Below, piece after piece: positions 1 through 34,926 of a stretch of 34,926 bases of DNA. Made by a program: the position numbers and the translations under genes. The stretch comes from Oscillospiraceae bacterium (GTDB lineage: Bacteria > Bacillota > Clostridia > Oscillospirales > Oscillospiraceae): positions 1 to 34,926 of the forward strand of contig CADAPH010000026.1 in assembly GCA_902789745.1 (NCBI GenBank). Direction: 5' to 3'. The stretch's first letter is position 1. The number at the start of each line of letters is the position of its first letter. Below the pieces are notes generated by a model. It searched no databases. It was given only the letters and a program-made list of their open reading frames with translations, and was not told where the DNA came from.

Positions 1-81
1 CGAGCAATGAAGTTCGCGCTCCAGTTCACGTTGACTGTGTCCTTGACTGTGCAGCCTAAGAATGTTGCGGTAGTCGGTCAT
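1..81 (-). CDS. istA: IS21-family transposase IstA, N-terminal end (partial)
   Basis: The first 27 codons of a minus-strand gene that runs out of the window at its left edge. It starts MTDYRNILRLHSQGHSQREL, the usual opening of IS21 IstA proteins: a short lead followed by a helix-turn-helix ('R.ILRL...G.S.REL') that binds the terminal repeats. A GGAGGGAG ribosome binding site lies just upstream. The terminal repeats at 164-222 lie in the position expected upstream of istA. Family assignment rests on the N-terminus only; the DDE catalytic core and istB would lie to the left of the window. Confidence 0.72.
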   Translation of the reverse strand, partial: MTDYRNILRLHSQGHSQRELERELHCS

Positions 82-163
82 TCGACTCCCTCCTTTTGGC
101 AGAGTCACGCTTTCACGTGCTAAACCAAGTATAGAGGGTGAATGATGGGCGGTGCAACGCCCC

Positions 164-222
164 GTGACAGTGGTGCTATATCTCCGTGACGGTGGTGCTA
201 AAAGTGCGTGCAGATGGTGCTG
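164..222 (+). repeat. Three IS21 terminal repeats (transposase binding sites)
   Basis: Three related 15-mers occur at 164-178 (GTGACAGTGGTGCTA), 186-200 (GTGACGGTGGTGCTA) and 208-222 (GTGCAGATGGTGCTG), each 22 bp apart, which is two helical turns. Regularly spaced multiple repeats inside the end are a hallmark of IS21-family elements and are the expected IstA binding sites. Confidence 0.7.
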
Positions 223-227
223 ACGCA

Positions 228-391
228 GTGAAATATACACGGCTGAGGTTGAGCATGCCCGTGAGGTCGAACGCCAAGTAGCAAGGGATGCGCGCGCGAA
301 GCTGCGGGAAGAAAAAACAGAGGCATTCAAAGAAACCGTAGCGAAAAAAAGCGAAGAACTCAAGCAGTGGTTCTCTAATCTTGGGAACTGA
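228..391 (+). pseudogene. C-terminal fragment of a charged, coiled-coil-like protein cut by the IS21 element
   Basis: Immediately right of the IS end, one frame reads as a typical soluble protein tail: highly charged and Lys/Glu/Arg-rich with helical periodicity (AEVEHAREVERQVARDARAK ... KSEELKQWFSNLGN, stop at 389-391). No start codon or ribosome binding site precedes it, and the frame is closed by a stop inside the IS end. It is therefore the 3' remnant of a gene interrupted by insertion. The parent family is not recognisable; Glu/Lys-rich tails like this occur in mobilisation proteins and phage scaffold proteins, but that is only a guess. Confidence 0.5.
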
Positions 392-410
392 TAAAGAAAA
401 TATAAGCGGA

Positions 411-439
411 AAGCCTTCCGAAGCATTGTCGGGAGGCTT
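411..439 (+). terminator. Hairpin, likely terminator of the fragment at 228-391
   Basis: An 11-bp stem (AAGCCTTCCGA / TCGGGAGGCTT, one G-T pair) with a 7-nt loop lies 20 bp after the stop codon. It is followed by a weak T-containing tract, ATTCATTAT. Confidence 0.6.
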
Positions 440-465
440 ATTCATTATCATATTGTTGGAAGAAA

Positions 466-501
466 GCTCTGTTTCCAAGCATAGCAGCCTGGAAACAGAG
501 C
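466..501 (-). terminator. Strong hairpin terminator downstream of the 513-764 gene
   Basis: A perfect 12-bp stem (GCTCTGTTTCCA / TGGAAACAGAGC) with a 12-nt loop. On the minus strand it is followed by TTTCTT, and it lies 12 bp after the minus-strand stop at 513. On the plus strand it is followed by CTTCTTCTTTT, so it may act in both directions. Confidence 0.7.
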
Positions 502-512
502 CTCTTCTTCTT

Positions 513-764
513 TTATGGGTGGCATCTCCCACAGGGCTGATATCCAGCAGCGATGGCTTCGTCGCGTGTGCCGAAGAAAGCCTGTCTGTTTCTTGGGCTT
601 GTCTCAAGAACACTTGAACAAGTGGGCAGATGAAACTTTTGCGTGTTTAGATTCAGTATAAATGATACAGACGTTGAGTTTTCCTGAGAATCTGATTCAA
701 AAATAAACTCTTCTGAACGACTCCTGTCCGATACGGCATTTTCACCTGCTCCCGTGGCAAACAA
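513..764 (-). CDS. Small protein with an Ada-like Cys metal-binding domain
   Basis: The C-terminal half reads FILNLNTQKFHLPTCSSV, then the segment TRDEAIAAGYQPCGRCHP. This pattern (Y/F-hydrophobic-N-x-x-T-x-K-F-H-x-P-x-C ... GY-x-P-C-x-x-C) is the small Ada-type zinc-binding domain that ends many Firmicutes secreted nucleases and cell-wall-associated proteins, with three visible cysteines. The N-terminal half is Ser/Asp/Glu-rich linker sequence. The indicated start is TTG; the frame stays open a further 13 codons upstream without an ATG or clear ribosome binding site. The gene may therefore be the surviving C-terminus of a longer exported protein. No enzymatic domain is present, so no reaction can be assigned. 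Confidence 0.6.
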   Translation of the reverse strand: MFATGAGENAVSDRSRSEEFIFESDSQENSTSVSFILNLNTQKFHLPTCSSVLETSPRNRQAFFGTRDEAIAAGYQPCGRCHP

Positions 765-832
765 ATGGAGCGTTGAATCATTCGAAGAGTCATAGTTTGC
801 CGATTAAACAAATCATGATGGAGTGAACGAGT

Positions 833-1132
833 ATGCTGAACATTACAAAAACAAAAGAAAACAAGTCCCTGACCGTCGCTCTTGAGGGGCGGCTGGATAC
901 CACAACCGCACCGCAGCTGGAGGGGGAGCTGAAGGAGTCACTGCCCGACGTCAGCGAGCTGACCATCGACATGGGCAAGCTGGAATACATCTCCTCGGCC
1001 GGGCTGCGTGTTCTGCTGTCCGCGCAGAAGATCATGAACAAGCAGGGCGAGATGAAGATCACCGGCGTCAGTGATGCCATTATGGAGATATTTGAAGTGA
1101 CCGGCTTCAGCGATATCCTGAACATTGTTTAA
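833..1132 (+). CDS. STAS-domain anti-sigma factor antagonist (SpoIIAA-like)
   Basis: A 99-residue stand-alone STAS domain. It has the opening beta strand (SLTVALEGRLDTTTAPQLE), the central strand LTIDMGKLEYISS, and the signature SSAGLRVLLSAQ at residues 54-65, where Ser54/Ser55 is the expected site phosphorylated by a partner anti-sigma kinase. Family members act in the cytoplasm by partner switching: the unphosphorylated protein sequesters the anti-sigma kinase. GATGGAG precedes the ATG. No kinase or sigma gene is adjacent, so its partner is encoded elsewhere. It is monocistronic, ending in the terminator at 1160-1193. Confidence 0.9.
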   Translation: MLNITKTKENKSLTVALEGRLDTTTAPQLEGELKESLPDVSELTIDMGKLEYISSAGLRVLLSAQKIMNKQGEMKITGVSDAIMEIFEVTGFSDILNIV

Positions 1133-1159
1133 GCCGCGAAAACGGAGAAGAAAAACTGA

Positions 1160-1193
1160 CCGGGAAGACTGTAAACAGGCACAGTCTTCCCGG
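1160..1193. terminator. Bidirectional rho-independent terminator
   Basis: A perfect 13-bp stem (CCGGGAAGACTGT / ACAGTCTTCCCGG) with an 8-nt loop. On the plus strand it is followed by CCGCTTTTTTT, serving the STAS gene. On the minus strand it is followed by TCAGTTTTTC, serving the convergent adenylation-enzyme operon whose last stop is at 1202. Confidence 0.92.
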
Positions 1194-1201
1194 CCGCTTT
1201 T

Positions 1202-2737
1202 TTACGTGAGCAGACGGCCCTTTTCGCCGGTCTGGTTCCGCTTGACCTTGCGGGAGGTGGTCTTTTCAAATTCCCGGTCGCGCAGGCGCAGGCGCACGAT
1301 GCGTTTGGCGGGCGAGACCTTTTTGTTGATCTCCTCCACCTTCTTGCGAAACAGCGCCTCGGCCCTGTCCGCGTATTCGGGGAAGGGGTAGACCTCGGCG
1401 GTGATCTGTTCCTCCTCGGAGTAGACCATGATCTCCGCCATCCACTCGCTCCCGGCGAAGCGGTTTTCCAGCTCCTCGGGGGAGACGTTCTCGCCGTTGG
1501 AGAGGATGATAAGGTTTTTTTTCCGCCCCGTGATGTAGACGCGCTGGTCCTTCACATAGCCCAGGTCCCCGGTCTTGAGCCAGCCGTCCTCGGTGAACAT
1601 CTCCGCGGTGGCCTCGGGATTTTTGTAATAGCCCAGCATGACCGAGAGGCTTTTCGCCAGGATCTCCCCGTCCTCGATCCTGACCGCGCAGTTTTTGACG
1701 ACGCGACCCACATCCTCGCCGGTGGAGGGGTCGGCCTGGCTGGAGGAGGTGATGCGCGGGGAGCACTCCGTCATCCCGTAGCCCTGGAGGATCGGGTAGC
1801 CCATCTTCTCGTAGGCCTTACTGAGCTCCGGCGCGAGGTAGGCCCCGCCGCAGAAGATGACCTCCAGCTCCTTACCGAAGACCGCCCGGCCCGCCAGCTT
1901 CAGGGGAATCAGCGGGTTCTTTTTCTTCTCCGCCATGATGCGGCGGTAGATGGTCTCCGCGATCAGGGGCACCAGCAAAAGCTTCGTGGGCTTAAAGAGC
2001 TTGATGTTCTGTACAAGGCGCATGGGGGAGTCGTTGATGCACAGCGTCGCCCCGTAGCGCAGGGAGAGCAGCACGTCGCAGGTGAGGCAGTAGGCGTGGT
2101 GGATGGGCAGGACGGACAGCAGCACGTCCCTGTCGCTGCCCTCGTTGTCGCAGCAGGTGGCGTTGTCGATGAGATTCGCGTGGGAGAGCATGACGCCCTT
2201 GCTCTTGCCGGTGGTGCCGGAGGTGTAGAGGATGCAGGCGCAGCTCTGGGGATCGACGGGCGCAAGCTCCGCGCTCGTCTCCTGTGCCAAAAGCGCCGGC
2301 AGGGAGAAGCGCCCCTCCTCCGCCGTGAAGCACACGGTGGCGGTGATCTGCGGGCAGACGTCCTTCACCGCGTCCGCCACGTTCTGGAAGCGCTTGTCGT
2401 AGAAGAGCACCGTCACATCGGCCCGGTTGAGGTTGTCCATGATCTCCTCCGGGGCGAGCTGGGGGTCGATGGGCACGGCCAGATTGCCGGAGGCGGCGGT
2501 CCCCAGCAGACAGCTGATGTAGGCGATGCCGGAGCTGCCGACGAGGCCCGCGTGCACCGGGGCCTCCCCCTGCTTTTTCAGGAACGAGGCGATTTTCCGG
2601 CAGTCCTCCAAAAGCGCGCCGAAGCTCTTCTCCGCAATGTCCTTGCCCGCCTTCTCCCGCAGCCAGACCTTATTCGGACGCTCTTCTGCCGCCAGCACCA
2701 CCAGGTCCTGAAGGCTGTGCAGCTGGTCGGTTCTCAT
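1202..2737 (-). CDS. Adenylate-forming acyl/aminoacyl ligase (AMP-binding, class I)
   Basis: A 511-residue protein, usual length for a stand-alone acyl-CoA synthetase or NRPS adenylation enzyme. Core motifs in order: P-loop YTSGTTGKSKG (171-181), GYGMTE (319-324), TGD (389-391), the hinge/A8 motif TGRKKNLIILSNGENVS (403-419), and an A10-like FEKTTSRKVKR near 490-500 with Lys497 as probable catalytic lysine. It activates a carboxylic acid as its AMP ester. Because it overlaps the carrier-protein gene by 4 bp (ATGA), the likely acceptor is the phosphopantetheine thiol of that carrier rather than CoA, which is inference from context. The substrate cannot be read from the motifs. It is the last gene of the minus-strand operon 5391-1202. 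Confidence 0.9.
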   Translation of the reverse strand: MRTDQLHSLQDLVVLAAEERPNKVWLREKAGKDIAEKSFGALLEDCRKIASFLKKQGEAPVHAGLVGSSGIAYISCLLGTAASGNLAVPIDPQLAPEEIMDNLNRADVTVLFYDKRFQNVADAVKDVCPQITATVCFTAEEGRFSLPALLAQETSAELAPVDPQSCACILYTSGTTGKSKGVMLSHANLIDNATCCDNEGSDRDVLLSVLPIHHAYCLTCDVLLSLRYGATLCINDSPMRLVQNIKLFKPTKLLLVPLIAETIYRRIMAEKKKNPLIPLKLAGRAVFGKELEVIFCGGAYLAPELSKAYEKMGYPILQGYGMTECSPRITSSSQADPSTGEDVGRVVKNCAVRIEDGEILAKSLSVMLGYYKNPEATAEMFTEDGWLKTGDLGYVKDQRVYITGRKKNLIILSNGENVSPEELENRFAGSEWMAEIMVYSEEEQITAEVYPFPEYADRAEALFRKKVEEINKKVSPAKRIVRLRLRDREFEKTTSRKVKRNQTGEKGRLLT

Positions 2738-2967
2738 GCCTCGGCCTGCTTTTTCTCCAGGTAGGCGATAATGTCGCCCACGGTGTGGATATCGGTGAGC
2801 TCGTTCTCGTCCACCGTGATGCCGAATTCCTCCTCAAAGTCGCCCATCATGCTCATGACGGCGAAGGAGGTGAGACCCAGCTCCTCGGCGAGCTTGGACT
2901 CCGGCAGAATCTGCTCCGGCTCCAGCTCCACATAGCGGGTCATGATGTCTCTGACTTGATCTAACAT
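2734..2967 (-). CDS. Acyl/peptidyl carrier protein
   Basis: A 77-residue acidic protein with the carrier-protein fold: helix I (MLDQVRDIMTRYV), the phosphopantetheine site in EELGLTSFAVMSMM with Ser34 as attachment residue, and the distal EEEFGI ... TVGDIIAYLE. The residue before the serine is Thr instead of the Asp of fatty-acid ACP (DSL). This argues for a dedicated carrier rather than housekeeping ACP. AAAAGGAGGAACC lies 6-7 bp upstream of the ATG at 2967, which rejects longer starts. It sits between the condensation protein (16-bp gap) and the ligase (4-bp overlap), so the three are translated together. Confidence 0.9.
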   Translation of the reverse strand: MLDQVRDIMTRYVELEPEQILPESKLAEELGLTSFAVMSMMGDFEEEFGITVDENELTDIHTVGDIIAYLEKKQAEA

Positions 2968-2983
2968 GTGTGGTTCCTCCTTT

Positions 2984-4396
2984 TTACATCCAATCCAAAA
3001 TCTCGCCGATGGTCCTGTTCGGGTCCTCGATGCCGCGGAAGATGGCGCGGCAGAGGTAGAAGTAGAGCTTCTCGATCTCGTCGAGCGAGACAGAGTTCTT
3101 CTCATACTCGAAGTGGAAGCTGAAGCCGTTGTCGGTGGGGCGGTGCATGACCGTGACGTAGATGAGCTGCATGGCCACGCCGTTGGTGTACCACTTGCTC
3201 ATGAAGTTCATGTCGGGGATGGCGCGGCCCTTGAGGGAGGCGGCGGACACCGGCTGATAGGTCAGGGTTGTGCACTCGTAGCCCGTGCCCCGGGGAGCGC
3301 CGTAATGCTCGCCGGTCGCGCCCATATAGCGGATGGGGTCGTAATTGGCGTGGCGCAGGAGGGCGTTTTCCTTGGCCTGGACGATTTTCAGCGCGTCAAG
3401 GAAGGTGGTCTCCGGCTCAATGACTGTGCGCAGGGGCCAAAAGTGGATGCGCGTGCCGCCGGACTGACTCTCCAGCAGGGTGCCGCGGCGGGCCACGGCG
3501 TTCTTCACGCTCACGTCCTTTTCATTCCCAGCAAAATGGGAGAACACCGTGCGCAGGCCCAGCAGCAGGACGGAGGCAATGGGGATGTGATAATCCTTGC
3601 TGAATTGCAGCAGGGCTTTGGAGGGCTCGTCCTCCAGCTCGTAGACCTTGATGTCCGCCTCCAGGTCGCCGGTGCCGTAGCAGGCGCGGAGATTGGGGTT
3701 GCCCATCTGCTCGCGCAGCTCCAAAAGGCGGTTGCGGGGGCTGAAGGGGGTATAGATGGGCTCCGGCTCGTTGAGCTTTTCCATCCAGAACTTCTCGTCC
3801 CTCTGCATGGCGGGGCTGTTGTCCTCGTAGGCCAGATCCAGCTTTAATTGGGCGAGATAGCTCTTCGGCGGCTTGGGGGCCTCTATGTTCTCAAACTTCT
3901 TATAGCAGTAGAGGTTCAGCACATAGCTGTAGAAGCCGATGATGGCCGTGGAGTCCATGGTCATGTGGTGAACCTTCATATAAAGCCCGTTATAGTTGTT
4001 GGGCAGCTTGATCATGACGATCTCATTTAACGGGCTTCCGTCCATGTGCAGGGGGATCTTGCTCCAGCGCGTCATCTCCGCGTGGGCGTCCTCCTCCCGC
4101 CAGTGGGAAAAGTCCACCAGCTTGATCTCCCGATCCTCGGTGGGCACCAGGTATTGAACCGGTGCCTCCCCGTCCATAACGATGCGCAGGCGCATGGACT
4201 CAAACTTCTGATAGCCGTCCCGGATGCATTCCCGCAGGGTATCGAAATCCACATCGGCAAACTCAATATAAAAGCCGGTGGCGATATTTAAAAGCTCATG
4301 CCTTTGGCAGGCGGAGACGGTGTAAAAATGGATGCGCTGTGCTGCGGTGAGCGGATAGGCCTGCACCACGGCGCCGTTTACGTTGAGTTCCTTCAT
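2984..4396 (-). CDS. Stand-alone NRPS-type condensation-domain protein
   Basis: A 470-residue single condensation domain. The catalytic signature HHMTMDS is at 143-149, corresponding to HHxxxDG with the final Gly replaced by Ser. The N-terminal YPLTAAQRIHFY resembles the C1 motif, and there is a C-terminal half with GNEKDVSVKNAVARRG. Condensation domains transfer a carrier-bound acyl or aminoacyl group to an amine, hydroxyl or second carrier. With the adjacent carrier protein and adenylation enzyme it makes a complete but dissociated one-module system. Start ATG at 4396 with AAGGGATG upstream. It may be an acyltransferase rather than a peptide-forming enzyme. Confidence 0.82.
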   Translation of the reverse strand: MKELNVNGAVVQAYPLTAAQRIHFYTVSACQRHELLNIATGFYIEFADVDFDTLRECIRDGYQKFESMRLRIVMDGEAPVQYLVPTEDREIKLVDFSHWREEDAHAEMTRWSKIPLHMDGSPLNEIVMIKLPNNYNGLYMKVHHMTMDSTAIIGFYSYVLNLYCYKKFENIEAPKPPKSYLAQLKLDLAYEDNSPAMQRDEKFWMEKLNEPEPIYTPFSPRNRLLELREQMGNPNLRACYGTGDLEADIKVYELEDEPSKALLQFSKDYHIPIASVLLLGLRTVFSHFAGNEKDVSVKNAVARRGTLLESQSGGTRIHFWPLRTVIEPETTFLDALKIVQAKENALLRHANYDPIRYMGATGEHYGAPRGTGYECTTLTYQPVSAASLKGRAIPDMNFMSKWYTNGVAMQLIYVTVMHRPTDNGFSFHFEYEKNSVSLDEIEKLYFYLCRAIFRGIEDPNRTIGEILDWM

Positions 4397-4428
4397 TCGG
4401 TCATCCCTTTCTTTCGTATTTTATCCTT

Positions 4429-5391
4429 TTATCCCAGCGCGTCGGCCAGGAACTCCTTCTCGGTCTCTTCGTACAGGGGGAGATTCTCAAATATGCTGGA
4501 GCCGTGGCCCGCGCCGTCCACCATCAGCAGGCGCTTTTTCGCCGTGCAGGCGTCATAGTTTTTCTGGCTCATCCAGGTGGGGACAAATTTGTCCTCCTTC
4601 CCGTGGATAAACAGGACGGGCACCCGGTTTCCACGCAGAGCGTCCAGGGTGGAATACTCGTCATAGCGGTAGCCCGCGATGCTCTGGGATCTGACGGAGG
4701 TAAGCATGATGATGGGCGCGGCGGGGAGGTGGTAGTCCTTTTCAACCACATGGGCGAAGATGTCGGCGGGGGAGGTGTAGCCGCAGTCGGCGATGACGGC
4801 GGAGACCGTCGCCTGGATCTCCGGCAGGCCCAGAGCCATCAGCACCGTCGCGCCGCCCATGGAGGTGCCGTGCAGGACGATCTTGAGCTCGGTCCCGAAG
4901 CGCTCCCGGGCGTAATTGACCCAGGCGAGGGTGTCGAAGCGGTCCAGAATGCCGAAGCCCACATACTGACCCTCGCTCTGTCCGTGGGCGCGCAGGTCCA
5001 GCAGCAAGACCTCAAAGCCCTGCTCATGAAAGAACTTGGCGTGGGTGGCGTTGTCCATGGCCTTGCTGGTATAGCCGTGGTGGAGGATGGCGAGCTTTTT
5101 GGACGGGGTTTCGGCGGGGAGGTAGAAGGCGTGGAGCCGCAGACCGTCGCGGGCATGGATGAATACCTCCTCCAGCGCCTGACTCTCCATCCACTCGCCC
5201 ACGGGGGCCATTTTGACCTCGTATTCCTTCATTTTCACGGGGTCTGCGAATTCGTTGATGATTTCCTGGCTGGTCTCTTTGGGGCGCGGCAGCGTCCTGT
5301 TCAGCAGGATGGTCGAGGCGATCCCCGTGCCGATACCCGCCGCGCCGAGCGCGCCCCCGGTCAGAAGCCAGGCCTTTGTATTTTGATTCAT
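4429..5391 (-). CDS. Membrane-anchored alpha/beta hydrolase
   Basis: 320 residues. One N-terminal transmembrane helix (about 7-30, GGALGAAGIGTGIASTILL) acts as signal anchor. The hydrolase domain follows, with HHGYTS, the nucleophile elbow GTSMGG (Ser177), an acid in GKEDKF (Asp267) and histidine in GAGHGS (His296). The order and spacing match the classical Ser-Asp-His triad. It resembles the FrsA/YqkD type of Firmicutes extracellular esterases. First gene of the operon with condensation, carrier and ligase genes 32 bp downstream, so it may release or edit the product like an external thioesterase, which is inferred. Ribosome binding site AAAGGA lies 8-9 bp upstream. Confidence 0.88.
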   Translation of the reverse strand: MNQNTKAWLLTGGALGAAGIGTGIASTILLNRTLPRPKETSQEIINEFADPVKMKEYEVKMAPVGEWMESQALEEVFIHARDGLRLHAFYLPAETPSKKLAILHHGYTSKAMDNATHAKFFHEQGFEVLLLDLRAHGQSEGQYVGFGILDRFDTLAWVNYARERFGTELKIVLHGTSMGGATVLMALGLPEIQATVSAVIADCGYTSPADIFAHVVEKDYHLPAAPIIMLTSVRSQSIAGYRYDEYSTLDALRGNRVPVLFIHGKEDKFVPTWMSQKNYDACTAKKRLLMVDGAGHGSSIFENLPLYEETEKEFLADALG

Positions 5392-5435
5392 TCAATCATT
5401 CCTTTCAGATTTTTTTCACAATTTACACATACAAT

Positions 5436-5514
5436 GAGAGCGCTGAAGCAAGTGTCATGAATGGCTGGCGTGGCTTAGGCGGACGGCGTACACGGCGTTT
5501 GCTTCAACGCTCTC
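5436..5514. repeat. Long inverted repeat upstream of the NRPS-like operon
   Basis: Arms at 5436-5451 (GAGAGCGCTGAAGCAA) and 5499-5514 (TTGCTTCAACGCTCTC) pair over 16 positions with one non-Watson-Crick C/A position. They are separated by 47 nt that is rich in GGCG/CGCC segments and could fold further. The repeat lies 45-123 bp upstream of the hydrolase start, in its probable leader or promoter region. It could be an RNA structure, an operator or a small mobile repeat; nothing in the sequence decides this. Confidence 0.6.
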
Positions 5515-5573
5515 TTGAGTATTTATGTAATTATATACTGAAACTATCGGGAATGCAAGCTTTTTCTGCGCTC

Positions 5574-5909
5574 TTATTCGATTTTGAGCCCGCTTTTCAA
5601 GAGATCAGAAAACTGCAGGGCCCGGCCGGCGTCGCCCTCGACCCGAAGCCTGCCCTCGTCATAGGCCTTGACGGCGTCAAGCTTGCCGCGCATGAGCTTG
5701 GAAAAATCGGCGTCGCTGATGGTGATGGCGCACTGGCGGTCATAGTACTCGTAGGGCTCCACAGAGATGCGGCCGTCCTTGACCTCCACGTAGAACACGC
5801 CGTTCTCCTCGCCCTCAATGTTGATCTGCACCGCGAGAAAATCCACCCCGGAGATGTCGGCCTCGGCGGCCAGAGCTCTGGCTTTTTTCAGGATGTTCGC
5901 GAATTTCAT
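5574..5909 (-). CDS. SCP2-like (sterol carrier) domain protein
   Basis: 111 residues. It matches the SCP2/lipid-transfer fold in small Firmicutes proteins: amphipathic N-terminal helix, VEVKDGRISVEP, CAITISDADFSKLMRGKLDA and a C-terminal LRVEGDAGRALQFSDLLK. The 'F..L..GK.....A...G..R..GD...A..F..L' pattern is characteristic. Such domains bind hydrophobic ligands in a tunnel; the ligand here is unknown. Start chosen at MKFANIL because GGAGGAAACAGAC lies directly upstream. A longer reading from 6017 has no ribosome binding site. Transcribed divergently from the GH13 gene. Confidence 0.82.
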   Translation of the reverse strand: MKFANILKKARALAAEADISGVDFLAVQINIEGEENGVFYVEVKDGRISVEPYEYYDRQCAITISDADFSKLMRGKLDAVKAYDEGRLRVEGDAGRALQFSDLLKSGLKIE

Positions 5910-6042
5910 GTCTGTTTCCTCCGCTTTCATATTACGGCCGGACCAAACCCGACCGTCGCTATTATACGCGCTGCGGGGCGTTTTCGCAACCGGAAAATAC
6001 CAATGCTGAAACAGCATTTTAAATGGCTGAAGAAAAAAACGC

Positions 6043-6071
6043 TTGAAACATGGCCTCCGCCTTGCTATAAT
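6043..6071 (+). promoter_or_regulatory. Sigma-A-type promoter of the GH13 gene
   Basis: TTGAAA (6043-6048), 17-bp spacer, TATAAT (6066-6071). Transcription would start near 6078, about 33 bp before the ATG at 6111. Confidence 0.82.
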
Positions 6072-6110
6072 GCAAGGGATTTATTCCGGAACCAGAGGGA
6101 GGAACTCTAT

Positions 6111-7829
6111 ATGGCATGGTACGATGAAGCGGTATTTTACCACATCTATCCGCTGGGACTGACCGGTGCGCCCAAGCAGAACGACTACGGCGAGCCGGTG
6201 CATCGGCTCAATACCCTGCTGCCCTGGATCGGGCACCTGAAAAAGCTGGGCTTCACCGCCCTGTACATCGGCCCGCTCTTCCAGTCTGTGGGTCACGGCT
6301 ATGAGACCACCGACTACCGGCTCCTGGACAGCCGCCTCGGCACGAACGAGGATCTGAAAAACTTCGTCGCCGCCTGCCATGAGGCGGGCCTGAAGGTCAT
6401 CTTCGACGGCGTGTTCAACCACACGGGGCGGGACTTTTTCGCCTTCAAGGACATTCAGAAAAACCGCGAGGGCTCGGCCTACCGGGACTGGTACTGCAGC
6501 GTCAACTTCTGGGGCAATACTGAGTATAACGACGGCTTTTCCTACGAAAACTGGGGCGGCTACAATCTGCTGGTCAAGCTCAACCAGCGCAATCCCGCCG
6601 TCCGGGACTATATCTGCGACGTGATCCGCTTTTGGGTCAGCGAATTTGACGTGGACGGCATCCGTCTCGACGCCGCCGACGTGCTGGATTTCGAGTTCAT
6701 GAAGGCCCTCAGACGCACCGCCGACCAGGTCAAGCCCGACTTCTGGCTCATGGGCGAGGTCATCCACGGCGATTACTCCCGCTGGGCCAACGAGAATACC
6801 CTGCACTCTGTCACCAACTACGCCCTGCATAAGGCCCTCTACAGCGGCCACAACGACCACAACTATTTTGAGATCGCCCACACCGTCCAGCGCACCGGCG
6901 GCCTCGTCCCCGCGCACATCAAGCTCTATAACTTCGTGGACAACCACGACGTGGAGCGCATCATCACCAAGCTCATGAACAAGGCCCACTATCTGCCGGT
7001 CCACGTCCTGCTCTACACCCTGCCGGGCATCCCCTCGGTCTACTACGGCAGCGAGTTCGGCGTCGAGGGCCGCAAGGAGCGCTGGTCCGACGATTCCCTG
7101 CGCCCCTGCATCAGTCTGGACGAGCACCGGGGCGATTATGAGCATAACCCCTGTACCGCGCTCATCGCCTCCCTGGGCAGGATTCACAGGCAGTATCAGC
7201 AGGACCTGGTCTGGGGGGACTACCGCCAACTGAGTCTGACGACCCAGCAGTACGTCTTCGCCCGCGGAAAACTCATCGTCGCGGTGAACAACGCCGACGG
7301 GGAGGCCTGGCTCAACGTGGAGGCGAACGCCCCCGCCTATGTCGGCCTGCTCTCCGGCAGACGCATCGAGAGCGGGGGAGGGCGGCTGAACTTCAATCTC
7401 CCCGGCTCGGGCGGCGACATCTTCGCCCCCGACGACGGAGAGGCAAAGCCTGCGGCCCCCGTCTGCGAGAAGGCGCCGGAGCCTGTGAAGGCGGAGCCCG
7501 CGGCCCCCGCGCATGAGGATGTCCTGGAGCCCGTACAGGTCAAGCCCCTGGCCCGTGAAGGAAAGCAGCCGGAGCCGCCGAAAGCCCCCGAACAGAAGCC
7601 GAAGCTCGAAGTGATCCAGCGCCCGCAGGAAGAGCCCAAGGAGGAACCCCGGCCCGAGGACGTGGAGATCCCCGACATCCCCTATGACCTCATGACCGTT
7701 TCCCAGCTCCAGGCTGTGATCCTCGCCAAGATGGCGAAGAACGGCCCCGTCACCGAGCGCATGCGTCAGGACGTGATCGAGAACATCTGGCACAACTCCC
7801 TGGTCAACTGGGCCAACAGCTTCCGCTGA
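6111..7829 (+). CDS. GH13 alpha-amylase-family glycoside hydrolase with a charged Pro-rich C-terminal tail
   Basis: 572 residues. The (beta/alpha)8 catalytic domain has all four GH13 conserved regions: DGVFNH (99-104), GIRLDAAD (183-190, nucleophile Asp187), GEVIHGDY with acid/base Glu216, and NFVDNHD (274-280, transition-state Asp280). No signal peptide is visible, so it should act on maltodextrins or glycogen breakdown products in the cytoplasm. From about residue 442 it carries roughly 80 residues rich in Pro, Glu, Ala and Lys, then a compact about-50-residue end (IPDIPYDLMTVSQLQAVIL ... NIWHNSLVNWANSFR) that is not part of GH13. Start fixed by GAGGGAGGAA and the promoter at 6043-6071. Monocistronic, with a terminator at 7846. 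Confidence 0.92.
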   Translation: MAWYDEAVFYHIYPLGLTGAPKQNDYGEPVHRLNTLLPWIGHLKKLGFTALYIGPLFQSVGHGYETTDYRLLDSRLGTNEDLKNFVAACHEAGLKVIFDGVFNHTGRDFFAFKDIQKNREGSAYRDWYCSVNFWGNTEYNDGFSYENWGGYNLLVKLNQRNPAVRDYICDVIRFWVSEFDVDGIRLDAADVLDFEFMKALRRTADQVKPDFWLMGEVIHGDYSRWANENTLHSVTNYALHKALYSGHNDHNYFEIAHTVQRTGGLVPAHIKLYNFVDNHDVERIITKLMNKAHYLPVHVLLYTLPGIPSVYYGSEFGVEGRKERWSDDSLRPCISLDEHRGDYEHNPCTALIASLGRIHRQYQQDLVWGDYRQLSLTTQQYVFARGKLIVAVNNADGEAWLNVEANAPAYVGLLSGRRIESGGGRLNFNLPGSGGDIFAPDDGEAKPAAPVCEKAPEPVKAEPAAPAHEDVLEPVQVKPLAREGKQPEPPKAPEQKPKLEVIQRPQEEPKEEPRPEDVEIPDIPYDLMTVSQLQAVILAKMAKNGPVTERMRQDVIENIWHNSLVNWANSFR

Positions 7830-7845
7830 AAACAGAAAAAGAAAG

Positions 7846-7879
7846 CGCCGGCTGCCGATTTGGATATCGACAGTCGGCG
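7846..7879. terminator. Terminator between convergent GH13 and GGDEF genes
   Basis: A 9-bp stem CGCCGGCTG / CAGTCGGCG (one G-T pair), extendable by A-T pairs, followed on the plus strand by TTTTCCGCATTTT. The convergent minus-strand gene stops at 7891, so the hairpin may serve both. Confidence 0.75.
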
Positions 7880-7890
7880 TTTTCCGCATT

Positions 7891-8981
7891 TTAACTTCGG
7901 CGGTCTGCCTGCCTGTTTCTTCGGTTGTTTTCGGGCTTGCAATAGAATTCCTGCTTCGCGCCGAGCATGCGCCTGTCGGCCTCCATGACGAGCCCGTGCA
8001 TGTCAAGCCCGCCCTGCGCCTTGTCCTGTTCGGCGACGCCGAAGGAGACGTGGTAGCCTTTTTCGGCCAGCTCCCGCCGGAGCTGGTCGATCTCGGCCGT
8101 CACTGCGTCATCTTGGCGTCCGTCCGAAAAGCGACGAACTCGTCGCCGCCGATGCGGAAGGTGTGCTCCGGGCCGAAAACCGCCTGCAGGGCTTCGGCGA
8201 CGGTGCGCAGCATGATATCTCCCGCCTCGTGGCCCTCGCTGTTGTTCTTCTCGTGCAGACCGTTCACGTCGCCATAGACGCAGACCAGATTCGACGCGCA
8301 CAGCTGGGGGTATTTCTTCAACTGATTTTCATAGTGATTCCGGTTTTTAACGCCCGTCAGCAGATCGGTCTGACTCATGTACTCGATCTGGCTGGACTGC
8401 TTGAGCGCGCGTATCTTGATGTTCATGATGAAGACGGTGGTGACGGCCGCCACGACGGCGAAGGTGACCGAATTCCATATGTCAAGCTGTGCGATGGCCG
8501 GCTCCTTGCAGTTGACGACGATCGAACAGAACACGGCGACAACGGCCGCAATCATAATGGACAGTCTGCTGGGACGGTCATAGAACAGCAGGGGGCTTAC
8601 CAGCAGGAAAGCGACCGCCGACACGGCCGGCTTATCCGCGTGCAGCATTGAAATACGAATGCCGAAGGTATACAGCATGATCTCGAAAAGATAGACCAGC
8701 AGCATCACAAGTGCCGGATTTTTCGGCACGACTTACTCTACGCAGACCAGGATGACCAGCATGATAAAGCCGGAAATCAGGTAGGTAGTGCTGTTTGCCG
8801 TGGCAAAGCCCTGGGAGAGCATGCTCACAATATACAGCAGGAAGAACATCAAGCCCGCAATTTGGGAAAACAGTTTCAGCAGCATCCTGTTTTCATTGCG
8901 GATCCTGGGGACCAGATTTTGATATTCCTCCCTCTCCAAGCCGCCGCAAAAACAAAGCCTATGTAAATTGCTTAATCGCAT
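7891..8981 (-). pseudogene. Broken membrane GGDEF diguanylate cyclase
   Basis: Reading the minus strand from the ATG at 8981 (AAGGAG 14 bp upstream) gives a coherent protein: a cytosolic start (MRLSNLHRLCFCGG), about six transmembrane segments, then a GGDEF domain with TDLLTGVKNRN and the active-site loop RIGGDEFVAF. Two lesions interrupt it. An in-frame TAA at 8733-8735 falls after LVILVCVE, with the same frame continuing VVPKNPALVMLLVY. A frameshift lies between about 8100 and 8130, just after GGDEF, beyond which the domain continues in another frame as TAEIDQLRRELAEKGYHVS. Intact members make c-di-GMP from two GTP. Here the chain cannot be made full length unless both lesions are errors. 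Confidence 0.8.
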
Positions 8982-9001
8982 TCTTCTTATTAACTCCTTA
9001 A

Positions 9002-9613
9002 TCGACCCTTGCAATACCCCGGTTTAATGCGCCACCGGGCAAAAGCATTGTCGCAGATTATATCCATAAGACGGAAAAAAATCAAGTCTATGCACCGCTT
9101 TCTGACGCGGTTTTCACCGTCTCCGGCGAAGCAAGCTTTGTCGAGAAAAAAACCGGCCAGTATGGAGATTTTCTTGCAGTGTCGATGACGGCAGTTCTCC
9201 CGGATAAGTCCGTCGAAAGGCATTTTGGGAAAGAATACGTCAATCCCGAGCACAAAGTCGAGTTTCGGTTTGCTCTCAATGGTTTTCACGCCAAGCATTT
9301 TGAGAAGTACCCTCCGCGATGGGGTCAGGATCTCATTTTCATGCTCTATGACATGAAAACCGAATCTTTTACCCGCCGAAACGGAGATACCGGGTACAAC
9401 ATCTCCGCCAAATGCGCTGGCTATACTGCCATTGGCAGCACAAAGAAGGCTGATGGGACAGATCGGCCTCCGATCCGGATCAAGGGCCTGGAGGACACCC
9501 AGACTCAGAGCACAGCACAGGCTGCGGTTCGACCCTCCAAATCCGTGCAGGATGTGATGAATGACCTGGGCATCGATATTGACGAGGAGGATGACGACGA
9601 ACTCCCGTTTTAA
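9002..9613 (+). pseudogene. SSB-like protein of an integrative element, start codon lost
   Basis: The frame is open from a TAA at 8999-9001 to the stop at 9613 and reads as one protein from its first codon (STLAIPRFNAPPGKSIVADY ...), about 203 residues. It ends DIDEEDDDELPF, the acidic amphipathic tip of SSB-type single-strand DNA-binding proteins (DDDIPF in many bacteria), which recruits partner proteins. The body contains FRFALNGFHAKHF and GQDLIFMLYDMKTESF, plausible OB-fold strands; similar proteins occur in Tn916-like and plasmid modules. No ATG is present: homology-like sequence begins exactly where the leader of the divergent GGDEF gene ends, so a deletion or insertion junction lies at about 9001/9002. 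A GTG at 9179 could give a shortened product. Confidence 0.6.
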
Positions 9614-9620
9614 GTCAAAA

Positions 9621-9649
9621 CAGGCACTTTGCTTTCTGCAAGGTGCCTG
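9621..9649 (+). terminator. Terminator-like hairpin after the SSB-like gene
   Basis: A 12-position stem CAGGCACTTTGC / GCAAGGTGCCTG (11 of 12 paired) with a 5-nt loop, 8 bp after the stop. The T-tract is weak. Confidence 0.6.
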
Positions 9650-9807
9650 TCCCCATAGTTTAGAATGAACTGTGTGCAATGGGCATTATCTGCTCCATCT
9701 TTAGTTAGAGGGAGTATTTGCGTGAGATTCTGATGAATTTTGCTGTATTAGGCTATTTCTAATAACATATCATTGAGAAATGTCCTCCCTTTCTGAATGT
9801 GCTCCAG

Positions 9808-9882
9808 ATGGCAATTCGTTTTGCAAGACACTGTGACAAATGTGGAACAGTGAAAGTTGACAAAAAAGGAGCGTATAAGTAA
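9808..9882 (+). CDS. Possible 24-residue CxxC peptide (or gene remnant)
   Basis: ATG GCA ATT CGT ... TAA encodes a short basic peptide with HCDKCG, a single zinc-knuckle half. There is no convincing ribosome binding site, and its 3' end overlaps the promoter of the next gene. The rest of 9650-9933 shows no other coding sequence. More likely the residue of a small zinc-ribbon protein than a functional gene. Confidence 0.25.
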   Translation: MAIRFARHCDKCGTVKVDKKGAYK

Positions 9883-9885
9883 ATT
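9857..9885 (+). promoter_or_regulatory. Promoter of the Lar-like gene
   Basis: TTGACA (9857-9862), 17-bp spacer, TAAATT (9880-9885). It lies about 50 bp upstream of the ATG at 9934. Confidence 0.65.
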
Positions 9886-9933
9886 TGGATCACAAGCGGC
9901 ACAAGTGTGAAATAAGAATATGGGAGAGAAGAC

Positions 9934-10680
9934 ATGTCGTACTTATCCAATGGACACTATCTCAATGAAATCAAACTCCATCGGCACAAGACCGGAAGAA
10001 TGATTCTCCCAAGGAGTGCCAAGATTACACCTGAGGGGAGATATATTGTGGAGCACGAGCCCAATCTTGAGGACAGCACATTAACTGCACTAAGGGATAC
10101 CGACTGGGAACTCCTTTCTGTAGAAGACAGAATAAGGGTGTCTTCTTTCTCAGAAAAGCAGCTGGTAGAGTATGCTTTTTTTGAACACGGTGAAATTGGA
10201 CTCACGCATTTGACTCAATGCGTTTCAGACAACAAAGACCAGACTATGGCCGAATTGGTTGTCAGATATGCTACTGAGCGACGCATGTCATTTCTTTTGG
10301 CTGCAATATTAATAAAGGCCTTATCGACTCAGCAAAGTCTATTTTATTACCATGTTACCCCGCACGACGGATTCAAACGGGTGAAATGGGAACCTAAAAC
10401 GGTATATATACCGCCTGATGATTTAGAACCTCCTGCAAAAAAGCACAGAAGAGTACGAAAGAAGCCGTTAACCACAATTCCGAAACCTCGCAAATACGAT
10501 CTGGCGCTCTGCCCAGTATGTCAGAGCCCAGCGAAGTTGTATCGCTGCGGTGGTCATGGACTTTTCTGGCATGTTTGCTGCTTGAATCCGAATTGTGAGA
10601 ACTATATTGGGCTGGAGCCAATGAAAACCGAACGAAAGGCTACTATCGCTTGGAATACATATGTGAAGAAAATGCTTTGA
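9934..10680 (+). CDS. Element-borne protein with a C-terminal Lar-like zinc-binding domain
   Basis: 248 residues, soluble, basic. The N-terminal about 190 residues are not recognised: mixed alpha/beta with a Lys/Arg/Pro-rich hinge (PPAKKHRRVRKKPLTTIPKP). The last 55 residues show CPVCQSPAKLYRCGGHGLFW, then WHVCCLNPNC and ATIAWNTYVKKM. This CxxC ... WxVxCxxxxC ... A(I)xWN arrangement is that of the Lar restriction-alleviation family, small phage and ICE proteins thought to modulate type I restriction. The position between an SSB-like gene and xis/int supports an element gene. Restriction alleviation is an inference; the domain may simply bind zinc and DNA. Start after GGGAGAGAAGAC. Confidence 0.72.
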   Translation: MSYLSNGHYLNEIKLHRHKTGRMILPRSAKITPEGRYIVEHEPNLEDSTLTALRDTDWELLSVEDRIRVSSFSEKQLVEYAFFEHGEIGLTHLTQCVSDNKDQTMAELVVRYATERRMSFLLAAILIKALSTQQSLFYYHVTPHDGFKRVKWEPKTVYIPPDDLEPPAKKHRRVRKKPLTTIPKPRKYDLALCPVCQSPAKLYRCGGHGLFWHVCCLNPNCENYIGLEPMKTERKATIAWNTYVKKML

Positions 10681-10787
10681 TGCGAGAGCCGGAGACTTCA
10701 CGAGAGAATGATTGGGGGATGTCCAAAGCAAAAAAATACATTGTCCAAGCGAAGGAAAGAATCAATACTCTTATAGAGTCTGCTTAA
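10680..10787 (+). CDS. 35-residue small protein translationally coupled to the Lar-like gene
   Basis: The ATG overlaps the stop of the preceding gene (TTTGATG), so ribosomes could re-initiate. It encodes MREPETSRENDWGMSKAKKY followed by IVQAKERINTLIESA, an acidic then amphipathic basic helix. It is too short to classify. Overlap and reasonable codon use suggest a real small gene of the element. The next 39 bp to xis contain only the xis ribosome binding site. Confidence 0.5.
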   Translation: MREPETSRENDWGMSKAKKYIVQAKERINTLIESA

Positions 10788-10826
10788 TTTTATACAGTAG
10801 CTAATTATATCAAGGAGGTGCCGACC

Positions 10827-11048
10827 ATGGATATTATAGAAAAACCTGTCAGAAGAATCGATGTACCCATCGCACAAAAGGCAAATTTAACACTTCATGA
10901 AGCAGCAGCTTACTTCAATATAGGTGAAAAGAAGCTCCGGCAGCTTACTGAGGGAGATCGTTGCCCGTTTGTTCTGTACTGTGGTAGTAAAAGGCTGATT
11001 AAAAGGGAAATGTTTCAGAGCTATCTTGAAAAACAATTCTCTATCTAG
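10827..11048 (+). CDS. xis: Tn916-type excisionase (Xis), helix-turn-helix
   Basis: 73 residues. LTLHEAAAYFNIGEKKLRQL is the winged-helix/MerR-like DNA-binding segment used by Tn916-family excisionases, followed by the wing (GSKRLIKREMFQSYLE). Xis bends the attachment DNA and directs integrase toward excision. The start ATG at 10827 is preceded by AAGGAGGTGCCGACC; an upstream GTG at 10818 overlaps the ribosome binding site and is rejected. It lies 115 bp before int, the usual xis-int order. Confidence 0.88.
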   Translation: MDIIEKPVRRIDVPIAQKANLTLHEAAAYFNIGEKKLRQLTEGDRCPFVLYCGSKRLIKREMFQSYLEKQFSI

Positions 11049-11081
11049 TTACTAAAAAGGCAGTTTTTGCCGCAAACAATG

Positions 11082-11110
11082 TTGAAATAGGAGGGCTTTG
11101 ATGGTATAAT
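11082..11110 (+). promoter_or_regulatory. Promoter of int
   Basis: TTGAAA (11082-11087), 17-bp spacer, TATAAT (11105-11110), an ideal promoter about 53 bp upstream of the int start. It allows integrase expression independent of xis. Confidence 0.8.
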
Positions 11111-11163
11111 AAACCAATCGAGCTCTCTTTTTTTTATTATTATGTCCAAAAAGGAGAGTATCA

Positions 11164-12468
11164 ATGACACCTAAAAGGAAAGACGAAAAAAAGAGAGTAC
11201 TAAAAGAAGGCGAGTATCAGAGAGATAACGGAACTTACGAATTCAAGTGGAGAGACGCTAATGGCAAACGTCACAGCCGCTACGCAAAAACTCTTGATGA
11301 ATTGAGAGAAAAGGAAACTGAGGTTCTTCGGGATATTCTGGACGGTATCAGTCCTGACGCAAATTCTGCAACCCTCAACGATGTATTCGATAAGTGGGTA
11401 ACAGTAAAGAGGGGACTGAAAGAAGTCACATTCAATAAATACAAGCATGACTATGCAAAGTACATTAAACCGAGATTAGGTAATCGCAAAGTCACCAATA
11501 TCAAAGCTTCTGATATCAGGGCATTTTATAACGACCTTTACGATATTAGGCGTTTTACGGTTGGGACTATTGGAACGATCCACCGTATTTTGCACCAACT
11601 GCTTGAATTTGCAGTAGATGATGACTTGATTCGGAAGAATCCTGCCAAGAAAGCCTTGAAGACGTTTACCTCGGAAGCGCAGCAGGAAGTTTCCACCAGA
11701 AAGTCCATGACGATCGAAGAACAGGAACTTTTTGAGAACTTTTTGGAGTCTTCTCAAAAGTATAACAGATGGCAGCCGCTTTTTATTGTGATGCTCTGGA
11801 CTGGAATCCGTGCCGGAGAACTCACGGCTCTGCGTTGGGATGACGTGGATTTTGAAAAGGACATCATTCGGATCGATCATAATCTCGTATATGTCGGTGA
11901 CGAACAGCTCAAGAATAATCGCACTGTCATCACGTCGCCGAAGACTCCAAGTGGCATCAGGACGGTTCCCATGATCCCCAAGGTCAAGGCAGCCTTAATG
12001 AGGGAGAAAAAGATCCAGGAGTTGATGGGAGAAAAATGCACGGCAGAGATCGATGGATATACGAACTTCATCTTTCTTACTCGCGGTGGCGGACCGAAAC
12101 ATGTATGGGGCATTAACGATGCTCTCAAGAACATTGTTACGGCATGTAACCGTGAGGTGACGATAAAATGGGAAGAGGAGTCGAGCAGTACAGGCGATCT
12201 TCCGGTTACGCTTCCCGAACTGACTTGTCACTGGCTCCGTCACACATTTGCTACGCGCTGCTGTGAAGCAAGGATGGATCCGAAAGCTATTCAAAGCATT
12301 CTCGGACATGCTGATTACGAAACCACCATGAACATCTATGTAGAGGCAACTGAACAAATGAAAGCGGCTGAGATTATTTATCTCGATAACTACTTCAAGA
12401 AGCATCCGCTGGAGGAAGGTGGTACTGTCGCTGACAGCGAGATAAATTTGCCTCTGGCGAAGACTTAA
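11164..12468 (+). CDS. int: Tn916-family tyrosine recombinase (integrase)
   Basis: 434 residues, typical for this family. The N-terminal arm-type-site binding domain (NGTYEFKWRDANGKRHSRYA, about 22-41) is followed by a SAM-like core-binding domain (about 68-165). The catalytic domain carries Arg216 (TGIRAGEL), His356-x-x-Arg359 (CHWLRHTF), His382 (LGHADY) and the nucleophile Tyr392 (MNIYVEAT). All catalytic residues are present, so the enzyme looks functional even though the rest of the element is decayed. AAAAAGGAGAGTATCA precedes the ATG. Downstream lies an array of GGTCGTA-type repeats that may be its arm-type sites. Confidence 0.95.
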   Translation: MTPKRKDEKKRVLKEGEYQRDNGTYEFKWRDANGKRHSRYAKTLDELREKETEVLRDILDGISPDANSATLNDVFDKWVTVKRGLKEVTFNKYKHDYAKYIKPRLGNRKVTNIKASDIRAFYNDLYDIRRFTVGTIGTIHRILHQLLEFAVDDDLIRKNPAKKALKTFTSEAQQEVSTRKSMTIEEQELFENFLESSQKYNRWQPLFIVMLWTGIRAGELTALRWDDVDFEKDIIRIDHNLVYVGDEQLKNNRTVITSPKTPSGIRTVPMIPKVKAALMREKKIQELMGEKCTAEIDGYTNFIFLTRGGGPKHVWGINDALKNIVTACNREVTIKWEEESSSTGDLPVTLPELTCHWLRHTFATRCCEARMDPKAIQSILGHADYETTMNIYVEATEQMKAAEIIYLDNYFKKHPLEEGGTVADSEINLPLAKT

Positions 12469-12477
12469 ACTGATTCG

Positions 12478-12609
12478 GGTCGTAGAATTTTGGCTCTGGT
12501 CGGATTTTTTCGGCCTGGTCGTAAGTTTTAGGGGGCCGGTCGTAAGTTTCTGGTCGTATTTACGACCGAAGCACTGCAGCAGATGGCGTATTTACGACCA
12601 GCTTACGAC
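12478..12609. repeat. Cluster of GGTCGTA direct and inverted repeats beside int (candidate arm/att region)
   Basis: GGTCGTA or close variants begin at 12478, 12498 (GGTCGGA), 12517, 12538 and 12552 on the plus strand. Inverted copies occur at 12561-12567, 12591-12599 (TTTACGACC) and 12603-12609 (TTACGAC). 12552-12567 is a perfect 16-bp palindrome, GGTCGTATTTACGACC. Spacing among the first five is 14-21 bp. The array lies just after int in the 240 bp that separate it from the truncated ArsC-like gene. Confidence 0.65.
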
Positions 12610-12707
12610 AGATTACCACCAAGTTATGCAGATTTGTGCTGAGTAATGCCAAACGAGAAAACCTCAGAAGCATTGAAAAATCAGGATATACCGGGATATG
12701 AGGGGGT

Positions 12708-12995
12708 ATGCGGCATGAATATTCAAATGAAAGGCGCATCAAGTATCAGTATATCGATATCCTGAAATACGGAATGAGCAGGGGAGAGCTCACAAGCGTG
12801 AAAAATGCCGTCGGTCTTGAGGCGATGGCAGACCCTGCGGATCAGGATTATCCGATCTTTCAATACCTCGCATCCGGCGAAGCAAAGCTCGATAAACTGT
12901 TTGAAGTGCCTTATCTGATCAAAACGCCGATCGTGCGCAACGGGAAACAGGCTACGGTCGGTTACTGCCCGGAAATCTGGAAGGATTGGAAATGA
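12708..12995 (+). pseudogene. ArsC/Spx-like thioredoxin-fold protein, N-terminus replaced at the element boundary
   Basis: From about codon 8 the reading is a typical ArsC-family C-terminal two-thirds: ERRIKYQYIDILKYGMSRGE, LTSVKNAVGLEAMADP, VPYLIKTPIVRNGKQATVGY, WKDW. Family members are about 115-120 residues and start with a short thioredoxin-fold strand with a Cys-x-x-Cys or single Cys motif. That first about 30-residue segment is missing, and the residues before ERR (MRHEYSN) are not family-like. The integrative element thus ends within or next to this gene's 5' part. AGGGGGT lies immediately before the ATG, too close for good initiation. A strong terminator follows. Confidence 0.7.
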
Positions 12996-13001
12996 AAAAA
13001 T

Positions 13002-13036
13002 GGGAAACGCTTTTTCATTTGAAAGAAGCGTTTCCC
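13002..13036. terminator. Bidirectional terminator between ArsC-like and YgjV-like genes
   Basis: A perfect 11-bp stem GGGAAACGCTT / AAGCGTTTCCC with a 13-nt loop, followed by GTTTTTTGC on the plus strand. On the minus strand CATTTTTTC follows. The minus-strand stop codon at 13015 lies inside the hairpin loop. Confidence 0.88.
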
Positions 13037-13548
13037 GTTTTTTGCATTCTGCTGTTCCTGAAAAGGGAGACCGTCCCCATAACGGCGGAGACCGTATCTA
13101 CCGCAAAAGAGACGAGATCGAGGATGATCAAGTCATATATTGCCCAGAGAATCAGATTGAGTATGAGATTGAGCTTGATGGCCCGCGGGCTCCTCGCGCG
13201 GAGACAGCCCACAGTATAGATTGCCGTTGTTGCCACAGGGATAAGACCGATGAGACCACGGTTATTTGCCGCAAGACCGACAGCCGCCACAGACAGGACA
13301 AAGATCAGACAGTGCCTGGGGGTGAAGCGGTCATAGGCAATCAGGCAATTGCGCAGCGCACAGAGAAAAAGCGTAGTCGTCCCGCTTACGGAGGCGAAAA
13401 AGATATTTGCCGCAGCCAGGATAAAACACTGTGCGGCCTGATACAGGTATATTCTTTTTCGGTCACAGCTCCAGGCGCTTGCAACTGTAAAACAGGCAGC
13501 GAAAAAGGAGCATATGTTCCCGACGATCACAGCGTTCAACGAAAGCAC
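13015..13548 (-). CDS. YgjV-like inner membrane protein
   Basis: About 177 residues with five or six hydrophobic segments. SLNAVIVGNICSFFAACFTV, KRIYLYQAAQCFILAAANIF, the conserved middle LCALRNCLIAYDRF and the end MGTVSLFRNSRM resemble the YgjV (Imp-YgjV) family of unknown function. The frame remains open to 13698, but the extra N-terminal residues are not family-like. The GTG at 13548, or the TTG at 13539 with GGTGAGGTG upstream, is the likely start. The gene follows the polysaccharide deacetylase on the same strand. Confidence 0.65.
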   Translation of the reverse strand: MLSLNAVIVGNICSFFAACFTVASAWSCDRKRIYLYQAAQCFILAAANIFFASVSGTTTLFLCALRNCLIAYDRFTPRHCLIFVLSVAAVGLAANNRGLIGLIPVATTAIYTVGCLRARSPRAIKLNLILNLILWAIYDLIILDLVSFAVDTVSAVMGTVSLFRNSRMQKTGNASFK

Positions 13549-13722
13549 CTCACCATACCGAATACCGTCAGCGTGTATGTATACCGGCCTGAGTTTATCC
13601 TGCCCGGACAGAAAAGTCAAGCCGACGCATCCGGTAAACAAGGCACGGGTGAATGCCGACAGGCGTTGCTGAAAAACAAAGAGAGCGGGAGACAGCAAAG
13701 CGCTGTATCCCGCCGTTATGGT

Positions 13723-14502
13723 TCAGTCTCCCGTACGCCTGCACTGCCTGCCGGTACTGTCAATAAAGCAATCACCCTGGAGCAGAATCTGTGAAACCGG
13801 TACGATCCGATATCCTTCGCCGAGCAGTGTTTCAATAATCTCCGGCAGCGCTTCCGGCGTATGCTCGGCAGCATTGTGGAAAAGCACGATACTGCCCGGC
13901 TGGACTCTGTCAAGCACACGACGGCTGATCTGTTCTGCGGAAATGCCTTTCCAGTCAAGACTGTCCACATCCCACTGAACAGCGGTCATGCCGAGAGAAT
14001 TGACGGCTTTAATAACATGATCGTCATATTCTCCGTAGGGGCAGCGAAAAAGTGTCGGACGGATGCCGGTGATGGCCTCGATTTTATCATTGCAGGCCGA
14101 GATATCGGCTGTGATTTCGCTGCTGCTGAGGGAAGAAAAGTGCGCATGGCTGGAAGAATGGTTCATCACTTCGTTTCCGGCTTCTGTCAGTGCGCGAACC
14201 GATTCGGGATATCGGTCCGCCCAGTCGCCCACTACGAAGAAGGTGGTGTTGATTCCATATTGATTCAAAATGTCAATCAGCATCTGTGTGTCCTCGTTGC
14301 CCCAGGCGGCGTCAAAACTCAGTGCGGCGATCTTTTCGTTCTGCTGCACGCAGTAGACAGGCAATTCACGTCTGGAGGCGGAGACTCCAACAACCGAGGG
14401 CGTGTTGACAGCCCAGAAAATGATTACGACTGCCGCTACCATGGTCAGCGCGTGCAGGACGGCTCTGCGGCGGGGCAGAAGAGCGTTTCTTTTCAATATC
14501 AT
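13723..14502 (-). CDS. Polysaccharide deacetylase (CE4/NodB), PdaB-like
   Basis: 259 residues. N-terminal transmembrane anchor (about 13-32), then a NodB domain: SFDAAWGNEDT with catalytic/metal Asp64, the metal-binding NHSSSHAH (His115, His119), RCPYGEYDDH, QWDVDSLDWKG and the C-terminal GSIVLFHNAAEHTPEALPEI. The DAAWGNEDT motif and these spacings match the PdaB sporulation subgroup, which N-deacetylates cortex or cell-wall glycans. It would act outside the membrane. ATG at 14502 is almost adjacent to GGGAGGG; the in-frame TTG at 14496 has better spacing and may be the real start. Supports a spore-forming lineage. Confidence 0.88.
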   Translation of the reverse strand: MILKRNALLPRRRAVLHALTMVAAVVIIFWAVNTPSVVGVSASRRELPVYCVQQNEKIAALSFDAAWGNEDTQMLIDILNQYGINTTFFVVGDWADRYPESVRALTEAGNEVMNHSSSHAHFSSLSSSEITADISACNDKIEAITGIRPTLFRCPYGEYDDHVIKAVNSLGMTAVQWDVDSLDWKGISAEQISRRVLDRVQPGSIVLFHNAAEHTPEALPEIIETLLGEGYRIVPVSQILLQGDCFIDSTGRQCRRTGD

Positions 14503-14617
14503 CCCTCCCTTTGAAAAAAGCTTATGCGGATATGGCCGCGCATATTTGTCAACAGGGGGAGGGAAAGGCAGATCACGCGGCTGATTTTCTTTTTTAATAA
14601 AAAAGGAAAAATAATGC

Positions 14618-14646
14618 TTGACAATTTGACTTTCGTTTGGTATTAT
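14618..14646 (+). promoter_or_regulatory. tRNA operon promoter
   Basis: TTGACA (14618-14623), 17-bp spacer, TATTAT (14641-14646), 56 bp upstream of tRNA-Thr. It is a consensus strong stable-RNA promoter. A small hairpin (GGTCAG/CTGACC) lies between it and the tRNA. Confidence 0.8.
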
Positions 14647-14701
14647 TAGCAAGCGCTCAGGGGTCAGATGCCTGACCGATCACGGGCGATACCGGTAAGA
14701 T

Positions 14702-14777
14702 GCTGGTGTAGCTCAGTCGGTAGAGCAGCTGATTTGTAATCAGCAGGTCGGGGGTTCGAGTCCGTCCACCAGCTCCA
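14702..14777 (+). tRNA. tRNA-Thr (anticodon TGT)
   Basis: 76 nt including encoded CCA. Acceptor GCTGGTG/CACCAGC, D arm GCTCAGTCGGTAGAGC, anticodon stem GCTGA/TCAGC with loop TTTGTAA, T loop TTCGAGT. All arms form. Confidence 0.96.
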
Positions 14778-14797
14778 TCCGGCGCAGAATAGAATAT

Positions 14798-14882
14798 GGG
14801 GGAATTCCCGAGTGGCCAAAGGGGACAGACTGTAAATCTGCTGGCAATGCCTTCGGTGGTTCGAATCCACCTTCCCCCACCA
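14798..14882 (+). tRNA. tRNA-Tyr (anticodon GTA)
   Basis: 85 nt including encoded CCA. Acceptor GGGGGAA/TTCCCCC, anticodon loop CTGTAAA, long variable arm as in bacterial tRNA-Tyr (GCTGGCAATGCCTTC), T loop TTCGAAT. 20 bp after tRNA-Thr in the same operon. Confidence 0.96.
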
Positions 14883-14892
14883 AACCGGTCTT

Positions 14893-14931
14893 GGTCACTT
14901 TTTCCCTGCAAAACGCAGAGAAAAAGTGACC
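14893..14931 (+). terminator. Terminator of the tRNA operon
   Basis: A perfect 12-bp stem GGTCACTTTTTC / GAAAAAGTGACC enclosing a second helix (CTGC/GCAG), followed by ATTTTCAT. Confidence 0.85.
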
Positions 14932-14983
14932 ATTTTCATACCCCTGTTTTTGCCTGACCCTTATTGTGACCCTTACGAGGATG

Positions 14984-15032
14984 AAAACAAGTGATCTATT
15001 TTGGACCAAAGGGTACTAAAAAGCACAGAATA
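14984..15032 (+). repeat. Direct repeat copy A (candidate island end)
   Basis: A 49-bp segment that matches 21526-21574 at 41 of 49 positions without gaps. Identical blocks are at both ends: AAAACAAGTGAT and AGCACAGAATA. Looser similarity (CCCCTG-TTTT-CTGACCCT) extends about 40 bp further left in both copies. This copy lies between tRNA-Tyr and the integrase remnant. Confidence 0.65.
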
Positions 15033-15048
15033 TACACTTCAAAGATAT

Positions 15049-15192
15049 TCAGATTTGGTTAGTTAGGGCCTTAATATACTGCTCCATGCGGTTCGCGCTC
15101 TCCTTTTTCATGCCAGGGCTTGCGTGTGCATAAGTACTCAAAGTGAAAGCGGCAGTGGCATGACCAGGATTCTCCTGAACTGTCTTGATATA
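15049..15192 (-). pseudogene. C-terminal remnant of a tyrosine recombinase
   Basis: The last 47 codons of a phage/ICE-type integrase: IKTVQENPGHATAAFTLSTY followed by AHASPGMKKESANRMEQYIK. It retains the catalytic His in the GHA box and the nucleophile Tyr, but the rest of the usual about 390 residues is gone. The C-terminus points at tRNA-Tyr 170 bp away, the standard geometry of an integrase next to its tRNA attachment site. No start or ribosome binding site is present. Confidence 0.78.
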
Positions 15193-15336
15193 GCAACAAC
15201 TCCAAATTGGATAAATCGTCCTATTACACGGCTCAGCAGGCAGATACGCAACAAGCCTGCAGAAATTTTTTTCACCTTGCGCAATGTTTGATATATTTGA
15301 AACAGATAACGCGCGAGAACGAGGGGGTGACGGAAT
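15193..15336. other. Spacer with a weak terminator and the chimera's ribosome binding site
   Basis: Contains GCAGGC ... GCCTGC (6-bp stem) followed by AGAAATTTTTTTC at about 15237-15273, a plausible plus-strand terminator, and GAGGGGGTGACGGAAT just before the ATG at 15337. No coding frame is supported. Confidence 0.4.
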
Positions 15337-16104
15337 ATGGAGAAACTGCGATGCGTCGTGGAGCGCATCACGTATCAGAACGAGCAAAACGGGTATTCTG
15401 TCATGAGCTTTGTCGCCGCGTGGTTCCTGTCCTGGCTCAAGCGAGTCTGGACCGGAGCGGGACAAAGTCAGGAAGTCATAGAAGGTATTACAGCCTTGAT
15501 TGCAGTCGGCGTACTCTTTTATGTCTCCAACTGGATGATCTCGAAAGCGGAGGCCGCTTCCTGGAGCCGCTATATTGACGGAAAGGTTCAGACCTCTGTC
15601 GAGACCGGCAGCAGCTTTGCACTGGCCTTCACCGCGTTCCTCAGCGTGTTCCGCGAGGGAGCAGAGGTGGTGCTCTTCTACCAGCCGATGCTGAATGAAG
15701 GCAATGCCGCCATGGTATGGGCCGGCTTTGGCGCCGGGTGCGTTCTGCTGGTGTTTGTATATCTCGCCATCACGAAGCTCTCGATCCGCCTGCCGATCAA
15801 GGTCTTCTTCACCGCGACCAGTATCCTGATGGCTGTCATGTGCGTGAGCTTCCTCGGCAGCGGTATCAAGGAACTGGCGGAGGGCAATGTCTTCGATTTG
15901 AAGCTCAACGTGCCGGGGATTCCGGAGAATGACGCGATCGCCCTGAAGGACGGCCTGTATAACATCACCCTCTCCATCAAGAGCCCCGGTGAGAACGGCT
16001 ACCTGCTCCATGTGGACGATGAGACCGGCGTCGAGGCCAAGGAATTCTGGACCGAGCCCCTCACCGCGACCTGGACCGAGTGGGAGTTTGTCAAGCAGTG
16101 GTGA
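15337..16104 (+). pseudogene. Chimeric ORF: RecD2 start, FTR1 iron permease middle, P19/Tp34 end
   Basis: One uninterrupted 255-codon frame made of three unrelated parts. Residues 1-23 (MEKLRCVVERITYQNEQNGY) are the opening of helicase RecD2. Residues about 24-190 are the C-terminal part of an FTR1-family ferrous iron permease, with membrane helices, YVSNWMISKAEAA and the REGAE-type motif VFREGAEVVLFYQ; the N-terminal half including the first REXXE motif is absent. Residues about 195-255 (GLYNITLSIKSPGENGYLLH, VDDETGV, FWTEPLTATWTEWEF) resemble the end of P19/Tp34 iron-binding proteins that partner FTR1 in cFtr1-P19 systems. Both junctions are in frame. It has a good ribosome binding site but cannot form a complete permease or P19. 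A strong terminator follows. Confidence 0.7.
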
Positions 16105-16143
16105 TCCTCTCCCGCATATTCCCCATATAAAGAACGGAAAGCA

Positions 16144-16188
16144 AACCTGCTGGCGCACAATACGCGGGATATTGTGCGTCAGCAGGTT
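16144..16188 (+). terminator. Very strong hairpin terminator after the chimera
   Basis: A 19-bp stem AACCTGCTGGCGCACAATA / TATTGTGCGTCAGCAGGTT (one G-T pair) with a 7-nt loop, then GCGCGTTTTATC. Confidence 0.82.
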
Positions 16189-16229
16189 GCGCGTTTTATC
16201 GTAATGAACGTGTCTGGAGGCATGACTTT

Positions 16230-16859
16230 ATGCTGAAATATCTCTGGATGGTCACGCAGGATCTCTTCCTGCCCGTTACCTTCGTTTCACTGATGTACGC
16301 CGTGCTGGGAAGACGGTTCGGCAAAATGGGACGCGCCTTTCACTGGGCGGGTATTGGCCTCGGCATTCTCGCGTCAGCAGTGCTTGCCTGGTTCAAGAAC
16401 ACGTCGAACCGCATTATCTCCAGTCACTGGAACCATGTGATCTATGGGATCATCATGGGCTTTACCGCGGCTTTTCTTCTGCTTTTGCTGATCTGCGGGC
16501 GCAGAAAGCGAGAATCGGAAGCTGCGCCTCTCCGCTTCGGAGAAGTCCTCCTGTGCCTTGCGGGTGCGGGACTCTCGGCGAGCTGGATTTTTTTCAAGCT
16601 TCCCGTTGTATTGGGTTACCCCTTCAACTTCAACACCATGGGCAACGGCTACTGGTCCTGGTATTATATGCAGCGTCTGCTCGGATGGGCGTTTGCGCTT
16701 GTGATTTTGGCAATTTATGCGCGTCTGCTCTATGAATGCGCATTGCAGATAAAGAAGGAGCGGGTTCCGGAGCTGACGCTGGCGCTCGGAACCGCGTGGA
16801 ACGCGTTTTACTGCTTCTGCTATTTTTTTGTGCCCTTTGTCAGCCGGGCAAAAGGCTGA
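16230..16859 (+). CDS. DUF2318-type membrane iron protein, N-terminal membrane half (frameshifted)
   Basis: 209 residues with about six transmembrane segments (VTQDLFLPVTFVSLMYAVLG, ... YGIIMGFTAAFLLLLLICG ...). This is the membrane part normally fused to a C-terminal cysteine-rich DUF2318 domain in iron-transport loci with FTR1 and P19. The frame ends at 16859 after FVPFVSRAKG. The continuation of the same protein is in another frame starting at the AAAA run near 16850, so a one-base frameshift divides the gene. Good ribosome binding site (TGGAGG, 9 bp upstream). If the shift is a sequencing error, the true gene is 16230-17530, about 432 residues. Confidence 0.72.
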   Translation: MLKYLWMVTQDLFLPVTFVSLMYAVLGRRFGKMGRAFHWAGIGLGILASAVLAWFKNTSNRIISSHWNHVIYGIIMGFTAAFLLLLLICGRRKRESEAAPLRFGEVLLCLAGAGLSASWIFFKLPVVLGYPFNFNTMGNGYWSWYYMQRLLGWAFALVILAIYARLLYECALQIKKERVPELTLALGTAWNAFYCFCYFFVPFVSRAKG

Positions 16860-17530
16860 AATGGCCGATCAAATACAGTGCGGAGGAATACGGCTGGATT
16901 CGGAAGCTGACGCAGTTTGCCTCAAGAAACGCCATGCTGTTCATCTGGACGGTCGCCGCGCTGTGCCTGATTCTGGCGATTGTATTTTTCTTTGAGAACA
17001 CAAAGGTTACGGAGCCCTATGACAATCCCGCGCAGCACAGGAAGCTCCGGGCGAGAAACCGCCGGCACAGAAGGCTTGCGGCTGCTCTGACTGTTTTCCT
17101 TGCGGCGATTGCCGTGATTTTGAGCGCGGTCAAGAATTACGATACCCGCGTCATCGAGCTCTCCCCGCCGGAGACCTATACCGTCGAGGGCGAAGAAATC
17201 CTGATCGCGATGGATACGGTCTCGGACGGACATCTCCACCGCTTTGAGTATCAGACGGAAAACGGCGTCAACGTGCGCTGGATCGTCGTGAAGAAGCCGG
17301 GCTCGGCGAGCTTCGGCACCGGCCTGGACGCCTGCGAGGTCTGCGGAAACGCGGGATACTTTGAACGAAACGGGCAGGTGGTATGCCGCCGCTGCGATGT
17401 GGTCATGAACATCAATACCATCGGCTTTAAGGGCGGATGCAATCCGATTCCGATCAGCTATGAGGTACGCGACGGGAACCTCGTGTTCCGGCTTGCGGAG
17501 ATCCTCGCGGGAGAACGGGAATTTCGGTAA
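16856..17530 (+). CDS. DUF2318 Fe-S/metal-binding domain half of the same membrane protein
   Basis: Continues the 16230 gene in a shifted frame: KWPIKYSAEEYGWIRKLTQF, then two more transmembrane segments (MLFIWTVAALCLILAIVFFF; LAAALTVFLAAIAVILSAV). The extracytoplasmic DUF2318 domain follows, with DGHLHRFEY, CEVCG, VVCRRCDVVMNINTIGF and GGCNPIP. The CxxC ... CxxC ... GGCNP cysteines are the family signature, thought to hold metal or Fe-S. There is no credible start codon or ribosome binding site of its own; an apparent ATG start at 16736 overlaps the upstream half out of frame. Translation therefore needs frame correction. Role in the locus: ferrous iron handling at the cell surface, by analogy to cFtr1-P19 clusters. 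Confidence 0.72.
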   Translation: MKWPIKYSAEEYGWIRKLTQFASRNAMLFIWTVAALCLILAIVFFFENTKVTEPYDNPAQHRKLRARNRRHRRLAAALTVFLAAIAVILSAVKNYDTRVIELSPPETYTVEGEEILIAMDTVSDGHLHRFEYQTENGVNVRWIVVKKPGSASFGTGLDACEVCGNAGYFERNGQVVCRRCDVVMNINTIGFKGGCNPIPISYEVRDGNLVFRLAEILAGEREFR

Positions 17531-17550
17531 AAAAGGAGGTCTGAGGTATC

Positions 17551-17772
17551 ATGCTTTTCAAAATGATCCGCGGCGTTGCCGGATATTTCATGGGCTTCGG
17601 CTTTGCCCAGCTCATCGGACAGAGCGTGTTCGGCTCGGCGGTGGAGATGAAGCTCAAGGTCATCCCGATCGTGGCGGCGCTGATCGCGCTGGTCACCATG
17701 GCGGGCAGCCTTCCGGCCATTCGGATGGTGCTGCGGCTCCGTCCGGCCGAAGTGCTCCACGGCGGTCATTGA
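17551..17772 (+). pseudogene. FtsX-type ABC permease 1 with its middle deleted
   Basis: 73 residues. The start is normal (AAAAAAGGAGGTCTGAGGTATC then ATG, MLFKMIRG as in full-length permeases of this locus), but residue 9 onward is the extreme C-terminus of the family: GYFMGFGFAQLIGQSVFGSA, two membrane segments and the typical end RLRPAEVLHGG. Full-length proteins are about 400 residues. The fusion is in frame, so a stable small membrane peptide could be made, but not a working permease. Confidence 0.72.
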
Positions 17773-17788
17773 GAGGGGGAGCGGTCTG

Positions 17789-18775
17789 ATGACAAAGAAA
17801 AAAATGTTTCTGCGAATGATCACCGCCTCGCTTCTGCGCCGACGCTCCCGCATGCTGATCGCGCTTTTATCCATCGCGATCGGCGCGACCATCCTCTCCG
17901 GCCTCGTGACCATCTATTACGACGTCCCGCGTCAGATGGGCGCGCAGTTTCGCTCCTATGGCGCGAATATGATCCTGCTGGCAAAGGACGGAGAGAAGCT
18001 CACAACGGATTCCCTGCGGGAAGCGCTCGCGTTTATTCCGGAGGAACAGCTGGTCGGCGCGACGCCGTATCACTACATACGACTTGACATGACGAGCCGC
18101 CTGCAGTCCTTCACCACGGCAGGGACGGATTTTGCGGAAGCACAGAAGATAAGCCCTTATTTCAGCGTGGAGGGCGAATACCCACAGGCGGATAAGGAAA
18201 TCCTTGTCGGCAGGGAGATCGCCGACACCATCGGGGTGAAGGTCGGCAGCTATATCCAGCTTACCTTCAGGCCGAGCGTCACGGTCAATGAAAATGCTTC
18301 CGACGACTGGGTTCCGGGCGCAAAGCTCAGCGGCAGCGCGGAGGGCTTCAACGCCGGGATCGTTGTGGTCGAGGCAGAGCTTGACGCCGAGGGGAAGATC
18401 GAGAGCATTTCGATTGACGCCTCCTCCCAGACGCCGGAGATCGGCGGACAGGTAGAGTCGGACAAAAACTTCCAAACGCGCTTTATCGGCAAAACCCTGC
18501 CGATCACGCTGGGCGAGGATGTGGACGCCGTATCGGGCGCGACGGTGTCCTCACAGGCGGTGGTGGACGCGCTCAACAACGCCCGCAGTATTGTGAAGGG
18601 CGCTGCGGCGGCGGAGCGATCCGGGTATTACAGCGTCGCCGGCATCCTGGTCACCGGCGGGGAAGAGGAATCCTACGTCTACATGAAGCTCGGGGAGCTT
18701 GAGGATTGTCAACCTCCACCTTGTGGATTCTTGCAGATGATCGCCGCCTTTTTATGGATCACGCCGGAATTATAA
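17789..18775 (+). pseudogene. FtsX/MacB-type ABC permease 2 with an inserted FMN-binding domain, C-terminally truncated
   Basis: 328 codons. Residues 1-45: cytosolic start and first transmembrane helix (RMLIALLSIAIGATILSGLV). The MacB periplasmic domain follows to about 165. An FMN-binding domain sits at about 188-262, with IVVVEAELDAEGKIESISID and the flavinylation motif DAVSGATVSS (Thr252 would carry covalently bound FMN if ApbE is present). The MacB-type sequence then resumes (GYYSVAGILVTGGEEESYVY), and the frame ends in a non-family tail after KLGELED at about 18703. The three C-terminal membrane helices are missing. The flavin domain within the periplasmic loop suggests coupling of electron transfer to metal reduction. 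It could be a natural architecture or another junction of this rearranged region. Confidence 0.65.
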
Positions 18776-18936
18776 CCCATCAGGCGCCGAAAAGCAATCC
18801 GGGTCATAGAAGAAGGCAAGCAGCACTGCACTGCTGAAAAACGGCCGACTTGCGTTCGCGCTTGTTTTGCCCGGAAATCCATTTGTTCATCTTATTAAGG
18901 AATAGGATAAAAAACTTAAACGAGAACAAAAAAGAC
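18776..18936. other. Intergenic region without recognisable gene
   Basis: About 160 bp between the truncated permease and the TetR promoter. One frame across 18720-18830 reads ILADDRRLFMDHAGIITHQA, perhaps the tail of a lost downstream gene, but it has no start. The 3' half is A/T-rich. Confidence 0.35.
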
Positions 18937-18983
18937 TTGACAGGTGACCTTGCGTTCACTATAATAAGTGAACGCAAGGTCAC
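18937..18983 (+). promoter_or_regulatory. Promoter with overlapping perfect palindromic operator (TetR-type)
   Basis: TTGACA (18937-18942), 17-bp spacer, TATAAT (18960-18965). A perfect 17-bp inverted repeat, GTGACCTTGCGTTCACT at 18944-18960 and its complement at 18967-18983 with a 6-bp centre, covers the spacer and -10 region. Binding would block RNA polymerase. The position directly upstream of a tetR remnant fits autorepression. Confidence 0.88.
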
Positions 18984-19006
18984 TCTGCGCGTTAAAGGAG
19001 GTGCCC

Positions 19007-19205
19007 GTGGCAGATGATCGCCTGTTATGAAGAGCATTTTGGTTCACCTGAGCGCTTGCCGCCTGTTCCGAATTTGCCGGAAGAGCTGACGCAGATGACG
19101 ATGCAGATGGCGAACTTCATTGTCCATGATGAAAGAACCATCAAGACGCGCAAGCTGCTGACAGTCAACGGCATCAACTTCACGACGATGGAATACAAGG
19201 CGTAG
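19007..19205 (+). pseudogene. TetR-family regulator remnant with internal deletion
   Basis: After AAAGGAGGTGCCC, a GTG start encodes MADDRLL and stops. In another frame from 19014 the sequence continues as a TetR C-terminal ligand-domain segment (YEEHFGSPERLPPVPNLPEE, LTQMTMQMANFIVHDERTIK, TRKLLTV), then ends in unrelated residues (NGINFTTMEYKA). The helix-turn-helix domain is gone. Normal proteins are about 190-200 residues; what remains is the first five codons, about 45 residues of the middle and a foreign tail. It cannot bind DNA, although its operator is perfect. Confidence 0.65.
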
Positions 19206-19220
19206 AGAGAAGGTACTGAG

Positions 19221-19436
19221 ATGAAGCAGGAAATCACAGGCGGAATCGTTCTGTGCGTGATAGGCCTAATCCTTTTCCTCATGCAGCCGGAATGGCTGTG
19301 GAAGCTTACGGAGAGGTGGAAAACAGAGGATGGGATCGGGCCGTCGAAAAGCTATGCGATCCTGGTCAGGGGGTTGGGAGTCGTGTTTGCTTCGGCGGGC
19401 TTCGCCCTCACCATATGGGGAGGAGTGAGCGCATGA
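19221..19436 (+). CDS. Small two-helix membrane protein (DUF6199-like)
   Basis: 71 residues: transmembrane helix 1 (GGIVLCVIGLILFLMQP), a charged loop with LWKLTERWKTEDGIGPSKSY, and helix 2 (LVRGLGVVFASAGFALTIWG). The layout resembles DUF6199-type small membrane proteins of Clostridia; function unknown. It has a modest ribosome binding site (AGAAGG) and overlaps the acetyltransferase start by 4 bp (ATGA), so the two are translationally coupled. Confidence 0.7.
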   Translation: MKQEITGGIVLCVIGLILFLMQPEWLWKLTERWKTEDGIGPSKSYAILVRGLGVVFASAGFALTIWGGVSA

Positions 19437-20056
19437 CAAGAGAAGTAAATCCGCAGGATACAGCGAGAGCCACAGCATATGAACTGTGGATGAAGGCCCC
19501 GAACCCAATGGTGACCTTTTTCAAAACCCTGGATGTCACCAATCTGCGCAGGATCAGCAAGAGGAGACGCATGAAATTCAATATGCTGCTGTGCTTCTGC
19601 ATCGGGAAAGCCGCCGCTTCTGTCAAAGAGTTCTATCTTCTGCCGGTCGGTGACAAGCTGGTACAGTATGACAGACTCGCGGTCAATACGATCGTCAAAA
19701 ACAGGCTTGGGGAAGTCAGCTCCTGCGATATTCTGTTCTCGGAGGATCTCGACAGCTTTAACCGGGAGTACCTGAAATACACCGCGCAGGTTGCCGAAAG
19801 CTGCGCGGACCGGGATCTGTCTGACGAATGTATGGTGATCGGAACTTCGGCCGTGATCGACACGGAGCTGGACGGCGCGGTCGGTATAAACAGCGGGATT
19901 TTCAACAACCCCTTTCTGATCTGGGGCCGATACCGGAAGAAACTGTTTCACTGTACGCTGCCTGTCTCGTTCCAGTTCCATCACACGCAGATGGACGGCG
20001 CTCACGCAGGCAGATTCCTGGAAAACCTGCAAAAAGAAATCAACGATTTGCGATGA
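19433..20056 (+). CDS. CatA-like O-acetyltransferase (chloramphenicol acetyltransferase family)
   Basis: 207 residues, complete. The catalytic signature near the C-terminus is QFHHTQMDGAHAGRFLENLQ, matching HHxxxDG with the active His. The N-terminal ELWMKAPNPMVTFFKTLDVT and central NPFLIWGRY also fit. CAT-like enzymes transfer acetyl from acetyl-CoA to a hydroxyl. Known CAT proteins are about 215-220 residues and trimeric. This belongs to the divergent branch common in gut Clostridia, whose substrate may not be chloramphenicol. GGGGAGGAGTGAGCGC precedes the ATG. Confidence 0.87.
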   Translation: MTREVNPQDTARATAYELWMKAPNPMVTFFKTLDVTNLRRISKRRRMKFNMLLCFCIGKAAASVKEFYLLPVGDKLVQYDRLAVNTIVKNRLGEVSSCDILFSEDLDSFNREYLKYTAQVAESCADRDLSDECMVIGTSAVIDTELDGAVGINSGIFNNPFLIWGRYRKKLFHCTLPVSFQFHHTQMDGAHAGRFLENLQKEINDLR

Positions 20057-20081
20057 GGCAGGGGAAGAGGCGCGGACATTG

Positions 20082-20270
20082 ATGGCAAACACAATCACGT
20101 TTTTCAGAATACCCGCCGGTATCGTTCTGCTTTTCTGTCCGGTGTTCTCTCCTGCCTTTTATGTGTTTTACATAGCTGCCGGCCTTAAATACGCTGCGGT
20201 TATTGTCTGTACGGCGGCAACGCTCGCAGCCATACAGGAAGGCCATTTCATCAGAACAGGAAGAGAATAG
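20082..20270 (+). pseudogene. CDP-alcohol phosphatidyltransferase with the catalytic core deleted
   Basis: 62 residues. The N-terminus (MANTITFFRIPAGIVLLFCP, VFSPAFYVFYIAAGL) is that of PgsA-like membrane transferases, and the C-terminus (YAAVIVCTAATLAAIQEGHF, IRTGRE) is the usual end of a clostridial subgroup of about 190 residues. The roughly 120 residues between, including the metal-binding DGxxAR...G...D...D motif, are missing. The join at about residue 36-37 is in frame, with no frameshift. The product would be a short two-helix peptide without catalytic residues. Confidence 0.72.
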
Positions 20271-20314
20271 CGGCTCTGGCTTTGCGGAGCCGGGATGAGG
20301 AGGAAAAGCATACC

Positions 20315-20398
20315 ATGAAATTCAAAGGAAATCTTATCGTTGTAAAAGACTGCAAGAGAGCATTGAAATGCTGCCGTGCCTGCGTCTGCCTGCCATGA
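20315..20398 (+). pseudogene. N-terminal stub of a VOC (glyoxalase-fold) protein
   Basis: After GGATGAGGAGGAAAAGC, ATG begins MKFKGNLIVVKDCKRALKCC and stops seven codons later. MKFKGNLIVVKDC.RAL is the standard opening of clostridial glyoxalase/bleomycin-resistance-type proteins (first beta strand and metal-site region). The remaining about 100 residues are absent, and the GNAT gene begins at its stop (ATGATGG). Confidence 0.6.
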
Positions 20399-21480
20399 TG
20401 GAAACGGAGAGAATCAGGATCTATCCCGCGAGCAGGGCGCAGATGGAGCGCATGATCGCCGCCGAACAGGACGCTGACCTGAGGAAAGCGTACGGCGAAA
20501 TGCTGGCGGGCAGTCTCGCGCATCCCGAACAGCGGGCGTGGTACGCCATGTGGATAATCGAGAAAGCGGACGGAACGCAGATCGGCGATCTGTGCTTCAA
20601 GGGATTAGACGTGAGTCGGAACCCGGAGATCGGCTATGGGATTGCGGAAGCGTTCCGGGGCCGCGGTTATGCAAGCGAGGCCGTCCGGCTCGCGCTCCAG
20701 TGGGCATTCCGGCAGCCCAATGTCAACGCCGTCGAGGCGGAAACAGACCGGGAAAATACAGCTTCACAGAGAGTTTTGGAAAAATGCGGCTTCCGCCCCC
20801 TGGGAATCACGGGCGAAGAGGGGCCGCGCTATATCAAGTATAAGGAGAATAGAATGAGCAGCGATTATATCATTCGTTTGGAAAAACCTGAGGAATTCAG
20901 AGAAACCGAAAACCTTGTCCGGGAGTCCTTCTGGAACGTCTACCGCCCCGGCTGCAGCGAGCATTACGTGATCCATGTGCTGCGAAACGACCCGGCTTTT
21001 GTTCCGGAGCTGGATTTCGTCATGGAGCAGGACGGGCGCCTGATCGGACAGAATATGTTCATGCGGACGGTCATCGAGGCCGACGACGGACGGACGATCC
21101 CGGTGCTGACCATGGGGCCGATCGGGATCACGCCGGAGCTCAAGCGAAAGGGCTACGGCAAAAAGCTGCTGGATTACTCGCTGGAGAAGGCGGCGGAGAT
21201 GGGCTTCGGCGCGGTACTGTTTGAGGGGAATATCGGCTTTTACGGCAAAAGCGGCTTTGATTATGCGCGCAGATTCGGCATCCGTTATCACGATCTTCCG
21301 GAGGGGGCGGACGACTCCTTCTTCCTCTGCAAGGAACTGGTACCGGGCTATTTGGACGGGATCACCGGCGTGTATCAGACGCCTCCTGGTTACTATGTGG
21401 ACGACGCCGACGTCGAGGACTTCGACAGGGGGTTTCCGCCCAAGGAAAAGCTGAAGCTGCCCGGCCAGATCTTCGGATAA
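20395..21480 (+). CDS. Tandem GNAT acetyltransferase (RimJ/RimL-type plus second GNAT)
   Basis: 361 residues with two GNAT domains. Domain 1 (1-150) has METERIRIYPAS, IGYGIAEAFRGRGYASEAVR (acetyl-CoA loop) and ETDRENTASQRVLEKCGF. Domain 2 (from MSSDYIIRLEKPEEF, about residue 154) has LTMGPIGITPELKRKGYGKK (acetyl-CoA loop) and GNIGFYGKSGFDYA. An AAGGAGAATAG ribosome binding site sits directly before the internal ATG at 20854, exactly where domain 2 would start as a separate gene. The fusion probably arose by loss of the first gene's stop, or domain 2 is also made alone. Substrates unknown. The first start has no clear ribosome binding site. Confidence 0.75.
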   Translation: MMETERIRIYPASRAQMERMIAAEQDADLRKAYGEMLAGSLAHPEQRAWYAMWIIEKADGTQIGDLCFKGLDVSRNPEIGYGIAEAFRGRGYASEAVRLALQWAFRQPNVNAVEAETDRENTASQRVLEKCGFRPLGITGEEGPRYIKYKENRMSSDYIIRLEKPEEFRETENLVRESFWNVYRPGCSEHYVIHVLRNDPAFVPELDFVMEQDGRLIGQNMFMRTVIEADDGRTIPVLTMGPIGITPELKRKGYGKKLLDYSLEKAAEMGFGAVLFEGNIGFYGKSGFDYARRFGIRYHDLPEGADDSFFLCKELVPGYLDGITGVYQTPPGYYVDDADVEDFDRGFPPKEKLKLPGQIFG

Positions 21481-21525
21481 GAAAACCTTTTTATGCCCCT
21501 GCTTTTCCTGACCCTCGCGAAGCTA

Positions 21526-21574
21526 AAAACAAGTGATATGTTTTGAACCGAATGGCTCTAAAGAGCACAGAATA
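21526..21574 (+). repeat. Direct repeat copy B (candidate island end)
   Basis: Partner of 14984-15032, 41 of 49 positions identical with no gap, same orientation. Weaker similarity continues about 30 bp leftward (GCCCCTGCTTTTCCTGACCCT here). It lies 46 bp after the GNAT stop. 21481-21611 holds no gene. Confidence 0.65.
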
Positions 21575-21611
21575 CGCACGAATAGATGCAAGCTCCTGGA
21601 ATGCTCTCAAT

Positions 21612-22268
21612 TCAGCAGTTCCTGTTGTGAAGCACGCGCAGGACGGTGGCGATGCCAAAGGTGAGCGGCATAAAGGACAGCAGGGAAACCCAGGAAGGAA
21701 TTCGGGTAAAGAATCCGTAAAAATCATCCCAGCCGCCGTTATCCGGCCCAAGGATCTCAACCATGAAATAATAGACCATTGCATAGAGCAGTACCGGGAT
21801 GAGGGCATATAGCGATTCCCGCAGGGAGATGATATGTTTTGTTATAAAGAAGCAGAAGGCGACCATTGCCAGGATCGGGCACAGGCCGTGCAGAAAGAAG
21901 CGGGAGCCCGTGAAAATCAAAACGAAACCCTTTACCGGCGCCAGAATGCACAGCGACACCAGAAAGGTCAGCCCGACGGCGGTGACGCCGGCAAACAGAA
22001 AATCTACCAGCCAGCCAGGCAGATAGAAATTCCTGGTTCGCAGACCGTCGATCGTATACGGCAGGGTCATCAGCATCGCGATGCCGCACAGAATATTGGA
22101 GTTGACCGTGAACATGCAGAATGTACGCAGTCCCATGTGATCAAAATTAACATCATACAGCGTGGTCAGATTCATGGTCACACCGATACAGACGCAGACC
22201 GCCACCACGGCTGAGCTGATCATCGCGCCGATGCACCGTTTCATGGATGTTTCGTGTGTAATGTTCAT
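21612..22268 (-). CDS. Six-helix integral membrane protein (Pr6Pr-like)
   Basis: 218 residues with six predicted transmembrane segments. FCMFTVNSNILCGIAMLMTL matches the F.(M/Y)FT..SN.L pattern of the Pr6Pr / FAR-17a-like six-helix family, and later segments (SRFFLHGLCPILAMVAFCFF; YALIPVLLYAMVYYFMVEIL) fit. Function unknown. Start ATG at 22268 with CAGGAGAACGGG upstream. It and the flavodoxin gene upstream are on the minus strand, separated by 102 bp that contain a GAGCTTG/CAAGCTC hairpin. Confidence 0.72.
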   Translation of the reverse strand: MNITHETSMKRCIGAMISSAVVAVCVCIGVTMNLTTLYDVNFDHMGLRTFCMFTVNSNILCGIAMLMTLPYTIDGLRTRNFYLPGWLVDFLFAGVTAVGLTFLVSLCILAPVKGFVLIFTGSRFFLHGLCPILAMVAFCFFITKHIISLRESLYALIPVLLYAMVYYFMVEILGPDNGGWDDFYGFFTRIPSWVSLLSFMPLTFGIATVLRVLHNRNC

Positions 22269-22370
22269 TTTCCCGTTCTCCTGTCATGAGCTTGGTCACA
22301 AGCTCTTTGTGATTCTCATCATTACGGCCTGATAGGCTGCGGACGTTTTTTCAGAGCGTAGAACACCTGC

Positions 22371-23516
22371 TTACAGCCTCCGATACAGATCGGAAGGGCT
22401 CAGCCCGTTTGCTTTGGCCGTGCGATTCCAGCTCATGTTTGCGACAGCGATATACAGTGCGCGCGGAAAGGCGTATGGCTCGGCAAAAATATCGGCGATT
22501 TCGCTCCCTTCGTTGATGGCTTTGACCAGCTTGTCCATCTCTTCCGCCGCCTTCTTTGTGGCGCCAAAGCGGAAGGGGAGATGCACCATCAGTTCCCCGA
22601 GCAGCTCGCCGGCACTGATCCCCAGCCCGCCGCAATAGGCAAAGCCCATCTTCACACACCATTGTTTTACGGCGCTGAACAGGCTTTGCAGCTGACAGCT
22701 CTCATACAGGCCCATGTTGGCGAGCAGATAAACCTTCTTGGAACCGCCGTTGTAAACCTGCTCAAAATGCTCCATCAGGCGGACCATCTGGGACGGTACG
22801 CCGTCTACATACAGGGGCATACAGAGAACCAGCGTCTCCGCGTCCTCCAGCAATCCCAAGAGATTGTTCAGATCCTTGATATAGCGTTGTATCGTGACGA
22901 TCTCGGGCTCATTCGTGAGAGATTCTGCCAGCTTCCCGGCCAGCTTCCCGGAATTGCCGTTCAGACCCCTCATGCTGCCAACCAGCAGAACGGTGCGACC
23001 GGACGAGCATGCCGGCCTTGTGTCCGGCGGGAGACGCGCCTGCATGTCCTCCCGGAAGATGACGGCTTTCACATATCCCCGGAAGTTTGAGCACAAAGCC
23101 CGAACATAGCGCTTCGCAATGTCCTGCTCTTCCTTTGTCGAGGCCTGACCATAGAAGATGAAGGTAAACGCTTTGGTTTCACTGTAGCGCTTTTTGTGAT
23201 GCGTTTCGCAGCCGACAATCTCAAATTGCGGGAGAACATAACCCAAGCAGCGGTCGATGACGTTCTTGACGAAGCCGGAAAAGCCGCCGTAGGTATAGCG
23301 GCTGATGACAACGACCTCACCGGCACGGTGAATCAACTGCCCCATATTCTCAAACCCGTCTTTTATCACACAGACGCCGGGCGTCTTATTCCAGCAATGA
23401 AAGCAGCCGACGCAGGGGCGGATCAGCCCGTTATCCGAAATGACCGTCCATCCCTCGTAATCCTGTTCGATGAGCTTCCATTGTGCCGGTTTCAGATCGT
23501 GAATGACAAGATTCAT
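22371..23516 (-). CDS. Two-domain flavodoxin / NADPH-dependent FMN reductase-like protein
   Basis: 381 residues. Domain 1 (about 1-175) has RPCVGCFHCWNKTPGVCVIK, VVVISRYTYGGFSGFVKNVI and HHKKRY, the CxGCxxCW variant of the NADPH-dependent FMN reductase family. Domain 2 (from about 185) starts TVLLVGSMRGLNGNSGKLAG (flavin phosphate loop) and includes LVLCMPLYVDGVPSQMVRLM. Each half resembles a separate about 190-residue flavodoxin, so this is a head-to-tail fusion, likely a cytoplasmic flavin reductase pair of unknown substrate. Start at 23516 because CGGAGGTCTTTT precedes it; a longer start at 23549 lacks a ribosome binding site. Confidence 0.8.
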   Translation of the reverse strand: MNLVIHDLKPAQWKLIEQDYEGWTVISDNGLIRPCVGCFHCWNKTPGVCVIKDGFENMGQLIHRAGEVVVISRYTYGGFSGFVKNVIDRCLGYVLPQFEIVGCETHHKKRYSETKAFTFIFYGQASTKEEQDIAKRYVRALCSNFRGYVKAVIFREDMQARLPPDTRPACSSGRTVLLVGSMRGLNGNSGKLAGKLAESLTNEPEIVTIQRYIKDLNNLLGLLEDAETLVLCMPLYVDGVPSQMVRLMEHFEQVYNGGSKKVYLLANMGLYESCQLQSLFSAVKQWCVKMGFAYCGGLGISAGELLGELMVHLPFRFGATKKAAEEMDKLVKAINEGSEIADIFAEPYAFPRALYIAVANMSWNRTAKANGLSPSDLYRRL

Positions 23517-23558
23517 AAAAGACCTCCGTTTTGATTCCAAAAGGTTCATATTGAAATT

Positions 23559-24191
23559 CTACAGCGGTAGTTTCTGCAATAGAAACATCGAAGTTAATCG
23601 TAACAGAAGAAAGAAAAGAAAACAATACTGCAAATTCGTTTTACGGACAGTCACAGGACGCCTGGAGCCGAAGCTGATGTTCAGATTTCCGTTGCGGCTT
23701 CTGAGCTCGTCCAGGAATGCCTTGGTTTTATGCTCGTCCTTCAAAATCACCTTATAATCCAGCTCGTACAGGGTGCCCATGTTGGAAGTCTTGACGCGCT
23801 CGAGTTCCGCCTCGGAGACATACGCTCGGAAAAGATCGTCAAACAGACCGTCATAGTCCGGCGTTTCCGGGATGGTGATTTTGAGCTCGCGTACGTTTTC
23901 CTTCTCGCATCCGAAGCGCAGCCGCTGCAAAAGCAAGAGAAAGGCGGCCACGATGCAAAAGAACAGGGCGACGATCAGGAAATAGCCCATTCCGGTGGCA
24001 AGCCCGATGGCCATAGCCAGGAAGATCATGCTGATCTCTCTGGCAGACCCGGCGGCGGAGCGGAAGCGCACCAGGCCGAAGGCCCCCGCGACGGCGACGC
24101 CGGTACCGATGTTGCCGTTGACGAGCATGATGATGACCTGCACGACAGCGGGACTCCTCGGCTGCGATCCATCCATACGGCTCGATCTCAC
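23559..24191 (-). pseudogene. DUF4956 membrane protein lacking its N-terminus
   Basis: From about residue 15 the frame matches DUF4956: VVQVIIMLVNGNIGTGVAVA, GAFGLVRFRSAAGSAREISM, IFLAMAIGLATGMGYFLIVA, then the soluble C-terminal domain ending RSRNGNLNISFG. Family members begin with two more transmembrane helices (about 60-70 residues) that are missing. The first residues here (RSSRMDGSQPRSPA) look like unrelated sequence joined to the family. The tail after SFGSRRPV is also not family-like. These proteins often accompany VTC-type polyphosphate polymerases; none is adjacent here. Confidence 0.65.
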
Positions 24192-24209
24192 AGTTTCTCA
24201 GGTACAACA

Positions 24210-24240
24210 GCAGGGAGGGGAAATTTAACCCCCTCCCTGC
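24210..24240 (-). terminator. Hairpin downstream of the lactate/Etf operon
   Basis: A perfect 11-bp stem GCAGGGAGGGG / CCCCTCCCTGC with a 9-nt A/T loop, 20 bp after the stop at 24261. Minus-strand T-tract is weak (TGTTG). Confidence 0.6.
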
Positions 24241-24260
24241 ACTATTGTTTGTAGCGTCCC

Positions 24261-24437
24261 TCAGAGTCCGAACTTCTTGCCCGCGATGCTGATGATGAGC
24301 TCCGCGGTGCCCTCCGGCCCCAGGAGGCTGCTGTCGATCATCAGGTGGTGCGGATCGTAGCCGCTCCAGGTTCTGCCGATGGGATAGCTGCCGCTGCCGC
24401 ACTGTCTGCCGATGGAAATGATCATCTGTTTATCCAT
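24261..24437 (-). pseudogene. Cytidylate-kinase-like protein with internal deletion
   Basis: 58 residues. MDKQMIISIGRQCGSGS is the P-loop start of the cytidylate kinase-like (Cytidylate_kin2) family, usually followed by about 140 residues. Here it is joined in frame to a tail that fits the family end (GRTWSGYDPHHLMIDSSLLG, PEGTAELIISIAGKKFGL). The nucleotide-binding core after the P-loop is lost, so no kinase activity is expected. Start ATG at 24437 lies 16 bp after the etfA stop, so it was the last gene of that operon. Confidence 0.65.
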
Positions 24438-24453
24438 AGCTGCTTCCTTTTGT

Positions 24454-25458
24454 TTATTCCTTGCGCGCGCTGAGCCGTGCGATCAGCTCATCGCAGACCT
24501 CGTCCATATCGCCGACGATGCCGTAGTCGCAGTAGTTGAAGATCTGGGCGTCGGGATTCTTGTCCACCGCAATGAAGACGTCCGCGTCCACGCCGGCGGT
24601 GTGGTTGACCGCGCCGGAGACGCCGAAGCTCAGGTAGAGCTTGGTCTTGACCATCACGCCCGACTGGCCGATCTGCAGCTTGTAGGGCAGAATGCCGCGG
24701 TCGTAGAGGGGCCGCGTGCAGCCGATCTTGCCGCCCAGGAGCCTGGCGAGCCGGCGGTAGCGCTCCAGATGCTCGGAGTCCTTCAGACCGTTTCCGACGC
24801 AGACGACACAGTCGGCGTTCGCGATATCGAGCTCGGGGTCGGACTCGTCCGGGATGAAGCCGACGCGCCGGCAGCGGATCGCCTCGGGATCGAAATTGAT
24901 CTCCTCCTCGATCGTTTCGATCTCCGTCTTTCTGCCCGTCGGCGCGTATTTGAAGGTGCCGGGGCGGATGGTGCCGACCTGCGGGCGCTTCACCGGGACC
25001 GTGATGACCGCCATGATCTTGCCGCCGACGGCGGGCTCGATAAACTGGATGTCGCCGGTCTCGGGGTCGTAGGCCAGTTCCATCGCGTCGGAGGTGCAGC
25101 CCGTGTCGAGCTGGACGGCGAAGCGCGGCGCGAAGTCGCGGCCGTTGATGGTGCCGCCGACAAAGATGGCGGAGGGGTTATACTTGCGTGAGAGAACCGT
25201 GAAGGCGTTGGCCCAGGCGTCGGTGTTGAAGTATTCATAGCCCGTGCCGTTGACCTGAATGATGCCGTCGATGCCGCAGTCTTTGACCTTCTCCACCTCG
25301 GCGTCGGGGAGCTTGTCGAGGATCACGGCGAAGAGCCTGTCGCCGGTCACGTCGCAGAGCTTTCTCAGCTCGCAGCAGAGCTCGAGGCCCACGGGCGCAG
25401 CGGTTTGGCCGTCGTGCTCGATATAGACCCACATGTTCTTATAATCCGATTTCTGCAT
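24454..25458 (-). CDS. etfA: Electron transfer flavoprotein alpha subunit
   Basis: 334 residues. An N-terminal alpha/beta domain (about 1-190) is followed by the FAD-binding domain with PAVGGKIMAVITVPVKRPQV and the C-terminal signature YLSFGVSGAVNHTAGVDADV ... FIAVDKNPDAQIFNYCDYGI, which holds the FAD. EtfA/EtfB shuttle electrons between a dehydrogenase and NAD/ferredoxin or quinone. No N-terminal ferredoxin-like cysteine cluster is present, unlike some lactate-linked EtfA proteins. Start ATG at 25458, 9 bp after AAGGAGG; a GTG at 25464 is too close to the ribosome binding site. 14 bp after etfB. Confidence 0.94.
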   Translation of the reverse strand: MQKSDYKNMWVYIEHDGQTAAPVGLELCCELRKLCDVTGDRLFAVILDKLPDAEVEKVKDCGIDGIIQVNGTGYEYFNTDAWANAFTVLSRKYNPSAIFVGGTINGRDFAPRFAVQLDTGCTSDAMELAYDPETGDIQFIEPAVGGKIMAVITVPVKRPQVGTIRPGTFKYAPTGRKTEIETIEEEINFDPEAIRCRRVGFIPDESDPELDIANADCVVCVGNGLKDSEHLERYRRLARLLGGKIGCTRPLYDRGILPYKLQIGQSGVMVKTKLYLSFGVSGAVNHTAGVDADVFIAVDKNPDAQIFNYCDYGIVGDMDEVCDELIARLSARKE

Positions 25459-25472
25459 CCTCACGCACCTCC

Positions 25473-26267
25473 TTAAAGCGCGCCTTTTTCGTCCAGCAGC
25501 TCCATGAGCCTGGCGACGTCGGTCTTGACGCTGCCGGTCCGGATGATCTGGCCGGGCTCGGGCAGCTCAGGCGGGTAGATCTTCGGCACGATGGTCCCGG
25601 AGCCGGGCACGCCGATCTTCTGGAGATCCAGCCCGTCAATGTCGTTCTCCGTGTAGGTGGTGACAGCGGCCTTCTTCGCGGCGAGATAGTCGTCCAGACT
25701 CGGGAGGCGGCCGTAGAAGTTGTCCTTTTCCACCGTGATCAGGCAGGGCAGCGTCGCCTCCACGAGCTCCCTGCCGGTCTCGAGCGTGCGGGTTGCGCGG
25801 ATTTTTCCGTCTGAGATGTCCTCGATGCTGTAGCAGCAGGAGATCTGCGAGGCGTCGAAGCGCTCGGCAAGCTGCGAGGCCATCTGGCCGGTCGCGCCGT
25901 CCAGCGTCTCCTTGCCGCAGAAGATGAGGTCAAACTTGCCCTCCATGTCGGCGGCCATCAGAATGGAATAGCTGGTGGAGAGGGTGTCCGCCCCGCCGAA
26001 GGGGCGGCCGCTGATGAGCACGGCCTTGTCTCCGCCGACGGCCAGACACTCGCGCAGGGTACTTTCGGCCATGGGCGGGCCCATGGTGATCAGCGTGATC
26101 TCGCCGCCATAGCGCTCCTTGACCTGGACGGCGGCCTCCAGCGCGTTGAGGTCGAGGGGGTTGGTGAGGGTCGGGACGCCGGTTCGGATCAGGTTGCCGG
26201 TCTCCGGATCCATCTTCACGAGGTCGACGTCCGGGATCTGCTTGACGCAGACTAAGATTTTCAGCAT
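25473..26267 (-). CDS. etfB: Electron transfer flavoprotein beta subunit
   Basis: 264 residues, usual length. MLKILVCVKQIPDVDLVKMD at the start, LITMGPPMAESTLRECLAVG, LSTSYSILMAADMEGKFDLI, and the diagnostic GKETLDGATGQMASQLAE that binds flavin/AMP. In confurcating lactate dehydrogenases EtfB carries the second FAD that splits electrons between NAD and ferredoxin. GGGAGGAAAAAGCC precedes the ATG. Between the FAD-linked dehydrogenase and etfA in one operon, so the three very likely form an Ldh-EtfAB-type complex. Confidence 0.95.
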   Translation of the reverse strand: MLKILVCVKQIPDVDLVKMDPETGNLIRTGVPTLTNPLDLNALEAAVQVKERYGGEITLITMGPPMAESTLRECLAVGGDKAVLISGRPFGGADTLSTSYSILMAADMEGKFDLIFCGKETLDGATGQMASQLAERFDASQISCCYSIEDISDGKIRATRTLETGRELVEATLPCLITVEKDNFYGRLPSLDDYLAAKKAAVTTYTENDIDGLDLQKIGVPGSGTIVPKIYPPELPEPGQIIRTGSVKTDVARLMELLDEKGAL

Positions 26268-26284
26268 GGCTTTTTCCTCCCTTC

Positions 26285-27718
26285 TCAGCCCGTGAGCGAT
26301 GTGTCGCACACTTTACCGGGGTTGAGGATGAAGTCCGGGTCGAAGACCTTCTTGATCTCGCCCATGAGAGCGAACACGTCCTCGCCCACGGATTCGCGCA
26401 GGTAGACCATCTTTGCGTGGCCGATGGAGTGCTCGCCCGAGACCTGGCCCTCGAGCTCGGCGCACTTGGTATAGGCCCTGTCCATGATGATCTTGACGCG
26501 GCGCTTGAACTCCTCCTCTTCCAGATCGTTGGAGCAACAGTAGATGTGCAGGTTGCCGTCGCCCGCGTGGCCGAAGTTGCGGATGCGGATGCCGTTTTCC
26601 TCCCCGAGGGAGCGGATGTAGAGGAGGAAGGCCGGGATCTTGTCCACGGGCACCACGACGTCCATCTCGTCGATGAGCTTCGTGTCGGCCTCGATGGCGG
26701 TCAAAAAGCTCGAGCGTGCTGCCCAGGCGGATTTCTTGTTCGAGGAGGTCGAGACGACCAGCACGTCGAGGGCGTCAGCCTCCTTCGCGATCCGGCCGAG
26801 CTTGATCATCTTCTGATCCAGCTCCTCCTCGTCGGCCCCGACAAAGGTGACCAGAATGGAGGCGCCCACGTCCTCGTTCTTCACTCTCTCGGGGAAGATG
26901 GGATTGCCGGTGAAGGCCGCCGAGGAGGTGACGATGTCCGCGTCCATGAACTCGATGGACTGGGGGTCGAGGTTTGCCAGCTTGATTTTCGGCACAAAGT
27001 GGATGCAGGACTCCACGTCCCGGAACGGGACGAGGCAGGACACGTCGCAGATGGGGTTCGGGATGAGCTTCATGGTCATCTCCGTGATGATGCCGAGGGT
27101 GCCCTCCGAGCCGATCATCAGATGCAGCAGGCTGTAGCCGGAGCTGGTCTTGCAGACGGACTTGCCGAGTTCAATGATCCGGCCGTCGGGCAGAACCACG
27201 GTCATCGCCAGGACATAGTCGCGCGTGACGCCGTACTTGACCGCGCGCATGCCGCCAGCGTTGGTGGCGATATTGCCGCCGACGGTGGCGGTCTTCTCGC
27301 CGGGGTCGGGCGGATACATGAGGCCGTGCTCCAGCGCGTCCGCCGCGAGATCCTTGAGCAGGACGCCCGGCTGGATACGGACGACGAGGTTGTCCATATC
27401 GTAGCCCAGGATCCTGTTCATGCGCCTTGTGCACAGGACGAGTCCGCCCGCCAGCGGGACGCAGCCGCCGACAAGGCCGGTGCCCGCGCCGCGGACGGTG
27501 ACCGGGATCTTATTGGCGGAGCAGATCTTCATGATCTCGGAGACCTCTTCGGTGCTCTCCACGTCCACGGCCGCGTCCGGCATGTATTTGCCGTAGATCG
27601 GCATCTCGTCGTGCGCGTAGTTGGGGTCGATCTCCTCCTTCTCGAAGAAGCGTCTCTCCCCGACGACCGTGCGCAGACGCGCCGCGATTTCGGGCGTAAT
27701 TTTGTTGTATGTCGCCAT
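26285..27718 (-). CDS. FAD-linked 2-hydroxyacid (D-lactate/glycolate) dehydrogenase, GlcD/LctD family
   Basis: 477 residues. The FAD-binding PCMH domain has PVTVRGAGTGLVGGCVPLAG, VVRIQPGV, YPPDPGEKTATVGGNIATNA and SSGYSLLHLMIGSEGTLGII. A C-terminal substrate domain follows, with NFGHAGDGNLHIYCC, GQVSGEHSIGHAKMVYL and FDPDFILNPGKV, where the His residues bind the 2-hydroxyacid and metal. Next to etfBA it matches the lactate dehydrogenase component of Etf-dependent lactate oxidation, as described in Acetobacterium woodii. Cytoplasmic. CTGGAGGATAACCG precedes ATG at 27718. Confidence 0.93.
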   Translation of the reverse strand: MATYNKITPEIAARLRTVVGERRFFEKEEIDPNYAHDEMPIYGKYMPDAAVDVESTEEVSEIMKICSANKIPVTVRGAGTGLVGGCVPLAGGLVLCTRRMNRILGYDMDNLVVRIQPGVLLKDLAADALEHGLMYPPDPGEKTATVGGNIATNAGGMRAVKYGVTRDYVLAMTVVLPDGRIIELGKSVCKTSSGYSLLHLMIGSEGTLGIITEMTMKLIPNPICDVSCLVPFRDVESCIHFVPKIKLANLDPQSIEFMDADIVTSSAAFTGNPIFPERVKNEDVGASILVTFVGADEEELDQKMIKLGRIAKEADALDVLVVSTSSNKKSAWAARSSFLTAIEADTKLIDEMDVVVPVDKIPAFLLYIRSLGEENGIRIRNFGHAGDGNLHIYCCSNDLEEEEFKRRVKIIMDRAYTKCAELEGQVSGEHSIGHAKMVYLRESVGEDVFALMGEIKKVFDPDFILNPGKVCDTSLTG

Positions 27719-27742
27719 TCGGTTATCCTCCAGTTCACAAAT

Positions 27743-27893
27743 ACGTAGGGGTCGATCCCCAGATCGACCCGCTGAACAACGCGCATTGTCGTCAGACGGC
27801 GGGCCGCTTTCTCCGCAGCCGCGCGATTGGTGGTCCGGGAAATAATGCCCGGAACGCCAATCGCATTGCGGCAAGGTGGGATGGCCCCTACGG
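27743..27893. repeat. MITE-like palindromic repeat inside the operon
   Basis: A non-coding, about 150-bp structured unit between two operon genes. The left end (ACGTAGGGGTCGATCC) and right end (GGATGGCCCCTACGG) are imperfect inverted repeats. A hairpin GGGTCGAT/ATCGACCC lies at 27749-27770 and a larger one at 27823-27839/27848-27864 (GCGATTGGTGGTCCGGG against CCCGGAACGCCAATCGC, 15 of 17 paired). GTAGGGG...CCCCTAC-ended palindromic units are common dispersed repeats in Oscillospirales genomes (recalled, not checked). It may attenuate transcription or stabilise mRNA between the genes. Confidence 0.6.
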
Positions 27894-27942
27894 ATGCGGA
27901 TGGCTATGCGTTATGAGTAAGGCAAAAACGCATGACGTTCGC

Positions 27943-29001
27943 TCACCCCAGCAGATCGGCGAGCACGCCGTCTTCGCCGAGGGCGCCGCACTTGCGGCCG
28001 AGGTCGGTAAGCTCCGCCTCCAGCGCGTCGGAGAAGTCAAGACCGGTGACCTTGCGCTCCTCAATGAGCCGGGCCTCAATCTCGCCGGGCATGAAGATCT
28101 CCTTCACGCCGGTGGCGGTGCGGCTGTTTTTGATAAGGGAGGCGTAGAGGGAGGCGTGCTCCTTGAAGCGCTCCACGTCGATGAAGTGGGCGATGTCCAG
28201 CAGGATGACCGCAAAGCCCGTCTCCTCGGGCCGCATGTCCTCCACGAACGGGATCTCGGGGCTTGTGAGGGCATCGGACAGAACGCCGCCGAACATGTCC
28301 ACAAACACGGCGAGGCCGTAGCCCTTGTGCCCGCCCATGGGACGCACGCAGTAGGCTTTGTGCGGATCGGAGGTCGGATTGCCGTCATAGTCGTTGGCCC
28401 AGTCGAGGGGCATCTCCTTATTCTCGCGGCGGTAGGCCTGCACCTTGCCGATCGCAACGCCGCTGGTGGAGATGTCGATGACGATGGGGCGGTTGGGATT
28501 CGTGGTGGGGCAGCCCATGATGATCGGGTTCGTGCCGATCAGACGGTCCGCGCCGCCGAAGGGGGACTGGCAGGGGTAGGTGTTGCTCATGACGATGCCG
28601 ATTACATTGTCGTCCGCCATGCGGTGGCCGTAGTAGCCGCCGCAGCCGATGTTCGCGCTGTTGCGGCCCACGCCCGCGGCGACGCCGTATTTGCGCGCGC
28701 GCTCGAGTACCGCGTCATACACGCTGTTGACCGCCACGATGCCGGAGCCGCCGCCGCAGTCGTAGACGAGGGCGGTCTCCGAATCCTTCACGCAGCGGAA
28801 GTCGGGCTTCGCAATCAGCGCGCCCGCCATGTACTGGCGCAGATAGATGCACAGACGAGACAGTCCGTGGGAGTAGGTGCCGGTAAAGTCTGAGTGGGTG
28901 ACGACGGCGGCAAGGGACAGCGCGTCGCTCTCGGAGACGCCCTGAGACATCACGAGACGCTTGATGAGGGTGATTTCCTGGTCGTAAGAGAGATGGATCA
29001 T
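27943..29001 (-). CDS. LDH2/MDH2-type NAD(P)-dependent malate/L-lactate/ureidoglycolate dehydrogenase
   Basis: 352 residues, typical for the family. THSDFTGTYSHGLSRL (catalytic His in the SHG motif), GVAAGVGRNSANIGCGGYYG, IVIDISTSGVAIGKV and MGGHKGYGLAVFVDMFGGVL (nucleotide pocket) are family signatures. These enzymes interconvert a 2-hydroxyacid and 2-oxoacid with NAD(P). In this operon it plausibly handles one lactate enantiomer or malate while the Etf-linked enzyme handles the other; it could alternatively use ureidoglycolate. GGAGGTATTATC lies directly upstream of ATG 29001. Confidence 0.88.
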   Translation of the reverse strand: MIHLSYDQEITLIKRLVMSQGVSESDALSLAAVVTHSDFTGTYSHGLSRLCIYLRQYMAGALIAKPDFRCVKDSETALVYDCGGGSGIVAVNSVYDAVLERARKYGVAAGVGRNSANIGCGGYYGHRMADDNVIGIVMSNTYPCQSPFGGADRLIGTNPIIMGCPTTNPNRPIVIDISTSGVAIGKVQAYRRENKEMPLDWANDYDGNPTSDPHKAYCVRPMGGHKGYGLAVFVDMFGGVLSDALTSPEIPFVEDMRPEETGFAVILLDIAHFIDVERFKEHASLYASLIKNSRTATGVKEIFMPGEIEARLIEERKVTGLDFSDALEAELTDLGRKCGALGEDGVLADLLG

Positions 29002-29063
29002 GATAATACCTCCAAGTATATTTTAATATTTTTGTTTCAAAACGACAGGGGAGGGGGCTTTGC

Positions 29064-29393
29064 TTATCCCGCCGCGGCGGCGAGGCCGAGGGGATCGACC
29101 CCGAGCAGGATCATCCCGCCGAGCACGGCGATGGAGATGAGGCAGTAGATGAGGCACGGCTGGGCGTTGCTCTTGATGATCTTGCCCCCATTGCCGATGG
29201 TGCCGGTGGTGGCGCAGGCCGCGACGACGTTGTTTACGCAGACCATATTGCCCGCCGCGCCGCCGATGTTCTGCAGGGCGACGATCAGCACCGGGCTCAT
29301 GTGCACGAGCGTCGCCGTCTGGAACTGGAGCCCCGCAAACAGGGCATTCATGCCGGCGTTGCAGTAGATGTACACCATGGACACGCCGAAGAA
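29064..29393 (-). pseudogene. C-terminal stub of an L-lactate permease (LctP) family transporter
   Basis: About 109 residues of a transporter of more than 500: FFGVSMVYIYCNAGMNALFA, GLQFQTATLVHMSPVLIVAL, QNIGGAAGNMVCVNNVVAAC and a final transmembrane helix (LIYCLISIAVLGGMILLGVD). The order G..Y...NALF..LQ..TA......SP.L..A.N..GG..G.M is that of LctP C-terminal halves. A TGA closes the frame just upstream, and the sequence before it is unrelated, so the N-terminal three quarters are missing. It is placed ahead of the lactate dehydrogenase genes, as expected for the operon's transporter. Confidence 0.7.
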
Positions 29394-29498
29394 TCAGGGC
29401 GATCAGCAGCATACCATAATATTGCACAAATTGCAAGCCAAAAACCTTTGTAAAAAGGACGCTGATTGTATAATTTATATAATTTCTTGAAACAAGTC

Positions 29499-29645
29499 TC
29501 AGAATTCAGCTTTTCTTGGCCTGCAGTGGAAGCAGCTCTCACCGGAAGCGTTTCCCAGTCCACGCTCAGCGTAAAATACACCATGACAAAATATAAGCCC
29601 TGCTTCGCTCCTTATCTCAGAGCAGTTTAACTGATCAAGCGTCAT
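29499..29645 (-). CDS. Possible small ORF or gene-start remnant upstream of lctP stub
   Basis: ATG at 29645 follows GAGAGGGGTATTATC, whose GGTATTATCATGA is identical to the start region of the LDH2-family gene at 29001. It encodes 48 residues beginning MTLDQLNCSEIRSEAGLIFC, with no recognised domain. It may be the first codons of a deleted gene read into unrelated sequence. Confidence 0.3.
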   Translation of the reverse strand: MTLDQLNCSEIRSEAGLIFCHGVFYAERGLGNASGESCFHCRPRKAEF

Positions 29646-29801
29646 GATAATACCCCTCTCGTCAGTACGATGCAGCCCCCTGTTTTTTCTTAGTAGAGTA
29701 TATCCGCGATCCCGCGACGGCCTGAAGCAAAACGGAGCAAGAAAAATTGAGTGTTCGTAACTGATACTGCTCTTCAATAAAACTCTTCAAATCTTTCCGG
29801 C

Positions 29802-29884
29802 CAGATTTGTGCCATACTTCGTTATCGGCCTTGACCATACACAAAGTATGCTCTGCGGCCGCTGCCTTGTCTGGCACAAATCTG
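29802..29884. repeat. Inverted repeat in the gene-free stretch
   Basis: CAGATTTGTGCCA (29802-29814) and TGGCACAAATCTG (29872-29884) are perfect 13-bp inverted copies. Inside, CATACTT/AAGTATG (29813-29819/29844-29850) forms a second helix. Imperfect similarity extends outward (TTTCCGG against CCTCGGAAA), giving about 30-bp arms. This is the most ordered part of 29650-29940, which otherwise shows no convincing gene. Confidence 0.55.
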
Positions 29885-29948
29885 CCTCGGAAATCTTTTA
29901 AAGCTTTTTATCGAAGATCAGTATGAAATCCGTTGCGAACACTCAAAA

Positions 29949-29980
29949 TGGTACGCCCGACGGGATTCAAACCCACGACC
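29949..29980 (-). pseudogene. 3' half of a tRNA gene (T arm, acceptor strand, CCA)
   Basis: On the minus strand GGTCGTGGGTTTGAATCCCG followed by TCGGGCGTACCA forms a T stem-loop (GTGGG-TTTGAAT-CCCGT), a 7-nt acceptor strand and CCA. The 5' half is absent; upstream is a CG-rich hairpin instead. A tRNA 3' end of this kind is what a tRNA-targeting integrative element duplicates at its att site, so this is probably an att remnant. The acceptor strand would fit an Arg-type tRNA, uncertain. Confidence 0.68.
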
Positions 29981-29981
29981 T

Positions 29982-30002
29982 TTTTCGCGCTTCGCGCGAA
30001 AA
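29982..30002. repeat. CG-rich hairpin abutting the tRNA remnant
   Basis: TTTTCGCGC-TTC-GCGCGAAAA, a perfect 9-bp stem with a 3-nt loop, immediately beside the tRNA 3' half, with CCTCCGGCGTC after it. Confidence 0.6.
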
Positions 30003-30098
30003 GCCTCCGGCGTCTTAAGTTTCAGGCCGGAATGTGAAAAAACTGATTTGGTGCGGGTTTCCGGAGTTTGACCCGTTTTCACGCATCTTTGAGCAAAA

Positions 30099-30133
30099 GT
30101 CCGCAATCCGTTGCAGCGCAAGGGATTGCGGAC
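30099..30133. terminator. Hairpin downstream of mnmA
   Basis: GTCCGCAATCC / GGATTGCGGAC, a perfect 11-bp stem with a 13-nt loop, about 55 bp past the mnmA stop. No strong T-tract follows on either strand, so its function as terminator is uncertain. 30003-30188 contains nothing else recognisable. Confidence 0.45.
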
Positions 30134-30188
30134 GCTCAAGGTTTCGGCGCGAATAGTAGTCAAACAGTAGTCAGAATCAAAATGCGGC

Positions 30189-31270
30189 TCAATCTTTTTC
30201 ACCAAGAATAATCCCGCCGCCGAGGACGAGATCGCCGTCATAGAGAACGACCGCCTGGCCGGGCGTGACGGCGCGCTGCGGCCTGTCGAAAACGATCCTG
30301 ACCCGCCAATCCCCAAGCGGCCAAACCGAGGCGGGGGCCTCGGCCTGGCGGTATCGGGTCCTTACCGCCGCGCGGATCGGACGATCCGGCTGAAATCCGA
30401 CGCTGTCAGCTCCCGACTGTACAACGCGCTCTCCGGCCCCACGGTCACGGTATTTCGCGCCATATCCTTTGCCGCGACATAGAGGGGCCACTTTGCCGCG
30501 ACGCCGAGGCCCCGGCGCTGCCCGATCGTATAGCGGACCGCGCCGCGGTGACGCCCGATCACACGACCGCTCAGATCCAGAATGTCGCCCTCCGGGGCGC
30601 GCCGCCCGGTTCGGCGTTTGAGAAAAGCACCGTAGTCGCCGTCCGGAATAAAGCAGATATCCTGGCTTTCATGCTTGCGGGCGTTGACCAGTCCCGCCTC
30701 GTCCGCGATCGCCCGCGCCTCCTCCTTGCGAAGCTCCCCGAGCGGAAAGCGCAGAAAGGCAAGCTGCTCCTGCGTGAGCATGTAGAGAACGTAGCTCTGA
30801 TCCTTGCTCACGTCCAGCGCCTTGCGGAGCTGCCGGCGGCCGCTGTCACGGTCCTGCGTGATCCGGGCATAATGGCCGGTAGCCAGGCAATCACAGCCCT
30901 CCTGTTTTGCGTACGCCAGAAGCGTTTCAAACTTGAGAAAACGGTTGCATGCGATGCAGGGATTCGGCGTCCGCCCGGCCTCGTATTCCCGGATAAAATT
31001 CTGGATAACGGTTCTCTCAAACTCCCGGGTACAGCACAGAGATTCAAACGGGATCCCAAGCTGCCAACAGACGAAGGCGGCGTCCTCCTCGTCCGCGTCG
31101 CTGCAGCAGCTTTTGGAGGAAGAGCGCTCCATGCCCGGCTCCCGGTACAGCCGCATGGTGACGCCGAGACAGTCATAGCCCGCCCGCTTCATGAGGAGCG
31201 CAGCGACGGAGCTGTCCACACCGCCGCTCATCGCGATCATGGCGCGGCTTATCTGAACAGCTGCTTCCAT
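30189..31270 (-). pseudogene. mnmA: tRNA-uridine 2-sulfurtransferase MnmA, frameshifted near the 3' end
   Basis: MnmA thiolates U34 of tRNA-Lys, -Glu and -Gln. Seen: the ATP-pyrophosphatase loop MSGGVDSSVAALLMKRAGYD (SGGVDSS at 15-21), NPCIACNRFLKF with Cys108, the persulfide-region ESQDICFIPDGDYG with Cys206, and IGQRRGLG. The first frame ends at 30362 after TASDFSRIVRSARR. The C-terminal beta-barrel continues in another frame (PIRAAVRTRYRQ ... RAVTPGQAVVLYDGDLVLGG) to 30189. Around the shift about ten residues usually present in the family also seem missing, so it looks like a small out-of-frame deletion at about 30375-30400 rather than a single missing base. GGAGAAAGGAAA precedes the ATG. 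Confidence 0.8.
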
Positions 31271-31297
31271 TTTCCTTTCTCCTTTGCAAAAAAGATA

Positions 31298-31324
31298 CCG
31301 GGGGACTCAACACGAGTCTCCCGG
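31298..31324 (-). terminator. Terminator upstream of mnmA (minus strand)
   Basis: CCGGGGGACTC / GAGTCTCCCGG (11-bp stem, one mismatch) with a 5-nt loop, followed on the minus strand by TATCTTTTTTGC. Nothing upstream on that strand looks like an intact gene, so it may end transcription from a lost gene or insulate mnmA. Confidence 0.6.
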
Positions 31325-31406
31325 CTTTGCGGCTTTGCCCCTGCCTGTTATGCACGTTCAAGGGCATCTGAAAGCACAGACTCGTAAAAAAAGGCGCAGC
31401 GACACA

Positions 31407-31430
31407 TGCACATGTTCCCGCACATGTGCA
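31407..31430. promoter_or_regulatory. Palindrome upstream of yjjI (possible operator)
   Basis: TGCACATGT-6 nt-ACATGTGCA, perfect 9-bp arms, about 60 bp before the -35 element at 31489. Position and symmetry fit a regulator site; no T-tract is present. The rest of 31325-31488 is otherwise featureless. Confidence 0.45.
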
Positions 31431-31488
31431 GCATCGAAAGGCTGTTCTTTCCAAAGCATGCTCTCATTGATTACACCTACTTACCCTA

Positions 31489-31517
31489 TTGACTTGATAG
31501 GTATAATTGTTTATACT
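31489..31517 (+). promoter_or_regulatory. Promoter of the yjjI-yjjW operon
   Basis: TTGACT (31489-31494), 17-bp spacer, TATACT (31512-31517). CCTAT and ATAGG flank the -35 hexamer as a small inverted repeat. The transcript would have a 5' leader of about 145 nt before yjjI. Confidence 0.7.
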
Positions 31518-31570
31518 TCAACCAGGAGCTTTTGTCAAGAGAAAAACGACGGTGAAGGGAGCTATAAACG

Positions 31571-31606
31571 ATGAATAGACAAAAAACCAGAAATCTGGTA
31601 CCCTGA
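31571..31606 (+). CDS. Possible 11-codon leader ORF in the yjjI 5' leader
   Basis: GAAGGGAGCTATAAACG precedes ATG; the peptide is MNRQKTRNLVP. The perfect palindrome ACCAGAAATCTGGT lies inside it. It is too short to be certain; it could couple translation to the leader structure. Confidence 0.25.
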   Translation: MNRQKTRNLVP

Positions 31607-31668
31607 GCACAGGATGTATTCATACGGCGTTGTATGAGAATTCGTTAACTGATAGGAGGATGATTCTT

Positions 31669-33186
31669 TTGTCCGAAGCCTTGCACATCATTCAGGATCC
31701 GACTTTGACCTATCACCAGGAACTGCTCGCGCTGGCCCGCCTCGGCGAGAGCACCGACAACTCCCTGCGCTATTCCGACGAGTACTATGAAGCCAAGAAG
31801 AAGGGTGCGCTCTGCGATCTGAACGAGGGCGTCATGCCCTACCGCCCGCGCTACATCTGTCCCGACTACGAGCTGCTGTTCCAAAAGGGCTGCAAGTTCC
31901 TCGCGCTTGATCCACCGAAGGATCTGCTCGAGGCCGTGAACGTGCTGGAGATCTTCTACTGCCACGTCCCGTCGATCACGAGTTTCCCGGTTTACCTCGG
32001 CGATCTCGACAAGCTGCTCGAGCCCTTTGTCGTCAAGGAGGACCGCGCCTTCGCCAAGAAGGTGCTGGGCCTGTTTCTCAGAAACATCGACAGGGTGCAG
32101 ACAGACTCCTTCGTCCACGCGGACATCGGTCCGGAGGACAGCGTCACCGCGCGTCTGCTCCTTGAGTTGACCGAGGAGATGCAGCTCGCGGTGCCGAACC
32201 TGACGCTGCGCTACGACCCCGAGAAAACCAGCGACGACTTCGCCCTCGCCTGCGTCAAGTGCATGCTCAAGACCGCGAAGCCCTCCTTCGCCAACCACCG
32301 TATGTTTGTGAAGGAGTGGGGCGAGCGCTACGCCATTGCCTCCTGCTACAACGGTCTGAATATCGGCGGCGGCGGATTCACCCTGCCGCGGCTCCGGCTC
32401 TACGAGTGCGCGCTCGACGCGAAGAGCGTGGATGACTTTCTCGTGCGCGAGCTGCCGCGGCACATTGACCTCCAACTCGAGTACATGGACAAGCGCGTGA
32501 AGTTTATCGTGGAGGAGTCCAGCTTTTTCAAGACCAACTTTCTGGTCACTGAGGGCTTTGTAAAGCTTGAATACTTCACCGGCATGTTCGGCGTGGTGGG
32601 TCTCGCCGAGTGCTGCAACTATCTGCTTGGCATCATGGACAAGAAAAAGGGCTTCGGCATGAACGAAGAGGCCACCGCCCTCGGCCTGAAAATCATGGAC
32701 GCAATCGACGCGCGCGTAAAAGCGCACGAGGCACCATGCTGCGAGGCCTACGGCCACCGCTACCGTCTGCACGCCCAAGTCGGCATCGACAGCGACGGCA
32801 TGGACGACTCGCCCGGCACGCGCATCCCGATCGGCGTCGAGCCCACGATGCTCGAGCAGCTCGAGGTCAACGAGAAGTTTCACCCCTACTTCCCGACCGG
32901 CACCGGCGATATCTTCAAGTTTGAGGAGACCTGGCTGAAGACGCCCGAGGCGGTCCTCGCCATTATCAAGGGCTCGCTCCCGAACGGCCTGCGCTACTTC
33001 TCCGGGTACCTCGAAAACAACGACGTCGTGCGCGTGACGGGGTATCTCGTCAAGAAGAGCGAGATCGAGAAGCTCCGCGCGAAGAAGCAGTCCCTCAACA
33101 ATGTGACTGTCTTCGGTATGGGCGCGCAGGACGGCGGCCACGCCCTCGACCGGAGGGTACAGAACCGCGGGGAGTGTGGTGCGTGA
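31669..33186 (+). CDS. yjjI: YjjI-family glycyl radical enzyme
   Basis: 505 residues, usual length for YjjI (about 510-520), shorter than pyruvate formate-lyase. Cys226 in IASCYNGLNIGGGGFTLPRL lies in the expected active-site loop, and the C-terminal RVTGYL (about 455-460) is the glycyl-radical loop with Gly458 as radical carrier. The substrate of YjjI is unknown. The next gene, overlapping by 4 bp, is its dedicated activase. TTG at 31669 is taken as start: TAGGAGG is separated from it by 8 bp, whereas the in-frame ATG at 31660 touches the ribosome binding site. Radical enzymes of this kind are oxygen-labile, consistent with strict anaerobiosis. Confidence 0.88.
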   Translation: MSEALHIIQDPTLTYHQELLALARLGESTDNSLRYSDEYYEAKKKGALCDLNEGVMPYRPRYICPDYELLFQKGCKFLALDPPKDLLEAVNVLEIFYCHVPSITSFPVYLGDLDKLLEPFVVKEDRAFAKKVLGLFLRNIDRVQTDSFVHADIGPEDSVTARLLLELTEEMQLAVPNLTLRYDPEKTSDDFALACVKCMLKTAKPSFANHRMFVKEWGERYAIASCYNGLNIGGGGFTLPRLRLYECALDAKSVDDFLVRELPRHIDLQLEYMDKRVKFIVEESSFFKTNFLVTEGFVKLEYFTGMFGVVGLAECCNYLLGIMDKKKGFGMNEEATALGLKIMDAIDARVKAHEAPCCEAYGHRYRLHAQVGIDSDGMDDSPGTRIPIGVEPTMLEQLEVNEKFHPYFPTGTGDIFKFEETWLKTPEAVLAIIKGSLPNGLRYFSGYLENNDVVRVTGYLVKKSEIEKLRAKKQSLNNVTVFGMGAQDGGHALDRRVQNRGECGA

Positions 33187-34028
33187 ACACGCTCAGAGCG
33201 CCGGTCAACAAGATCATCCCGTTTTCCAATGTGGACGGGCCCGGCAACCGCACGGCGATCTTTTTCCAGGGCTGCCCCTTCAACTGCCTGTTTTGCCACA
33301 ACCCGGAGACGATCCATCTCTGTCAAAGCTGCGGCGTCTGCGTCAAAAGCTGCCCCGCTGAGGCGCTGTCGTTCGACCATGAGGCCGTCGCCTGGGACAG
33401 CGGCAAATGCGTCGGCTGCGACACCTGCATCCGCGTCTGCCCGCGCGACGCCTCGCCGAAGATCCGATGGATGACGGTCGAGGATGTACTGAGGGAAGTG
33501 CGCCGCGCCGCGCCCTATATCGAGGGGATCACCACCTCGGGCGGGGAATGCACTCTGCAAAACGAGTTTCTGATCGCGCTCTTCACGGAGGTAAAAAAGC
33601 TCGGCAAGACCTGCCTGATCGACTCCAACGGTTCCTTCAACTTTGAAGCCGACCCGCGCGTCCTCGAGGTCTCGGAGGGCGTGATGCTCGACGTGAAAGC
33701 CGTGAGGCAGGAATGGAGCGACAAGCTGATCTCCCACCCGAGGGAAATGATTTTGCACAATCTCGATTATCTGCTTTCCGTCGGCAAGCTCTATGAGGTG
33801 CGGACGATCATTTTCCCGGGCTGCGACCGGGAAAACGGGGAGACCGTGCGCTATGTCGCGGAGCGTATTCAGGACCGCTGCTTTTACAAGCTCATCCGCT
33901 ACCGCCCATACGGTGTGCGGGAAAAGTATCAGAAGCTCCTCGGTGAAGAAGAGACCGACGCCGCTTACGCGGAGCGCTTCGCGGCGCTCGCCCGTGCCCT
34001 CGGCGCGAAAAAGGCGTATGTTGTATAA
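33183..34028 (+). CDS. yjjW: YjjW-family glycyl radical enzyme activase (radical SAM)
   Basis: 281 residues. Radical SAM motif GCPFNCLFCHN (Cys31, Cys35, Cys38), then an inserted 2x[4Fe-4S] ferredoxin-like segment CQSCGVCVKSCP (47-57) and CVGCDTCIRVCP (76-86) typical of GRE activases, TTSGGECTLQ (SAM binding, GGE), and VMLDVKAVRQEW. It abstracts hydrogen from Gly458 of YjjI using the 5'-deoxyadenosyl radical. The GTG at 33183 (GGGGAG 8 bp upstream) overlaps the yjjI stop as GTGA, giving tight coupling. Followed by a hairpin at 34065. Confidence 0.92.
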   Translation: MNTLRAPVNKIIPFSNVDGPGNRTAIFFQGCPFNCLFCHNPETIHLCQSCGVCVKSCPAEALSFDHEAVAWDSGKCVGCDTCIRVCPRDASPKIRWMTVEDVLREVRRAAPYIEGITTSGGECTLQNEFLIALFTEVKKLGKTCLIDSNGSFNFEADPRVLEVSEGVMLDVKAVRQEWSDKLISHPREMILHNLDYLLSVGKLYEVRTIIFPGCDRENGETVRYVAERIQDRCFYKLIRYRPYGVREKYQKLLGEEETDAAYAERFAALARALGAKKAYVV

Positions 34029-34064
34029 AATCATACACTGATAAAACGCAAAAGGTCTATAAAC

Positions 34065-34095
34065 GCCGAGAGATTACAGTCTATAATCTCTCGGC
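34065..34095. terminator. Hairpin between convergent yjjW and MOSC genes
   Basis: A perfect 12-bp stem GCCGAGAGATTA / TAATCTCTCGGC with a 7-nt loop. Minus-strand flank GTTTATAGACCTTTT gives some T-richness; the plus strand lacks a T-run. Confidence 0.65.
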
Positions 34096-34136
34096 AAATC
34101 GTCATAAGTGCGGATATGTTTGTGATCCTTCACGCA

Positions 34137-34588
34137 TTACACGCTCTCTTCGACCGTGACGAGATCCCCGGCTCGGGCTTTGCCCTCCTTCAGGACGATC
34201 ACAAAGATCCCCTCGCGCGGCATAACGCAGTCCCCAGCCTGACGCCGGATCGCACAGTCGGCGTGGCATTCCTTGCCGATCTGCGTGAGCTCACACAGCG
34301 CCGTGCCGACGCGGAGCTTCGTCCCAACCGGGAGCTTATACAGTTCGATCCCCTCGCAGAGGATGTTTTCCGCGAACGCGCCGGGGAAGAGCGGGACTTG
34401 GATCTTCTCCTGCAGGCGGTCCACGCTCTCCCGGCCGAGCAGACTGACCTGCCGGTGCCAGTTCCCGGCGTGGGCATCCCCGTCGATCCCGTGCTCCGGG
34501 CGAAGATGGACAACTGCGACAGGGTGCTTCTGCTGCCCCTTTTTTCACTGATACAGACCGCCTTGATAACGGCAGATTGTGTGCTCAT
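34137..34588 (-). pseudogene. MOSC-domain protein, one-base frameshift in an A6 run
   Basis: Starts MSTQSAVIKAVCISEK (ATG at 34588, AGGAGG 8 bp upstream), then the frame breaks at AGTGAAAAAAGGGGC (about 34538-34552). One extra A would restore KKGQQKHPV and the rest of a canonical MOSC domain: VVHLRPEHGIDGDAHAGNWH, RQVSLLGRESVDRL, FPGAFAENILCEGIELY, IGKECHADCAI (sulfur-carrier Cys) and GDCVMPREGIFVI. About 150 residues when repaired. MOSC proteins handle sulfur for molybdenum/tungsten cofactors. The lesion in a homopolymer could be a sequencing error, phase variation or transcriptional slippage site. Own promoter at 34623-34651. Confidence 0.8.
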
Positions 34589-34601
34589 AAGCAGCGCCTC
34601 C

Positions 34602-34626
34602 TAAACATATCTATTCAATATGTTTA
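34602..34626. promoter_or_regulatory. Inverted repeat in the MOSC promoter/leader (operator candidate)
   Basis: TAAACATAT (34602-34610) and ATATGTTTA (34618-34626), perfect 9-bp arms with a 7-bp centre, spanning the -10 and initial transcribed region of the minus-strand promoter. The same half-site (TATAAACATAT) recurs at 34692-34702 over the -10 of the divergent promoter. Confidence 0.7.
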
Positions 34627-34651
34627 TACGTGATCGGCGCTGTGTTGTCAA
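34623..34651 (-). promoter_or_regulatory. Promoter of the MOSC gene
   Basis: On the minus strand TTGACA (34651-34646), 17-bp spacer, TATAAA (34628-34623), 35 bp before the ATG. Confidence 0.82.
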
Positions 34652-34668
34652 GAGCCGATAAAAAACGG

Positions 34669-34697
34669 TTGACAAAGGGGCAGTCCTGCGATATAAA
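34669..34697 (+). promoter_or_regulatory. Divergent promoter of the leader-peptide unit
   Basis: TTGACA (34669-34674), 17-bp spacer, TATAAA (34692-34697). The -10 is embedded in TATAAACATAT, shared with the MOSC promoter. Confidence 0.82.
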
Positions 34698-34738
34698 CAT
34701 ATCAACCTATCAGGAAAATACTTATTTTGGAGGCTGTT

Positions 34739-34819
34739 ATGCGTAAGGCAAGCCTGATCGCCATGATGTGTTGGGACATGCGCTGTGAGATGCGCGTGCG
34801 CTTTGCCATACCCATTTGA
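34739..34819 (+). CDS. 26-residue Met/Cys/Arg-rich leader peptide
   Basis: TTTTGGAGGCTGTT gives a strong ribosome binding site before ATG. The peptide is MRKASLIAMMCWDMRCEMRV followed by RFAIPI and TGA. Four internal Met and two Cys fall within ten residues around a Trp. Its position after a consensus promoter and before a terminator-like hairpin and the next gene's start is the layout of a transcription attenuator. Codon content suggests sensing of Cys/Met (sulfur amino acid) charging, which is inference. Confidence 0.7.
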   Translation: MRKASLIAMMCWDMRCEMRVRFAIPI

Positions 34820-34842
34820 GACCTCTGAGACTTCTCTGTTCT

Positions 34843-34866
34843 CCGGGGACCCAGACGGGTTCCCGG
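34843..34866 (+). terminator. Attenuator-like hairpin after the leader peptide
   Basis: CCGGGGACCC-AGAC-GGGTTCCCGG, a 10-bp stem with a tetraloop (one G-T pair), followed by ATTTCTGCTTTTTAGG. It starts 24 bp after the leader stop and ends 25 bp before the next start codon. GAGAC/GTCTC-like segments between leader and hairpin could form a competing structure. Confidence 0.7.
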
Positions 34867-34891
34867 ATTTCTGCTTTTTAGGGTGATTTGT

Positions 34892-34926
34892 ATGAAAAAC
34901 CGATTTGAACATCTGGTTCGGCACAA
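34892..34926 (+). CDS. Start of the gene controlled by the leader (partial, unidentified)
   Basis: ATG preceded by AGGGTGATTTGT; visible residues MKNRFEHLVRH run off the right edge. Too short to assign. From the neighbouring MOSC gene and the sulfur-residue leader, a molybdate/tungstate- or sulfur-related function is possible but unproven. Confidence 0.5.
   Translation, partial: MKNRFEHLVRH

Follow-up and report, generated by a model that had tools for sequence, protein, structure and literature searches.

Genes without their cores beside tRNA genes and an integrase in an Oscillospiraceae draft genome: a possible eroding genomic island

Introduction

A survey of prokaryotic pseudogenes left by failed horizontal transfer looks for frameshifts and stops (PMC522871). 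In Sodalis-type symbionts, genome decay is described as inactivation followed by deletion (PMC11137140). Here we analyzed a 34,926-nucleotide stretch of an Oscillospiraceae genome (the window), in which a first-pass annotation had noticed, at 15337-24437, several genes that keep both ends and have lost their middles. By our count, 13 of the 18 genes in this block are damaged, and full-length homologues occur elsewhere for the copies disabled here. On balance, we read the block as an eroding tRNA- and integrase-proximal genomic island with recent microhomology deletions, a reading that we hold with confidence only a little above even.

Results

The window belongs to a draft MAG from an uncultured gut-type bacterium (G000; 272 contigs, 85.6% complete, 6.1% contamination), and no N bases were found in it. 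The block lies in a mobile-element and tRNA setting. The genes for tRNA-Thr and tRNA-Tyr (14702-14882, plus strand; ARAGORN) mark its left edge, and a Tn916-type excisionase (10827-11048) and tyrosine integrase (11164-12468), both just outside the block, are encoded on the plus strand (Pfam matches PF09035, E 2.5e-19; PF00589, E 7.3e-24; PF02920, E 3.5e-17). A minus-strand remnant at 15049-15204 had been called an integrase tail; a similar tail was found by tblastn in a relative (L108; 44% over 39 aa), but the remnant has no Pfam match. We take both to be integrase tails, the remnant here corresponding to ~50 aa at the C-terminus of another tyrosine integrase. A 77% direct repeat (14960-15037 and 21502-21579) is at most a candidate att remnant. 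Plasmid matches for 15200-21600 were confined to the GNAT region (five records, 66-72%), leaving a plasmid origin of the block unsupported. No source was matched in the relatives' sequence compared for 15205-15325, 18707-18864, 23517-23666, and 24153-24263, and 18865-18915 recurs on two other contigs of the MAG (C41 and C196). A GGDEF gene at 7.9-9.0 kb on the same contig carries small indels of the point-decay type. In relatives, the left flank and the block pieces sit on separate contigs, as do the flanks, an arrangement that does not reveal the ancestral order, so that junctions J1, J4, and J8 and the ends of the DUF4956 gene are putative deletions.

The left end of the block is a fusion of RecD2, FTR1, and P19 (15337-16104), as first described, with two junctions, both in frame. 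The RecD2 N-terminus (22-23 aa; 15337-15402, plus strand; OB_YrrC, E 1.4e-6) forms the left side of J1 (15399-15405); 15326-15401 matches the recD2 start of one relative (G102, L161) at 83% of DNA positions, and the protein matches four relatives at 83-91%. The partners joined at J1 lie ~244 kb apart in that relative, and further recD2 copies are present on C245 and C24. Between J1 and J2 (15937-15940) lies the middle part of FTR1/EfeU (15403-15938, plus strand), which has 82-86% DNA identity to the relatives' FTR1. It lacks the N-terminal part and does not amount to a whole permease domain (TIGR00145, 84 bits against a cut-off of 303.8; profile 69-212 of 282). J2, where 624 bp have been lost relative to L056, fuses FTR1 in frame to the C-terminus of a P19/Fe2+-transport protein (15937-16104, plus strand; PF10634, profile 101-148 of 150), which in L053, L055, and L056 is an open frame of 189-191 codons.

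The adjacent FtrD-like gene (16230-17530, plus strand; E 5.8e-29) is full length. Alignment placed a one-base frameshift near 16850, a point-type decay separate from the deletions; in relatives the gene is a single open frame of 430-441 codons. FtsX1 (17551-17772, plus strand; 73 aa) retains its ribosome-binding site (RBS), its first 6-10 codons, and its last ~63 codons out of ~434 in relatives, as had been claimed, the in-frame loss at J3 (17566-17581) being 1,077 bp relative to L056. FtsX2 (17789-18775, plus strand) retains its N-terminal 306 aa, and its homology to eight relatives stops between 18675 and 18706 (J4). According to alignment spacing, the sequence gone at J3 is present in eight genus relatives; that gone at J2 is present in seven, plus G068 by a 74-bp piece. 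Open frames for the iron-operon genes were read in four of the eight. These genes follow the order of an iron-uptake operon, FTR1-P19-FtrD-FtsX-FtsX-ABC (L053-L056 and G010), with 74-86% DNA identity in the retained parts. In L053, L055, and L056, the operon continues with the ABC gene and a third FtsX, both of which are absent from the window, where the operon has collapsed.

Further right, the TetR remnant (18923-19205, plus strand) consists of promoter and RBS, a deletion at J5 (18985-19012), the TetR middle, J6 (~19161), and a GNAT tail. Comparison with L036, L037, L041, L045, L046, L076, L081, and L083 confirmed that ~166 bp were lost, out of frame, after the kept RBS and start. A 63-aa ORF at ATG 19014, still preceded by an RBS, continues in frame across ~19161 into the end of a GNAT gene (J6 reference, L076), so that TetR carries two junctions. 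A GNAT1 remnant at the TetR locus of G043/G094 suggests that similar erosion may have occurred in a relative. DUF6199 (19221-19436, plus strand; PF19701, profile 4-60 of 64) is intact. The 20082-20270 gene (plus strand; 62 aa from ATG 20082), presumably a CDP-alcohol phosphatidyltransferase, has no Pfam match to that family and, as claimed, has lost its core: exactly 300 bp are gone, in frame, at J7 (20183-20184) relative to three references (L036, L076, and L077), one of which is an intact ~162-aa copy on contig C83 of the same assembly, where a further TetR copy also lies. The next stub (20315-20398, plus strand; 27 aa), which we take to be VOC, was confirmed by placing J8 (20372-20394) against intact VOC genes; its stop overlaps the GNAT start at 20395. 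The double GNAT protein (20368-21480, ATG 20395, plus strand) is no scar and does not belong among the damaged fusions, as a natural single ORF of the same form, with 75% DNA identity across the whole, occurs in G022:C74 (L039).

Complete genes do lie among the scars. The CatA-like family 2 acetyltransferase (19433-20056, plus strand) is intact (NF040637, 353.5 bits against a cut-off of 250), and two minus-strand genes are apparently intact: a small Pr6Pr-like membrane protein (21612-22268; 85% over 620 bp to G040) and an EFR1-like flavodoxin/FMN-reductase-like protein (22371-23549; FMN_red, E 5.8e-9), which aligns with L079 in two collinear pieces. On the same strand, the DUF4956 gene (23559-24191; Pfam profile 33-165 of 169) lacks its N-terminus, in agreement with the first reading, and its C-terminal tail is replaced, references matching 23667-24152 only. 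The 24264-24437 gene (minus strand; 58 aa), which we assume to be cytidylate-kinase-like, has lost 444 bp of its core in frame at J10 (24390) by both references (L044 and L060). Alignment to full-length homologues thus showed the missing parts to be collinear internal deletions or between-gene joins, with both ends kept and the middle lost in frame in FtsX1, the CDP transferase, and the kinase-like gene, and out of frame in TetR.

The block losses range from 165 to 1,077 bp, and six of seven coding-coding junctions are in frame. Microhomology was up to 5 bp at J1, 3 bp at J2, 4 bp at J3, 3 bp at J6, 3 bp at J10 in one of two references, and 0 at J5 and J7. It reached at least 3 bp at five of seven junctions with the best reference and at three of seven with the median reference, where chance gives ~5% per junction (null P of 0.046-0.053); for three of six junctions, P was 0.002 under random breakpoints. 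This excess over chance bears out the suggestion of a deletion process working at short repeats. The further suggestion that repeated core excision is unusual did not hold: random 0.2-1.1 kb deletions in gene-dense DNA fell inside one gene in 54% of cases and made fusions in 31%. Moreover, 3-6 bp repeats between coding sequences of the L056 operon agree in codon phase in 45-60% of cases, not in one third, and in-frame internal deletions therefore cannot immediately be read as selection. Our limited literature search found no report of such phase-locking of microhomology, and we do not claim it to be unpublished.

The same numbers bear on whether selection, or a dedicated process, removes enzyme cores yet keeps the transcription and translation of the operon, its frame, and its ribosome sites. 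The in-frame junctions, the RBS-like sequence kept before several starts, including that of the TetR remnant, and the overlap of the VOC stop with the GNAT start are what such a process would leave. However, the probability of six in-frame junctions among seven, 0.007 with random breakpoints, is 0.03-0.16 when the repeats are phase-locked, and the in-frame excess falls within the codon phase of short repeats. Several junctions also join unrelated genes, FtrD is frameshifted, the end of FtsX2 is lost, and the downstream operon genes are missing from the window. We consider selection of this kind very improbable.

As a control, we examined 171 reference proteins (69,250 residues) elsewhere in the assembly. 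No N-free internal loss of at least 100 bp was detected across the 171, although 13 of these proteins were partial away from contig ends. A list of breaks in the 171 proteins had 13 entries: four short N-free losses, two at N runs (C14 and C33), and seven that were set aside, namely one with overlapping alignments (C18), three in two ORFs opposite another long frame (C5:8738 and C16b:136982), net gains of 22 bp on C17 and of 25 bp in the right flank of the window, and an 868-bp insertion (C36). Two control events from another comparison had causes other than deletion: on C17, a capsid-like gene carries a natural insertion, and the event on C14 was an N gap. The four short losses, in well-conserved genes that we take to be carB (28 bp), livM (32 bp), and NuoF/HydB-like (49 bp) and in a 560-aa protein (65 bp), were all out of frame with microhomology 0 and are probably assembly faults. 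N gaps were also mis-sized: the net length concealed by an 8-N gap is 77 bp, and another gap, of 25 Ns, lies on an unmerged overlap.

These faults raise the possibility that low-coverage or strain-variable pieces of the island were butted together without Ns and that the missing cores are simply unassembled sequence, an explanation also consistent with the lack of relaxed constraint in the retained pieces. However, gap collapse would leave no homology and a random frame, a signature carried by the four short losses and not by the block junctions. Sizes differ (165-1,077 against 28-65 bp), as do frame (six of seven against none of four in frame; one-sided Fisher 0.015) and microhomology of at least 3 bp (five or three of seven, by best or median reference, against none of four). 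Short-insert bridging usually fails for gaps over 1 kb, which the largest loss exceeds; the window is free of Ns, and J1 joins loci that are far apart in G102. The microhomology argument does not extend to DNA-amplification chimeras, which would share microhomology. We regard an assembly artifact as a serious possibility, though we lean against it.

The dN/dS values of the retained parts were 0.02-0.05 for FTR1, 0-0.09 for FtsX1, 0.04-0.11 for FtsX2, 0.06-0.19 for FtrD, and 0.09-0.20 for P19, the range of intact relatives under normal purifying selection. Relaxed constraint was thus not seen in these remnants, so that the losses, if the island is eroding, must be very recent. Open frames with a start and RBS and low dN/dS might instead indicate genuine functional small proteins. 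However, the low values were measured against full-length genes and reflect the past of those genes; the N-terminal part of FTR1 and the core of FtsX1 are missing. A search for the same short forms in relatives, the check proposed at the outset, yielded no alignment spanning J1-J4 in 101 genus relatives and, for J5-J10 in 40 relatives, none among the matches listed. We give this explanation scarcely any credence.

Discussion

Together, these results favor, by a modest measure, an eroding genomic island whose losses are probably the ordinary decay of unneeded DNA. We propose that the island collected genes from several places and that a quick series of deletions of 0.2-1.1 kb, some larger, may now be eroding it. 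Illegitimate recombination or replication slippage would produce the deletions at microhomologies of 3-5 bp, one of which sits within an ~11-bp imperfect repeat. Ku-dependent end joining was rejected: since no Ku gene (PF02735) was found in nine genomes, with a positive Bacillus subtilis control and G000 being 85.6% complete, the deletions are presumably not Ku-dependent. Deletions shorter than a gene mostly have their two endpoints inside a gene, which would explain why both gene ends survive, and short repeats common to two coding sequences tend to share a codon phase, which would explain why most junctions are in frame. The remaining pieces would look conserved because the genes worked until very recently, whether in the present lineage or in a donor.

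The lesion spectrum is odd for an eroding island, since ~10 junctions are accompanied by hardly any point decay and dN/dS is not clearly raised, and the N-free short losses and mis-sized N gaps elsewhere, together with the lack of microhomology at J5 and J7, also speak against one. A local deletion-prone state, in which some agent makes many microhomology deletions of 0.2-1.1 kb in this one island faster than point mutations appear and translation-compatible products are favored, could yield such in-frame shells; we think this unlikely.

If reads confirm the junctions, the eroding island would show cleanly how gene loss begins in a gut-type member of the Clostridia, with deletions preceding stops and frameshifts; if they do not, the block would be a caution that decay of this kind can be imitated in MAGs by collapsed joins free of Ns. 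As in the prokaryotic pseudogene survey (PMC522871), foreign or redundant genes would be decaying here soon after arrival, but the lesions are nearly all deletions of 0.2-1.1 kb, unlike the frameshifts and stops sought in that survey. The block also resembles Sodalis-type symbionts (PMC11137140) in rapid sequence loss under relaxed selection. Unlike that decay, comparable loss is absent from the 171 orthologues checked here, and the losses fall within one 9-kb block in which intact genes stand between the scars.

Related genomes retain sequence missing from the iron-uptake operon

The block at window positions 15337–24437, in which several genes keep their ends and lack their middles, lies in a window that makes up one complete contig (C26) of a draft MAG (G000; 3.08 Mb, 272 contigs, completeness 85.6%, contamination 6.1%). 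Open frames at three reference loci from relatives (L053, L055, and L056), as we read them, gave the iron-operon order FTR1, P19, FtrD, FtsX, FtsX, ABC, FtsX, ABC, and those of G010 supported its first part. Judged by contig and coordinates, the genomes of L053–L056 (numbered G040–G043 in one search) correspond to G050, G068, G114, and G094 of the genus search. Named carriers of the same operon were Oscillospiraceae, Ruminococcaceae, and Clostridia MAGs, including goat-duodenum RGIG2288 and RUG12517. When 102 genomes of the genus, including G000 itself, were searched with window 15300–18720, 10 relatives matched. The stretch missing from the first FtsX gene (FtsX1) at 17571 was present in eight relatives, as judged from alignment spacing, and that missing at 15938 was present in the same eight (seven by the genus search and G068 through a 74-bp contig-end piece), confirming the first-pass annotation, which had listed FtsX1 among the genes without a core and FTR1/P19 among the fusions. 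No alignment from these relatives spanned either junction. Compared with L056, 624 bp was lost at 15938 and 1,077 bp at 17571; the similarity of the second FtsX gene (FtsX2) to the eight relatives stopped within 18675–18706.

The core losses annotated in the TetR, CDP-alcohol transferase, and cytidylate-kinase-like genes were likewise borne out by intact references. Another locus of the same assembly (L036, contig C83) carried intact TetR, CDP-alcohol transferase, and VOC genes; TetR and the transferase were found in G041 (L076), and the transferase in G040 (L077). These loci placed TetR losses of ~166 and ~685 bp and a transferase loss of 300 bp. The kinase-like gene was intact in G015, where etf genes adjoin it as in the window, and in G010, and both references agreed that 444 bp was gone. 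RecD2 contributed only its first 22–23 codons to its fusion with FTR1. In G102, ~244 kb of a single contig separates the iron operon from the recD2 that matches best, so a simple collinear deletion in such an arrangement would not give this join. A further recD2 start in G000 (C245:4645–4956), whose DNA is ~82% identical to the window stub across 39 bp, runs off its contig end; the presence of two such copies may point to transfer or to mixed binning. The double GNAT protein, considered as a scar, was rejected as such because it is a natural fusion, the same in G022.

The block is exceptional within its genome

As a genome control, 870 kb of G000 (545 kb including the window's own flanks, plus 325 kb) was compared with proteins from 1.6 Mb of G043. 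At ≥65% identity, 171 reference proteins matched: 143 at full length, 15 at contig ends, and 13 partially away from contig ends, with causes inspected for part of this last group. When all 171 were scanned uniformly, some rows being set aside, the scan detected N-free internal losses of 28, 32, 49, and 65 bp and none of at least 100 bp. By our own count, 13 of 18 block genes were damaged, and the block is therefore exceptional within this genome.

The short losses affected genes that we take to be carB (C22, ~2880; 28 bp), livM (C28, ~15783; 32 bp), and a NuoF/HydB-like gene (C33, ~529; 49 bp), as well as the gene of a 560-aa protein (C35, ~2635; 65 bp). All four were out of frame, had no microhomology, and are probably assembly faults. 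In addition, one 8-N gap in G000 conceals 77 bp net, and an unmerged overlap underlies one 25-N gap; a reverse comparison of 102 G000 proteins listed three frame breaks, two of them the carB and livM losses again. Such faults make assembly gap collapse a less likely but serious alternative for the block junctions. The block losses were larger and had more microhomology than the short ones, and six of seven were in frame as against none of four (one-sided Fisher 0.015, by hand). These contrasts speak against gap collapse, albeit not with certainty; they do not oppose chimeric molecules made during amplification.

Microhomology, retained ends, and reading frame

We then scored microhomology, defined as contiguous bases at the join matching both parents. 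It reached 5 at RecD2/FTR1 (at least 3 in 4/9 reference pairs), 3 at FTR1/P19 (3/4 references), 4 at FtsX1 (2/4 references; within an imperfect ~11-bp repeat), 3 at the TetR/GNAT tail (1/1), 3 in the kinase-like gene (1/2), and 0 in TetR and the CDP-alcohol transferase. Choosing the best of several references somewhat inflates these values; with the median reference, three of the seven junctions had at least 3 bp, compared with 4.6–5.3% of simulated random joins. The simplest account would have the deletions form at short repeats, through either slippage or illegitimate recombination. Classical end joining is unlikely, since no Ku gene was found in nine genus genomes by a search whose positive control worked.

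The first-pass annotation had regarded repeated core excision with retained ends as unlike random decay. This was not supported: when deletions of about the observed sizes were placed randomly in the intact L056 operon, 54% had both ends within one gene and 31% fused two genes, and larger deletions erase genes without trace. Kept ends thus need no special process.

The seven junctions just scored are those with identified coding sequence on both sides, and six in frame has P = 0.007 under random breakpoints. Within the L056 operon, however, repeats common to two coding sequences had the same codon phase at frequencies of 0.45 (3 bp), 0.49 (4 bp), 0.54 (5 bp), and 0.60 (6 bp), all above one third, and against this null P was 0.03, 0.06, 0.10, and 0.16, respectively. 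Microhomology can therefore bring frame retention with it as a side effect, and the suggestion that selection kept transcription and translation while discarding enzymes is not supported. The microhomology account does not apply to the transferase (in frame) or TetR (out of frame) junctions, both without microhomology.

Probable recent erosion in a mobile-element setting

Nei–Gojobori dN/dS of the retained pieces against intact relatives was 0.02–0.05 for FTR1, 0.04–0.11 for FtsX2, 0–0.09 for FtsX1, 0.06–0.19 for FtrD, and 0.09–0.20 for P19, overlapping the values among intact relatives, with FtsX2 and P19 toward the high side. None of these pieces contained a stop codon, and FtrD had one single-base frameshift. 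Such constraint with almost no point lesions suggests that the losses are very recent, that the genes are recent arrivals from a donor, or that the losses are not real.

Two tRNAs, an integrase tail, and a Tn916-type excisionase–integrase pair 2–4 kb left of the block favor an island. A 78-nt direct repeat (77% identical; 14960–15037 and 21502–21579) at both ends of the 15.0–21.5 kb part is a possible att remnant or intergenic repeat. Immediately ahead of the TetR promoter lies a 51-bp repeat (18865–18915) that recurs at C41:11562–11612 and C196:1020–1063 of G000 (91–92% identical). Interspersed repeats at 29760–29930 and 27738–27806 have many sites in relatives (~74–88% and 81–84% identity among the matches listed) and are short, perhaps REP- or MITE-like. 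Elsewhere in the window, a 95-aa ArsC-like ORF (12708–12995) covers only positions 43–77 of the 79-position ArsC profile and has DNA matches in several relatives; a minus-strand GGDEF gene (7913–8981), a single 374-codon frame in G094, is disrupted by small indels (one nucleotide lost, plus 4-nt changes that offset each other); and the plus-strand gene at 31660–33186 has a ~25-bp net gain and a frame change near its C-terminus (~33165–33195) relative to G043 (521 codons).

Together, the feature is real in the sequence as assembled, and the genes are indeed short on this contig. Most likely, a redundant island has recently been eroded by deletions. Among the explanations raised earlier, deletion between short repeats gained support from microhomology above chance; neither a mechanism dedicated to excising cores nor selection for hollowed-out genes did, and an assembly or amplification artefact is a less likely alternative. 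Comparable TetR loci in the genus (L036, L076, L077, L081, and L083; TetR not seen in L077) carry varying sets of GNAT, CatA-like, isochorismatase, CDP-transferase, and VOC genes and look like a recurrent variable locus. At 1104–1200 of L083 (G043:C1:43000–46500; G043/G094), GNAT1 is reduced to roughly its final 33 codons beside an intact GNAT2, a scar resembling those in the window, suggesting that turnover of such loci may not be confined to G000.
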